Of a stretch of DNA of 64,000 nucleotides, positions 1 through 64,000 are shown piece after piece; the stretch's first letter is position 1, and every line of letters begins with the position of its first letter. Origin of the DNA: Selaginella tamariscina (taxonomy: Eukaryota > Streptophyta > Lycopodiopsida > Selaginellales > Selaginellaceae). The position numbers and the translations under genes were made by a program. The stretch covers positions 310,001 to 374,000 of the forward strand of contig PUQB01000225.1 of NCBI GenBank assembly GCA_003024785.1, in the 5' to 3' direction. The notes under the pieces were generated by a model, which saw nothing but the letters and a program-made list of their open reading frames with translations, did not search any database and was not told the origin of the DNA.

Positions 1-204
1 AAATTGAGGTGCGTATTGTTTATAGGAAAGCACGGCGCCTTCAGTGCTGTTTACAAGTATTATAAACAAATTTAGATATATTATAAAGATTCACTCTCTT
101 ACATTCTCTCTTAAATTTAGAATTTAGGGGTTTAGGAATGCATTAGGATTATAATATTTTGTTAGGATTTATCCCATTTAAATATACTTTTAACTTAATA
201 TTCT

Positions 205-1078
205 CGGTTAGCCGGGGCCGGATTAATCCGGCCATTTTTTTTCGCCTCTTCGAAGAGGTGGGATTAATCCTGCCACCATCTCTTTGATAGCTATGGCAGA
301 ATTAGTCCGGGCAATGCTTCTCGCCTCTTAAAAAGAGCGGGATTAATCCCGTCGATAACTCTCTAACTGATAAAGAGTTACTTGAATTTATTAAAAGAGT
401 TATTTACGGGATTAATCTCGCCAACCATTTTAAGCAGAGAAGGGGTGGCGGGATTAATCTCGCCACCACTTCCCTGTTTTAAATATTTGTGGGCAGGATT
501 ATCCCGAGATCTCTTTGAAATCATAGCTTCGGAGAGAGTTGTGGGGATTAATCCCGCCGCCTATTCCCCGTCGTCAGAGTTGTGGGCGGGATTAATCCCG
601 CCCCTCTTCCTCGTCGGAGGGATTTGCGCGGGATTAATCTTGCTGCCTCTCTCGACGAGGAAGATCCGGCGGGAGATTAATCCCTGGTACTTCCTGTCGG
701 AGGGAGTCCACGCGGGATTAATCCGCCGCCTCTTCGACGAGGAAGATCCGGGGCGGGATTAATCCCGCCGCTTCTTCCTCGTCGGAGGGAGTCCTGCGGG
801 ATTAATCCCGCCGCCTTTCTTCCGACGAGGAAGATCCGGTAGGCGGATTAATCCGCCGATTCTTCCTCCGGGAGGGAATCGGCGGCGGGATTAATCGCCC
901 AGTCTCTCCGATGGGGTAGAGTCGACGGCGGGATTAATCCCGCCGACTCTCTCCAAGGGGTAGCTTCATCGGCGGGATTAATCCGCCGCTCACTCCGAAG
1001 GGGTACAGTCGGCGGCGGGATTAATCCCGCCCATCGTTCCTCGTCAGGGAGTCGTGGGCGGGATTAATCCCGCCCATC
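205..1078. repeat. Palindrome array (GGCGGGATTAATCCCGCC units), copy A
   Basis: About twenty copies of an 18-bp perfect palindrome, or variants with one to three changes, are spaced roughly 40-50 bp apart. Spacers are CT- and GA-rich (CGACGAGGAAGA-like) and often mirror each other. The array sits immediately 5' of the transposase-like gene, as in copies B and C. Open frames through it encode only repeats of GGINPA or AGLIPP type and are an artefact of the repeat. Confidence 0.95.
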
Positions 1079-1226
1079 AGTTGTATTAATAAAGCATGAG
1101 ATATTATCTTTATACATAATTATGTATTATTGCACATGCATATTATTAAGCAACCGCAGTTATGATTTCTTAAAATATTGCATAAACAGATATCAAAATA
1201 ACACAATTATTTATGTGCAGGACAAT

Positions 1227-3877
1227 ATGTATAATACTGGAGATAAAGTATGTCTTCTTCGGAACAACGAGATAGTTGGCACTGGAACTGTGGAAGTTCG
1301 AGATGATAATGCATCATGTCACAATATTGCCCAAGGATCTTGTGTGTACGTATGGGTGAACACCATTTCAAGCATGTTGAGGTTCCGGAATGGAATTTGA
1401 GGAGGGTTCTCCTGTATTGTGGAATTTGGATGAAGTCAAGGCTGACACAGAATATGCAAAGTCACAAACAAACAGTAGCACGAGTTTTCCAGATGATGGC
1501 TTGCTGCTGTGATGGATGAGGTGATTCTCTTTCTTCATGAGATTGAGGTTGGGAGAGGCATCATCACAGCTATAAATCCAATGGAAGCAGTGTCAGAAGA
1601 AAACTAGGGTCCGACTTCGTGGGTGTAGTTGTGACAGAGGTTTCACCTAATGGCACATTGCATCCTGGATCCCTCGTGAGGTGGGAACATCTGAATTAAG
1701 ACGGCAAGATGGTTCAACATATTCTGGGTTGGATTTCAATAATAACAACCCGGAAGAACAACTCATATTTGAAGAGGTTCCTTGCATTGGTCCTATTGTA
1801 AGAAAAAGGCGATTCATGGTTGCAGATCTTCCCTGCAAGTTTCAGCAAGAGGGTGAAGATGGATCCTACATCTTCCGAAAGTGTTACGAGCATTTCCACG
1901 ATTGACTTTGCAAGAAGAAGTGTTGTCAGATGGCAGACCGGAATGAAATTACCCAATGTAGACATGTCTTTCGTACGCTCACCCAAAAGCAAAGGCATGA
2001 GTTTGTATATGCTGCACTAACTGGGTGTATTGATGGAATGGCCTCGGACACAGGTTATCAGAGTACATCCATGGTATTTAATAAGGTGGCCATCTGCTTC
2101 AAAGCTTGGTACAGTATATACGGGATCCCAAAGACCACGTTCTACCGTCGGAGGGATGAGTGGCTAGATGGAGCGCGAACCTCAGTACATGGGAACACTC
2201 GCTTGGTCAAAACCCGCTCTCACATTATGGCAGCCATAGAGATACTCAAGGCTTTTGTGGAAGCAAATGCAGACAGGATGCCTCACAAATGCCGAACCAC
2301 AAATGCAGGGGTCAGGAAAATCTCAAGGTTTTGCCTTCGATCTACACTCAATTGAAGCTGTGTGAACATGTGAACAAGTGCCTCAGCTTGATGGGCTGCA
2401 AGCAATCTGCACTGGTACCTTCAACAACATATGGAATACTCATTTGTATTGCAAAACACTCTAGCTTTTCCAAGTGTGACACTTGTACATCATTGAAGGC
2501 TGCAGAGGCTTGTGCAAAAACCTTGGTGGAGATCACTGCCATTCAAAAGAAGATGGAGGCCCACATGATTGCACAACAAACTTGCGGTCTCAGTACTATG
2601 CACAGCATGCTTTCTGTGTCACACCCATCAGAGTACCTGTGCTTGATCCATGACAAGATGGATCATTAAAGACCACATTCCAAAGCTCGTTGCAACACCA
2701 AAGTGCCTTGGAAATGTCATGAAACTTCCGATTTCATTGACATGTGTGCTAACACATGGACATGGTTGTGAGTCATATGGACACTTTTCACTTCCACATT
2801 GGTCTAGCGACTCCAATTTCACTATTGGGTCGTTGGCCATGTGTTTCAGAAACCTTGAAGCCCACTCACAGACAAGTCCTATCAGTGATCTCAAAGTGAA
2901 GAAACAACACCTTCAACCTTTACATAATGCTCTCATGAACACGTCTGCACTTGAGGCTACTTGGGAATATGAGAGGCATTGTCAGTAGCCTGCACAAAAA
3001 ACAGATGGCCCTGTTGAGAGTTCAGGTTCAGTGGAGGGATCTAGCTCAAATAGTGTACATGTGTCCTCAACATCAAATAAGCTTCCTCGTCATTTGCTTT
3101 TACAGATGGATAATTGTGCAGGCGAGAACAAAAATAGGTAAATCATTTTACTTAAGGGTTTCTCAAGCTCATACTTACTTTTATTTTCTAGATATGTGCT
3201 AGCATACTTGTCAATGCTTGTTGCCAAAGGTGTTTTGAGACAATCACGCTCAGTTTTCTTATGGTTGGTCACACTCATGAAGATATTGATGCGTTCTTCA
3301 GCAAGGTCTCCAACTCTACAAAAAGGACAAGTGCACTTACCTTACCGCATATGATGAATCTTTTTAAAAACTGCATCTCCAAAAAAAGTTGTGCTTTGCT
3401 TGTGACTGAGGTGCCAGACTTCAAAAAATTTCTCAAGGAGTATATAAAAAGGGAGTGATTCTTTAGTTGGTCACCTTGTGCCGCTACAATTCTTTTTCTC
3501 CATACGAGATGGTATACCTATTATGCAGTACAAGTTACGGCCATCAGAGCATGAGTGGTTACAGAAGCCAGTAGTGATGTAGAAGTGCAAACTCTACACT
3601 TTGTTGGACAAAAAACCAAAAACCTAAAACATACTTTGATTGCTGCCAGGATCTTCAAAAACTAATAATGGTTCTCATTACTCTAGATGCGTCATATAAT
3701 CAGCCTATTTGGATGGGTCAAATTATCGACACACTTGAAGTAATCACAAAAAATAGTATTGTTAAAGTTGCATGGTTCAAACCACAAAAAGGGCGACACG
3801 AGAAGGAGAGCGAAAGATATAATGGATGCCTAGAAAAACATGGTCTCCCAATTAAAAAGACCCAGCATGTTTTATAA
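1227..3877 (+). pseudogene. Transposase-like gene of copy A (DUF7869-like), decayed
   Basis: This is the same gene as the better copy at 54247-57221. The proposed ATG lies 6 nt after a candidate splice acceptor (TTTATGTGCAG). Recognisable parts in order are an N-terminal SH3/DUF8039-like segment (GDKVCLLRNNEIVGTGTVEV), a helix-turn-helix-like stretch (YGIPKTTFYRRRDEWLDG), a cysteine cluster (KCDTC), a first-Asp segment near 2650, the DNCAGENKN motif near 3106-3135 and GHTHEDID near 3265-3290. A 54-nt GT-AG intron lies at 3138-3191. Frameshifts are scattered, for example near 1400, 2350, 2990 and 3455. A segment between about 3555 and 3570 is deleted relative to B and C. The last exon reads VKVAWFKPQ and ends at a TAA at 3875. 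Confidence 0.75.
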
Positions 3878-4452
3878 ATGTTAAATCCATTCGATATGGT
3901 GGATGTCAAAAAGCGTTGATAAAGTCACGATTAACAAACTGCAAGGGAATGTATGTTTTCTGAAGCTTAAAGCAATTACAAAATTATAAAATATCATATA
4001 TTTAATATTCATAATTATTATAAACTCTTTAATAATAGTACCAAATTGTTTACTTAACTATATAAATTTAAAAAACAATATGGAAGATTGACTATATTAT
4101 TATAGGATTTTGTATATATATATATATTACTACTACAAATTTTTAATTAATAATGTTATATTTAAATATTAATATTTTAATAACAACATCAATATTTATA
4201 TAATGTACCTCTTATGCTCTTCCTTAATTGTTATATTAGGCAATATATTATATAATTTAATACTTTCTACTTTTATAATGTTATTAATTTTTGTTCAATG
4301 AATGTTATAATTTATTAAAGGGTCGAATACAAAATAGAATATTCTAAAAAAATATTTTGTTTTCAAATATATATTTAAAGAATATTCCTTTAATATAAAA
4401 AATGCTAATTAAATAGCTAAAATTGCTAATTATTAGGAAATGGGACTATAGC
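3878..4452. other. AT-rich subterminal region of copy A
   Basis: There is no coding signal. The stretch is very AT-rich with repeated AATATTC and TTTAATA words. It matches, inverted, the subterminal regions of B (38214-38785) and C (53627-54201). It belongs to the mobile element and may hold transposase binding sites. Confidence 0.7.
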
Positions 4453-4478
4453 CATGCCCATTTTAGTTACAACTTGCA
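4453..4478 (-). repeat. Terminal inverted repeat of copy A
   Basis: The reverse complement starts TGCAAGTTGTAACTAAAATG and continues GGCATG. It is identical to the left TIRs of B (38188-38213) and C (53601-53626). The sequence beyond it (TCTATTCTATAA) is not shared with the other copies. Confidence 0.85.
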
Positions 4479-6589
4479 TCTATTCTATAAACTATTGATT
4501 AACATTTAAATTTTGAGTTTATAACAAGTTGTTACATTAAAGAATATGACTTTTTAATCGTATCAATTTATCGAAATGTAAAGATTGAATTATAAATTGG
4601 ATTTAGTTAATATGAATCAAACTTTAGTTTTAAGATGAAAATATAATGTTACTTTTAAGGAACCGTTCATGAAATAAGAGGAATCATGAATCATCGTTTA
4701 ATTCATCTAATTGATTTAGTAAGATACTATATTCCACACTAATATATTATGATACCGAAATGCCATATTAACCTTATTTCATTTATATTTCATAATTCAG
4801 CAAAACTCCCCAAACACAAGCAGGCTATCTAGTTCGATACATTGAACTAGATACACCATTCATTTTAGACACCTAACAATTTCACAAAGTATCACATTGC
4901 TCCCTAAGCAATGTATTGAATCATTTGTTAATTAACTTGAAAACGTATTTCAAGTTACTAAACTAAGATACCACATATTAAAGTGTCAATATCAAATCCT
5001 TTTTTGAATCTTTTATTTCATAATTATGGTCACCATGTGATCATAACCAAGTTACAATATTAAGTGCTCATGTCTCAACCATACTTTATTCTAAGAAACA
5101 ATCATTAAAATTTAAAGTATAATATCTCAAGAAATGAAGTGATAAAAAACTTCATGCTTCCAAACCGGATATTGAATCAAACATTAAAGACTTTAAATTA
5201 TGATCATCAAAAAGAAAAACCAACTTCTTTAAATTCTTGATTCCAAAATTAAGGAATAATGACAATTAACTTAAGGAATATGGATACCACAACTCAAGGC
5301 ACCATTAAATCTTGAGATTAATTCGACATCATACTCAAAGATGCCATTGAACCTTGAGTCAAGAAAAATTCCATTTGTCAATATTCCAGAGGACCAAATA
5401 TTTATACTTTATATGTTCTTTAAATGTTCACATTTGCGACCATGATGCAAAATAAAAAAATGACTTTTTAAATAACTATATTTGACTCCAAAATAAAATC
5501 AATACTAAAGACCAACACCTATTTTTAAATCACATTGGATACCAACTCTCTATGAAGGCATATGCACTAAAACCTCTATATACTTGAACGTTCTCGCATT
5601 ATGGACATTTTTAATATAGCTTATAAAACTAACAAGTTTCCTTACTTAGTTTATAAGCAAAGTAGAAACTTTCAAGTCATGCTTTTGTTAACAAAAGAAT
5701 CATCCTTATTTAAAAGATTAAACTAATCAACCCCACAATGCAAACAACATTATAGATGTTAAGCTTAAAGAGTTAAAAATGAAATGCACAAATGTGCATC
5801 AAATGCCTTCAGTATGCAAGTCCTCCTATACTTAATAAATTGGAAATGTAAACATATATTTTGAACATTTCTATTTGTGGTAAATCACATTATCTACCCT
5901 AAAATTGCACGATAAGAATATATAATTAAATCCCCCTACTGTCATAACTATTATTTATCTCTTTCTCATAATCCCACATGAGCAACTCTATAATTGAATT
6001 AGTAGAGCTAGCTAATTTGAACGCAAAAGGTGTGTTTACAACTAATTAAGGTTCGAAGCTATATTTATTCAAATTAAGTTATTTGAATTTATTAAATTAT
6101 TTCACCTAATGTTACTTGCAGCTAACATCATCGAAATATTACAAACATCAGATAATATTTCGACTACATTGCCAATTTCAAACAATCTAATTAACATATT
6201 CATCATATATTAATACACCTGACTTTTCTTATGGAATCCTAAGTTTGACACCGTAGCATGCTTCTTGAGTTACACTCTCGAAAACATGCATTGTAGTGTG
6301 AACTTATTTTGCATTTGTTATTAAAGTGTAGTGTCATTCTCATGTTTAAATATGCTTCTTCCCTCAAAGTGGAGGATGTATATTAAACATAAGTCTTTTC
6401 TCATTTGAACACTATTGCCGAAATAGATATTGATCTTGACATAAACCAAAACTCAATGGATATCGCCAATCCATAGTACACACTTCAAATAAAAAAGAAT
6501 TTTTTTAATAAGGTGTAAACTTAGTAAATCACATAATACACTTTACAGAACTTATTATGTAAGGTAAAACAAATTAGCTCACCATGTCT
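4479..6589. other. AT-rich gene-free interval
   Basis: I see no protein-coding, RNA or terminal-repeat signal. Base composition is about 70 percent A+T. Short phrases such as AAGATACCACA and ACCTTGAGTCAAG recur loosely near 4970-5360, which suggests an old degraded repeat, but no unit can be defined. It is the flanking target of copy A on its right side. Confidence 0.6.
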
Positions 6590-6662
6590 TCTGGAAGTGT
6601 AAGATAAACTAACATGTGTGAGAGTACGATAAAGTAACTTGGGCAACATAAGGTAAGGTAAC
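6590..6662. repeat. Minisatellite, left part (interrupted by element F)
   Basis: Imperfect repeats of roughly 25-30 bp with cores AAAGTAACTTGGGCAA and CATAAGGTAAGGTAAC. The same units continue at 15628-15735 on the other side of element F, so F inserted into this minisatellite. Confidence 0.7.
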
Positions 6663-7207
6663 TGTTAGAGGCCAAAAATATAACATGTAGGATCTGCATA
6701 CATAGGACTTTCCTACGGTGGAGTAATAACTTGTAGAAAGTAGTAATAGGAAATATCCTGTGTACAGGAAAAATCCTACAACAGTAGGAAAAATCCTATA
6801 GGGTAGGAAGGATCCTACGGTTGCAGGGAGTAGACAGTTATGACGGTTGGAGGAGGACAAGATTCGGTTAGGGGCAGGAGAGGGCAAGAAGGGGGAGAGA
6901 GAGAGACTATGAAGGTATGAAGGCTATGGAGAGCAATGCATGAGAGAGTATCTTTGGGAGAGAAGTAAGTCTCCACACTTGCTATCTCTTTGTATTCATA
7001 TAGTAATGCAAGTGCATATTTATGGTGTATTGTGAATGCTTATACATGGCAATGGCCAAAGCAAAATCCTATCTTTGACCTTAGAGACGAGATAAGTATA
7101 TATATAAAACTCTCTAGTGGACGAAATCCCATACACTTTAACTTGCAAAGCTTTTCTTGCGCTGTGAACAGTGTTTTTTGCACACAGGAAAGTTTTACAT
7201 GTTAACA
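6663..7207 (+). repeat. 5' LTR of element F
   Basis: 545 bp, beginning TGTTAGAGG and ending GTTAACA. It contains repeated TAGGAAAAATCCTA inverted words in its first 200 bp. Aligned by eye to 15096-15627 it is clearly homologous but has several indels, including extra bases near 6890-6910. Confidence 0.9.
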
Positions 7208-7209
7208 CA

Positions 7210-7225
7210 TGGCGATCACGGAGGG
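7210..7225 (+). other. Candidate primer binding site of element F
   Basis: A TGG-initial stretch (TGGCGATCACGGAGGG) starts two bases after the 5' LTR, the usual place for a tRNA primer binding site. I cannot assign the tRNA with confidence. Confidence 0.4.
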
Positions 7226-7319
7226 ATTTCGCCATTGTTGTGGAGGAATTTGTTAAATTCCTAAGTGAGAAGTGACATAGCTCTGAGAGAAGTAGAGCTT
7301 AAAAGAAGTGTGTATATAT

Positions 7320-8966
7320 ATGATGATGGATCCTTGGAGGCATCATAATCCTAACTCGTCTCTAGCAAGAGAGAGAGAATAGGCAGGCCGAGAGAGAGGC
7401 TGCCCGAGTGAGCAAATAGAGCTTGCTAATAGGCAAGAAGCTCTTATAAAACTTATTGATCAAATAGGAGAAAGTGCTGCTAAAGGTGTGAAGGATATAC
7501 AATACGGTGACTATCAAACTGCAGGAGAAGAGGAGTTGGAAGGAACTCCTCGGAGAACAGGATTTCCTATTAGACTAGGAGGAGTATCTCTTGGAAATTC
7601 CCCTTGGTGAGGAAGGAAGGTGGTAGAGAAAACCCACCGAATGTCTAATATGACACTTTTCCCCGGAATGTTGGGAGGCACATTGATGTTCCCAATATTT
7701 TCCGCAGGAAAGAAGGAAAATCCTAAAAGACATTTATTGCAGTTTGAGGAAGTTGTAAAGTTGTATAAAGTAAGCAATGCAGATAAGTTGCTTATATTTC
7801 CTCACACATTAAAAGGAAATGCATCTGATTGGTATTATGAGTTGGAGAAAGATGTGAGAGAAGATTATGAGAAAGTTACAGAAGCTTTTAAAGAATACTT
7901 TAAAAAGGAAGAGTTGCCTGAAGAGCACTTAGAGAAGCTCAGAAATATCCTACAAGGAAAAACTGAAACTCTAGAGGAATATACACACCGTTTTAAAAAG
8001 CATGAAAAGAAATGCTCACTATATGTTAAGGAAGAAGCTTTGCTTCAATGGTATAAGCAAGGATTGCAGAAGCCATATAGGCATTATGCAATGACAATTG
8101 AGGAAGTAGACAGGAAAGATCTTGTAAAGCATCTTAAAGATTATGAGAAGAAGAGGAGACAAATAGAAAACATAGCAGAAGGAAAGATAAAATCCTCAAG
8201 GAGAAAGGAGGATAGTTCAGATGATGAGGATGAACCTATAAAGTTCGGGATTATAAGGCTGATGAGAGAATGTTATTACAGCTAGTTAAGTCCTTGAAAG
8301 GTAATCCTGTGTATAAGGAATTAGATGCCAAAGTATGGTGTGCCAAGTGTAAAAATCCTGGACATACTAAGGATGAGTGTAGACTACAGTTGCCAAAATG
8401 TCAAATATGTGATAAAGAAGGACATTCGGCAAAAGACTGTAAGTATTTTATTAATCAAAATGTGGCACGTGTGGAAAAAGAAAGGAGAAAGAAGGAAGAA
8501 AGGAAGGCTGGTATAACAGGCCGTTTCCTGTGAGACAACCACCTGTTACCACATTCCCATCTCGGAATAGGAAGCTCTATTATGAGGAACAGCCTGGGAG
8601 TTGGGAAGAAGGAAGAAATAGGAATCCTTTTGATAACAGAAGGAATGTTCCTTATACAGGAGGAGATGATAGGCTGTATGAGGGAATCAAACTAGATATG
8701 CTCCACCATATAAGCCTAATATGGGAAGGAAGGAGACGTCCTACAGAGGACCAGAAAGATATCCAAGAAAAGAAAGTTATGGAGATCAAAATAACTATAG
8801 ACAAAGACAAGTACAAGGAAGGAATTCTATTAATCTTACTTGTTATACATGTGGAGAGAAAGGACATATTTCTCCAAATTGTCCTAAGAATCAGCCTTCC
8901 ACCTCAAACAATGCTCCTAAGAGAGAGCTTGGAGCTCGGTTCATTGATGTGGAGAGAATGAGCTAG
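7320..8966 (+). pseudogene. gag of element F (capsid and zinc knuckles), broken
   Basis: The Gag structural polyprotein packages element RNA. The capsid-type domain lies at 7620-8285, with the retrotransposon gag signature around LKGNASDWYYEL and the helix-rich segment ending GLQKPYRHYAMTIEE. In a shifted frame, 8330-8440 encodes two CCHC knuckles (WCAKCKNPGHTKDEC and KCQICDKEGHSAKDC), and a third (CYTCGEKGHISPNC) lies at 8838-8880. A likely original ATG run at 7320 is followed by an in-frame TAG near 7380. At least three further frame changes separate the pieces, so no full Gag can be made. Confidence 0.85.
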
Positions 8967-9155
8967 AAAACCATCCTGCCGTGAGAGCAGTAATCTGTAC
9001 AAAAAGAAATATATGTCAGAAACAGGAATACCTTCCAGCAGAAGAAGGAAATTCTGTGTATCCATTGCGGGATAGTACGCAAACAATGGGAGAGATGACA
9101 CTCATCTCCAAGAACGAGATCTCCCTGAGTATATCTCGGATGATGATACACAACG

Positions 9156-9890
9156 ATGGATATACCTAAAGATCTAAAAATAACTGATTCTATTTTAGGG
9201 AAGAATATTCAAGAGAAAAAGAATATTCCTGTAAAACAGAGTAACCCTAGAAAACAGAGCATTCCTGTGAAACGGATTCAGGATGACGTGGCAGAATCAA
9301 TGGCTCAAAGTGCATTGAGCCAAGAAATTACAATCACGTTGGGACAATTAATACATATTGCCCCATATATTAAAAATCAAATCTTGGAAATGTTGAACAT
9401 TGTTCCAAAATCCTTACCTGCATATACAGGAAATGAAATTCACCGAGTAGAAAAACATTATGAAAAAGAAGGTGATTATGATGGGTATGTGCCCAGCATT
9501 ACTGTATATATTGGTAAAAACAAGATAAAAGAAGTCCTTATAGATGGAGGCTCAGGAGTTAATTTTATTGAGGAACATGCTTGTAAGAAAATGGGTTTAG
9601 GACCCATTGAGCCTGCTCCTTTTAATTTAAAAATGGCAGACCAGAGAAGTGTCAAGCCTACAGGTATAGTGAGAGGAGTGACTATATCTATAAAGGGTCT
9701 TAAATATAAGTGTCCCTTATTGTCCTCCAAATGGAAGGAAAAGATACTGTATATACTATGTTATTAGGTAGGCCTTGGCTGAAAACTGCAAAGTTATACA
9801 GGATTGGGGAAAAAAATGACGCTGGGAGAAGGAGAAGGAAAACCGGTGATATACAATATAAAAGGTATGTTAAAAAGGAAAACAGACCCT
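9156..9890 (+). pseudogene. Aspartic protease region of element F
   Basis: A retroviral-type protease matures the polyprotein. The active-site motif reads LIDGGSGVNFIEE, with the catalytic Asp near 9544. It is followed by a flap-like region and, after a frame change near 9710, the family ending LLGRPWL. The equivalent at 37813-38127 in element E aligns closely over this span. Glycine after the Asp (DGG instead of DSG or DTG) is seen in both copies, so it is a family trait and not damage. Confidence 0.8.
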
Positions 9891-10129
9891 TATTTTAGAA
9901 GGTTATGACTGGTTTAATGGCTTAGACGATCAGGAAGAAGTAGAAATCCTGAAAGCATATCCTGACTTAAAAGTCCTGACAGATATAGACTTAAACGTAG
10001 TGCTGAAAGGAAAGAAAACTTCAGCAGAAGGAAGAAGATAGGCCGGATTGCAGGAAAAGTTCTATAAGGCAATCCCATATGAGATTGATTTACAGGAACA
10101 GCCTGAGAGTATACATATGTGTATACTAC

Positions 10130-11190
10130 AGATCCTTTGCAGCAATGAATATAGGTACAAAAATGAACCTAAAAACCTATTCATTGCTCAGGAATTAGAT
10201 AAAGAATTCCGGAAAAAGGATTGAACTTCAAAAATATCAGGATGTTTTTGCCTGGTCCTATAAAGATCTTAAAGGCATACCTCCTGAATTGTGTACACAC
10301 ACTATACAATTATTACCAGGAAGTGAGCCTGTGAAACAGAGAGCATATAGGATGAATCCTAATTATGCACAGCTTGTGAAGGAGGAGATAGATAAGCTGT
10401 TAAGTGTAGGTTTTATTTATCCTATACAGGGTGCACAATGGTTATCACCACTTGTGATTGTTCCTAAAAAGAATGGAAAGTTGAGAGTATGTGTAAACTA
10501 TAAGAAGTTAAATGATGCCACAAAGAAGGATGTTTTTCCTATCCCATTTACAGAAGAAATGTTGGATAGTGTGGCCGAACATGAGATGTATTCCTTTATG
10601 GACGGATTCTCAGGATATAACCAGATTCTAGTAGAGGACCAACATAAAACAGCTTTTATAAGTCCATGGGGTGCATATGCATATAAAGTTATGCCATTTG
10701 GCTTATGTAATGCACCTTTTACTTTCCAAAGATCATAACTGATACCTTTAGGGAATATTTATTGGATTTTATGAAAGTTTTTATGGATGATTTTAGTGTA
10801 TATAGATAAAGAGAATCATCTTTATTGTTTAAAAGGTGTTTTTCAGAAATGTAAGCAAAATCAGGTTGCTTTAAATCCTGAGAAATGTAATTTTTTTGTA
10901 AAATCAGGAGTTCTCTTAGGACATGTAGTGTGTAAGGAAGGAATCCTAGTGGATCAGGATAAGGTTAAAGTTATACTTACCTTACAACCACCGCAGGATC
11001 TAAAAGAATTAAGGCGGTTTTTAGGAAAGATTGGCTATCATAGGAGGTTTATTAAGGATTATGCCCAAATAGCCAGACCTTTAACTGACCTTTTAAAGGC
11101 AGGAAAATCCTATGATTGGACTCCTGCGTGTCAGGAAGCTTTTGATACTAAGGAAATCTTTAGTAACAGCACCTATATTAGTGAATCCTA
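10130..11190 (+). pseudogene. Reverse transcriptase of element F
   Basis: RNA-dependent DNA polymerase. The palm and finger motifs are in order: WLSPLVIVPKKNGKLRVCVNYKKLND (first half, 10438-10515), FMDGFSGYNQI (near 10595), PFGLCNAPFTFQR (near 10695), and the catalytic FMDD box near 10780. A stop and frame change lie between 10735 and 10790, so the YxDD-type box is split from the finger domain. A thumb and connection region with LGHVVCKEG and LRRFLGKIGYHRRFI follows to about 11190. Confidence 0.88.
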
Positions 11191-11515
11191 AATGGGACAG
11201 GGAATTTCATGTGCAGGTTGATGCCTCAGATTGCAATAGGAGCTATCCTTACACAGACGCAGGAAGATGGAAAGGACCGTCCTATCTACTTGCAAGTCGC
11301 AAGCTTTAGAATGGTGTATGCAATTCATAAATTTAGACATTATTTATTAGCTAATAAAGTCAAAATCTTTGTAGATCATAAGGCTTTGTTACATCTTTTA
11401 AATAAGCCAGTCCTAACAGGACGTTTAGCTAGATGGTTTCTCCTGTTACAGGAGTATGATTTTCAAATCATACATAAACCTGGTAGACAGCATGAACAGG
11501 CTGACCATTTAAGCG
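11190..11515 (+). pseudogene. RNase H of element F
   Basis: The RNase H domain degrades the RNA strand during reverse transcription. Visible pieces are the first catalytic strand FHVQVDASD (split by a frameshift near 11195-11230), RPIYLQVAS where family members read RPIYYAS, and the distal VDHKALLHLL with HKPGRQHEQADHLS. Several of the usual residues between 11285 and 11310 are lost compared with element E. Confidence 0.8.
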
Positions 11516-11689
11516 CATTAAGACAGGAGAAGTTCCAATCCAGTACATGGATGACTTTCCTGATGCACATTTGTTTCATGTGCACATTCCTCCTACATGG
11601 ATGGAGGACATAAAAGTTTATTTGTCGACTGGACTAGTTCCACCATCCTATGAGACTAATGATCAGAAAAAGTTATTTGTCGTGAGGAC

Positions 11690-12836
11690 ACGACGTTATT
11701 CTTGGTGGGAGGAAAGTTATATAAGACTGGTCAGGATGGAGTGTTAAGACGTTGGGTGGAACCTTTTGAGGTTATGGATATCCTGAAAGAGGCCCATGCG
11801 GGTCTAGCAGGAGGGCATTTTGCAGAGGAAATAACTGCAAGGAAAATATTACAGGCTGGGTTATGGTGGCCTACATTATGGAAGGATGTAGGAGATTTCT
11901 GTAGGAAATGTGATAAGTGCCAAAGAGCACATATACCACCTAAGAAACAGTATATCCTCTAAATCCTATCCTACCACTAGAACCTTTTCAAAGGTGGGGA
12001 ATGGATTTTATAGGACCTATAAATCCTGTGAGTACAAAAAGGAATCAATATATTCTGGTACTTACGGATTATATGACTAAGTGGGTAGAAGCAGAACCTA
12101 TGAGGAAAGCTGATGCTTATAATACAGCTCGTGCTATATATAATATGTTATAGTGCGTTATGGAATTCCTAAGGAAATCATAAGTGATAGAGGAAAACAC
12201 TTTATTAATGAAACAATTCAAACACTTATGGAAGAATTTGTCATAAAACATAAGAAATCTACACCTTATTATCCTCAAGGGAATGGTCAAGCTGAATCTA
12301 CAAATAAAGTCCTTAAGAATGTTTTAAGGAAAGTGATCAGGAAAATGGAAAAGACTGGGATGAAAGACTTCCTGAAGTCTTGTGGGCTTACAGGACAGCC
12401 TATAAGGTTGTAACAGGAATGACGCCTTTTAAGTTAGCATATGGACTTGAGGCAATAACTCCTGTTGAATATATTGTGCCATCTAAGGATTGCTGTAAAG
12501 CATAATTTAGGTGAGCAAGAATCCTTACAACGTAGGCTACAGGAATTAGAAAAACTGGATGAGATAAGATTACATGCTTTATGGACTATACAGGCAATTC
12601 AGAAAAGAAGGAGAGCCTGGTAATAGGAAAAGAAAAGAAGCATGATATAAGAGAAGGAGATTTGGTCTTGTGGTATAGAGGAAGTGTTGATAAACCACAG
12701 ATAAATTAAAAATGAAATGGTTAGGTCCATTAAAGTCAAGGAGATAAGTGAGGAAGGTGTGGTAAATGTTGAAACCCTAACAGGTGACGGAATGCAAGAA
12801 AGGGTAAACATAAATAAATTGAGAAGGTATGAAGTG
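11690..12836 (+). pseudogene. Integrase of element F
   Basis: DDE integrase that joins element cDNA to chromosomal DNA. The zinc-binding HHCC domain is at about 11790-11950 (HAGLAGGHF ... CRKCDKCQRA). The catalytic core spans 11995-12420, with the first Asp in [14 protein letters not shown], the second in IISDRGKHF and the Glu in NGQAESTNKVLKNVL. A GPF/Y-like C-terminal module with GVVNVETL lies at 12705-12835. Frames change near 11965, 12150 and 12410. No chromodomain is present. Confidence 0.87.
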
Positions 12837-12936
12837 TCATTTATAGACGTTGAGATATATTCTATACGAATATTCCAATACACTTGGAAATCAGCCAAAC
12901 CTAGATCTAGGGTTTGTAGCTTCTTTCTTCGCGGAT

Positions 12937-15066
12937 ATGGCAGGAGGAAAGAATACTCTTGTGGTGAAAAATTGCCGATCTCTGCATAAGGCGGCTGAGA
13001 ATCTGGCATGTGGCCATTTTACAGTCATGTTGACGGGCTGGGAGATCAAGTCCAGAGCTGGAGAACGCTCTTCAGGGATTGGGTCTTGAGAAGTATGCTC
13101 ACCTTCTAGCGCAGGTAAATCCTGATGCGCTACAGTGCTATCATTTCATTATGATGGCGGAAAAGATGGTTGGAGACAATTTTGTTGCATATGCCGAAGG
13201 GAGAAGGATGTTGATTAATGAGAAGGCAATCGCGGAGGTATTTCCTGCCATTAGGAGAAGGAGAGTTGGAGGTAGATAAGAAGAATTTAGATATCTATCT
13301 GAAAGAGGGGAGGCAATACAATAGCAAGCTTGGCTTGCGTGTGGCGGATCTTGGAGGAAGAAGTAGAGCTTGTGGTAATTTTCTGGTGAACTCTTTTGAG
13401 TTCAGACTCTTTCCACTACAGCCTCAAAGACAGTTATGTCGCTGTATGACGCTTAAGACGGGGAAGTGTGCAGGATTGCACGTTATCTCCTCAGGAAACT
13501 GGGTGAGTATGTTTTTACTGCTCAGGAGAAGGAGATACAGCAGAAGGAGTCTCCGATGATTGCATTGGCTGGATACAGTCACTTGTGAATCATGTGATGG
13601 AGTGTGGAGAGGAAGTCGAGGAGCAGGAGTATGCTAGTAAGTTGCAGAAGGTGCTCACACCTCAGACAGGCTGGTAGGAAAGAAGGTACAGGAAGTGCTA
13701 GTGGGAAGCGTCAGGAGAGTACCAGTAAGGTGATGAAGACACCACCGGGGAAGAAACAAAAGATATCACGGGTGATGCCTATGCGGAAGTCCGTGCGGAA
13801 GGGAAAGACGAAGCCCGCACGGAGAGCATCCATTTGGATGATGAGGATTCGAGGAACAGGAGAAGAGGAGGAGGAAGAGCACTGGAACAGGTTTTGAGGG
13901 TTGAAGCCGCTGAAAACCAGAGAGCCACAGAAGGTGGGACAGCATCCGGAGAAGAAGACGTTGGAGGAAGTGGTACAAATGGAGCTAGAGAAGCCACATG
14001 AACAAGTACCAACGACTCAGAAAGGTAGCAGAGGATAAGCCGAAGAGCAGTCGCAGGATAGGATGTCTGGAGAACACAATAAGAAAGAGAAGTCGCCTGA
14101 GTTGCGGGAGATGACGAAGGAGGAGCTACCAACAATGGGACAGGGAAATCGGTGGAGCAATCCGGAGCAGTTAGGGAATAAGGGAAAGGAGATTCCCGGG
14201 GATATTTCCAGGAACAGTTGAGGAGGCAACTGCAGTTTTGTTGCAGTTACCAACAGGGCAAGCTCAATCACCAAGTGAAGGCATGGGACGGTTCCAATGA
14301 CACGGCAGCCATGGTTCAACCGTGGAGCGGCAGGGCATTCTCCAAGAGGAAGAGGTACGTTTGCACGAGGAGGGTATCCTATGCATCAGCAGGTGGGGGA
14401 ATGACTCATTGCTACGGCGGCTGAAGAAATGGCAACGGAGTTTATGGAGCCAGGACGTTCATGGATGGTGGTAAGCGTCGGAAATCCTTCAGACAGGAGG
14501 AAGTGCCTATGGAGGTTGAGGTACAGCTGGCGCAGGTTTTGTCTCGTATGCAGCAGGAGATACTGGACAAATCGGCAAAGGTGAGTTCAGCATCGCAGGA
14601 TGTACCACATTGGCTTCAGCATTGTACAACCAGTTTGTGAATATGGGTACACAGTGAAGGACAGAGCAGAGTTCGAGGTTGATTGCAGAAGCGGTGGAGG
14701 CAGTGATAATGCCGAAGATCAACACCATGCAGGCTACGGTTAGTAGGATAGGAGCACGACCGGTGAAGGCAAGGACTCCTAGTCCTACAGTTCTTGAGAG
14801 CAAGCCTGTGAGTGTTTCAGAACCTATGCCGATGGCGCAGAAGATAATCAAGACACAGGAAGAACTCCGACAGGGAGGAGCACTATTGACAGTGTTGGGG
14901 AGGAACTTCGACTGCAGAGTGGAGAACCAGGGTCTCCGACTGCAGGTGGCATCCATGGCACAGGAAATGGAGAAGGTAAAGGGAGTTTGTGAGGTACAAG
15001 GAGGAATATGAGACAGAGTATCCTGAGGAGCCGCAGGAGAATGAGGGTGCAGGACAGGTGCAGTGA
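12937..15066 (+). pseudogene. 3' accessory (env-position) region of element F
   Basis: About 2.1 kb between integrase and 3' LTR encodes a protein unlike gag or pol. The start MAGGKNTLVVKNCRSL and the segment NFVAYAEGRRMLINEKAIAEVF align with the corresponding part of element E (MSAKKGLVSARNCREL and GFVAYAEERKLLFTDRLVEEVF). The middle is Lys/Glu/Arg-rich and low in complexity. The end (14680-15010) has a coiled-coil-like part conserved in E (RTPSPTV and EELRQGGALLTVL). I see no signal peptide, fusion peptide or transmembrane helix, so it is not a convincing envelope. Function unknown. Multiple frameshifts. Confidence 0.65.
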
Positions 15067-15078
15067 GGACACTGCAAA

Positions 15079-15095
15079 TTCAAGGTGGGGAATAG
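15079..15095 (+). other. Polypurine tract of element F
   Basis: A purine-rich stretch containing AAGGTGGGGAATAG directly abuts the 3' LTR. This is the expected site of plus-strand priming. Confidence 0.6.
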
Positions 15096-15627
15096 TGTTA
15101 GAGGCCAAAAATATAGCATGTAGGAACTGCATACATAGGACTTTCCTACGGTGGAGGAATAACTTGTAGGAAAGTAGTAGTAGGAAATATCCTGTGTACA
15201 GGAAAAATCCTACAGCAGTAGGAAAAATCCTACAGGGTAGGAAGGATCCTACGGTTGCAGGAAGCAGACAGTTATGACGGTTGGAGGAGGACAGGATTCG
15301 GTTAGGGCAAGGAAGGGCAGAAGGAGGAGAGAGGGACTATGAAGGCTATGGAGAGCAATGCATGAGAGAGTATCTTTGGGAGAGAAGTAAGTCTCCACAC
15401 TTGCTATCTCTTTGTATTCATATAGTAATGCAAGTGCATATTTATGGTGTATTGTGAATGCTTATACATGCAATGGCCAAAGCAAAATCCTATCCTTGAC
15501 CTTAGAGACGAGATAAGTATATATATAGAGCTCTCTATTGGACGAAATCCCTACACTTTAACTTGCAAAGCTTTTCCTGCGCTGTGAACAGTGTTTTCTG
15601 CACACAGGAAAGTTTTGTATGTTAACA
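15096..15627 (+). repeat. 3' LTR of element F
   Basis: 532 bp, TGTTAGAGG...GTTAACA, homologous to 6663-7207 and followed directly by the second GTAAC target duplication. Confidence 0.9.
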
Positions 15628-15735
15628 GTAACCTAGGCAAACATAAGATAAAGTAACTTGGGAAAGCATGTGGTAAAGTAACTTGGGCAAATGTAACGTA
15701 TAATAACCTAGTAAAGTAGCCTAGCATGCAATATG
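15628..15735. repeat. Minisatellite, right part
   Basis: Three to four imperfect copies of a unit containing AAAGTAACTTGGG(C/A)AA, continuing the repeat at 6590-6662. Confidence 0.7.
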
Positions 15736-16746
15736 AAAGTTGCCATTCAAGTGTTAATTTTTGACATTAGAGTCCACTTATCAAACATGTGTTCCTTGAA
15801 GAGTTATAGATCTTAGGACCAAACTCTATGTAGAATTCGAACTTGTTAGCAGAAGTGATAGAGTATTTCAAGAACCTAGAACAAGTTAAACATTGAAACA
15901 CACTACCATTTTAAGCAATCCCACTAACAGTAGAGAATATGTTTTGATATTATTGTCAGAATTTTAATTCGAATGGTCAAACATGTGGTTGCCAAGTGCC
16001 CATCTAACTTAACATCATGTGTGAGCAATGCTAAGTCTTTTAATATGACCCCAAGAGTTTAACTTAGATACATGAGACTTAAGGTTCTACCTAAGTCCTC
16101 TAGAGTGACTATCCCCCAAACCCTAGAGGATAATTCAAGTAGACTTTAGGATTCTACCTGAAAGCCTTAGACATGCTCATGCCTAACCCCACCGAGGAAA
16201 CATACATAACACATACCCTTATGACAAAGTTAAGACATTATGACTTACCCCTTGAGGAATCATCCTCATTCGGAGTATAACCCTTTAAGGTGACAAGGGG
16301 ACTATGACCCACGACTAACCCTAGGTTTGTAGACTAGACATAACCCTAAATTTAAGGTTAATACTTAAGGGCAATACGAGTGTGTGCCATAGGCAGACAT
16401 GAGTATTTGCTAAGTAAACCTCTTAAGGGTAGGTTTGAACAACCCTAAGCATGTGACTACAAAGTGCCTCACAAAAATGAGCTTAGGTTATTCAACTCCT
16501 AAGATGTTCACACCCCCAAGAAGAACACTCCCTAGCCAAGTATGTTAATTAACACATCAGTTATGAGACCTAACCTCCCTTGAGTGCAAGGTTTAACACC
16601 CTAATGTGAGCATAAGTACACCTCTTGCCAAAATATTCAACCCTCAGCATTAAAACCATGACACAACCCAAAATGTGTGCCTCGGACATTGTATAGTGTA
16701 TATATTCATGTAACATTGTTTTCCAAGATATGGGTTATCTTCCCAT
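15736..16746. other. Gene-free interval
   Basis: I see no coding signal. The stretch has short C-rich and A-rich phrases (CCCTAAGG, ACCCCAAGAG) but no definable repeat, promoter or RNA gene. It separates elements F and G. Confidence 0.55.
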
Positions 16747-17100
16747 TGTCACAACTCGATACAAGATACATGATACAAGATATGCATGTTGTCACGACCC
16801 GATACAAGATACATGATATAGGATATGGAATACAGGATATGCTTACAGATATACTTACAAGATATGCTTATAGGATATACCTACATGATAAGGGACATTA
16901 TTTTTAGCTCATGACTAGATTAGCTCTTGGAGTTGTGAACATAAAAAGCTCCGACCTAATTATTATACAATTAGTTATTATCAACACCAATCATTCTTGT
17001 CTTGTTCTTGTCTTGTTCCTTGTTTCCTGTTCTCATCTTATTCCTAGTTCTTTTCTTGCTCCTAAGTCAAGCCTCCTTGCTCTTGGATTGTGGCTTGACA
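16747..17100 (+). repeat. 5' LTR of element G
   Basis: 354 bp. The 5' half is built from short GATACAAGATA and ACAGGATAT repeats. The 3' half has CTCATGACTAGATTA and a run of CTTGTTC words, ending GGCTTGACA. Confidence 0.88.
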
Positions 17101-17189
17101 ATTTGATAGTAACTGCTTTCATAGTCCCCGTTTCAATTACTTTTTTTCCTTAGCTTTTCTCCCTTGTTTTCCTCATTTCTTTCACAGAT

Positions 17190-18115
17190 CATGCAGTTTT
17201 TGAGCAATTTCAATGCGAGCACCAAAGTTGCTTCATGAGCTGGCCACTTTACGCCAAGTAGTCACAGATTTGCAAGGTTCCACCAATGCGGCGCATGCAG
17301 CTGCTAATGCATCCTTCAAGGCTGCTGTGCAAGCTCTCTCTTAAGCATCTGTGGCTTCCTTTCCATCGAACTCTTTTTCAGAGCCAAAGATCAGCATGCC
17401 AAAGAAGTTCAGTGGCAATTGCACCAATTTTCAAGGTTTCTTGAATCAAATTAGGCTTTTTAATCTGCAGGTAACCATGCCGCTACTCGATTAATGCACA
17501 AAAGGTTGGCCTTTTGGCATCCTTATTAGCTGGATCCTCACAGGCTTGGGTTGTCCCTTTGCTGAGACAAACCCATTGATGGAAGATTTTGAAGGATTCA
17601 TGGTGCCTTTGAAGTTTGCTTTAGAGATCCCGATAAGTACCATTCTGCATGCACAAGTTAAGGAAGTTTATACAAGGATTCGACTAGCTTCCATCTATGC
17701 ATCCGAATTTTAGCAACTTTGCACGGGGACGAGACTACATTGATCGAACACTTCCATGTGGGTTGAGGGATGACGTGAAGGACTTTCTCCTTATGTTATT
17801 GGATGCCCAAACCTTAGCAAGATGATGTAACATGCTGTTCGTTGCGACAACCGTTTTTCGAGCGTCATTAGGAAAAATCCATCAACAGTTCCTGCAAAGC
17901 CAATCCTGTAGCTGTAACACATATTCCTATAACACATTTTGGAAGTAGTTCCTATGAGGTTAACAAATACAAGCGTGGCCCACTTTCAACTGCTGAGAAG
18001 CAACGTCGTCGCAATGAGAACTTATGCTTGTATTGTGAAGTAGACTTAAGTGGCAGAATGTCCATTAAGCCAGAAAGTTCAAAAAGCGTAAAGTTGAAGC
18101 TGAAGTTTAGTCGGA
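17190..18115 (+). pseudogene. gag remnant of element G
   Basis: No long frame survives. By position and scattered phrases (PKKFSGN near 17400, and a half zinc knuckle LCLYCE near 18025) this is the gag of a chromovirus. Confidence 0.5.
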
Positions 18116-18122
18116 AACTTCA

Positions 18123-18482
18123 ATGTCCACTTCGTCTAGGAGCCGCAAAGTTGACATAGGTGCAGGCTTTATTGGTGCTGCTCACATCATTTCATCACTC
18201 AAGTTTCCTGTACACATTCGCCTCAATAATCGGAAGCTTAAGGAGTTTGCCTTATTAAACACTGGTGCAAATGCATGCTTCATGGATGACACTTTTGCAA
18301 CTCAGCATGGCATTCTGGTGGTGAAGTTGAAGTGTGTAGTTCCTGTAGAGGTTGCATATGGTCGTTTGATTACTTCTGGTACAGTTACCCATGCTACCAC
18401 ACTTCTCTCTTGTACTCATGGCGCATTCAATAATTTGATTTCCTTCAACTTGATCAAGACTCTGACGACTCCATTGTTTTAG
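18123..18482 (+). pseudogene. Aspartic protease of element G
   Basis: A protease-like domain with LLNTGANACFMDD, where the usual catalytic DTGA or DSGA reads NTGA. Replacement of the catalytic Asp by Asn would be expected to abolish activity. The surrounding pattern (HIRLNNRKLKEFALLNTGA) is typical of chromovirus proteases. Confidence 0.7.
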
Positions 18483-18630
18483 CATGCCATGGTCCTCAGA
18501 TCGAGTGGAGGTATAGGATGTTCATGTTTTCCTCTCCGGCAGCCAAGATTAATCATGTACCTTCCTATGTGCAAAATTTGACCTTAGTGTTTGAGGTAGT
18601 ACAAGTTACAGGATTGACCATGCCTGTCCC

Positions 18631-18850
18631 TGTATCAGTGTTGAAAATTCCTCCCTGACAGGATTCACCTCATGTCAGTTCATCAACACATTCACAGGCT
18701 CTCTCCACTCCTATAAGTTCACGAATTCCTGTATAGGGTTCTTTCAATCCTGTATCAGTGTTGAAGGTTCTTCTTCAACAGGATCCACCTCCTGTCAGTT
18801 CATCAGCACATTCGCAGGCTCTCCTCACTCCTATGCATTTACAGACTTCT
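18631..18850 (+). repeat. Tandem duplication in the protease-RT linker of G
   Basis: Two copies, about 120 bp apart, of a segment beginning TGTATCAGTGTTGAA and containing CTGTCAGTTCATCA. The surrounding linker is Ser/Pro-rich in the coding frame. Confidence 0.7.
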
Positions 18851-19189
18851 GTACAGAATTTTTCCAATTCTGTACACTCGTCAACATCAGCACAGGTTTT
18901 CCCTAATCCTACCTCTTTTCATTACTTTGCTTCTGTTCCATCCCCCAAGACCCTTCCTCTTTTCATTCTCAGCTCCCTCTTTCTCCTCTCCGAATTCTTA
19001 TCACTAATATGCATGAACTTGCCACTAATCCTGCTCCTTTTCATCTCTTTGCTTTTCAAGTAACTCCTACATCCTCTTCTACCTCCCATGTATCTGACTC
19101 TCTTATTTTTCAATCTCCTTCTCCTCCTTTTACTTCTTCCTTGCCATCCAAGTATCACTCCTTCCAAGACGTTTTTTAATAAGCACAAG

Positions 19190-19950
19190 GTTGTAGTTCT
19201 TCCTATTCACAGGTCCTACAACTGTCCTATCAATCTTATAGAGGGGAAGACTCTACCATTTGGATCAATTTATGCCCTATCACCTACAAAATTGGAGGTT
19301 CTTTGCCAGTACATCGAGAACAATTTGGCATCCGGCTTTATTCGTCACTCATGAACACCTACGAAGAGCAAAGGTGTTCACAAAGATTGACTTACGATGG
19401 GCCTACAATCTTGTACGGATTTGTTTAGGCGATGAGTGGAAGACTGCCTTTCGTACAGGGTATGGACATTTCAAATACACGGTGATGCCTTTCGGACTTA
19501 TAAATGCCCCAGCCGTGTTTCCAACACATGGTGAACGACATCTTTCGTGTCTTTTTGGACCAGTTTGTGGTGATCTACCTCGATGATATTTTGATTTTCT
19601 CCAAGAACTAGGCGACACATGACAAACATGTCGACTAGTTCTATAGAAGCTTCTGGAGCATGGCCTGTATGCGAAGTTGGAGAAGTGTTTTTTCGACATG
19701 GATACTGTGGAGTTCTTGGGCTACATCATCTCTCCTGTTGGCGTTTCCACGGACATGCACAAGGTGAAGACTATCGTGAAGTGGGAGAGGCCCAAGTTTG
19801 TACGAGACGTACAATGTTTCCTTGGCTTTGGAAACTTCTACAGGCAATTCATACAAGACTTTTCCAAGCGTGTACTTCCACTCACGGAACTCACTAAGCG
19901 CACAGGGGATTTCTCTTGGTCTAATAAGGTGGAATAGGCATTCACAGCAG
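19190..19950 (+). pseudogene. Reverse transcriptase of element G, with internal deletion
   Basis: The first part carries [17 protein letters not shown] and [11 protein letters not shown]. It jumps directly to [17 protein letters not shown] near 19373. Family members have about 45 residues between these points, including the VDYRxLN block, so a deletion at about 19350-19365 removed part of the fingers and palm. Downstream are [17 protein letters not shown], the catalytic YLDDILIFS box near 19580 and the thumb with FLGFGNFYRQFIQDFS. Several frame changes. Confidence 0.85.
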
Positions 19951-19969
19951 TCAAGGACGCCTTTACGAC

Positions 19970-20415
19970 AATTCCAATTTTAGCACATCCTGATACTTCT
20001 CGTCCCTTCTTTATTAAAGCAGATGCTTCGGACTTTGTAATAGGTTCTATCTTATTACAAGTTGGAAAAGACAAGTTACTCTATCCTATAGCCTTTCACT
20101 CTCGGAAGTTCCTTGTGGCGAAGATCAATTACGAGATTCATGACAAGGAACTTAAGGCCATTGTGGATTCGTTCGAGGAGTGGCAACACTTTCTGGAAGG
20201 TGCTGTACATCCTGTACAAATTCTTACGGATCACAAGAACCTAGAGTTTTTTCAAATGGCTCGAGTTCTCAGTCAGCGACAGGCTAGATGGTGGAATTCT
20301 TATCACGTTTGATTTTGTCATTGTCTACATGCCTGGTTTTTGGAATGGCAAAGCGGATGCATTGTCTAGGTGCTCTTACCTTGCACTGACTCCATGCAAT
20401 CTTGCATATGACTGT
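19970..20415 (+). pseudogene. RNase H of element G
   Basis: Contains FFIKADASDFVIGSIL (first catalytic Asp), YEIHDKELKAIVDSFEEW (catalytic Glu), ILTDHKNLEFF (second Asp) and the GKADALSR-type ending near 20350. One frame change separates the last part. Confidence 0.85.
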
Positions 20416-20619
20416 CAAAAGCAAGTGTTGTTGGGTTTTGATCGATTTCGGCTTGCAACACTACAGGTTCATCAAGCTCCAGCAAATTCAACACTTCTAC
20501 ATGACATCCATTTGCAATTGGCTATAGACGACTTGGCAAAGAATGTGTTCTCACACATTAGTCGTGACATTGCAAGCTCCTCTTCCTCCAGTTCCCATAC
20601 AGACTACAAGTTGTTCACC

Positions 20620-21600
20620 ATATAGGACGAACTCTTGTATCGGGAAGGTCTCCTGTACATTCATGTTGGTGTTTACAGGACTCGTGTGATACAGGATTAT
20701 CATGTGGTTACATGACATTTTGGTGTGGCCAAGACATTTAAATTGGTGGCTTGAGTTGCAACAGGTCAAAGATGCCTCGTCACGCAGCCTTTGGTCTTCT
20801 TTTTCTCTTCCTATTCCTTCTGCTCCTTGGAGATCCATTTTTGTGGATTTCCTCATAGATCTTTCTCCTTCTCGTGGATTTGATGCAGTTCTTATGGTGG
20901 TTGACCATTTCACTAAACAGGCTCATTTCCTACCATGTAACAAGACAGTTACATGCTAGACAACTACTGAGTTGGTGATCCGCGAAGTGTTCCGACATCA
21001 TGGTCTTCCTAAGAGCATTGTTTCTGATCGAGGCTCATAATTTATGTCCAAATTTTGGCAAAGCTTCTCCGGAGTCTACAAGTTAAAGCAGATCTTTCTT
21101 TAGGATATCATCCGCTAACTGATGGGCAGTCAAAACGCATAATTCAAACCTAGAGCAATATCTTTGTTGCTTCATCAGTTACCAACAGGACAACTGGTTG
21201 GACCTTCTTCCTATGGTGGAGTTTGCTTACAAAAATTTCATTCACGCATCTACAAGCCAGACACCTTTCTTCGCTCTTACAGGTTACCATCCACATTTTG
21301 ACTTTGCTCCTCATGCTTCTCCTTCTTCCGCTCCTGCAGTACAGGATCGTCTCCCAATATCTTCGTCAGGTACAGGATAATCTCCGAGTTCATCTTCAAC
21401 AGGCACAAGAACGGTACAAGCGTCATGCTAATGCTCATCATCAGCCGGCACCTGCATACAAGATTGGTGATCTCATGTGGCTTCTTTGTCAGCATATTCG
21501 CACCAACATGCCTTCTTCTAAGTTGGATTTTCAACAATTGGAACCTTACAAAATTGTGGCTGAGGTCAATCCTGTAGCTTTTTGATTAAAACTACCATCT
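20620..21600 (+). pseudogene. Integrase of element G
   Basis: The zinc domain is truncated: its start ([18 protein letters not shown]) is visible, but the CxxC half is missing near 20740-20800. The core has [30 protein letters not shown] (first Asp), SIVSDRGS (second Asp, near 21025) and GQSKR (near 21125), where the Glu segment normally reads GQTER. An FAYKNFIHASTSQTPFFALTGYHP segment follows. Broken by stops. Confidence 0.82.
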
Positions 21601-21689
21601 ACTGTGAAACTTCATCCTATGTTTCACACCTCTTTGCTAGAACTGTATCATCCTTTTTCTCTTCCTGGTCATGCTTCTTTTCCTCCCCT

Positions 21690-21905
21690 CCTGTGGTCAT
21701 TAATGATGAACTTGAGTATAAAGTTGTAACCATCCTTGATTCTCATCTTCATCGCCGTCAACTTTAATACTTGGTGAATTGGAAAGGTTATTTGCCTACC
21801 GATCTCACTTGGGAACCTGCATCCAATTTCTTCCATGCTTCTTTCAAGGTTGCTGCCTTCCATCGGCGTTATCCTGCTAAACCAAGTCTTAAGACTCGTG
21901 GAACT
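21690..21905 (+). pseudogene. Chromodomain at the integrase C terminus of G
   Basis: Reads YKVVTILDSHLHRRQL, a stop, then YLVNWKGYLPTDLTWEPASNF and FHRRYPAKP. This matches the chromodomain pattern with the YLVKWKGY and W-E-P positions kept. Chromodomains in this family steer integration to marked chromatin. The in-frame TAA near 21766 breaks it. Confidence 0.8.
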
Positions 21906-21910
21906 CATCC

Positions 21911-21925
21911 TTAAGGAGGAGGTGC
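21911..21925 (+). other. Polypurine tract of element G
   Basis: TTAAGGAGGAGGTGC directly before the 3' LTR, in the position of the plus-strand primer. Confidence 0.65.
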
Positions 21926-22330
21926 TGTCACAACCCAAACATGATACAGGATACAGAATACGAGATACAAGATATGCCTGTTATCACGACTCGATACAAG
22001 ATACATGATACATGATATAGGATACAGGATACGGGATACAAGATATGCCTACAGGATATACCTACAGGATATACCTACAGGATATGCTTACAGGATATAC
22101 TTACAAGATAAGGGACATTATTTTTAGCTCATGACTAGATTAACTCTTGAAGTTGTGAGCATAAAAGCTCCAACCTAATTGTTGTACAATTAGTTACTAT
22201 CAATACTAGCCATTCTATAATCATTCTTGTCTTATTCTGTTCTTGCTCCTTACCTCCTGTTTTCGTCTTGTTCCTAGTTCTTGTTCTGCTCTTGAGTCAA
22301 GCCTCCTTGCTCTTGGATCGTGGCTTGATA
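21926..22330 (+). repeat. 3' LTR of element G
   Basis: 405 bp. It is longer than the 5' LTR because of more ACAGGATAT-type short repeats (21950-22100). Confidence 0.87.
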
Positions 22331-23068
22331 ATCTCAATCCTTGACTTAAACAATGTACTAGGACATAAATGTAAGAACAATGAGTCAGAAAAGAGGTGAA
22401 AATTGACCATTAGAGGTCGTGGTTTTGGATTGAACACACATAGATCCAAAACTTCCTTTGTTTCTTTAATGGTGAAGGTATATTTGGACCACATGAATGC
22501 AAAAGAATGCAAGACCTTGTGCAACTATATTTTGATACTCATGTTGCGAGCGTGTGGTATTGAGATCAATGCAAGGGCATGGGCAACATGGATGTGCAGG
22601 ATCTGCACTAATGTTACTTTATAAAGGATGAAATAAATGTTCTGAGCCAATCATGTCATTTGCTCTCTTCACCTGAAAACATATGATCCCTTCAAGAAAG
22701 CTCCAGTCAATGCTAGGGAAGATCCACTACACATGGTGCATAATTACACTTTATGCTTTTTGAAAAAGATAAAGAACGAAGACAAAAATATGCCTCTAAA
22801 GGCATTATACACGAAAAAGTACTCACTAGACTGCAAGCACTTCCAACAACTGTTCAATTCAAGGAATTACTAGTGGCATTACCAATGTGCAACAGCTGCA
22901 TTTGCATAACAGGTCTGCAAGTATGAAGGGAGAAACAAAAAAACATTAAGGCTTTCACATTTTCTAGTCACCATGAATAGATGACACTTATCAAGATCTT
23001 ATATCTCCCAATTTTTTACACATGCCAAATGTACTTGTATTTGTATGTATAACATGTATTGTGTCCAA
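22331..23068 (+). repeat. Left arm of an inverted repeat with coding-like content
   Basis: This roughly 740-bp stretch is the inverted, diverged copy of 25983-26911. The frame around 22650-22900 reads LKTYDPFKK and KNEDKNMPLKALYTKKYSLDCKHF, matching LKTYDPFKK and ENKNMPLKTYMERYSQDRKHF in the other arm. The protein is not one I recognise. The arm starts exactly where the LTR of element G ends and stops where the LTR of element H begins. Confidence 0.7.
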
Positions 23069-23295
23069 TGTAACAGTCATGCCCACAGCAGGCCTAATAG
23101 TAGTAAGCTGCCTCACTCACCACCGAACCGTAGAGCAAGAGCTCATCTCCAAGCTAGGCAATCTCCCCACAATTCTCCACACTCCTAGCTCCCCGTAAGC
23201 TCTCAGCTCTCTTTCGCTACCTCCCCAAAAGCCTTATACTATATTTATATATATTATAAATACAATGTGCTATTATGGGCATACAGTCTCTCACA
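23069..23295 (-). repeat. 3' LTR of element H
   Basis: On the minus strand it begins TGTGAGAGACTG and ends CTGTTACA, 227 bp. A strong polypurine tract (AAGGGGGAGGAA, 23296-23307) precedes it on the minus strand. Confidence 0.72.
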
Positions 23296-23307
23296 TTCCT
23301 CCCCCTT
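23296..23307 (-). other. Polypurine tract of element H
   Basis: All-purine stretch on the minus strand directly 5' of the 3' LTR. It fixes the orientation of H. Confidence 0.65.
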
Positions 23308-23960
23308 ATTGAAGTCCTTGTTCTCAAGGACGTACTATGCACATTCAAGTTCTGCGACGTCGCTTTGGAGGAGGTGGGACTGGACTATCATCATCTTGGG
23401 TTTCACCCTTGTGTCCATCATTCGTCTCTAGATTCACATGCACATTGTGTCACGTACAAGAGCAGTCTTCAAATGACTCACATGAAAGACCGGATGAAGT
23501 TGCACTCATACAAGTAGGTGCAACTTATACACTACTTCATTAACCTGTGCAATAACCTTAAATGGATCAGCATAATGAGGTGCAAGCTTATCTGACTTGC
23601 TGGCTTTGAGCTGAGTTATAGATCCCCGCTTAAGAGATGAAGGAAATACCACTCATAGATATACCTTATCTCCAACCTTGAACTGCTGATAAGAGCGTTT
23701 TGCATTAGCATACTTGCGTACTCTATTCTAAGCTTTAAGCAAGTTCTTCCTACAAATTAGTAGGATTTCTTCTAGTTCTCCAACAAGGCTACGAGCTTGT
23801 TGATCAGTACCAAGCTTACTCCACTGAATACCCACATCGGCTGGAGTTCTTGGATGCCTGCCATGATATGCATAATATGGACTATAACCCAAGCCACTAT
23901 GCATACTGTTGTTGTAAGCAAACTCTGCTAATGGCAAAAACTTATCCCACAGCATTTAGT
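23308..23960 (-). pseudogene. Integrase C-terminal remnant of element H
   Basis: The segment near 23728-23955 reads [29 protein letters not shown], the part of a Ty3 integrase just after the catalytic Glu. The zinc domain and all three catalytic residues are missing: the sequence jumps to RNase H at about 23960. The lower-coordinate side (23520-23700) retains a degraded GPY-like part. Confidence 0.78.
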
Positions 23961-23969
23961 TCTCTTACT

Positions 23970-24480
23970 CTCGATAAAGCATCCGCAACTACGTTCTCCT
24001 TCCCCTCCTTATAGAGGATTGACATTCATCCACCAACTCATGTAGATGAACTGACTAATGAGCCTGTCTTCCATTCAGCTCTCGTTGAGTCAAGAAATGT
24101 CGTAGAGGTTTATAATCGGTAAAGACCTTAAAGTCTAACCCATTATTTAAGTAATGCCTCCAAATATGCATGCACAATAGCAAGCAACTCTTGGTCATAT
24201 GTAAAATAACGCTTCTCCACATCATTTAACTTCCAACTCTCAAAAGCTATAACATGACCAGCTTGCATCAACATGGCTCCAATCGCACACCCGCATGCAT
24301 CAGTGTACACTTCGTATGGTGTATCATCTATAGCGACAGCTAACACAGGAGCAGAAGTAAGTACTTGCTTCAATTTCTCAAAAGTTGTTGCTTCCTTGGC
24401 TATCCACACAAACAATTTGTCCTTCTTTAACAAAGTTATTAGTGGAAGTGTAATACGAGAAAAGTTTTGCACAAATCTCT
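23970..24480 (-). pseudogene. RNase H of element H
   Basis: Contains YEVYTDACGCAIGAMLMQAGHVIAFESW, YFTYDQELLAIVHA and, after a frame change, FTDYKPLRHFLTQRELN. The motifs follow the Ty3 RNase H order. Catalytic positions are present but the frames are broken. Confidence 0.82.
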
Positions 24481-25260
24481 GATAGTAATTGGCAAGTCCC
24501 ATGAAACCTGCAACTCTCGAACATTTTTGGAGCTAGCCAATTAGTCACAACCTCGACTTTCTTGGGATCAGGAGCAATGCCATGTGCTGAAACAATGTGA
24601 CCAAGGTATTCTACCTCCTCCTTGAAGAAGTCACATTTAGATTCCTTTGTATAAAGCTTATGCATTCTCAATACAGTCAGAACCATTTGCAACTATTGCA
24701 CATGCTCCTCCCATGTCTTGCTATAGATGAGAATATCATCTAAGAATACTTCGACAAACTTATCAATATACTCAGCAAAAATCGAATTCATTAAATTCAT
24801 AAACGTAGCAGGAGCATAGGTTAAACCAAATGGCATAACAATAAACTCAAAATGTCCATGCCTCGTCCAAAAAGCCATCTTCAGAACATCCTGCTCCCTC
24901 ACTACTATCTGATTATAGCTGCTCCTCAAATCAATTTTGCTGAAATATCGTGCTCCCGCAAGGCTTGTTCAAGGCACGATAATCAATGTACATCCGCATT
25001 GACCCGTCCTTCTTACGAACGAGCAACACCGGCGCTCCATATGGTGACTTACTAGGAGGAATAAATCCTTGAGCAAGTAATGCCTCAACTTGTTTCTTCA
25101 CTTCAAGCTCCTCTAAGTAGCTTAACCGATATGGACTTCATGATATTGGTTTACTCCCTGGTTCCAACTCAATCTCATGTTGGACGCCCCGTTCATGTAG
25201 GCAATTCATCAAGAAACACATCCTTGAATTCTGCCTTTAGTCACAAAATCTTGGCACCCT
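24380..25260 (-). pseudogene. Reverse transcriptase of element H
   Basis: Has [17 protein letters not shown] and NKP-type segments near 24970-25045, [23 protein letters not shown] near 24830 and the catalytic FLDDILIYS box near 24740, then KCDFFKEEVEYLGHIVSAHG. Frames change near 24500, 24690 and 24930. A segment around 24955 (the VDYRALN block) is short or deleted. Confidence 0.85.
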
Positions 25261-25261
25261 C

Positions 25262-25329
25262 GGTCAACATTGACCATTGACCATTGACCACAGTCACTGT
25301 TGACCATTGACCAGTCAACAATGGTGACC
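25262..25329. repeat. TTGACC short tandem cluster
   Basis: Seven TTGAC cores in 68 bp, five on the plus strand (ATTGACC or GTTGACC) and two on the minus strand (GGTCAAC, AGTCAAC). TTGAC(C/T) is the W-box core bound by plant WRKY factors. The cluster lies at the truncated 5' side of element H and may instead be a coding microsatellite of that element. Confidence 0.7.
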
Positions 25330-25330
25330 C

Positions 25331-25982
25331 CGGATGTTGATCGCAGTCCCCCTATGTTTTGGTGTTAAGATTTTCTTTGCTCAACACAATCAATGTATTG
25401 ACACTTTTTTCAATTAATGTTTTAATATTTTAATTACTTCCTAATAAATAACAATCTTTGTTTTTCTTTACAATTAGTTGTCTTATATTTCACATCATCC
25501 TTTTTACTTTTCTCTTCTCAGTCTTTTTTTTTTTTAAAATTTCCTTTTTTTTTCTAAGATTTTCATACTTTAAAAAAAAATAAAATTCATAACTTTATTG
25601 TGTTTCTTCATGAGAATATTAATACTCAAATATAGACTTTACAACATAAATTAAAGAAATTTAAGTTGGAATATGAAACATTACAAAAATGCAATATTAA
25701 TTTCTAATGAATTGGTTCTTTTGAATAAAAAGCAAACATGATAATAGAAATAAAATATCATATATATGATGAATATATTATTATTTAGCAAGACCTATCT
25801 TACTAGAGTACAATAGAAATTTATTTGATTGTGGAATGTATAGATTTGAAAATTAAAAATTATAGACAATAGTTGGTAATTCAGTTTGTGTGCCAGCTAA
25901 TAGTATAAGTTTATTCAATCTCTTAACAATAAGCATCTTGTGACACAACATGTGAATTTTTTAGATTTTTTTTTCCAGTAAG
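25331..25982. other. AT-rich gene-free interval
   Basis: Homopolymer-rich (T and A runs near 25520-25580). No frame, RNA gene or terminal repeat was seen. If H were complete, its 5' LTR would be expected about here, but no copy of 23069-23295 is found. Confidence 0.55.
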
Positions 25983-26911
25983 TTGGACACAATATAGGTC
26001 ATACATATAAACACATGTACATTTGGCATGCTTGGCATGCATAAAAGTTTAAGAGATATAAGATCTTGATAAGCATCATTTGTTTGTGGTGACTAAAAAA
26101 TAAAAGCCTTTGTTGTAGTATATCAACCAATTTCACAACATTTTTTTGTTCCTCCTTTCATACTCGCAAACCTCTACAAAATCAAATAGCTTTGTTATTG
26201 AAGGTGTTTGTCCGCTTTAGTTCAATTTGACAAAGATGTCCCTAAATTGTTGGACAAATGCAGTTGTTGCATATTGGTAATGCCGCTTCTTGGACTAGTA
26301 ATTTCTTGAATTGAATGGTTGTTGGATGGAAGTGCTTGCGGTCTTGTGAGTACCTTTCCATGTATGTCTTGAGAGGCATGTTTTTATTCTCTTCTTTATC
26401 TTTTCCAAAAAGCACAATGTAATTATTCACCATGTTCCATAGCATTGGCCATACCTTTCTTAAAAGGATCATATGTTTTTAGGTCAAGAGAGTAAATGAC
26501 ATGATTGGCCAAAAACTTGTAGGGTTTGTCATCAAATAATAGAATGTCAAGATTATCACTTCATTCTGAAAATGTGGTTCAAAATGATTGTTTCATCCTT
26601 TATAAAGTAACATTGATGTGGATCTTACACATCCATGTTGCCCATGCTCTTGTATTAATCTTGATACTACACGGCGGCAACATGAGTATCAATAACAAAT
26701 GCACAAGGTCTTGCATTCTTGCACATTTCTATGGCTCAAATATAAATAGGGGTGCCTTTACCATTGAGGAAACAAAGAAAGTCCTAGGTTCATATCTGTT
26801 TAATCTAGAACCATGACCTTTTGAAGGTCAATTTTCACATCTTTTTGCAACTTAGTGTTCTTGTGTTTGTGTCTTAGCACATTGTTCAAGTCAAGGATTG
26901 TGATGAGATTT
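25983..26911 (-). repeat. Right arm of the inverted repeat, coding-like remnant
   Basis: Inverted relative to 22331-23068. On the minus strand 26242-26540 reads NHVIYSLDLKTYDPFKKGMANAMEHGE, a stop, then NNYIVLFGKDKEENKNMPLKTYMERYSQDRKHF. A conserved protein remnant in both arms argues for a transposon or gene family of unknown type, not random repeat. Stops and frame changes show decay. Confidence 0.68.
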
Positions 26912-27559
26912 CTTTTGAATCCACCAATTAGCCAATCATTACTATTGTAAGTGGAATATGTTTTCATTAAAGAGAAAGCTCAATTACTTGAATTGGGCCT
27001 GGATGCTACTAGCTACTGCATTTGTGAACAAAATCGTTCTCGTTCACTCTCTATTTGTTCCACTTTTCAGAGTGCCTAGTATAAAGAGCATGAAGGCCTT
27101 GGATTCTTTGCTACAATTCCTTATGACTAAGAAATTTTAATTTTTTTTGTAGATGACACTTTTTCTTGTCCATCTTCACATCTATTTGTTGTAGAGATCT
27201 TTTTAGCGGTTTCATAGTCCACATCGTGTGTTGATCTACACCACACATGGTTCATTATAGAACAAAAGTGATCAAGTAAAAAAACAAACTTAATATCTCC
27301 AAGGGAATGAGTTGAAAACTATGAACTACCAATGCTAAAATCTTTTCCCAGGATTTATTGAATATTTTTATCTGCATCAAATAAGATATGAAGCTAGATG
27401 CATCTCGTTTTTTATGTAGGAATTACCTGCATTTCTACCACTAGCTAAGGCATTTTATATGTGAACTTTTATCACCACATGCTATTCTATTTTGTCTAGA
27501 AGAAATCAATTAGACAAGAAGCCCATCAAACAAGATTATTCTTGTTAAATTGTAAACCA

Positions 27560-27905
27560 TTACCTTACATGGCACCAATAAGGTTATTTTTAATGCATGT
27601 TGATGTTCTTGCTATAGTGTTACCTAGAATCATAACTACGTTTCCATAGTTAATAAACAATAATAGTTGTAAATAAAACTTACCTTCAATTTGATTAATA
27701 AAATTAGCAATAGGAAGTTCCTCTGTGTCTTTTGAAATGTGATCTTTTGGAATGAGGTCTTTCTCTTTTGAAAGGTGGTCTATGTCTTTTGGAATTTGGC
27801 ATGTTTTTGATAAGATTTCATTAGGACCTCTGACAAATGCTAGATTAAAAAATGCAAGTAAGAAGTGTCTTGTTTCAATCTTTATCATTTTGTCAATCAC
27901 CTAGT
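27560..27905 (-). pseudogene. Unknown coding remnant
   Basis: An open stretch of about 110 codons on the minus strand with FNLAFVRGPNEILSKTCQIPKDIDHL. I do not recognise it. It lies in the same orientation as the remnant at 25983-26911 and could be another exon of the same decayed gene, but no splice link can be shown. Confidence 0.3.
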
Positions 27906-29942
27906 TTAGAGACTGGATCTTTAACATCACTTCCAACTCAAGCATTCTTCTTAGGTTTAATTGTATTTTGTGGACTTTTATGTTGTTTGAACAAAGAAAA
28001 ATCTTATCACTAAAACATAGCAGTGGTTGCCACCAACATTCTCGTATTAAGGGACTATTGGAATATAGAGATGAGAGAAAGAGTACTTATCAGACTTTAG
28101 AAGGTTGGGTAAGGGTAAGGATGGCAATGTATGTAACAAGAAGCAATACTGCGGATCCCATCATAGTACTAAGTAGTGAAAAGTATACATCAAAACATAG
28201 AGATAAGTAAGAGAAGACAAATTGAGAGTAAGAAGAGTCTTATATTATGTCTGCACATGGCACATAGTACAATTTTATAGTATACTTGGGATGCTTGTTC
28301 TATTTTGTCTATTTATACACATATTCCTAGTATGTACTAACAATTTCCGTAACTTCCTCCTAGCCTTATCCTTTCAGTTATCGTAACTCCTTATTCTTAT
28401 ATTTATCCTGATGGGTTGTACTCCGCCTCAAACATCGTATTGCAATAGTGAGCATATCGTATTATGTTAGTGTCCTGTATTTCTGTGTTTCCTTCCTACT
28501 CTTGGGTTATTTACAATATATATTTTTTTGATGTTTTTCCCATTATATGCCTAAAGAAATAAACATAACTAAGAAATCTCAAGATGACTAACTACGATCC
28601 TAACATATGTCAACCTAACTTTAATGTTTTCTGCAAAGTTGAATATGAAGTTAGTATACAAAGAACAAATATCTTACCTTTTTTCCCTTCTCTTTTTGTT
28701 AGACCATGGTTGTATATGAGTCCCTTCCCCTTTTTGTTCACATGGCCCTTTGGTTCTTCTTTATTTTCATCCTCTTCGTCCTTTGCCTCCTCTTCATCAT
28801 CCTCTTCCTCTTGTTACTCAATTAAGGTTTTCATGATGGCCCTTTTCACAGTTGGTGCTAGGGATCATGTTCAAAAGAATGCAGGTAAGGTAATGCCACT
28901 AATATCTTTTTTGTTTTGACTAGCTCATAAGAGTTTCTATGATTCTTTTCTTTACTTAGGTGTGTGTTGTACTTCCAAAACAATATCATCATCGGCATAC
29001 ATCCATCTCTCCTCTTTGTAGCATGTTATTTAAAGTTTCTATTAGTTTCACCCATTTCTTCTGCATGTCTCTTCTTTTAAACAAGTCTTTAGCACAACAT
29101 CATCTTTGCTTTCTTCTATAGGCATCATCTTCATGCTTTCAAAGGACAAGTTTGATTTCTCAAGAACTTGCAGTAAGGGGAGAAGAGAGCTTAGTTTCAC
29201 TAGGGCCCCAACAAAAAAAGTTTCATCCTTTGGAGCACACAATAACACTTCCTCCATAATGAAAGACACGTCTTCCCTCTAGTTGTCTACATGTGAATCA
29301 ATGTAGAAGAAGCAAACACATCGTTTCTGCCCCATAAGAACACACACTGTCCAAAGTTCCATGAGTTGTTTGATAAAATCAATGTAGCATGTAACCCTTT
29401 GTTGTCAAGTCGTTGTTTGATTTTGAGGCTTTCCTACAAATCGGCAACAATAGACTCAACTTCAATACACTCTTCCCTCTTCGGCATCACAAGCACCCTA
29501 TCCAAGAGAGCGCCCCCTTTGTTTCAATTTTAGGTAATTCAACGGCAACAAAGAACAACTCATCATTTGTCATTCCTTTGGTGTTCCTCAGTGTATAGCC
29601 CTTTGGTCCTATTTGCTACGGACCTTTGGAGTTTTTGGCTTCATCTTGAGGTCATGTATTCTTCTTCTCAATAGCAGCCACACAAACTTCGTAATGGTTT
29701 TTTAGAACTTCCATCCACAAGTTGAATGTTTCGTCATTGATCATGAATATTTGGCATCATATTTTAGAATTTGATATGTCAAATATTGGCATAAACATGT
29801 GGTGGAAGTCCAACTAAACACCATAGTCCTACAAGAGAAAAAGTTGTTATCATAATGAGAACAATCTTGTTATGATGTACATTTGACTTGCATGGCTACG
29901 AGTAGTTTGCAAACCTACTATCATAGTTTTTACTATGACTAC
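27906..29942. other. Low-information interval with weak minus-strand open stretches
   Basis: Mostly gene-free. A 73-codon minus-strand stretch at 29048-29269 (EEVLLCAPKDETFFVGALVKL) may be a further fragment of the unknown decayed gene. A CTCCTC/TCTTCC-rich microsatellite-like segment lies at 28760-28815. Nothing else is supportable. Confidence 0.4.
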
Positions 29943-30666
29943 TGTTAACATGAGGAAAACTTTTATGAATGCTTATTTTTGTGTGCAAAATTTGCATTTT
30001 AAATGTATATTTTGCACTTTTAAGATTAGCAAAGTTAATTAATTGTGATTACAGCTGATTGATTTAGATATATTAAGATAACTACATTCAAGATACCAAA
30101 ATGTATCTTAAAAAAAGCATTGCTGTCATGTGTGCAATAATCAATGTTCACAATGCAAGAAAAGCTTTCCTAATTAAAGATTAGGGAATTTTGTTCTTAT
30201 ATTAGCTATATATATCACTTATCTCATCTCTAAGGTCAAGAATAGAATTTTGCTTTGGCCAGTGCCATGTTATAATATTGAACAATATATTCAATATATA
30301 TTCATATATAATAATCATGCACTTGCTTTACTAAATGATTATAAGAGATAACAAGTGTGAAGACTTACTTCTCTCTTAAGGATTCTCTCTCTCTCATGCA
30401 TAGCTCTCCATAGCTCTTCATAGTCTTCTTAACCCCCTTCTTACCTTACTTGCCCTAACCAAATTCTGTCCTCATCAACTGTCATAATTGTTTATTTCCT
30501 GCCAGCGTAGGATCCTTCTTTCTACTGTAGGAATTTTTCTATCATTGTAGGATTTTTCCTGTACCCATAAGATTTTTTGTACTACACCTTTCCTATGAAT
30601 TTCCTTCACCATAGGAAAGTTCTATGTATGCTATGCTCTTACATGCTTTATTTTTGGCCCTTAACA
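29943..30666 (-). repeat. Solo LTR of the F-type Ty3 family
   Basis: On the minus strand it begins TGTTAAGGGCCAAAAATAAAG and ends ...TCATGTTAACA, following the F LTR (TGTTAGAGGCCAAAAATATA ... CATGTTAACA) along its length with indels. Its 724 bp are longer than the F LTRs. Flanks ACTAC (29938-29942) and ACTCC (30667-30671) look like an eroded 5-bp target duplication. There is no internal region on either side, so it arose by LTR-LTR recombination. Confidence 0.8.
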
Positions 30667-31844
30667 ACTCCTCTTTGGATGTTGACTTTTGTTACTTCCC
30701 AAACTATGTTGACAAACTTTAAATGTAGTAAGAAATAGGGCCGCTTAATAGGGTGTTATTAAGTATTTGTAGAAAACTCTAGGCAAAGCTAGAACTTACC
30801 CTCTAAAAAATTCTTATCTTGGTTTTCTGCACATAATATAGTTCAAGTGTATAATATTGAAAATGCAACTGTTTATGGAATGGAAATTAATTTAGAAGTG
30901 CTAATTATTCAAATTAGTGGAGATGTTATACTTTGATATAATTTCGGGGAAAATGTTTACATAATCAGTTTGAGAGCTAGAAATGAATATAATGTTATAA
31001 GCATGCGGTATTATAAGTTCATGAAGACTCTTATTATAAAAATTAAACTTTAAAATTCAGTATTTTAAACTTAATGAGATAAGGAGTTTAAAAATTATTA
31101 AATAAACTTAGTTCTTGTGCTTTTTAAGAAATGAGATCAATGTTAAAGTGCCAATTAAATACACATGATATCTAGAGATTGCCAATTGAGGCACTAGGTA
31201 TGGGTTTAGCTTCCTAGTTTCCAATCAGTTTGTTATAAGGTTATGTTAATTTATACTTTCTCCATGAATTGGTCAATGTTGGGGAAGAGTACAAGGCTAG
31301 TTGCTAAACATGAAGGATAAATGAAACCTTGTGATATACATGTGTAGATCCATGCACCTCTAGATTGCCTTTGGCCAGATTGACATGTTTATAAGAATAG
31401 GGTTTTGAGGATTGTACTCTTAAATGTAATATCAAAAGAAACTTAAGCTTGGTTCCAATAAAAAGTTTCATACCTAGTCTAACGTAACTATACATTAATG
31501 AGGATAGGTTTAGTAGCAAACCCTTATTTAAGGGGTGATAAAAAACATCGAGGGATGCAAAAATGTAATGCTATAATACTATAGCATGTGGAGATGTGAA
31601 ATCATTAGAAAGTTTATGAAACATAAGGTGTTGGGTTAAGCATTTGAGATGGACTCAAAGTGTTTGTTGTGCACTTGATAATACTAGGGTCGCTAACTAC
31701 TTTTGAAATTAAGAAATAAACCACCTAGGGGTCGGCAAACAATATTAACTAAAAGCATCTAATATAAATTTTAGTTAAGTAAAGAAATTAACCTTTATGA
31801 TGTTTACATTTGAGTGACAGACTTTGCAAATGTGCAAAGATCTT
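30667..31844. other. AT-rich gene-free interval
   Basis: No coding, RNA or repeat boundary recognised between the solo LTR and the 3' LTR of element E. Confidence 0.55.
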
Positions 31845-32386
31845 TGTTAAACAGGAAAAGGGCTCTCTGCCTCACCTTTTCCTATTTAACCTGTTTCCTT
31901 CACGCAGACAGGAAACCTTTCATACAACGTACAGGAAAGGCTACACCCTTTCCTTTCTCAACTCTCAATATATCTGTATATATATATATATCAGACTTCT
32001 CCCAGTGCCACTATGACTGGTCTCCAAAGTCAAGGGCAAGAACGGATTTTGGCTATTGCCTTGTTAGATCCATTCATTGAGAGTACATAACACACACACA
32101 AGATTCTCTAATATGCACCTTTCATTACTAACATGAATACAAAAGACAAAGTGTAGAGAACCTTTATCTCCTGCTAAAACTTCAAATGGAGACCCTTCCT
32201 TCGTTGCCCTAACTTCCCTTAACTACCTTTCTCTCGCCACGTCATCCTTTTCCTTTTCCTTACCTTTTCCTCTCGGTAAGGATTTTCCTCTTCCAAAGCC
32301 TTTCCTTCCATACTTACTACGGACCTTCCTACCCTTATTCTCTCTACAGTAGGACGTCCTATGCTCCTAATATTTTACCTTTAACA
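31845..32386 (-). repeat. 3' LTR of element E
   Basis: 542 bp. On the minus strand it begins TGTTAAAGGTAAAATATTAG and ends CCTGTTTAACA. It contains a short TA run (31976-31991) and shares the AGGAAAAGG/CCTTTTCC word style of the F LTR but is a distinct subfamily. The 5 bp before it on the plus strand are ATCTT. Confidence 0.82.
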
Positions 32387-32401
32387 CTGCCCCCTCCTTA
32401 T
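32387..32401 (-). other. Polypurine tract of element E
   Basis: On the minus strand AATAAGGAGGGGGCAG abuts the LTR start. Confidence 0.7.
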
Positions 32402-32415
32402 TTGTTGCTGTGTCC

Positions 32416-34616
32416 TCACGGCAACACATCCTGCGCATCATCCTGATATTCCACCTCCTCCTGATCCTTATACTTCTGAAACTCCGCCTTTTCCTTATCG
32501 AGCTCCTGCTGCACCATTGCTACCTGAAGACGAAACGCCTGCGTCTCCTTCCTAAGCTGCTCGTTCTCGTCCTGAAGACGCTGGAACTCGTCCACCACCA
32601 CCGACAATATAGTGGCAGTCTGCTGGGTTTCATCTCTTGCTCGCACTAACCTCTGGAACAATGTCATCGGCTCTTGTGACGTCACCGTGGGCTTAAGCTC
32701 CACCACCGGACTTGGAGTCCTCTGCTTAATCGGTCGCTGAATCCCCTTACTCACAAGTCCCTGGAGTGCCGTCATCTTCGGCGCCATCACGCTCTCCACT
32801 GCTTGTACAATGAGCCGCTGAATGTCTGCCCTATCTTTAATCGTGTACCCAGCGTTGACCAAATGATTGAATAGACTCGCCGCCATCTGAGTTGCGTCCA
32901 AAGCCTCATTCCCTCCTCCAACGACCTGTTCCACCATCTCCGACTGAAGCTGCGCTAGAACCTGTGCAAACTGAATTTGCGTGTCTGTAGTCTGCACCTC
33001 TTTTCGCGCAAACGCCTTCCTGCGCTTGAAGGAGATATCCGCCTGCATTCCGCCGTCAAGATTCTGCTGATTCGGCTCCTCCTCTCCAGGCGGAAATCAG
33101 TCACCGGCATACCCTGCGACCCACTTCCCCGATACATCCCTCGTCCATACATACCTGTATGTGTGCGTGGAGAATGCTGAAAGGGCGGCGGATTGAACTG
33201 ATGCCTCGGAAACTTCGCTCCCCGCGCCATCTCCTCAGCTTCTCTCGCAATTCCCACTACTTCCTCATCGGTTATATCCACCGTTGTGGGTGTAACCGTC
33301 GGAAAGGGAATATCCGAGGATACTTTCTGCTTGTCCCCGATCTCCACCGTCTGTTCCCCAACCGTTGGCTCACCCTCATCACATCCCTTCTTCTTAAAGG
33401 GTCTATCTCCCAACGGGATTATCATCATCCGTCTCTCACGCAACAGTTTCATCATATTCTCCTGTTCCTTCCCCATCTGTGGTTCCAGCTCCGACTGAAG
33501 TTTTCCACTCTCCTGCCTGGCTTTTGTTCTCCGTTCCTTCTCAACCTCCTTTGGTTCCTCGTCCTCTCCAGGTTCGTCTTCTTCCTCCTGTTCCATCGAA
33601 GGTTCTTCTTCCCGTATGATCTCTCTAACTGCTCGTCTTCCTCCTCGTCAAGGTCTACCACTATTCTCGGCTCGGAGTTATCCTGTACTCCTAGCTTTGA
33701 CTTCTTACCTTTTCACCCGATCTAGTATTCCTCCTTGCGGTCGTTGATCTCTCGACCTTTGATTTCTTCCTCTTTGGCGTTCTCTCCACCTGTTTCTCCT
33801 CCTCTGCCTGCAGGTCAGCCTCTATTCCTTTTCCCTTCGTCTCCCCCATCTTGCGCTTGGTTTGCTTCTTCTGGAGTGACTCCGTTTCTCTCCTCACTTG
33901 CTTCATACGCGCGACTATCTCCGGCCCCGCCGGTTCGCCGTATTGGCGTACATAATCCGCGATTATCTGTACCCATGTGAAGGCCATCATGGATGAAGGC
34001 TCTCCCTTTTCTCTAACTCCTGCATTGCACAGAGGTGCTCCCTCAGCCTTTTCAGCAAATACCTTGCCACTCCTACTGGCCTCCTTTCCTTTAATCCATC
34101 ATATAAGACATGACCGGATTCGATGCTGTAATATAAGATGTCCGAAATTCAAATGCGTTAACGATAAAATTCATCGCTAACTGCGTTTCCTCCCTCAGTC
34201 GGAAAGCTTCAACCCCACCTTGCTCACATACTGTTTGCCTTCCTTTAAGTACTCTGTAAGGTGTGCCTTCTCGGCCTTTACCTCTCCTTCCGAATGTGGG
34301 AGGTGAAATACCTCCTCCACCAACCTATCGGTGAAAAGGAGTTTCCTCTCCTCTGCATAAGCTACAAATCCTGTATCCGGCTTCTCCACCTTCTCCAAAA
34401 GCATCACTAAGGTGAAGCATTCTTCATCATGAGGCTCGGCATCTCTTAGAATCTCCGCGTATGGCCACAAGCCTATCTCTCGCAGAACCTTCTCCATTTC
34501 ACAGGAAAATCCCATTTGGTGTGCATCAGCTGTACATTCCCCACTCTCTCTCCATCCGGAGGATTCACCAGCTCCCGGCAATTCCGCGCAGACACAAGAC
34601 CCTTCTTTGCCGACAT
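32416..34616 (-). pseudogene. 3' accessory (env-position) region of element E
   Basis: About 2.2 kb directly between the integrase and the 3' LTR. It encodes the counterpart of the F accessory region. The order is an N-terminal domain (SARNCREL ... YAEILRDAEPHDEECFTLVMLLEKV ... GFVAYAEERKLLFTDRLVEEVFHLP ... YLKEGKQYVSKVGLKLSD), a long Lys/Glu-rich middle, then a C-terminal 210-codon open part with coiled-coil heptads (EFQRLQDENEQLRKETQAF). The pol frame runs without a stop into this region, and the upstream DLGF phrase is conserved in F, so it may be made as a Pol extension. Frameshifts near 34195, 33690 and 33000. Function unknown. Confidence 0.65.
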
Positions 34617-34699
34617 CTCTCTCTCACTGCGAAACCCTAGATCTGCTGCCTTGTTTTTCGTGCACTTCAGAGAGCAGAATATGCTCTTCAACTCAACAT

Positions 34700-35560
34700 A
34701 AATATTACTCCCTTCAACGAGGTATTTCCTTATCTTATTAAGGTTAACCTTTCCTTCTATTGTCTCTCCTTCCAATGTTTCCAAATCCACCACACCTTCG
34801 TCCTTTACAGATTTAACCCGAAAAGGGCCTATCCAGTTCAAATTAAACTTTGGCCTATTTCATCCACCTTTCCCCTGTACCAAAGGACGAGATCACCTAC
34901 CTTTATCTCTTTGCCTTTCCTTCGCCTATCTAGCCAAACCTTCCGCCTTCTCTGAATCGCCTGTATCGTCCACAGGGCATGCATTCTCCTCTCATCTAAC
35001 TTCTCTAGCTCTATTAAACGAGCTTCCAAAGACTCCTTCTCCCCCATCCTATATTGAATTGCTATTCTCAAGGATGGCACAATATACTCCATCGGAGTTA
35101 TAGCCTCCAATCCATACGCAAGCTTAAAAGGTGTCGTACCTGTAGTCACCTTATAGGCTGTTCTATAAGCCCATAATACTTCTGGTAACCTTTCATCCCA
35201 ATCCTTCTTATTTTCCTGAACCACCTTCCTTAAAACGTTTTTAAGGACTTTGTTTGTAGATTCAGCTTGTCCATTACCTTGTGGGTAATATGGTGTAGAC
35301 TTCTTATGTTTTATCACAAACTCCCTCATAAGCATTTCTATTGTTTCATTCACGAAATGCTTTCCTCTATCACTACAATTTCCTTAGGAATACCATAACG
35401 TACTATTATAGTATTATATATAACCTTCGCTGTATTATATGCATCAGCCTTTTTCATAGGCTCTGCCTCTACCCATTTAGTCATATAATCTGTTAAAACC
35501 AATATATATTGATTCCTTTTTGAACTTATAGGATTAACTGGTCCTATAAAATCCATTCCC
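34700..35560 (-). pseudogene. Integrase core and C-terminal module of element E
   Basis: [33 protein letters not shown] gives the first catalytic Asp. The second-Asp segment (IxDRGKHF) is broken by a frameshift near 35370. YYPQGNGQAESTNKVLKNVL gives the catalytic Glu near 35270. The GPF/Y-type module (WIGPFRVKSV, GVVDLETLEGE) lies at 34730-34835. Confidence 0.88.
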
Positions 35561-36254
35561 CATTTTTGAAAGGTTCCAATGGTAGAACTGGATTATAAGG
35601 TTGTATTTGTTTCTTTGGAGGCAATTGTGCACGTTGGCATTTATCGCATGCCTTACAATATCTATTTACATCTCTCCATAAAGTAGGCCACCATAACCCT
35701 GCCTGAAGGATTTTCCTTCCTGTTATTTCCTCTGCAAAATGTCCTCCTGCAAGGCCTGAATGAGCCTCTTTAAGAACCTCTGGGGCCTCTAAAGGATCCA
35801 CACACCTTCGTAATACCCCATCGGACCCTAGTTTATACAGCTTTCCTCCCACAAGAGAAAAGTGTCGTGTCCTCACGACAAAGAGCTTCCTTTCATCGGG
35901 CGTCTTATATGTAAGTGGTACTATTCCAGTGGCTAGATATTGTGTAATATGATCTAACCACCTTAATGGAACATCGACACGAAATAAACTGGCATCAGGA
36001 AAGTCATCCATAGTACGAATCGGAAGTTCGCCTGTTTTAATACGACTTAAATGATCAGCCTGTTCGTGTTGCTTTCCAGGTTTATGAATTATTTCAAAAT
36101 CATATTCCTGTAGAAGTAGGAACCACCTGGCTAACCTTCCTGTAAGTACCGGTTTATTAAGTAAATATAATAAAGCTTTATGATCCACAAAAAGTTTTAC
36201 TTTATTAGCCAAAAGATAATGTCTAAATTTGTGGATGGCATATACCATGCCCAA
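35544..36254 (-). CDS. RNase H distal part and integrase zinc domain of element E
   Basis: A 236-codon open segment. It starts in RNase H (MVYAIHKFRHYLL, LFVDHKALLYLL, IHKPGKQHEQADHLSR). It continues through a linker with RTRHFSLVGGKLYKLGSDGVLRRCV into the integrase HHCC domain (EAHSGLAGGHFAEEITGRKILQAGLWWPTLWRDV and CKACDKCQRAQLPPKKQ). This open part belongs to a larger pol polyprotein and is not a free-standing gene. Confidence 0.85.
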   Translation of the reverse strand: MGMVYAIHKFRHYLLANKVKLFVDHKALLYLLNKPVLTGRLARWFLLLQEYDFEIIHKPGKQHEQADHLSRIKTGELPIRTMDDFPDASLFRVDVPLRWLDHITQYLATGIVPLTYKTPDERKLFVVRTRHFSLVGGKLYKLGSDGVLRRCVDPLEAPEVLKEAHSGLAGGHFAEEITGRKILQAGLWWPTLWRDVNRYCKACDKCQRAQLPPKKQIQPYNPVLPLEPFKNGEWIL

Positions 36255-36278
36255 TGCTTCCTTTTCTGTAGTAGTAAT

Positions 36279-37216
36279 TTACTCTGCAGGTGTGAGCCTG
36301 CGACTAGCATAATAAATAGGACGATCCTTACCGTCCTCTTGCATTTGCGTAAGGACAGCTCCTATAGCAATATCAGAGGCATCAACTTGTACATGGAATT
36401 CCCGATCCCACTTGGGACTAACCAATATGGGGGCTTTAATAAGAGCCGTCCGAAGGTTATCAAATGCCTCTTGACACTCTAAAGTCCAAACATATGGCAC
36501 ATCAACCTTAAGCAAATCGGTTAAAGGTTTGGCGAGTTTAGCATAATGCTTTATGAACCGCCTATGGTAGCCTATTTTGCCTAAAAACCTTCGTAACTCC
36601 TTTATATCCTGTGGTGGTTGTAGGCTAAGGATAACCTTAACCTTGTCCTGATCAACCAATATTCCTTCCCTGCAAACCACATGTCCTAAAAGGACTCCTG
36701 ATTTGACAAAAAAATTACATTTTTCTGGATTTAAAGCAACTGAATTTTGTCTGCATTTCTGGAAACATTTTTCCAAACACTGTAAATGTTCCTGTTTTGT
36801 ACTATACACACTAAAGTCATCCATAAAGACTTTCATAAAATCTAAAAGGTATTCACGAAAGGTATCCGTTATAATTCTTTGAAACGTAAAGGGTGCATTA
36901 CATAAGCCAAAAGGCATAACCCTATAGGCATAGGCACCCCACGGACTTATAAAAGCGGTCTTATGTTGATCTGCTGGAGCTACCATCACCTGATTATATC
37001 CTGAAAAGCCATCCATAAAGGAATACATTTCATGGCCTGCGACATTATCCAGCATTTCCTCTGTGAAAGGAATAGGAAAATATCCTTAGTTGTAACATCA
37101 TTTAGCTTTTTATAATTGACACACACTCTTAGCTTCCCATTCTTTTTAGGGACGATCACGAGTGGTGACAACCATTGCGCTCCTTGTATAGGATATATAA
37201 AGCCAACCTTCAACAT
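36279..37216 (-). pseudogene. Reverse transcriptase and proximal RNase H of element E
   Basis: Fingers and palm: WLSPLVIVPKKNGKLRVCVNYKKLND (36986-37216), then after a one-base shift near 37060 MYSFMDGFSGYNQV, PFGLCNAPFTFQR and the catalytic FMDDFSVYS box. Next come the thumb (FLGKIGYHRRFIKHY) and the first RNase H strand (EFHVQVDASDIAIGAVLTQMQEDGKDRPIYYASR). A TAA near 36280 separates it from the next segment. The domain order and spacing match a complete Ty3 RT. Confidence 0.9.
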
Positions 37217-37812
37217 TTATCAATCTCCTCTTTCACCAATTTAGCATAGTTAGGATTCATCCTGTATGCACTTTGTTTAGCCGGTTGGCATCCCGGCAAT
37301 AATTGAATAGTGTGCATACATATCTCTGGTGGTATTCCTTTAAGATCCTGATAGGACCATGCAAATACATCCTTGTATTTGGCTAACAACATCAATCCTT
37401 TATCCCTAAAATCCGGATCCAATCCTTGAGCTATATTTAATATCTTAGGTTCCATTTCTGTACCTATATTAACTTGCTCTAAAGGATCGTTCGTGTAGAT
37501 ATATGTATATTCAGCAGGTTGTTCCTGCAAATTCATTTCATAAGGAACAGATTTATAAAATTTTTCCTGCAAGCCCAGATTGTTCTGTTCTTGTTCCTTT
37601 TGAAAGATGCTTTTCCTTTCCTTCAGAATAGCATATAAATCAATCTCTGCAAGAGCTTTTAGATCAGGATATGTTTTTAAAATTGCTCTTCCTCCTGATC
37701 ATCCAAGCCCCGCACCCAATCATACCCTTCCAATGCAACTGGCCGATCCTTCTGTGCTAAGTATCCCTTAGCATAGTATGAATATCGACCTTCAAGTCAC
37801 CTTGTTCTATTG
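37210..37812 (-). pseudogene. Protease-RT linker of element E
   Basis: An open part (37210-37572) reads IYTNDPLEQVNIGTEMEPKILNIAQ, DVFAWSYQDLKGIPPEICMHTIQLLPG, the usual region before the RT fingers. It matches the F sequence at about 10040-10400. The part at 37573-37812 is frame-broken linker. Confidence 0.75.
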
Positions 37813-38127
37813 TCATTTTTCCGAGCCCCAATCCTGCACCGCTTGGGCCACCTTAAGCCAAGGTCGTCCTAACAACATAGTATATGTTGCATCCTGTCCT
37901 TCCATTCGTAGGACAATTAAGGATATTTTGTATTTAAGTCCTTTAACGGATATAGTGACTGCTCTCACAATGCCCAATGGCCTTACACTTCGTTGATCAG
38001 CCATTTTAAGGTTAAATGGAGCCGGTTGGATAGGTCCCAAACCCATCTTTTTACATTCTCCTTCCTCAATAAAATTCACACCTGAACCTCCATCTATTAA
38101 TACTCTCTTTAACTTATTCCTTCCCAC
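37813..38127 (-). CDS. Aspartic protease segment of element E
   Basis: A 104-codon open segment starting in NKLKRVLIDGGSGVNFIEEGE (catalytic Asp within LIDGG) and ending LLGRPWLKVAQAVQDWG. It aligns residue for residue with 9530-9830 of element F. Upstream of it, only about 60 bases remain before the insertion point of giant element B. Confidence 0.82.
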   Translation of the reverse strand: MGRNKLKRVLIDGGSGVNFIEEGECKKMGLGPIQPAPFNLKMADQRSVRPLGIVRAVTISVKGLKYKISLIVLRMEGQDATYTMLLGRPWLKVAQAVQDWGSEK

Positions 38128-38187
38128 ATATACTGTGATGCAAGGAACATGTCCATCATAATCACCTTCATACAGTACTTCCTTATA

Positions 38188-38213
38188 TGCAAGTTGTAAC
38201 TAAAATGGGCATG
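38188..38213 (+). repeat. Left terminal inverted repeat of B
   Basis: TGCAAGTTGTAACTAAAATG followed by GGCATG. Paired with 52895-52920, with differences at positions 5 and 18. Confidence 0.85.
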
Positions 38214-38785
38214 GCTATAGTCCCATTTCCTAATAATTAGCAATTTTAGCTATTTAATTAGCATTTTCTAATATTAAAGGAATATTCTTTAGAATATATG
38301 TTTGAAAAGAGAATATTCTTTAGAATATTCTATTTTGTATTCTACCCTTTAATAAATTATAGCATTCATTGAACAAAAATTAATAACATTAAAAAAGTAG
38401 AATGTATTAAATTATATAATATATTCCTAATATAACAATTAAGAAGAGCATAAGAGGTACATTATATAAATATTGATGTTGTTATTAAATATTAATATTT
38501 AAATATAACATTATTAATTAAAAATTTGTAGTAGTAATAATATATATATAAAATCCTATAATAATATAGTCAATCTTCCATATCATTTTTTAAATTTATA
38601 TAGTTAAGTATACAATTTGGTACTATTATTAAAGAGTTTATAATAATTATGAATATTAAATATATGATATTTTATAATTTTGTAATTGCTTTAAGCTTCA
38701 GAAAACATACATTCCCTTGCAGTTTTGTTAATCGTGACTTTATCAACGCTTCTTGACATCCACCCATATCGAATGGATTTAACAT
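38214..38785. other. Left subterminal AT-rich region of B
   Basis: No gene. It has repeated AGAATATTC and GGAATATTC words and runs of TAATATT. It is conserved in A and C and could carry transposase-binding motifs. Confidence 0.65.
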
Positions 38786-41700
38786 TTATAAAACATGCTG
38801 GGTCTTTTTGATTGGGAGACCATGTTTTCTCTAGGCATCCATTATATCTTTCGCTCTCCTTCTCGTGTCGCCTTTTTTGTGGTTTGAACCATGCAACCTT
38901 AACAATACTATTTTTGTGATTACTTCAGGTGTGTCGATAATTTGACCCATCCAAATAGGCTGATTATATGACGCATCTGGAGTAATGAGAACCATCATTA
39001 GTTTTTGAAGATCCTTGCAGCAATCAAAGTATGCTTTAGGTTTTGGTTCCTTTGTCCAACAAAGTGTGGGTTTGCACTTCCACATCACTACTGGCTTCTA
39101 TGTCGTCTGTGCTCAGTGATGTCATTTCAATCTCCTCTCGCCACCTTGTTTTAGGCCAGAAAGGGTGTTGCAATTCTGTACTTGTGACAGTAGGCCCTTC
39201 CAACTCTCGAACAACAGTTCCCAATAGTTGACCACATGCTTATATAGTTCTGAGTAACCAGTTGCCTTATCAGAATTGGCATCGATTTTTGAACCCATGC
39301 CACATATTTTTTGATGCCATCAATAATAACCTCTTGTTCCTTGAGCTGGGCACTCAATGGAATAGGGTCTGGTTGTCCTTCTGGGAAGTGGCCTTTCCAT
39401 CCTCTCCACTTTGAAGAGCATTAAGCCCCTTTCGGTAACCACTCCTGCTCTGATGGCCGTAACTTGTACTGCATAATAGGTATACCATCTCGTATGGAGA
39501 AAAAGAATTGTAGCGGCACAAGGTGACCAACTAAAGAATCACTCCCTTCTTTTATATACTCCTTGAGAAATTTTTTGAGTCTGGCACCTCAGTCACAAGC
39601 AAAGCACAACTTTTTTGGAGATGCAATTTTCAAAAAGATTCATCATATGCGGTAAGGTAAGTGCACTTGTCCTTTTTGTAGAGTTGAGACCTTGCTGAAG
39701 AACGCATCAATATCTTCATGAGTGTGACCAACCATAAGAAACTGAGCGTGATTGTTTCAAAACACACCTTTTGGCAACAAGCATTGACAAGTATGCTAGC
39801 ACATATCTAGAAATAAAAGTAAGTATGAGCTTGAAAACCCTTAAGTAAAATGATTTACCTATTTTTGTTCTCGCCTGCACAATTATCCATCTGTAAAAGC
39901 AAATGACGAGGAAGCTTATTTGATGTGAGACACATGTACACTATTTGAGCTAGATCCCTCCACTTGAACCTGAACTTCTCAACAGGGCCATCTGTTTTTT
40001 GTGCAGGTTGCTGACAATGCCTCTCATATTCCCAAGTAGCCTCAAGTGCAGACGTGTTCATGAGAGCATTATGTAAAGGTTGAAGTGTTGTTTTCTTCAC
40101 TTTGAGATCACTGATAGGACTTGTCTGTGAGTGGGCTTCAAGGTTTCTGAAACACATGGCTAACGACCCAATAGTGAAATTGGAGTCGCTAGACCAATGT
40201 GGAAGTGAAAAGTGTCCATATGACTCACAACCGTGTCCATGTGTTAGCACACCTGTTCAAGAAATCGGAAGTTTCATGACATTTCCAAGGCACTTTGGTG
40301 TTGCAAAGAGCTTTGGAATGCTGGTCTTTGAATGATCCATCTTGTCATGGATCAAGCACAGGTACTCTGATGGGCGTGACACAGAAAGCATGCGGTGTGC
40401 ATAGTACTGAGACCGACAAGTTTGTTGCAATCATGTGGGCCTCCATCTTCTTTGAATGGTAGTGATCTCCACCAAGGTTTTTGCACAAGCCTCTGCAGCC
40501 TTCAATGATGTACAAGTGTCACACTTAGAAAAGCTAGAGTGTTTTGCAATCTCCACATCCTTAAAATGAGTATTCCATATGTTGTTGAAGGTACCAGTGC
40601 AGATTGCTTGGAGCCCCATCAAACTGAGGCACTTGTTCACATGTTCACACAGTTTCAATTGAGTGTAGATTGAAGGTAAAACCTTGAGATTTTCCCTGAC
40701 CCCTGCATTTGTGGTTCGGCATTTGTGAGGCATCCTGTCTGCATTTGCTTCCACAAAAGCCTTGAGTATCTCTATGGCTGCCATGATGTGAGAGCGGGTT
40801 TGACCAAGCCAGTGTTCCCATGAACTGAGGTTCGCGCTCCATCTAGCCACTCATCCCTCCGACGGTAGAACGTGGTCTTTGGGATCCCGTATATACTGTA
40901 CCAAGCTTTGAAGCAGATGGCCACCTTATTAAATACCATGGATGTACTCTGATAACCTGTGTCCGAGGCCATTCCATCAATACACCCAGTTAGTGCAGCA
41001 TATACAAACTCATGCCTTTGCTTTTGGGTGAGCATACGAAAGACATGTCTACATTGGGTAATTTCATTCCGGTCTGCCATCTGACAACACTTCTTCTTGC
41101 AACAGTCAATCGTGGAAATGCTCGTAACACTTTCGGAAGATGTAGGATCCATCTTTACCCTCTTGCTGAAACTTGCAGGGGAAGATCTACAACCCATGAA
41201 TCGCCTTTTTCTTACAATAGGACCAATGCAAGGAACCTCTTCAAATATGAGTTGTTCTTCCGGTTGTTATTATTGAAATCCAACCCAGAATATGTTGAAC
41301 CATCTTGCCGTCTTAATTCAGATGTTCGCCACCTCACGAGGGATCCAGGATACAATGTGCCATTAGGTGAAACCTCTGTCACAACTACACCCACGAAGTC
41401 GGACCCTAGTTTCTCTTCTGACACTGCTTCCATTGGATTTATAGCTGTGATGATGCCTCTTCCGACTTCAATCTCACGAAGAAAGAGAATCACCTCATCC
41501 ATCACAGCAGGCAAGCCATCATCTGGTAAACTCGTGCTACTATTTGTTTGTGACTCTGCATATTTTGTGTCAGCCTTGACTTCATCCAAATTCCACAATA
41601 CAGGAGAACCCTCCTCAAATTCCATTCCCAGAACCTCAACATGCTTGTAAATGGTGTTCACCCATACGTACACACAAGATCCTTGGGCAATATTGTGACA

Positions 41701-41790
41701 TGATGCATTATTATCTCGAACTTCCACAGTTCCAGTGCCAACTATCTCGTTGTTCCGAAGAAGACATACTTTATCTCCAGTATTAAACAT
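38786..41790 (-). pseudogene. Transposase-like gene of copy B (DUF7869-like), frameshifted
   Basis: Nearly identical to 54247-57221 in copy C, but broken by several one- to three-base indels, for example near 41265, 40800, 40440, 39590 and 39380-39430. The 52-nt GT-AG intron is at 39807-39858. All key motifs are present: the helix-turn-helix-like YGIPKTTFYRRRDEWLDG, KCDTCTSLKAAEACAKT, HDKMDH, DNCAGENKN and GHTHEDID. The proposed ATG is at 41790, 6 nt after the splice acceptor TTATGTGCAG. The C-terminal frame after EVITK is uncertain: the frame that gives VKVAWFKPQ, as in copy A, ends at 38786. Confidence 0.75.
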
Positions 41791-41938
41791 ATTGTCCTGC
41801 ACATAAATAATTGTATTATTTATGATATCTGTTTATGCAATATTTTAAAAATCTGAATTACGGTTACTTAATAATATGCATATGCAATAATACATAATTA
41901 TGTTTAGAGATATTCTCATGTTTGATTAATACAACTGA

Positions 41939-42582
41939 TGGGCGGGATTAATCCCGCCCACGAATCCCTCCGACGAGGAACGGTCGGCGGGATTAATCCC
42001 GCCGCCGACTCAACCCCTTCGGAGAGAGTCGGCGGGATTAATCCGCCGCCGACTCCCCCTTCGAGAGCCGGCGGGATTAATCCCGCCGCTCCCTCGATCC
42101 GGCGGGATTAATCCCGCCGGACTCCCTTCCTCCGTCGAGGAAGAGGCGGCGGGATTAATCCCGCCGGCTCTTCCTTGTCGGAGGAGTCCAAGGCGGGATT
42201 AATCCCGCCCACAATTCTTACGACGGGGAATGGGTGGCGGGATTAAACCCGCACATAACTCTCTCCAAACTATGATTTCAAAGAGATCTCGGGATAAATC
42301 CTGTCCCCAAATCTTTAAAACAGGGAAGTGGTGGCGAGATTAATCCCGCCACCCCTTCCCTGCCTCCTAAAATGGTTGGCGGGATTAATCCCGCCGACAA
42401 CTCTTTCTAATAAATTCTGGTAACTCTTCATCAGTTGAGAAGGTTATCGGACGGGATTAATCCCGCCACTCTTTTTCAGTGGCGGAGAAGCATTGCCCGG
42501 GAGATGGTGGCGGGATTAATCCCGCCACTTCTTCGAAGAGGCGAAAAAGAAATGGCCGGATTAATCCCGCCGCCCCGGTTAA
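41939..42582. repeat. Palindrome array 1 of B
   Basis: About a dozen GGCGGGATTAATCCCGCC palindromes and variants at 40-50 bp spacing, starting 150 bp upstream of the transposase-like ATG. It is about 170 bp shorter than the matching array of C (57374-58186), having lost whole units near 42050-42130. Confidence 0.93.
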
Positions 42583-43960
42583 CCTAGAATATTAAGTTAA
42601 AAGGATATTTAAACGGATAAATCCCTAACGGAATATATTATAATCCTAATGCATTTCTAAACCCCTAAATTGTAATTTTAAGAGAGAATGTAAGAGAGTG
42701 AATCTTTATAAGTATTTTTAAATTTGTTTATAATACTTACTTGTAAACAGCACTGAAGGCGCCGTGCTTTCCTATAAAGAATAGCACCCAATTTAATCTC
42801 GCTCCTGAGATGATCACTATGAAGAAAAAAGAAGATCTAAAGAGTGAAAAATACAGAAATGAAGAAACCCTTGCCGGAGAAAGAACCAGATCTGAATTTG
42901 AGTGGGAAATTAAATGCATTTTCAAATTTACATGTCAGACCGACAATACATATGTCAGAAATTCAAATTTTTTAAAAAGAACAGAAAATAAAATTTAAGA
43001 TGAGTTGACACAAATATCCGACACTCTGACATATATACTCTCCAGTTCCAATGAGTATTTTAAAATTGCATTTAATGTTATTCAAGTGATTCAAGCTGTT
43101 TAATATTACGAAATTTTAGACTATATTCTACATTCTTAGTATTCAAGTATATTTATATTATATATAATATATAAATATATACTTATACAATAAATAAATT
43201 GATATATTATTATGTATCATTTAAAATATATTCATAGTCTGTTTATTATTATTTTCTTAATTACTCGAGTATTTAGTTTTCATTTCCTAGTATCAATGGG
43301 ATATTCTTTAATATTTTATTAATATTTGAAGAATATTCTAATATTAAACCTGATTATCATAATTAAATTAGTCTTGTTCTTAATTATTGCAGTAATTATT
43401 CTACATTTGTATATATTAATGGGATTTTCTCAATTAATTTGTTATTATTTCAAGAATATTCATGTGTTAAACCTTATTATCAATATTAAATTAATACACA
43501 CTATGAACATTTTTAAATTATACATAATAATACATCATTTTATCTAATATATAGTCATATATAGTTAATAATATATATTTAATATCATTTCCTTAATTAC
43601 TTGAGTAATTAATCTTCTTTATATTAATGGGATATTCTTTATTATTTTCTTATTATTCCAAGAATATTCCAATATTAAACATGATTATGATAATTAATTT
43701 AGTTAATTATTTGAGTACTTAATTTACATTTGTATATATTAATGGGATTTTCTCAATTAATTTCTTATTATTTCAAGAATATTTCAATGTTAAACCTTTT
43801 TATCAATATTAAATTAATATATATTATTAAAACTATATATGGCTATATTAGATAAAATCATATATTATTATGTATAATTTAAATATGTTCCTAGTGTGTT
43901 TATTAATTTATTTTCTTAATTATTCGATGTTTGTTTTGCACACATATATAAACACAATCA
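42583..43960. repeat. AT-rich spacer with 331-bp tandem duplication (B)
   Basis: AT-rich DNA. From about 43255 to 43930 a unit of roughly 331 bp is repeated twice. Each unit holds two half-copies starting ATTAATGGGAT(A/T)TTCT and containing CAAGAATATTC and TTAAACC. No coding signal. Confidence 0.7.
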
Positions 43961-44158
43961 TAAATTTACACACGCATTACAAGAACTTACAAAAACACAT
44001 ATGCACACACATGCACAACCCTAAACCAAACTGAAGAATATGTTGCTTCTTTATTGAAAACATCATGTTCAACGCATGTATGATATATGTACTCAATCTG
44101 TGTGTATGTAACACATTGAATTTACATGTGTAATATTTATATTAAGCTTGTTGGGAGC

Positions 44159-44187
44159 AAACCCTAAACCCTAAACCCTAAACCCTA
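44159..44187. repeat. Telomere-like AAACCCT repeat 1 (B)
   Basis: Four tandem units of AAACCCT, the plant telomere-type heptamer. A matching tract is at 59778-59807 in copy C. Confidence 0.9.
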
Positions 44188-44623
44188 TATGTAACACAAT
44201 GAATTTACTCATGTAATATGTATGTATGTTGTGTGTATACACGTGTGCATGTATATATGTGTACTCTGTATGTATATATGTGTACTTTCTGTCTTCTCTC
44301 ATACATACACACCATGCATGATCCATGTTAATATGTACTGTCTCTCTCTCTCAAACATACACACCATGCATGATCTATAATATGTACTCGGTCTCTCTAA
44401 TATTATGTACTAATATGTATGTATGTCTGTGTGTATAATACACACCATGCATGATCCATATTAATATGTACTGTCTCTTCTCTCATATACTATGTATGTA
44501 TATCTGTGTATAATATGTGTAAGTATATATGTGTACTAATATATGCAATATGTACAAAAATAATTTTTCAACACTCTCTCTTCTCTCATACATACACACC
44601 ATGCATGATCCATCCTAAATCCA

Positions 44624-44650
44624 AAACCCTAAACCCTAAACCCTAAACCC
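44624..44650. repeat. Telomere-like AAACCCT repeat 2 (B)
   Basis: Three to four units of AAACCCT. Matching tract at 60247-60274 in C. Several TTTAGGGTTT words also occur at 44884-44975. Confidence 0.9.
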
Positions 44651-44974
44651 ATGTAATATGTGTGTATGTCTGTGTGTATACACGTTGTAATGTATATATT
44701 ATGTGTATTAATATATATGTGATACACATGAAACTTTAACACTCTCATGGACACACACATGTTAAAATCCCTGCATGATTTATATTTTTGAGGTGTATGT
44801 GATACACCCACGCACACGCACGCGCTAATAATATAATGAAAGAATATTCGTTTAGGGCGAATCTATATTTTTTATTCTTTTTAGGGTTTAAGTATATTCT
44901 CAAGAAGGAATATTCTATTAGGGTGATATATATATTTAATTCCTTTAGGGTTTAGGTATATTCTTAGGGTTCAA

Positions 44975-45017
44975 GAGGCGGCGGCTGTGAAATCGGCGGC
45001 GGCGGCTGTGCACACAG
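44975..45017 (+). other. Candidate 5' leader exon end (B)
   Basis: A GC-rich island (repeated GGCGGCGGCTGTG) inside AT-rich DNA ends in CACACAG followed by GTGAGATCTG, a good splice-donor context. Both element genes have a splice acceptor just before their ATG, so distant non-coding first exons are expected, and this is one candidate for the rightward gene. Same sequence in C at 60597-60639. Not proven. Confidence 0.25.
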
Positions 45018-45025
45018 GTGAGATC

Positions 45026-45056
<31 letters not shown>

Positions 45057-45278
45057 ATATGTATAGGAGTGTGCGTATAATTTTTTTTTTAGTTTTATCT
45101 CTCGCACACACACGCACACTCCTGTGTATGTATATGTGTGTCTGTATGTATTTATTTGTTTCGCTCACACACGCATACACACGATATACATATACACATA
45201 TATATATATTACCATATACATATATACATACATATATTATGTGTACCAGTATCTGTAAATTTTTTTTATTGATCTTGC

Positions 45279-45309
<31 letters not shown>

Positions 45310-45318
45310 CACACACAC

Positions 45319-45360
<42 letters not shown>

Positions 45361-46137
45361 CAGTATCTGTAAATTTTTTTTTATTGATCTATCTCTCCCA
45401 CACACACGCGCACTGCTTTACACACACACACACACACACACAGACATATATATATATATATATAATCAATGCATATTAACAAATAGTATACAACACTAGT
45501 TTATATATATGCTTATATATTCATAATATACACACATATATATATGTGTGTTTATCTGTATAATTTTATTTATTTATTAGTTTTATCTCTCGCACACACA
45601 CGCACACTCCTGTGTATGTATATGTGTGTGTGTGTGTGTTTGTTTATCTGTATGATTTTATTTGTTTCGCTCACACACGCATACACACAATATACATATA
45701 CACATATATATATACCTATATACATATATACATACATACAACACTAGTTTATATATATGCTTATATATTCACAGACTCTCTCTCTTTCTCTATAGATTAT
45801 ATATCTATATACACACATATATATGTGTGTTTATCTGTATAATTTTATTTATTTATTAGTTTTATCTTTGCACACACACGCACACTCCTGTGTATATATA
45901 TGTGTGTGTGTGTGTTTGTTTATCTGTATGATTTTATTTGTTTCGCTCACACGCATACACCGATATACATATACACACATATATACCTATGTACACACAT
46001 ATATTAGGTGTACCATACTGTATAAGTTTATTTATTTATCTATCTCTTGCACACACACGTACACTCCTATACATACATACATACATACATAATATATCAC
46101 ACCACATATAATATGTGGTGTTTTTATCTCGCTAAGC

Positions 46138-47690
46138 CCTCGAGCGGCGGATTAATCCCGCCGCTATATAGTTGGGGCCATGGCGGCGGGATTAATCCCG
46201 CCGCCGAGGCCTTCAGGCATGGGTGAGCGGCGGGATTAATCCCCGCGCCGAGGCCCTTCACGCAGGCTATGGGCGGCGGGATTAATCCCGCCGCTCTACG
46301 ACAAACCGAAGAGCGGCGGGATTAATCCCGTCGCCCATAGCCTGCGTGAGGGGCCTCGGCGGCGGGATTAATCCCGCCGCTCATCCATGCCCTGCGCGGA
46401 ATGCGGCGGGATTTATCTCGCCGGCAATGGCCTGTGTGAAGGTTCTAATGGGCGGGAATTAATCCCGCCGGATTCCGCGCAGGGCATTTACAGGGAATGG
46501 GCGGCAGGATTAATTCCGCCGCTCTTTCGGTTTGTCGTAGAGCGGCGGGATTAATCCCGCCGCCAGGGAATTCACGCAGGACATGAACGCCGGGATTAAT
46601 CCGGCCCACTCATGCCTTCGCGGAGGGCGGCGGATTAATCCCGCCGTTCATGTCCTGCGTGAATTCCCTGGGCGGCGGGATTAATCCCGCCCCCACCATC
46701 CCTGTTCAAAAATGCCGCAGCCAATATATATGTGTGAGCGCATGATTTACGAGAGGGCGGCGGGATTAGCCTCCGAACCTTCATTACCGGTGGCGAGATT
46801 AATCTCCGAACCTTCATTACCCCATTGGTATGTTGAATCAATCCCGACTACTCTGTCTGAGACGGAGAAGGTTTACAAAATACCAATGGAGGGAACCGAG
46901 AAGGGTGGTGGGATTAATTTTCCAATCCCTTAATCATGGTGGGCGGGATTAATCCGCCGCGTACGCATTCCTGCGCGGAATCGGGCGGGATTTATCCGCC
47001 GCCATTGGCCTGCCTGAAGGGCCTAGGCGGCGGATTAATCCCGCAAGATTCGCACAGGGCATTGGCGTTCGGCGGGATTAATCCGCCGACTAAGCCCGAG
47101 TGAAGGGCCTGGGAGGCGGGATTAATCCCGCCGAACGCCAATGCCCTGTGCGAAATCGGGCGGGATTTATCCCGCCGCCATTGGCCTGCCTGAAGTGCCT
47201 AGGCGTCGGAATTAATCCCGCCCGATTCCGCGCAGGGAATTGGCGTCCGGCGGGATTAATCCCGCCGCATAGGGATCGAGTGAAGGCCCTGGGCGGCGGG
47301 ATTAATCCCGCCGAGTCTTCAATGCCTGTTGGAGAAATGAATCTCGCCACCCTTCCCTTTTTCCTCCATTGGTGAGTTGGACCAATCCCAAACGTTTCTG
47401 TCTAAGACGTAGAAGGTTTACAACATACCAATGGAGGGGACTGGGAAGGGTGGCGAGATTCATTTAACCATCCCTTACATGGTGGGCGAGATTAATCCCG
47501 CCTCCTTTCTGGAGTCACTGAAGGGGTGTGAGAAATAAATCCTGCCCAGTTCTCTCTGAGACCGAGAAGGGTGGCAAGATTAATTCCGCACTCCCGTTCA
47601 AGGCCTCCAGAAAGGTGGCGAGATTAATCCCGCCCACTCTTTCAGGAGGCATTGAAGGGGTGGCGAGATTAATCCCGCCGCACCTTCCAT
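46138..47690. repeat. Palindrome array 2 of B
   Basis: Around thirty copies and variants of GGCGGGATTAATCCCGCC over 1.55 kb, lying upstream of the ParB-like gene. Spacers form larger inverted repeats: for example, spacer words GCCCATAGCCTGCGTGAG and their complement flank a central pair of palindromes. Many units in B lack one G or C compared with C. Confidence 0.95.
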
Positions 47691-47751
47691 GTGAATATAT
47701 ATGTGTATTAGTATATATAAGTTGCATATCTCATTTTATTTACTTTTATCA

Positions 47752-47865
47752 TCTCTTCATATTATTTCGAGTAAAAGCTAGGAATCTATGTAAAACTGTC
47801 CAGAGCTCTCTCTTCATATTATTTCGAGTAAAAGCTAGGAATCTATGTAAAACTGTCCAGAGCTC
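47752..47865 (+). repeat. 57-bp direct duplication in the gene leader (B)
   Basis: Two near-perfect 57-bp units (47752-47808, 47809-47865), each starting TCTCTTCATATTATTTCGAG and ending TGTCCAGAGC. Same in C at 63406-63519. Confidence 0.9.
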
Positions 47866-47936
47866 ACATTTGTGGTGGTTCTAAAACGAAATGTTATCTT
47901 TCTTTTGCACTAACACAAATGTGAGCTTCGGACAGT
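47851..47936 (+). promoter_or_regulatory. Long stem-loop in the leader of the ParB-like gene (B)
   Basis: Arms 47851-47874 (AACTGTCCAGAGCTCACATT, then TGTG) and 47913-47936 pair over 24 bp with two mismatches, loop about 38 nt. It lies 150 nt upstream of the proposed ATG. It could act in RNA or be a remnant insertion. Present unchanged in C. Confidence 0.6.
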
Positions 47937-48079
47937 TAATTACGTCTACTTCTCTCTGTGTATTATTTTTGTATATTCGGGTTTATACAAGTGTGTGTGC
48001 GTTTTTATATAATTTATATTTATAGTGTATTATTTTGCAGAAGGAAGATTTGATCAAACAAGGAGATCGAGTCATTAGT

Positions 48080-51000
48080 ATGGAGTCGTCGTCAAATTCT
48101 GGGTAAGAATTAAAATAAAATCTGTTATACTCGGATACTTGAACTAATCATTTTTGTATTCAGATGTGGAATTGAGGTGACATTAAAGTCAAGAGCAGGA
48201 GAAGAGATGGGCAGGGGGATTCTGGAATCAACTTGGCCATATTTTAAGATAAATGGGAAGCGCATTGGAGCAACCATGGCTGCTGTCAAATTAACCTCTG
48301 TCACATCTCATGGACAAGTAAAACAATGGAAAGTTGATTCGCTAGTCAAGCACCCGAAAGCAGGCTGCGAACCCAGATTGGACGATGCTCGACAGATATG
48401 CCTTGTTCCATCCAATGTCACGTTCTCGGATCCAGAGGTCGTCAGTTACAACATTAATCTCGGGTGGTTTTGTCGACTTGTGGATAATGACGTTCACGTG
48501 TTCACTAATGATGTTGACCTTGGAGTTCTTCTTCAACTCAACGAAAGCCCATCTATGGAGGGGATCCATCTGGATGTTTACTTCGAAGATCTTCAGACTC
48601 ATCGAGTAGGTGTATTGTCAGGAGATATTGTTTCACAATACAGAAAATCAGCAAGTGGAGCAATCTTCCCTCTTGACATTGAAGAAGAACACAGCGACAT
48701 CATAAGGGAGATTGAGAAGGTGGCTCGGTCTCAGGTTCTCTACAGATCACGTTCAATTTGCTTAGGAAGCTTCGGGAGCTGGAGCAGTGTGCCGAGAACA
48801 CTAGAACAGCTGCAGTCGGGGATCACACATGTTGATTCGGATCGCAAAAGAAAATCATCAATCGTTTTGTCAGCTGCACCTGTGGCATCTCATGCTGCAA
48901 TAAGTCACAAGGAAATGATGTTGGATGATAAGATTTATCCTTGTAGGGTTAAATATTGCAGCGTCAACCCAAACTTCAATTACAGGCCACTCAACCAGGA
49001 ACGTGTAGCTGAGCTCATGGAGAAGATGAAGGACGACAATTCTTATACCGTTCCACATAATGCTGTTTTGTGTCCATACTATGAAAGAAGGAAGGGTGCT
49101 GACAAAGTCTGGATCACAACACCAGAACAACTCATGAAGATTCAGACGGAGAATAAAAGATCTATCAAGTACTACATCATTAGTGGCCAGCACACAATAA
49201 CGGCAGCCCAACGACTTCTCGAAGAACACAACAAAGGAACGATGGCAACAAAACTTTCCGAGCATACCCGTGAGAAGCTGACAAAAAGATCGGCGTTTTT
49301 AGCTAAGCCGAATCTCACAATCGAGCAGTACCATAAGTTATCGGCGGAATGGGACGCTGCCGACACCAACCACTACAACAGCAAAATATGGGAGAAGTTT
49401 AAACACACGCGAGCCGTGTGGGAATCTCTTCAGCGACCACAAAGAGCTACCGCAGGGAATACACAATCTGCGGAATACCGGGTAAGCAAATTGTTTGGGC
49501 GGGATTTATCTCGCCGGTATATTAATCTGTCTTTTTCCTCAGAGAGTTGAAGAAATTGCAGCAGTTGATTTTGCCCAGGTGGGCGGGAAGGAAACATCAT
49601 TTCTGATGATGTTGATTTCTTGCCCCGAAGATAGGATCTTTGCCAAATGGTTGGGGATTATGGAATCCTTTTCAAAAGGAACACTGAAGAAGAAGCAGAC
49701 AAGTGAAGGGGAGCCCTCAGAAAAGTCTGCAAAGAAACCCAGTAAGACGCCGAAGGCTAAGTCTGTTCAATCTACAAAGGATGTAGACAACGATTTCAAG
49801 CTCACATGGTTGAAGCCTTTAAATGGAACAACGATGGAGGAGATGGAAGTCTTGGCTGATTTGGTGATCGATGGCAAACTACAAATCAATAACAGCAGCC
49901 CAACCTCTCCTTTTCATCTCAAGGCAATGGAGTTGAAGACGGTCAGGCATTTCAAGGAGTGGTTGGGAATACACTGCCACAAACTGGGTTGGACCTCGAC
50001 TTCAACATATGAAGAGGTTAGCAAATATTTGCATGTGACGAACGATGATATGCTTGTTGAATGGGTGAACCAATCGGAAGATCTAGGCAAGAATCTATTG
50101 CACGCCAACGCCAAAAAGGAGAACATTGGGATGACGCCTTCTCTTATGGCAGTCCTTCAGCAGCGAAGAACCGAATTGAACCTTATAAAGGAGGATGCTA
50201 CGAATCACGACAAGCCCTACAGATGTTTGTTGTTAGATTCGGAGACTTTATGGGGTAACATCACTGCTTGTAGGAAACCGTTTCAATTGTTCGTGATGGA
50301 TCGGCGGGTGTCAAAAAATCTTTCGACAGATAGGGCACTAGAGGATCTGGTGGAGAAACTTAGCCGTGCAAGCATATACATAGAAGGTATTTATTATTGA
50401 ATTCATGCTTGCGCTCTTCACTGATACCTACTTTTTCAGGTATTTATTTCTTGATTCTTGCTCATGTCACCGATACTTTTGCCTTCGCCTTCGCCAAGAA
50501 GAATAGACATCGTTGGACAGGATTTTATATGAACGATGCTAATCCCAAGTGCATTGATACTGTTGTTCACTTGGTTGTTAGGAATGCGCCAAACAATTTC
50601 AAGCTTCCAAATGACTGGCCAGGCATCTGTTTGCACTCCAACGGCCCTGAACCTCCATCCGATACACCGATAGGTATGAGTGACGTATTCGGCAATGTAC
50701 GTTATCCCAAACATTACAAGTCAAGCGGCACGGAGCATCGTCAACTTGATCAGGGGTCCTCACAGTGATGCGTGGGTTTTTGACTACTGCACTAGGGGGT
50801 CCGTCTTGAAGGAGTGTTACCTTCGGCATACATGTGTGTTTGCCGTTGAGAAGGATAAGACCATGGTTGAGGACCTGAACAAGTGGATAGATTGGGTCTC
50901 AACTGAGTACCCCAACGATTCCATAAAGGCGTATTTGAGAAAGTTCCCTCCAGATAAGTGCGATAGCTCTGAAGGTGAATCTGGTTCAATCTCGGAGTCT

Positions 51001-51186
51001 GAGAACGAACATCAATCAGATATTAGACCGGAAGTTATCTCGAGGAGTACAGAACATTCGCACACTCCAGGACCCATGGAAACATCAATAGAAGATGCAG
51101 AAGATCTTGAACCATCTCACAAGCGGCTTAGACCTTCTTCGCCTCATTCAGAAGGTAATAGCGAAGAAGAATTGATAATGAATTGA
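48080..51186 (+). CDS. ParB-like/methyltransferase-like element protein (multi-exon)
   Basis: Model: exons 48080-48102, 48164-49481, 49543-50386, 50440-50673 and 50726-51186. All introns are GT-AG (52-61 nt), giving 959 residues. Residues about 262-360 look like a ParB/sulfiredoxin-fold domain: NYRPL near 280, ELMEKMKDD, then YYIISGQHTITAAQRLL with GQH near 349. After a Lys-rich linker (about 490-530), residues 670-860 resemble a beta-class DNA methyltransferase with order IV then I: LFVMDRRVS near 700 where DPPY is expected, and WVFDYCTRGSVLKECY near 823-838 with FAVEKD near 846-850 as an FxGxG-type motif I plus acidic residue. Catalytic positions are degenerate, so activity is doubtful. The tail is acidic and Ser/Glu-rich with a KRLRP basic patch. 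The alternative model splices at 51154 into the next coding part (see findings). Confidence 0.6.
49482..49542 (+). other. Intron 2 of the ParB-like gene, carrying one palindrome unit
   Basis: A 61-nt GT-AG intron (GTAAGCAAAT...TTTTTCCTCAG) containing GGCGGGATTTATCTCGCC at 49498-49515, a two-mismatch copy of the array palindrome. Confidence 0.7.
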
Positions 51187-51390
51187 TAAAGTGATGAATA
51201 GTTGTAAATGAGTGTAACATAAGGCATTTTTGTATATTTCTTTTATATTTGTACAGAAAATAAATTCTCAAGGATTAATGAAGCTTTTAGTTCAAACATG
51301 GGTCACACATTAACAAGGTAAATAATATACCTTGATAATTTTAAGGTCAGCTAATTATCATTTTGCAGATGTAATGAAATAATTGAGAAC
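51187..51390 (+). other. Candidate linking exons and introns between the ParB-like and FCP1-like parts
   Basis: GT at 51155 and AG at 51256 would splice to 51257-51317 (open, 20 codons). A 51-nt GT-AG intron then leads to 51369-51414, and a 61-nt intron to 51476. All phases agree and the joined frame stays open. No promoter or polyadenylation signal is obvious here. Confidence 0.45.
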
Positions 51391-52585
51391 ATGGATTTTC
51401 AGCATTGCCATGAGGTAAGAGAGGGGTTTGGCGACAATTTTTGTGCCACATGTCAGAATGACAGAGTTCATGCAGGAAATGGATAATAATGCAGCTCAAA
51501 ACATCGTTACCATGGGGGCCACTTCAGTTTTTGCATCATCATTTTTATTGGCTTCAGTTCCGAAATCAATTTCTTCAGCGCATGCAATATCTGAATCTTG
51601 TAAGGATGATGTACAATTAAATGATGAAGGGATAGGCAACGAAATAGTGGCAACGGATAAATGTGAAAGGGAGCAAACAAGTGATTTGCAAAGTATTCAA
51701 GAGGCAACGCTATCTCATGTTACTCATGGCCATATTGTGTTGTTGGATGTCAATGGTGTTCTGCTTCATCGACAAAGGCCCGAGGATAGAAAAACAGAAA
51801 TCAAACAAGGAGATTTCATTCCTTGTCATGGTAAATTTCGATATGATATTATTTTTCGTCCAGGGTTGGATCGTCTCTTTCAAAAGCTTAAGGAGATGGG
51901 TGCGCTTGTGGGGATTTGGTCATGCATGCAGATTCATAACTTAACACCGCTGTTGAGTTTACTTAAGAAACATTGTAGTGTTGCAGAAGAGGTGATTCGT
52001 AAAGATTGGATTTTTGACCAGCGAATGTGTTATAAACCTCTCGAATTTCACAATATAGGAAATGAAAGCAAGCCATACTTCTTCAAGAATGAAAGAATAA
52101 TTGGGACTCATGGGGAGATCAGTCGCTTAAGGATAACGAAGAATGCACATATCTTAGTAGTAGACGACTCTCCTCAGAAGGCTATGCTCAACCAAAACAT
52201 TGCTTGTATTCATCCAATCACTTTCGATCCATATTCTGATATCGATATCATGGATGAGCTAGTGAACTACTTGGATATGTGCCTCAGAAAGAAGAATCTC
52301 GAAAATTTTTGTGAGCAGTATCCACCGTATCATACATTTCCTGAAGCTTTTCTTTCTCGTGATATTGAATTTTATAAAATGAAGGATAGCAACCGGGCGC
52401 TTTATAATATTATTCTTAAGGAACGTCAGTTTTTAGATGAGCCTTTATGCAGACCTGGTCTTATTACATCTTATGTATTAACAAGGATGGCAACTCCCAA
52501 TTGCATTCGTGAGAGTGTTAAGTGGTGGCAACAACATCAAGATATTGACCAAAATGATTTGATAATCCGGAGAGTGATGATTTAG
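51391..52585 (+). CDS. FCP1/NIF-type HAD phosphatase-like coding region
   Basis: The main exon 51476-52585 encodes about 370 residues. The HAD motif I region reads IVLLDVNGVLL, where the canonical FCP1 motif is DxDx(T/V): the second Asp is Asn. Later come FRPGLDRLFQKLKEMGALVGIWSCMQ (the usual RPGLxxFLxxL...WT segment), WIFDQRMC and the acidic motif ILVVDDSPQKAM. The DVNG form is one I associate with plant FCP1-like paralogs, some of doubtful activity. A short upstream exon 51391-51414 joins through a 61-nt intron (51415-51475). If independent, translation starts at 51391. If fused, it is the C-terminal third of the preceding protein. It lies inside the TIR element, so it is cargo or an element function. 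Confidence 0.68.
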
Positions 52586-52894
52586 ACAAAATGAAAAGAT
52601 TTCTTTGTATGATAGAAAGAAAGTATTTATAAAAAAATTAACATGTTGATAAGAAAATGATTTCATTTGTAATTATGTTTGATAGTATTTCTTCATTATT
52701 GTAAACTATTTTTAGAATAATATGAATATTCTAAGATATTTTAGGAATATTCCTTACTAAGTAAGGTTATTGAAGGATTAATTAATTAATTAATTAATAT
52801 TTAAGGCTTAATTACATATTAATTAAATGATTAATTAATAATTAAAACTTAAGTATTAATTAGTAATTTATTTTATATTCCCATTTTCACGTAT
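52586..52894. other. Right subterminal region of B
   Basis: AT-rich and gene-free. It contains GGAATATTCCTTACT and a TTAATTAATTAATTAATTAA run near 52778-52799. It presumably includes the 3' end signals of the rightward gene. Confidence 0.6.
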
Positions 52895-52920
52895 CATGCC
52901 CACTTTAGTTACAACGTGCA
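52895..52920 (-). repeat. Right terminal inverted repeat of B
   Basis: Its reverse complement starts TGCACGTTGTAACTAAAGTG and continues GGCATG, matching 38188-38213 at 24 of 26 positions. Confidence 0.85.
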
Positions 52921-53600
52921 TATAAACAATTATTTATGTGCAGGACAATATGTATAATACTGGAGATAAAATATGTCTTCTTCGGAACAACGAGATAGTT
53001 GGCACTGGAACTGTGGAAATTCGAGATAATAATGCATCATGTCACAATATTGCCCAAGGATCTTATGTGTACGTATGGTGAACACCATTTTCAAGCATGT
53101 TGAGGTTCCGAGAATGGAATTTGAAGAGGTTTCTCCTATATTGTGGAATTTGGATGAAGTCAAGGCTGACATAGAATATACAAAGTCACAAACAAATAGT
53201 AGCACGAGTTTTTCAGATGATGGCTTGCCTGCTGTGATGGATAAGGTGATTCTCTTTCTTTATGAGATTGAGGTTGGGAGAGGCATCATCACAGCTATAA
53301 ATCCAATAGAAGCAGTGTCAGAAGAGAAACTAGGGTCCGACTTCGTGGGTGTAGTTGTGACAAAGGTTTTACCTAATGGCACTTTGCATCCTGGATCCCT
53401 CGTGAGGTGGCGAACATCTGAATTAAGACAGGAAGATGGTTCAACATATTTTGGGTTGAATTTCAATAATAACAACCCGAAAGAACAACTCATATTTGAA
53501 GAGGTTCCTTGCATTGGTCCTATTGTAAGAAAAAGGCGATTCATGGGTTGCAGATCTTCCCCGCAAGTTTCAGCAAGAGGGTCAAGATGGATCCTACATA
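52921..53600 (+). pseudogene. Fragment D: 5' part of another transposase-like gene
   Basis: Plus-strand copy of the first roughly 220 codons (ATG at 52950), from TGDKICLLRNNEIVGTGTVEI to RRFMGCRSSP. It is cut off at GATCCTACA where element C begins. It differs from A, B and C at many positions, so it is an independent older copy. It starts right at the end of B and stops right at the start of C. Confidence 0.85.
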
Positions 53601-53626
53601 TGCAAGTTGTAACTAAAATGGGCATG
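53601..53626 (+). repeat. Left terminal inverted repeat of C
   Basis: Identical to 38188-38213. Confidence 0.85.
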
Positions 53627-54201
53627 GCTATAGTCCCATTTCCTAATAATTAGCAATTTTAGCTATTTAATTAGCATTTTCTAATATTAAAGGAATATTC
53701 TTTAGAATATATGTTTGAAAAGAGAATATTCTTTAGAATATTCTATTTTGTATTCTACCCTTTAATAAATTATAGCATTCATTGAACAAAAATTAATAAC
53801 ATTAAAAAAGTAGAATGTATTAAATTATATAATATATTGCCTAATATAACAATTAAGGAAGAGCATAAGAGGTACATTATATAAATATTGATGTTGTTAT
53901 TAAAATATTAATATTTAAATATAACATTATTAATTAAAAATTTGTAGTAGTAATAATATATATATAAAATCCTATAATAATATAGTCAATCTTCCATATC
54001 ATTTTTTAAATTTATATAGTTAAGTATACAATTTGGTACTATTATTAAAGAGTTTATAATAATTATGAATATTAAATATATGATATTTTATAATTTTGTA
54101 ATTGCTTTAAGCTTCAGAAAACATACATTCCCTTGCAGTTTTGTTAATCGTGACTTTATCAACGCTTCTTGACATCCACCCATATCGAATGGATTTAACA
54201 T
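53627..54201. other. Left subterminal AT-rich region of C
   Basis: Same as 38214-38785 with a few single-base differences. No gene. Confidence 0.65.
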
Positions 54202-54246
54202 TTATAAAACATGCTGGGTCTTTTTGATTGGGAGACCATGTTTTCT

Positions 54247-57221
54247 CTAGGCATCCATTATATCTTTCGCTCTCCTTCTCGTGTCGCCTTTTTTGTGGTT
54301 TGAACCATGCAACCTTAACAATACTATTTTTTTGATTACTTCAGGTGTGTCGATAATTTGACCCATCCAAATAGGCTGATTATATGACGCATCTGGAGTA
54401 ATGAGAACCATCATTAGTTTTTGAAGATCCTTGCAGCAATCAAAGTATGCTTTAGGTTTTTGGTTCCTTTCCAACAAAGTGTGGGGTTTGCACTTCCACA
54501 CACTACTGGCTTCTATGTCGTCTGTGCTCAGTGATGTCATTTCAATCTCCTCTCGCCACCTTGTTTTAGGCCAGAAAGGGTGTTGCAATTCTGTACTTGT
54601 GACAGTAGGCCCTTCCAACTCTCGAACAACAGTCTCCCAATAGTTGACCACATGCTTATATAGTTCTGAGTAACCAGTTGCCTTATCAGAATTCTTTGGC
54701 ATCGATTTTTGAACCCATGCCACATATTTTTTGATGCCATCAATAATAACCTCTTGTTCCTTGAGCTGGGCACTCAATGGAATAGGGTCTGGTTGTCCTT
54801 CTGGGAGAAGTGGCTTTCCATCCTCTCCACTTTTGAAGAGCATTAAGCCCTCTTTCGGTAACCACTCCTGCTCTGATGGCCGTAACTTGTACTGCATAAT
54901 AGGTATACCATCTCGTATGGAGAAAAAGAATTGTAGCGGCACAAGGTGACCAACTAAAGAATCACTCCCTTCTTTTATATACTCCTTGAGAAATTTTTTG
55001 AAGTCTGGCACCTCAGTCACAAGCAAAGCACAACTTTTTTTGGAGATGCAATTTTCAAAAAGATTCATCATATGCGGTAAGGTAAGTGCACTTGTCCTTT
55101 TTGTAGAGTTGGAGACCTTGCTGAAGAACGCATCAATATCTTCATGAGTGTGACCAACCATAAGGAAACTGAGCGTGATTGTTTCAAACACACCTTTGGC
55201 AACAAGCATTGACAAGTATGCTAGCACATATCTAGAAAATAAAAGTAAGTATGAGCTTGAGAAACCCTTAAGTAAAATGATTTACCTATTTTTGTTCTCG
55301 CCTGCACAATTATCCATCTGTAAAAGCAAATGACGAGGAAGCTTATTTGATGTTGAGGACACATGTACACTATTTGAGCTAGATCCCTCCACTGAACCTG
55401 AACTCTCAACAGGGCCATCTGTTTTTTGTGCAGGTTGCTGACAATGCCTCTCATATTCCCAAGTAGCCTCAAGTGCAGACGTGTTCATGAGAGCATTATG
55501 TAAAGGTTGAAGGTGTTGTTTCTTCACTTTGAGATCACTGATAGGATTGTCTGTGAGTGGGCTTCAAGGTTTCTGAAACACATGGCTAACGACCCAATAG
55601 TGAAATTGGAGTCGCTAGACCAATGTGGAAGTGAAAAGTGTCCATATGACTCACAACCGTGTCCATGTGTTAGCACACCTGTTAAAGAAATCGGAAGTTT
55701 CATGACATTTCCAAGGCACTTTGGTGTTGCAAAGAGCTTTGGAATGCTGGTCTTTGAATGATCCATCTTGTCATGGATCAAGCACAGGTACTCTGATGGG
55801 CGTGACACAGAAAGCATGCGGTGTGCATAGTACTGAGACCGACAAGTTTGTTGTGCAATCATGTGGGCCTCCATCTTCCTTTGAATGGTAGTGATCTCCA
55901 CCAAGGTTTTTGCACAAGCCTCTGCAGCCTTCAATGATGTACAAGTGTCACACTTAGAAAAGCTAGAGTGTTTTGCAATCTCCACATCCTTAAAATGAGT
56001 ATTCCATATGTTGTTGAAGGTACCAGTGCAGATTGCTTGGAGCCCCATCAAACTGAGGCACTTGTTCACATGTTCACACAGTTTCAATTGAGTGTAGATT
56101 GAAGGTAAAACCTTGAGATTTTCCCTGACCCCTGCATTTGTGGTTCGGCATTTGTGAGGCATCCTGTCTGCATTTGCTTCCACAAAAGCCTTGAGTATCT
56201 CTATGGCTGCCATGATGTGAGAGCGGGTTTTGACCAAGCCAGTGTTCCCATGAACTGAGGTTCGCGCTCCATCTAGCCACTCATCCCTCCGACGGTAGAA
56301 CGTGGTCTTTGGGATCCCGTATATACTGTACCAAGCTTTGAAGCAGATGGCCACCTTATTAAATACCATGGATGTACTCTGATAACCTGTGTCCGAGGCC
56401 ATTCCATCAATACACCCAGTTAGTGCAGCATATACAAACTCATGCCTTTGCTTTTGGGTGAGCATACGAAAGACATGTCTACATTGGGTAATTTCATTCC
56501 GGTCTGCCATCTGACAACACTTCTTCTTGCAACAGTCAATCGTGGAAATGCTCGTAACACTTTCGGAAGATGTAGGATCCATCTTTACCCTCTTGCTGAA
56601 ACTTGCAGGGGAAGATCTACAACCCATGAATCGCCTTTTTCTTACAATAGGACCAATGCAAGGAACCTCTTCAAATATGAGTTGTTCTTCCGGGTTGTTA
56701 TTATTGAAATCCAACCCAGAATATGTTGAACCATCTTGCCGTCTTAATTCAGATGTTCGCCACCTCACGAGGGATCCAGGATACAATGTGCCATTAGGTG
56801 AAACCTCTGTCACAACTACACCCACGAAGTCGGACCCTAGTTTCTCTTCTGACACTGCTTCCATTGGATTTATAGCTGTGATGATGCCTCTTCCGACTTC
56901 AATCTCACGAAGAAAGAGAATCACCTCATCCATCACAGCAGGCAAGCCATCATCTGGTAAACTCGTGCTACTATTTGTTTGTGACTCTGCATATTTTGTG
57001 TCAGCCTTGACTTCATCCAAATTCCACAATACAGGAGAACCCTCCTCAAATTCCATTCCCAGAACCTCAACATGCTTGAAAATGGTGTTCACCCATACGT
57101 ACACACAAGATCCTTGGGAAATATTGTGACATGATGCATTATTATCTCGAACTTCCACAGTTCCAGTGCCAACTATCTCGTTGTTCCGAAGAAGACATAC
57201 TTTATCTCCAGTATTAAACAT
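54247..57221 (-). CDS. Transposase candidate of the giant element (DUF7869-like), near intact
   Basis: Two exons, 57221-55286 and 55231-54247, with a 54-nt GT-AG intron at 55232-55285. The ATG (MFNTGDKVCLL) follows the acceptor TTATGTGCAG by 6 nt. In order: an SH3-like DUF8039-type N terminus; CKKKCC and CRHVF cysteines; a helix-turn-helix-like YGIPKTTFYRRRDEWLDG; a zinc-type cluster KCDTC with H and C downstream; then an RNase-H-like domain with candidate acidic triad HDKMDH (near 55772), QMDNCAGENKN (near 55315) and GHTHEDID (near 55140). The last pattern is the hallmark I associate with DUF7869. About 970 residues in all. A one-base deletion near 55545 (AGGATTGT against AGGACTTGT in B) shifts the frame, and a second shift near 54330 probably alters the last 30 residues. 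Confidence 0.7.
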
Positions 57222-57373
57222 ATTGTCCTGCACATAAATAATTGTATTATTTATGATATCTGTTTATGCAATATTTTTAAGAAATCTGAATTACGGTTAC
57301 TTAATAATATGCATATGCAATAATACATAATTATGTTTAGAGATAATATCTCATGTTTGATTAATACAACTGA

Positions 57374-58186
57374 TGGGCGGGATTAATCCCGCCAACGAAT
57401 CCCTCCGACGAGGAACGGTCGGCGGGATTAATCCCGCGCCGACTCAACCCCTTCGGAGAGAGTCGGCGGGATTAATCCCGCCGCCGACTCCCCTTCGGAG
57501 AGAGTCGGCGGGATTAATCCCGCCTTTCCTCCCGGAAGAGCCGGCGGGATTAATCCCGCCGCTCTCCTCCTCGGGGGGAGTCCGGCGGGATTAATCCCGC
57601 CGACTCTCGGAGGAAGGGAGTCCGGCGGGATTAATCCCGCCGACTCTCCTCGACGGAGAAGAGTCCGGCGGGATTAATCCCGCCGACTCATCCTCGCGGA
57701 GGAGAGTCGGCGGGATTAATCCCGCCGGACTCCCTTCCTCGTCGGAGGAAGAGGCGGCGGGATTAATCCCGCCGGCTCTTCCTTGTCGGAGGGAGTCCAA
57801 GGCGGGATTAATCCCGCCCACAATTCTTACGACGGGGAATGGGTGGCGGGATTAAACCGCACATAACTCTCTCCAAAACTATGATTTCAAAGAGATCTCG
57901 GGATAAATCCTGTCCCCAAATCTTTAAAACAGTGAAGTGGTGGCGAGATTAATCCCGCCACCCCTTCCCTGCCTCCTAAAATGGTTGGCGGGATTAATCC
58001 CGCCGACAACTCTTTCTAATAAATTCTGGTAACTCTTCATCAGTTGAGAAGGTTATCGACGGGATTAATCCCGCCACTCTTTTTCAGTGGCGGAGAAGCA
58101 TTGCCCGGGAGATGGTGGCGGGATTAATCCCGCCACTTCTTCAAAGAGGCGAAAAAGAAATGGCCGGATTAATCCCGCCGCCCCGG
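57374..58186. repeat. Palindrome array 1 of C
   Basis: About fifteen near-perfect palindromes plus four variants in 0.8 kb. Spacers are inverted copies of each other (GAGTCCGG...CCGGACTC). It starts 150 bp upstream of the transposase candidate. Confidence 0.95.
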
Positions 58187-59570
58187 TTAACCTAGAATAT
58201 TAAGTTAAAAGGATATTTAAACGTGATAAATCCCTAACGGAATATATTATAATCCTAATGCATTTCTAAACCCCTAAATTGTAATTTTAAGAGAGAATGT
58301 AAGAGAGTGAATCTTAATAAGTATTTTTAAATTTGTTTATAATACTTACTTGTAAACAGCACTGAAGGCGCCGTGCTTTCCTATAAAGAATAGCACCCAA
58401 TTTAATCTCGCTCCTGAGATGATCACTATGAAGAAAAAAGAAGATCTAAAGAGTGAAAAATACAGAAATGAAGAAACCCTTGCCGGAGAAAGAACCAGAT
58501 CTGAATTTGAGTGGGAAATTAAATGCATTTTCAAATTTATATGTCAGACCGACAATACATATGTCAGAAATTCAAATTTTTAAAAAGAACAGAAAATAAA
58601 ATTTAAGATGAGTTGACACAAATATCCGACACTCTGACATATATACTCTCCAGTTCCAATGAGTATTTTAAAATTGCATTTAATGTTATTCAAGTGATTC
58701 AAGCTGTTTAATATTACGAAATTTTAGACTATATTCTACATTCTTAGTATTCAAGTATATTTATATTATATATATATATAAATATATACTTATACAATAA
58801 ATAAATTGATATATTATTATGTATCATTTAAAATATATTCATAGTCTGTTTATTATTATTATTTTCTTAATTACTCGAGTATTTAGTTTTCATTTCCTAG
58901 TATCAATGGGATATTCTTTAATATTTTATTAATATTTGAAGAATATTCTAATATTAAACCTGATTATCATAATTAAATTAGTCTTGTTCTTAATTATTGC
59001 AGTAATTATTCTACATTTGTATATATTAATGGGATTTTCTCAATTAATTTGTTATTATTTCAAGAATATTCATGTGTTAAACCTTATTATCAATATTAAA
59101 TTAATACACACTATGAACATATTTTAAATTATACATAATAATACATCATTTTATCTAATATATAGTCATATATAGTTTTAATAATATATATATTAATATC
59201 ATTTCCTTAATTACTTGAGTAATTAATCTTCTTTATATTAATGGGATATTCTTTATTATTTTCTTATTATTCCAAGAATATTCCAATATTAAACATGATT
59301 ATGATAATTAATTTAGTTAATTATTTGAGTACTTAATTTACATTTGTATATATTAATGGGATTTTCTCAATTAATTTCTTATTATTTCAAGAATATTTCA
59401 ATGTTAAACCTTTTTATCAATATTAAATTAATATATATTATTAAAACTATATATGGCTATATATTAGATAAAATCATATATTATTATGTATAATTTAAAA
59501 TATGTTCCTAGTGTGTTTATTAATTTTATTTTCTTAATTATTCGATGTTTGTTTTGCACACATATATAAA
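58187..59570. repeat. AT-rich spacer with tandem duplication (C)
   Basis: Same as 42583-43960. The duplicated unit of about 331 bp lies near 58870-59540. Confidence 0.7.
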
Positions 59571-60647
59571 CACAATCATAAATTTACACACGCATTACAA
59601 GAACTTACAAAAACACATATGCACACACATGCACAACCCTAAACCAAACTGAAGAAATATGTTGCTTCTTTATTGAAAACATCATGTTCAACGCATGTAT
59701 GATATATGTACTCAATCTGTGTATATGTAACACATTGAATTTACATGTGTAATATTTATATTAAGCTTGTTGGGAGCAAACCCTAAACCCTAAACCCTAA
59801 ACCCTAATATGTAACACAATGAATTTACTCATGTAATATGTATGTATGTCTGTGTGTATACACGTGTGCATGTATATATGTGTACTCTGTATGTATATAT
59901 GTGTACTTTCTGTCTTCTCTCATACATACACACCATGCATGATCCATGTTAATATGTACTGTCTCTCTTCTCTCAAACATACACACCATGCATGATCTAT
60001 AATATGTACTCGGTCTCTCTAATATTATGTACTAATATGTATGTATGTCTGTGTGTATAATACACACCATGCATGATCCATATTAATATGTACTGTCTCT
60101 CTTCTCTCATATACTATGTATGTATATCTGTGTATAATATGTGTAAGTATATATGTGTACTAATATATGCAATGTGTACAAAAATAATTTTTCAACACTC
60201 TCTCTTCTCTCATACATACACACCATGCATGATCCATCCTAAATCCAAAACCCTAAACCCTAAACCCTAAACCCATGTAATATGTGTGTATGTCTGTGTG
60301 TATACACGTGTGTATGTATATATTATGTGTATTAATATATGCAATGTGTACACATGAAACTTTAACACTCTCATGGACACACACATGTTAAATCCCTGCA
60401 TGATTTATATTTTTGAGGTGTATGTGATACACCCACACACGCACGCGCTAATAATATAATGAAAGAATATTCGTTTAGGGCGAATCTATATTTTATTCTT
60501 TTTAGGGTTTAAGTATATTCTCAGAAGGAATATTCTATTAGGGTTGATATATATATTTAATTCCTTTAGGGTTTAGGTATATTCTTAGGGTTTCAAGAGG
60601 CGGCGGCTGTGAAATCGGCGGCGGCGGCTGTGCACACAGGTGAGATC

Positions 60648-60678
<31 letters not shown>

Positions 60679-60900
60679 ATATGTATAGGAGTGTGCGTAT
60701 AATTTTTTTTCTTAGTTTTATCTCTCGCACACACACGCACACTCCTGTGTATGTATATGTGTCTGTATGATTTATTTGTTTCGCTCACACACGCATACAC
60801 ACGATATACATATACACATATATATATATATACCTATATACATATATACATACATATATTATGTGTACCAGTATCTGTAAATTTTTTTTATTGATCTTGC

Positions 60901-60991
<91 letters not shown>

Positions 60992-61780
60992 ACCAGTATC
61001 TGTAAATTTTTTTTTATTGATCTATCTCTCCCACACACACGCGCACTGCTTTACACACACACACACACACACACAGATATATATATATATATATCAATGC
61101 ATATTAACAAATAGTATACAACACTAGTTTATATATATGCTTATATATTCATAATATACACACATATATATATGTGTGTGTTTATCTGTATAATTTTATT
61201 TATTTATTAGTTTTATCTCTCGCACACACACGCACACTCCTGTGTATGTATATGTGTGTGTGTGTGTGTTTGTTTATCTGTATGATTTTATTTGTTTCGC
61301 TCACACACGCATACACACAATATACATATACACATATATATATACCTATATACATATATACATACATACAACACTAGTTTATATATATGCTTATATATTC
61401 ACAGACTCTCTCTCTTTCTCTATAGATTATATATCTATATACACACATATATGTGTGTGTTTATCTGTATAATTTTATTTATTTATTAGTTTTATCTTTG
61501 CACACACACGCACACTCCTGTGTATATATATATGTGTGTGTGTGTGTTTGTTTATCTGTATGATTTTATTTGTTTCGCTCACACGCATACACACGATATA
61601 CATATACACACATATATATACCTATGTACACACATATATTAGGTGTACCAGTACTGTATAAGTTTATTTATTTATCTATCTCTTGCACACACACGTACAC
61701 TCCTATACATACATACATACATACATATATATACACACACACACATATATATGTGTGTGTTTTTATCTCGCTAAGCCCCT
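59571..61780. repeat. Microsatellite and short-repeat block of C
   Basis: Same organisation as 43961-46137. Its CA tract at 60904-60938 and TA tract at 60940-60987 are longer than in B. AAACCCT tracts lie at 59778-59807 and 60247-60274. Confidence 0.85.
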
Positions 61781-63345
61781 CGAGCGGCGGGATTAATCCC
61801 GCCGCTATATAGTTGGGGCCATGGCGGCGGGATTAATCCCGCCGCCGAGGCCCTTCAGGCATGGGTGAGCGGCGGGATTAATCCCGCCGCCGAGGCCCTT
61901 CACGCAGGCTATGGGCGGCGGGATTAATCCCGCCGCTCTACGACAAACCGAAGAGCGGCGGGATTAATCCCGCCGCCCATAGCCTGCGTGAGGGGCCTCG
62001 GCGGCGGGATTAATCCCGCCGCTCATCCATGCCCTGCGCGGAATGCGGCGGGATTTATCTCGCCGGCAATGGCCTGTGTGAAGGTTCTAATGGGCGGGAT
62101 TAATCCCGCCGGATTCCGCGCAGGGCATTTACAGGGAATGGGCGGCAGGATTAATTCCGCCGCTCTTCGGTTTGTCGTAGAGCGGCGGGATTAATCCCGC
62201 CGCCCAGGGAATTCACGCAGGACATGAACGCCGGGATTAATCCGGCCCCACGCTCATGCCCTTCGCGGAGGGCGGCGGGATTAATCCCGCCGTTCATGTC
62301 CTGCGTGAATTCCCTGGGCGGCGGGATTAATCCCGCCCCCACCCATCCCTGTTCAAAAATGCCGCAGCCAATATATATGTGTGAGCGCATGATTTACGAG
62401 AGGGCGGCGGGATTAGCCTCCGAACCTTCATTACCCGGTGGCGAGATTAATCTCCGAACCTTCATTACCCCATTGGTATGTTGAATCAATCCCGACTAAC
62501 TCTGTCTGAGACGGAGAAGGTTTACAAAATACCAATGGAGGGAACCGAGAAGGGTGGTGGGATTAATTTCACCATCCCTTACATGGTGGGCGGGATTAAT
62601 CCCGCCGCGTACGCATTCCCTGCGCGGAATCGGGCGGGATTTATCCCGCCGCCATTGGCCTGCCTGAAGGGCCTAGGCGGCGGGATTAATCCCGCAAGAT
62701 TTCGCACAGGGCATTGGCGTTCGGCGGGATTAATCCCGCCGACTAAGGCCCGAGTGAAGGGCCTGGGAGGCGGGATTAATCCCGCCGAACGCCAATGCCC
62801 TGTGCGAAATCGGGCGGGATTTATCCCGCCGCCATTGGCCTGCCTGAAGTGCCTAGGCGTCGGAATTAATCCCGCCCGATTCCGCGCAGGGAATTGGCGT
62901 CCGGCGGGATTAATCCCGCCGCATAGGGATCGAGTGAAGGCCCTGGGCGGCGGGATTAATCCCGCCGAGTCTTCAATGCCTGTTGGAGAAATGAATCTCG
63001 CCACCCTTCCCTTTTTCCTCCATTGGTGAGTTGGACCAATCCCAAACGTTTCTGTCTAAGACGTAGAAGGTTTACAACATACCAATGGAGGGGACTGGGA
63101 AGGGTGGCGAGATTCATTTAACCATCCCTTACATGGTGGGCGAGATTAATCCCGCCTCCTTTCTGGAGTCACTGAAGGGGTGTGAGAAATAAATCCTGCC
63201 CAGTTCTCTCTGAGACCGAGAAGGGTGGCAAGATTAATTCCGCACTCCCGTTCAAGGCCTCCAGAAAGGTGGCGAGATTAATCCCGCCCACTCTTTCAGG
63301 AGGCATTGAAGGGGTGGCGAGATTAATCCCGCCGCACCTTCCATG
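61781..63345. repeat. Palindrome array 2 of C
   Basis: Around thirty units, mostly perfect in the first half. Variants with GGCGAGATTAATC on one arm dominate the last 400 bp next to the gene. Nested inverted repeats: 61890-62003 folds around CTACGACAAACCG, 62028-62128 is bounded by GCCCTGCGCGGAAT and its complement, and 62210-62320 is bounded by CAGGGAATTCACGCAGGACA and its complement. Confidence 0.95.
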
Positions 63346-63405
63346 TGAATATATATGTGTATTAGTATATATAAGTTGCATATCTCATTTTATTTACTTT
63401 TATCA

Positions 63406-63519
63406 TCTCTTCATATTATTTCGAGTAAAAGCTAGGAATCTATGTAAAACTGTCCAGAGCTCTCTCTTCATATTATTTCGAGTAAAAGCTAGGAATCTAT
63501 GTAAAACTGTCCAGAGCTC
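63406..63519 (+). repeat. 57-bp direct duplication in the gene leader (C)
   Basis: Identical arrangement to 47752-47865. Confidence 0.9.
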
Positions 63520-63590
63520 ACATTTGTGGTGGTTCTAAAACGAAATGTTATCTTTCTTTTGCACTAACACAAATGTGAGCTTCGGACAGT
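63505..63590 (+). promoter_or_regulatory. Long stem-loop in the leader of the ParB-like gene (C)
   Basis: Same 24-bp arms with two mismatches as in B. Confidence 0.6.
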
Positions 63591-63733
63591 TAATTACGTC
63601 TACTTCTCTCTGTGTATTATTTTTGTATATTCGGGTTTATACAAGTGTGTGTGCGTTTTTATATAATTTATATTTATAGTGTATTATTTTGCAGAAGGAA
63701 GATTTGATCAAACAAGGAGATCGAGTCATTAGT

Positions 63734-64000
63734 ATGGAGTCGTCGTCAAATTCTGGGTAAGAATTAAAATAAAATCTGTTATACTCGGATACTTGAACTA
63801 ATCATTTTTGTATTCAGATGTGGAATTGAGGTGACATTAAAGTCAAGAGCAGGAGAAGAGATGGGCAGGGGGATTCTGGAATCAACTTGGCCATATTTTA
63901 AGATAAATGGGAAGCGCATTGGAGCAACCATGGCTGCTGTCAAATTAACCTCTGTCACATCTCATGGACAAGTAAAACAATGGAAAGTTGATTCGCTAGT
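63734..64000 (+). CDS. ParB-like element protein of copy C, N-terminal part
   Basis: Exon 1 at 63734-63756 (MESSSNSG), a 61-nt GT-AG intron, then exon 2 from 63818 running off the window. No difference from the B copy is seen in the coding part present. The splice sites and the acceptor TTTTGCAG upstream of the ATG (near 63694) are conserved. Confidence 0.65.

Follow-up and report, generated by a model that had tools for sequence, protein, structure and literature searches.

A giant terminal-inverted-repeat DNA transposon with a DUF7869 transposase candidate in Selaginella tamariscina

Sola elements, a class that has received little study, are characterised, in the passages of PMC10741241 that describe them, by a DDD transposase, 4-bp target duplications and ends of 11-1124 bp; most are 2-9 kb in size, some members exceed 15 kb, and they are present in moss. 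A Sola1 element of Physcomitrella is tabulated in PMC9033089, and Sola has been annotated at 0.06% of the C-fern assembly in the portion of PMC6890710 concerned. The element that we describe here resembles Sola, to the extent of these passages, in its predicted DDD transposase, 4-bp duplications, termini, large size and moss relatives, although at ~14.7 kb it is unlike most members; its palindrome arrays, second constrained gene and more than 1500 ends in a single genome go unmentioned in those descriptions.

The window, a stretch of 64,000 nucleotides, spans positions 310001-374000 of its contig in the S. tamariscina assembly, and the whole assembly (300.7 Mb, 1391 contigs) was the genome searched. 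One copy, B, is full length, running from left to right end on the forward strand (38187-52921; 14735 bp). Self-comparison revealed two more: copy A on the reverse strand, of which the left part only is present (1-4479, cut by the window start), and copy C on the forward strand (53600-64000, cut by the window end), whose right terminal repeat is incomplete, the contig stopping within it. An identical left terminus is common to A (4453-4479, minus strand), B (38187-38213) and C (53600-53626), which bears out the preliminary description of this locus. That description had also given B two matching 26-bp ends 14.7 kb apart; matching inverted ends are present, ATGCAAGTTGTAACTAAAATGGGCATG on the left (38187-38213, forward strand) and ATGCACGTTGTAACTAAAGTGGGCATG on the right (52895-52921, reverse strand), but they extend over 27 bp, reaching one base further out. 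The consensus reads ATGCA(A/C)GTTGTAACTAAA(A/G)TGGGCATG, and left and right ends are identical at 25 of 27 positions.

The corrected boundary follows from copy C, whose target was part of the transposase gene belonging to a fourth copy (52922-53599, forward strand; native site ACAT/CTTCC), with 94-95% identity to the corresponding genes in A, B and C. Intact genes have GATCCTACAT/CTTCC at this point, and the target homology reaches TACAT and stops directly before ATGCA; we therefore moved the boundary by one base per side, to 38187 and 52921. Judged also from the 4-bp duplications considered below, this outer base falls inside the element, whose ends read AT...AT. Copy B had earlier been read as one clean insertion that duplicated TATA, and those letters do occur on both sides of it (38184-38187 and 52921-52924). 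Its left flank, however, consists of gypsy-like pol DNA, with the alignment ending at 38169, 17 bases before the element end, whereas its right flank is the transposase-gene fragment that copy C struck. Because these flanks differ, TATA cannot be read as a target duplication, and with the corrected ends the four adjoining bases are TTAT on the left and ATAA on the right. We reject TATA as the target site and regard a clean insertion of B as extremely improbable. The sequence adjoining the left end of B (34735-38169) is related, in opposite orientation and at ~74% identity, to 9468-12817, one of the two carrying gypsy-like pol domains. The window also holds three copies of a dispersed ~0.5-kb repeat (6663-7207, 15096-15627 and 30123-30666); in contig C147, a copy of the transposon has inserted into a relative of this repeat.

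Searching the genome with the end sequence, as the preliminary description had proposed, returned 1755 matches for the left 27-bp end and 1534 for the right (at most one mismatch), against none for the reversed patterns, so that chance does not account for them; right ends were counted with this pattern in place of a 282-bp AT-rich query, which found nothing in the genome. The element is thus a real giant DNA transposon with terminal inverted repeats (TIRs), present in more than 1000 copies, and arithmetic from the end counts suggests that it may make up ~3-8% of the assembly. Many copies are nearly identical. A 213-bp left-end query, for which the best 40 of 761 candidates were scored, gave full-length matches at 100% identity (rounded) in 40 of the 41 matches listed, and over the right 5 kb, 16 copies (four partial) are 98.9-99.9% identical to B. 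Within the window, B and C share 97.4-97.6% identity over long stretches (97.6% over 38185-42252, the transposase side) and A and C about 91-96%, which suggests that A is older; by these identities the family is young, but its ages are mixed. In the copy on contig C554, 1.43 kb from the right part of the element is repeated four times in tandem. Elsewhere in this assembly, the plastid psaA gene differs from the solved PsaA at many positions in ways that C-to-U editing could reverse (for instance Ser in place of Phe or Leu, and Arg in place of Trp); dense C-to-U editing is typical of Selaginella.

Target sites were assessed in two sets of copies. The first comprised 18 regions. A right-type end was present in 10 of these, wrongly oriented in C324, and the other 9 were used; the remaining 8 regions ran into a contig end or lacked a recognisable right end. 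For the second, 86 left ends drawn from the first 100 listed ends of the two 27-bp searches were examined, 42 of which were matched by an inward-facing right end no more than 40 kb away, 27 of those at 13.65-15.09 kb; with 2 of these pairs already in the first set, 1 representing a second left end of a used copy and 4 left out, 20 copies remained, chosen before their flanks were seen. An exact 4-bp repeat flanks five of the nine copies of the first set (ATGT, AAGA, ATTT, ATGA and ACAG) and 10 of the 20 of the second, where shuffled pairing averaged 0.68 and reached at most 5 in 2000; overall, 15 of 29 copies carry such a duplication, varied in sequence. When the flanks of five duplication-bearing copies were joined and compared with the genome, three matched an uninterrupted site: C596 in five transposase-gene copies, C452 at 86%, and C147 weakly (72%, 22 gaps). 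Joined flanks of C982 matched their own flanks and local repeats nearby only, and those of C960, as well as of C999 and C658, which have no duplication, matched their own flanks only. The duplications and empty sites that the preliminary description had suggested looking for were thus both found.

No duplication flanks the remaining 14 of the 29, nor B or its counterpart in C641, neither of which belongs to the 29, and this counts against a clean picture. C46 and C128 have one common 30-bp left flank and different right flanks, and C641 repeats the window's B-C junction, B having a different left flank there; misjoins, or recombination among nearly identical copies, therefore explain at least some of the duplication-less copies, and B itself looks like such a case. 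Flanks of 30-60 bp fall within the element itself in 5 of 66 instances, and in C1066, whose right flank is outside the 66, transposase-gene DNA follows the right end. As 5 of 66 is not clearly above the element's share of the genome, we claim no self-target preference.

These ends and duplications allow a comparison with the better-known superfamilies. CACTA (En/Spm) elements are likewise large plant TIR elements with short ends and extra non-transposase sequence, and near its N-terminus the transposase candidate has a weak, below-cut-off match to Transposase_23 (TNP1/En/Spm; E 0.26, and E 0.0029 in its relative P0004). The ends, however, begin ATGCA and not CACTA or CACTG, in keeping with the earlier remark that they are unlike CACTA; the duplication is 4 bp and not 3 bp, and no CACTA catalytic family was matched. 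The duplication length also departs from the 8 bp of hAT and the 7-12 bp of Mutator-like elements, no exact 5-12 bp flanking repeat being found in the 20 copies of the second set, and from the 3 bp (TAA/TTA) of PIF/Harbinger; its varied sequence is not the 2-bp TA of Tc1/mariner. Ginger ends are TG...CA, unlike the AT...AT seen here. Ginger elements also have a gypsy-like integrase; Pfam scans of the two transposase ORFs and of P0003 reported no integrase family, and the weak matches in the fold comparison include integrases, as they would for any protein with an RNase H-like core. A divergent member of one of these six groups, a reading already disfavoured, is very unlikely.

The transposase gene (DUF7869) of copy C lies on the reverse strand (54146-57218) and is collinear with a 1069-aa relative (tblastn); within it, ORF 54247-55227 matches PF25273 (E 2.3e-25), and a frame change occurs near 55350-55560. 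The gene probably has one short in-frame intron. The gene in copy B (38733-41805, reverse strand; approximate coordinates transferred from C) has no single long ORF listed. Among ten copies, the C-terminal part of the transposase shows one substitution, too little variation to gauge selection. In the DUF7869 protein three Asp motifs are conserved and an RNase H-like core is predicted; from motif order and predicted strands Asp419, Asp544 and Asp586 are candidate catalytic residues (DDD), with Asp422 as conserved as these (51/51). Foldseek alone found no match at E < 0.001 (best transposase Tn5, E 0.19), VIA values are only slightly above the stated background of 7-8, and superposition on Mos1 was loose, with an rmsd of 7.8. 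The prediction resembles Mos1 mariner and SETMAR in its core and in the corresponding order of acidic residues, but the protein is far longer (relatives about 950-1070 aa), has extra N- and C-terminal domains, and belongs to an element with 4-bp rather than the 2-bp duplications of Mos1. The earlier reading of a giant TIR DNA transposon with this gene as its transposase candidate is supported in agreement by the termini, the element's length, the 4-bp duplications and empty sites, the predicted fold and the conserved acidic residues.

No Pfam transposase family scored above its curated cut-off, either for this protein or for relatives P0001-P0006, and a literature search for DUF7869 or PF25273 found no paper; one on transposons and the S. 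tamariscina genome likewise found none. The first two results would be consistent with DUF7869 elements forming a separate plant superfamily, distinct from Sola, in which the 4-bp staggered cut and the DDD motif arose by convergence or distant descent. Against this, duplication length, DDD motif, size, ends and moss occurrence all match Sola within the published passages cited above, and Physcomitrium has proteins with DUF7869 where Physcomitrella has a tabulated Sola1 (PMC9033089), a match by organism only. We consider a separate superfamily unlikely. As 4-bp duplications, predicted DDD transposase, 27-bp ends and ~14.7-kb size all fall within the Sola description, filing the element as Sola-like is most economical, the fit being to the published description of Sola. 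It is probably an autonomous-type cut-and-paste transposon that best fits Sola as described, in a large form with palindrome arrays; the preliminary view that no named plant superfamily fits is weakened to the extent of those passages.

The arrays consist of an 18-bp palindrome, GGCGGGATTAATCCCGCC, in units mostly 39-47 bp apart. In copy B, array 1 (41941-42571; 13 units with at most three substitutions) lies just upstream of the transposase gene, and the 23 units of array 2 (46145-47679) lie upstream of the right-hand gene; shuffling the window five times gave none. Copy A has an array of 14 units (216-1074), and copy C has arrays of 16 (57376-58179) and 25 units (61786-63333). G+C amounts to 57% in the two measured array stretches, where the CpG ratio is 1.07-1.27; other measured stretches of B have 19-45% G+C. 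The half-site GGCGGGA is reminiscent of E2F sites. One isolated variant of the palindrome (49498-49515) is found within the accessory gene where two ORFs overlap; the arrays may have originated from it, or it may be there by chance. Copy B also contains two identical copies of a 57-bp unit (47752-47865), and AAACCCT, the plant telomere repeat, occurs in short runs within the element (44159-44187 and 59778-59807).

To the right of array 2, copy B has an accessory gene region of no recognised family on the forward strand (48177-51186; ORFs 48177-49550, 49495-50400 and 50680-51186), followed by an ORF with an NIF (CTD-phosphatase-like) domain (51428-52585, forward strand; PF03031, E 6.2e-11). Variable sites among 17 copies, counted by codon position in ORFs that were not preselected, are small in number: 11 of 13 fall at third positions in ORFs 49495-50400 and 50680-51186 combined, so that part of the accessory gene seems constrained, against 7 of 19 in ORF 48177-49550 and 5 of 15 in the NIF ORF, which thus shows no coding constraint. 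The complex cargo of the preliminary description therefore holds for part of one extra gene and not for the phosphatase-like ORF. Pfam, PHROGs and NCBIfam gave no match, or chance-level ones (E 0.12 or worse), for the three accessory ORFs; for ORF 48177-49550, a homologue search returned nothing at E 0.001 and PDB sequences one chance-level match (E 0.51). A motif in the accessory reading frame, GQHTITAAQRLLE, is reminiscent of ParB-type domains; as the predicted structure of ORF 48177-49550 is uninformative (pLDDT 33), the ParB-like idea comes from this motif. By analogy with bacterial partition proteins, an accessory DNA-binding protein might control or maintain the element through its 18-bp palindrome arrays, in DUF7869 elements forming a plant superfamily of their own, but we regard this combination as quite improbable.

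Under the Sola-like reading, the DUF7869 protein, as a predicted DDD transposase of RNase H fold, would recognise the 27-bp ends, excise the element and insert it at a 4-bp staggered target, the duplications being observed and the biochemistry conjectural. The GC-rich arrays adjoin two oppositely directed genes and most likely regulate the element's transcription. DUF7869, whose function is unknown and which occurs in moss proteins and in many public sequences without a name, gains a concrete role as a transposase candidate, tied to defined termini, a target cut of 4 bp and a burst in recent time. A family with copies this similar is a practical study system for a class of DNA transposons described as uncommon in flowering plants.
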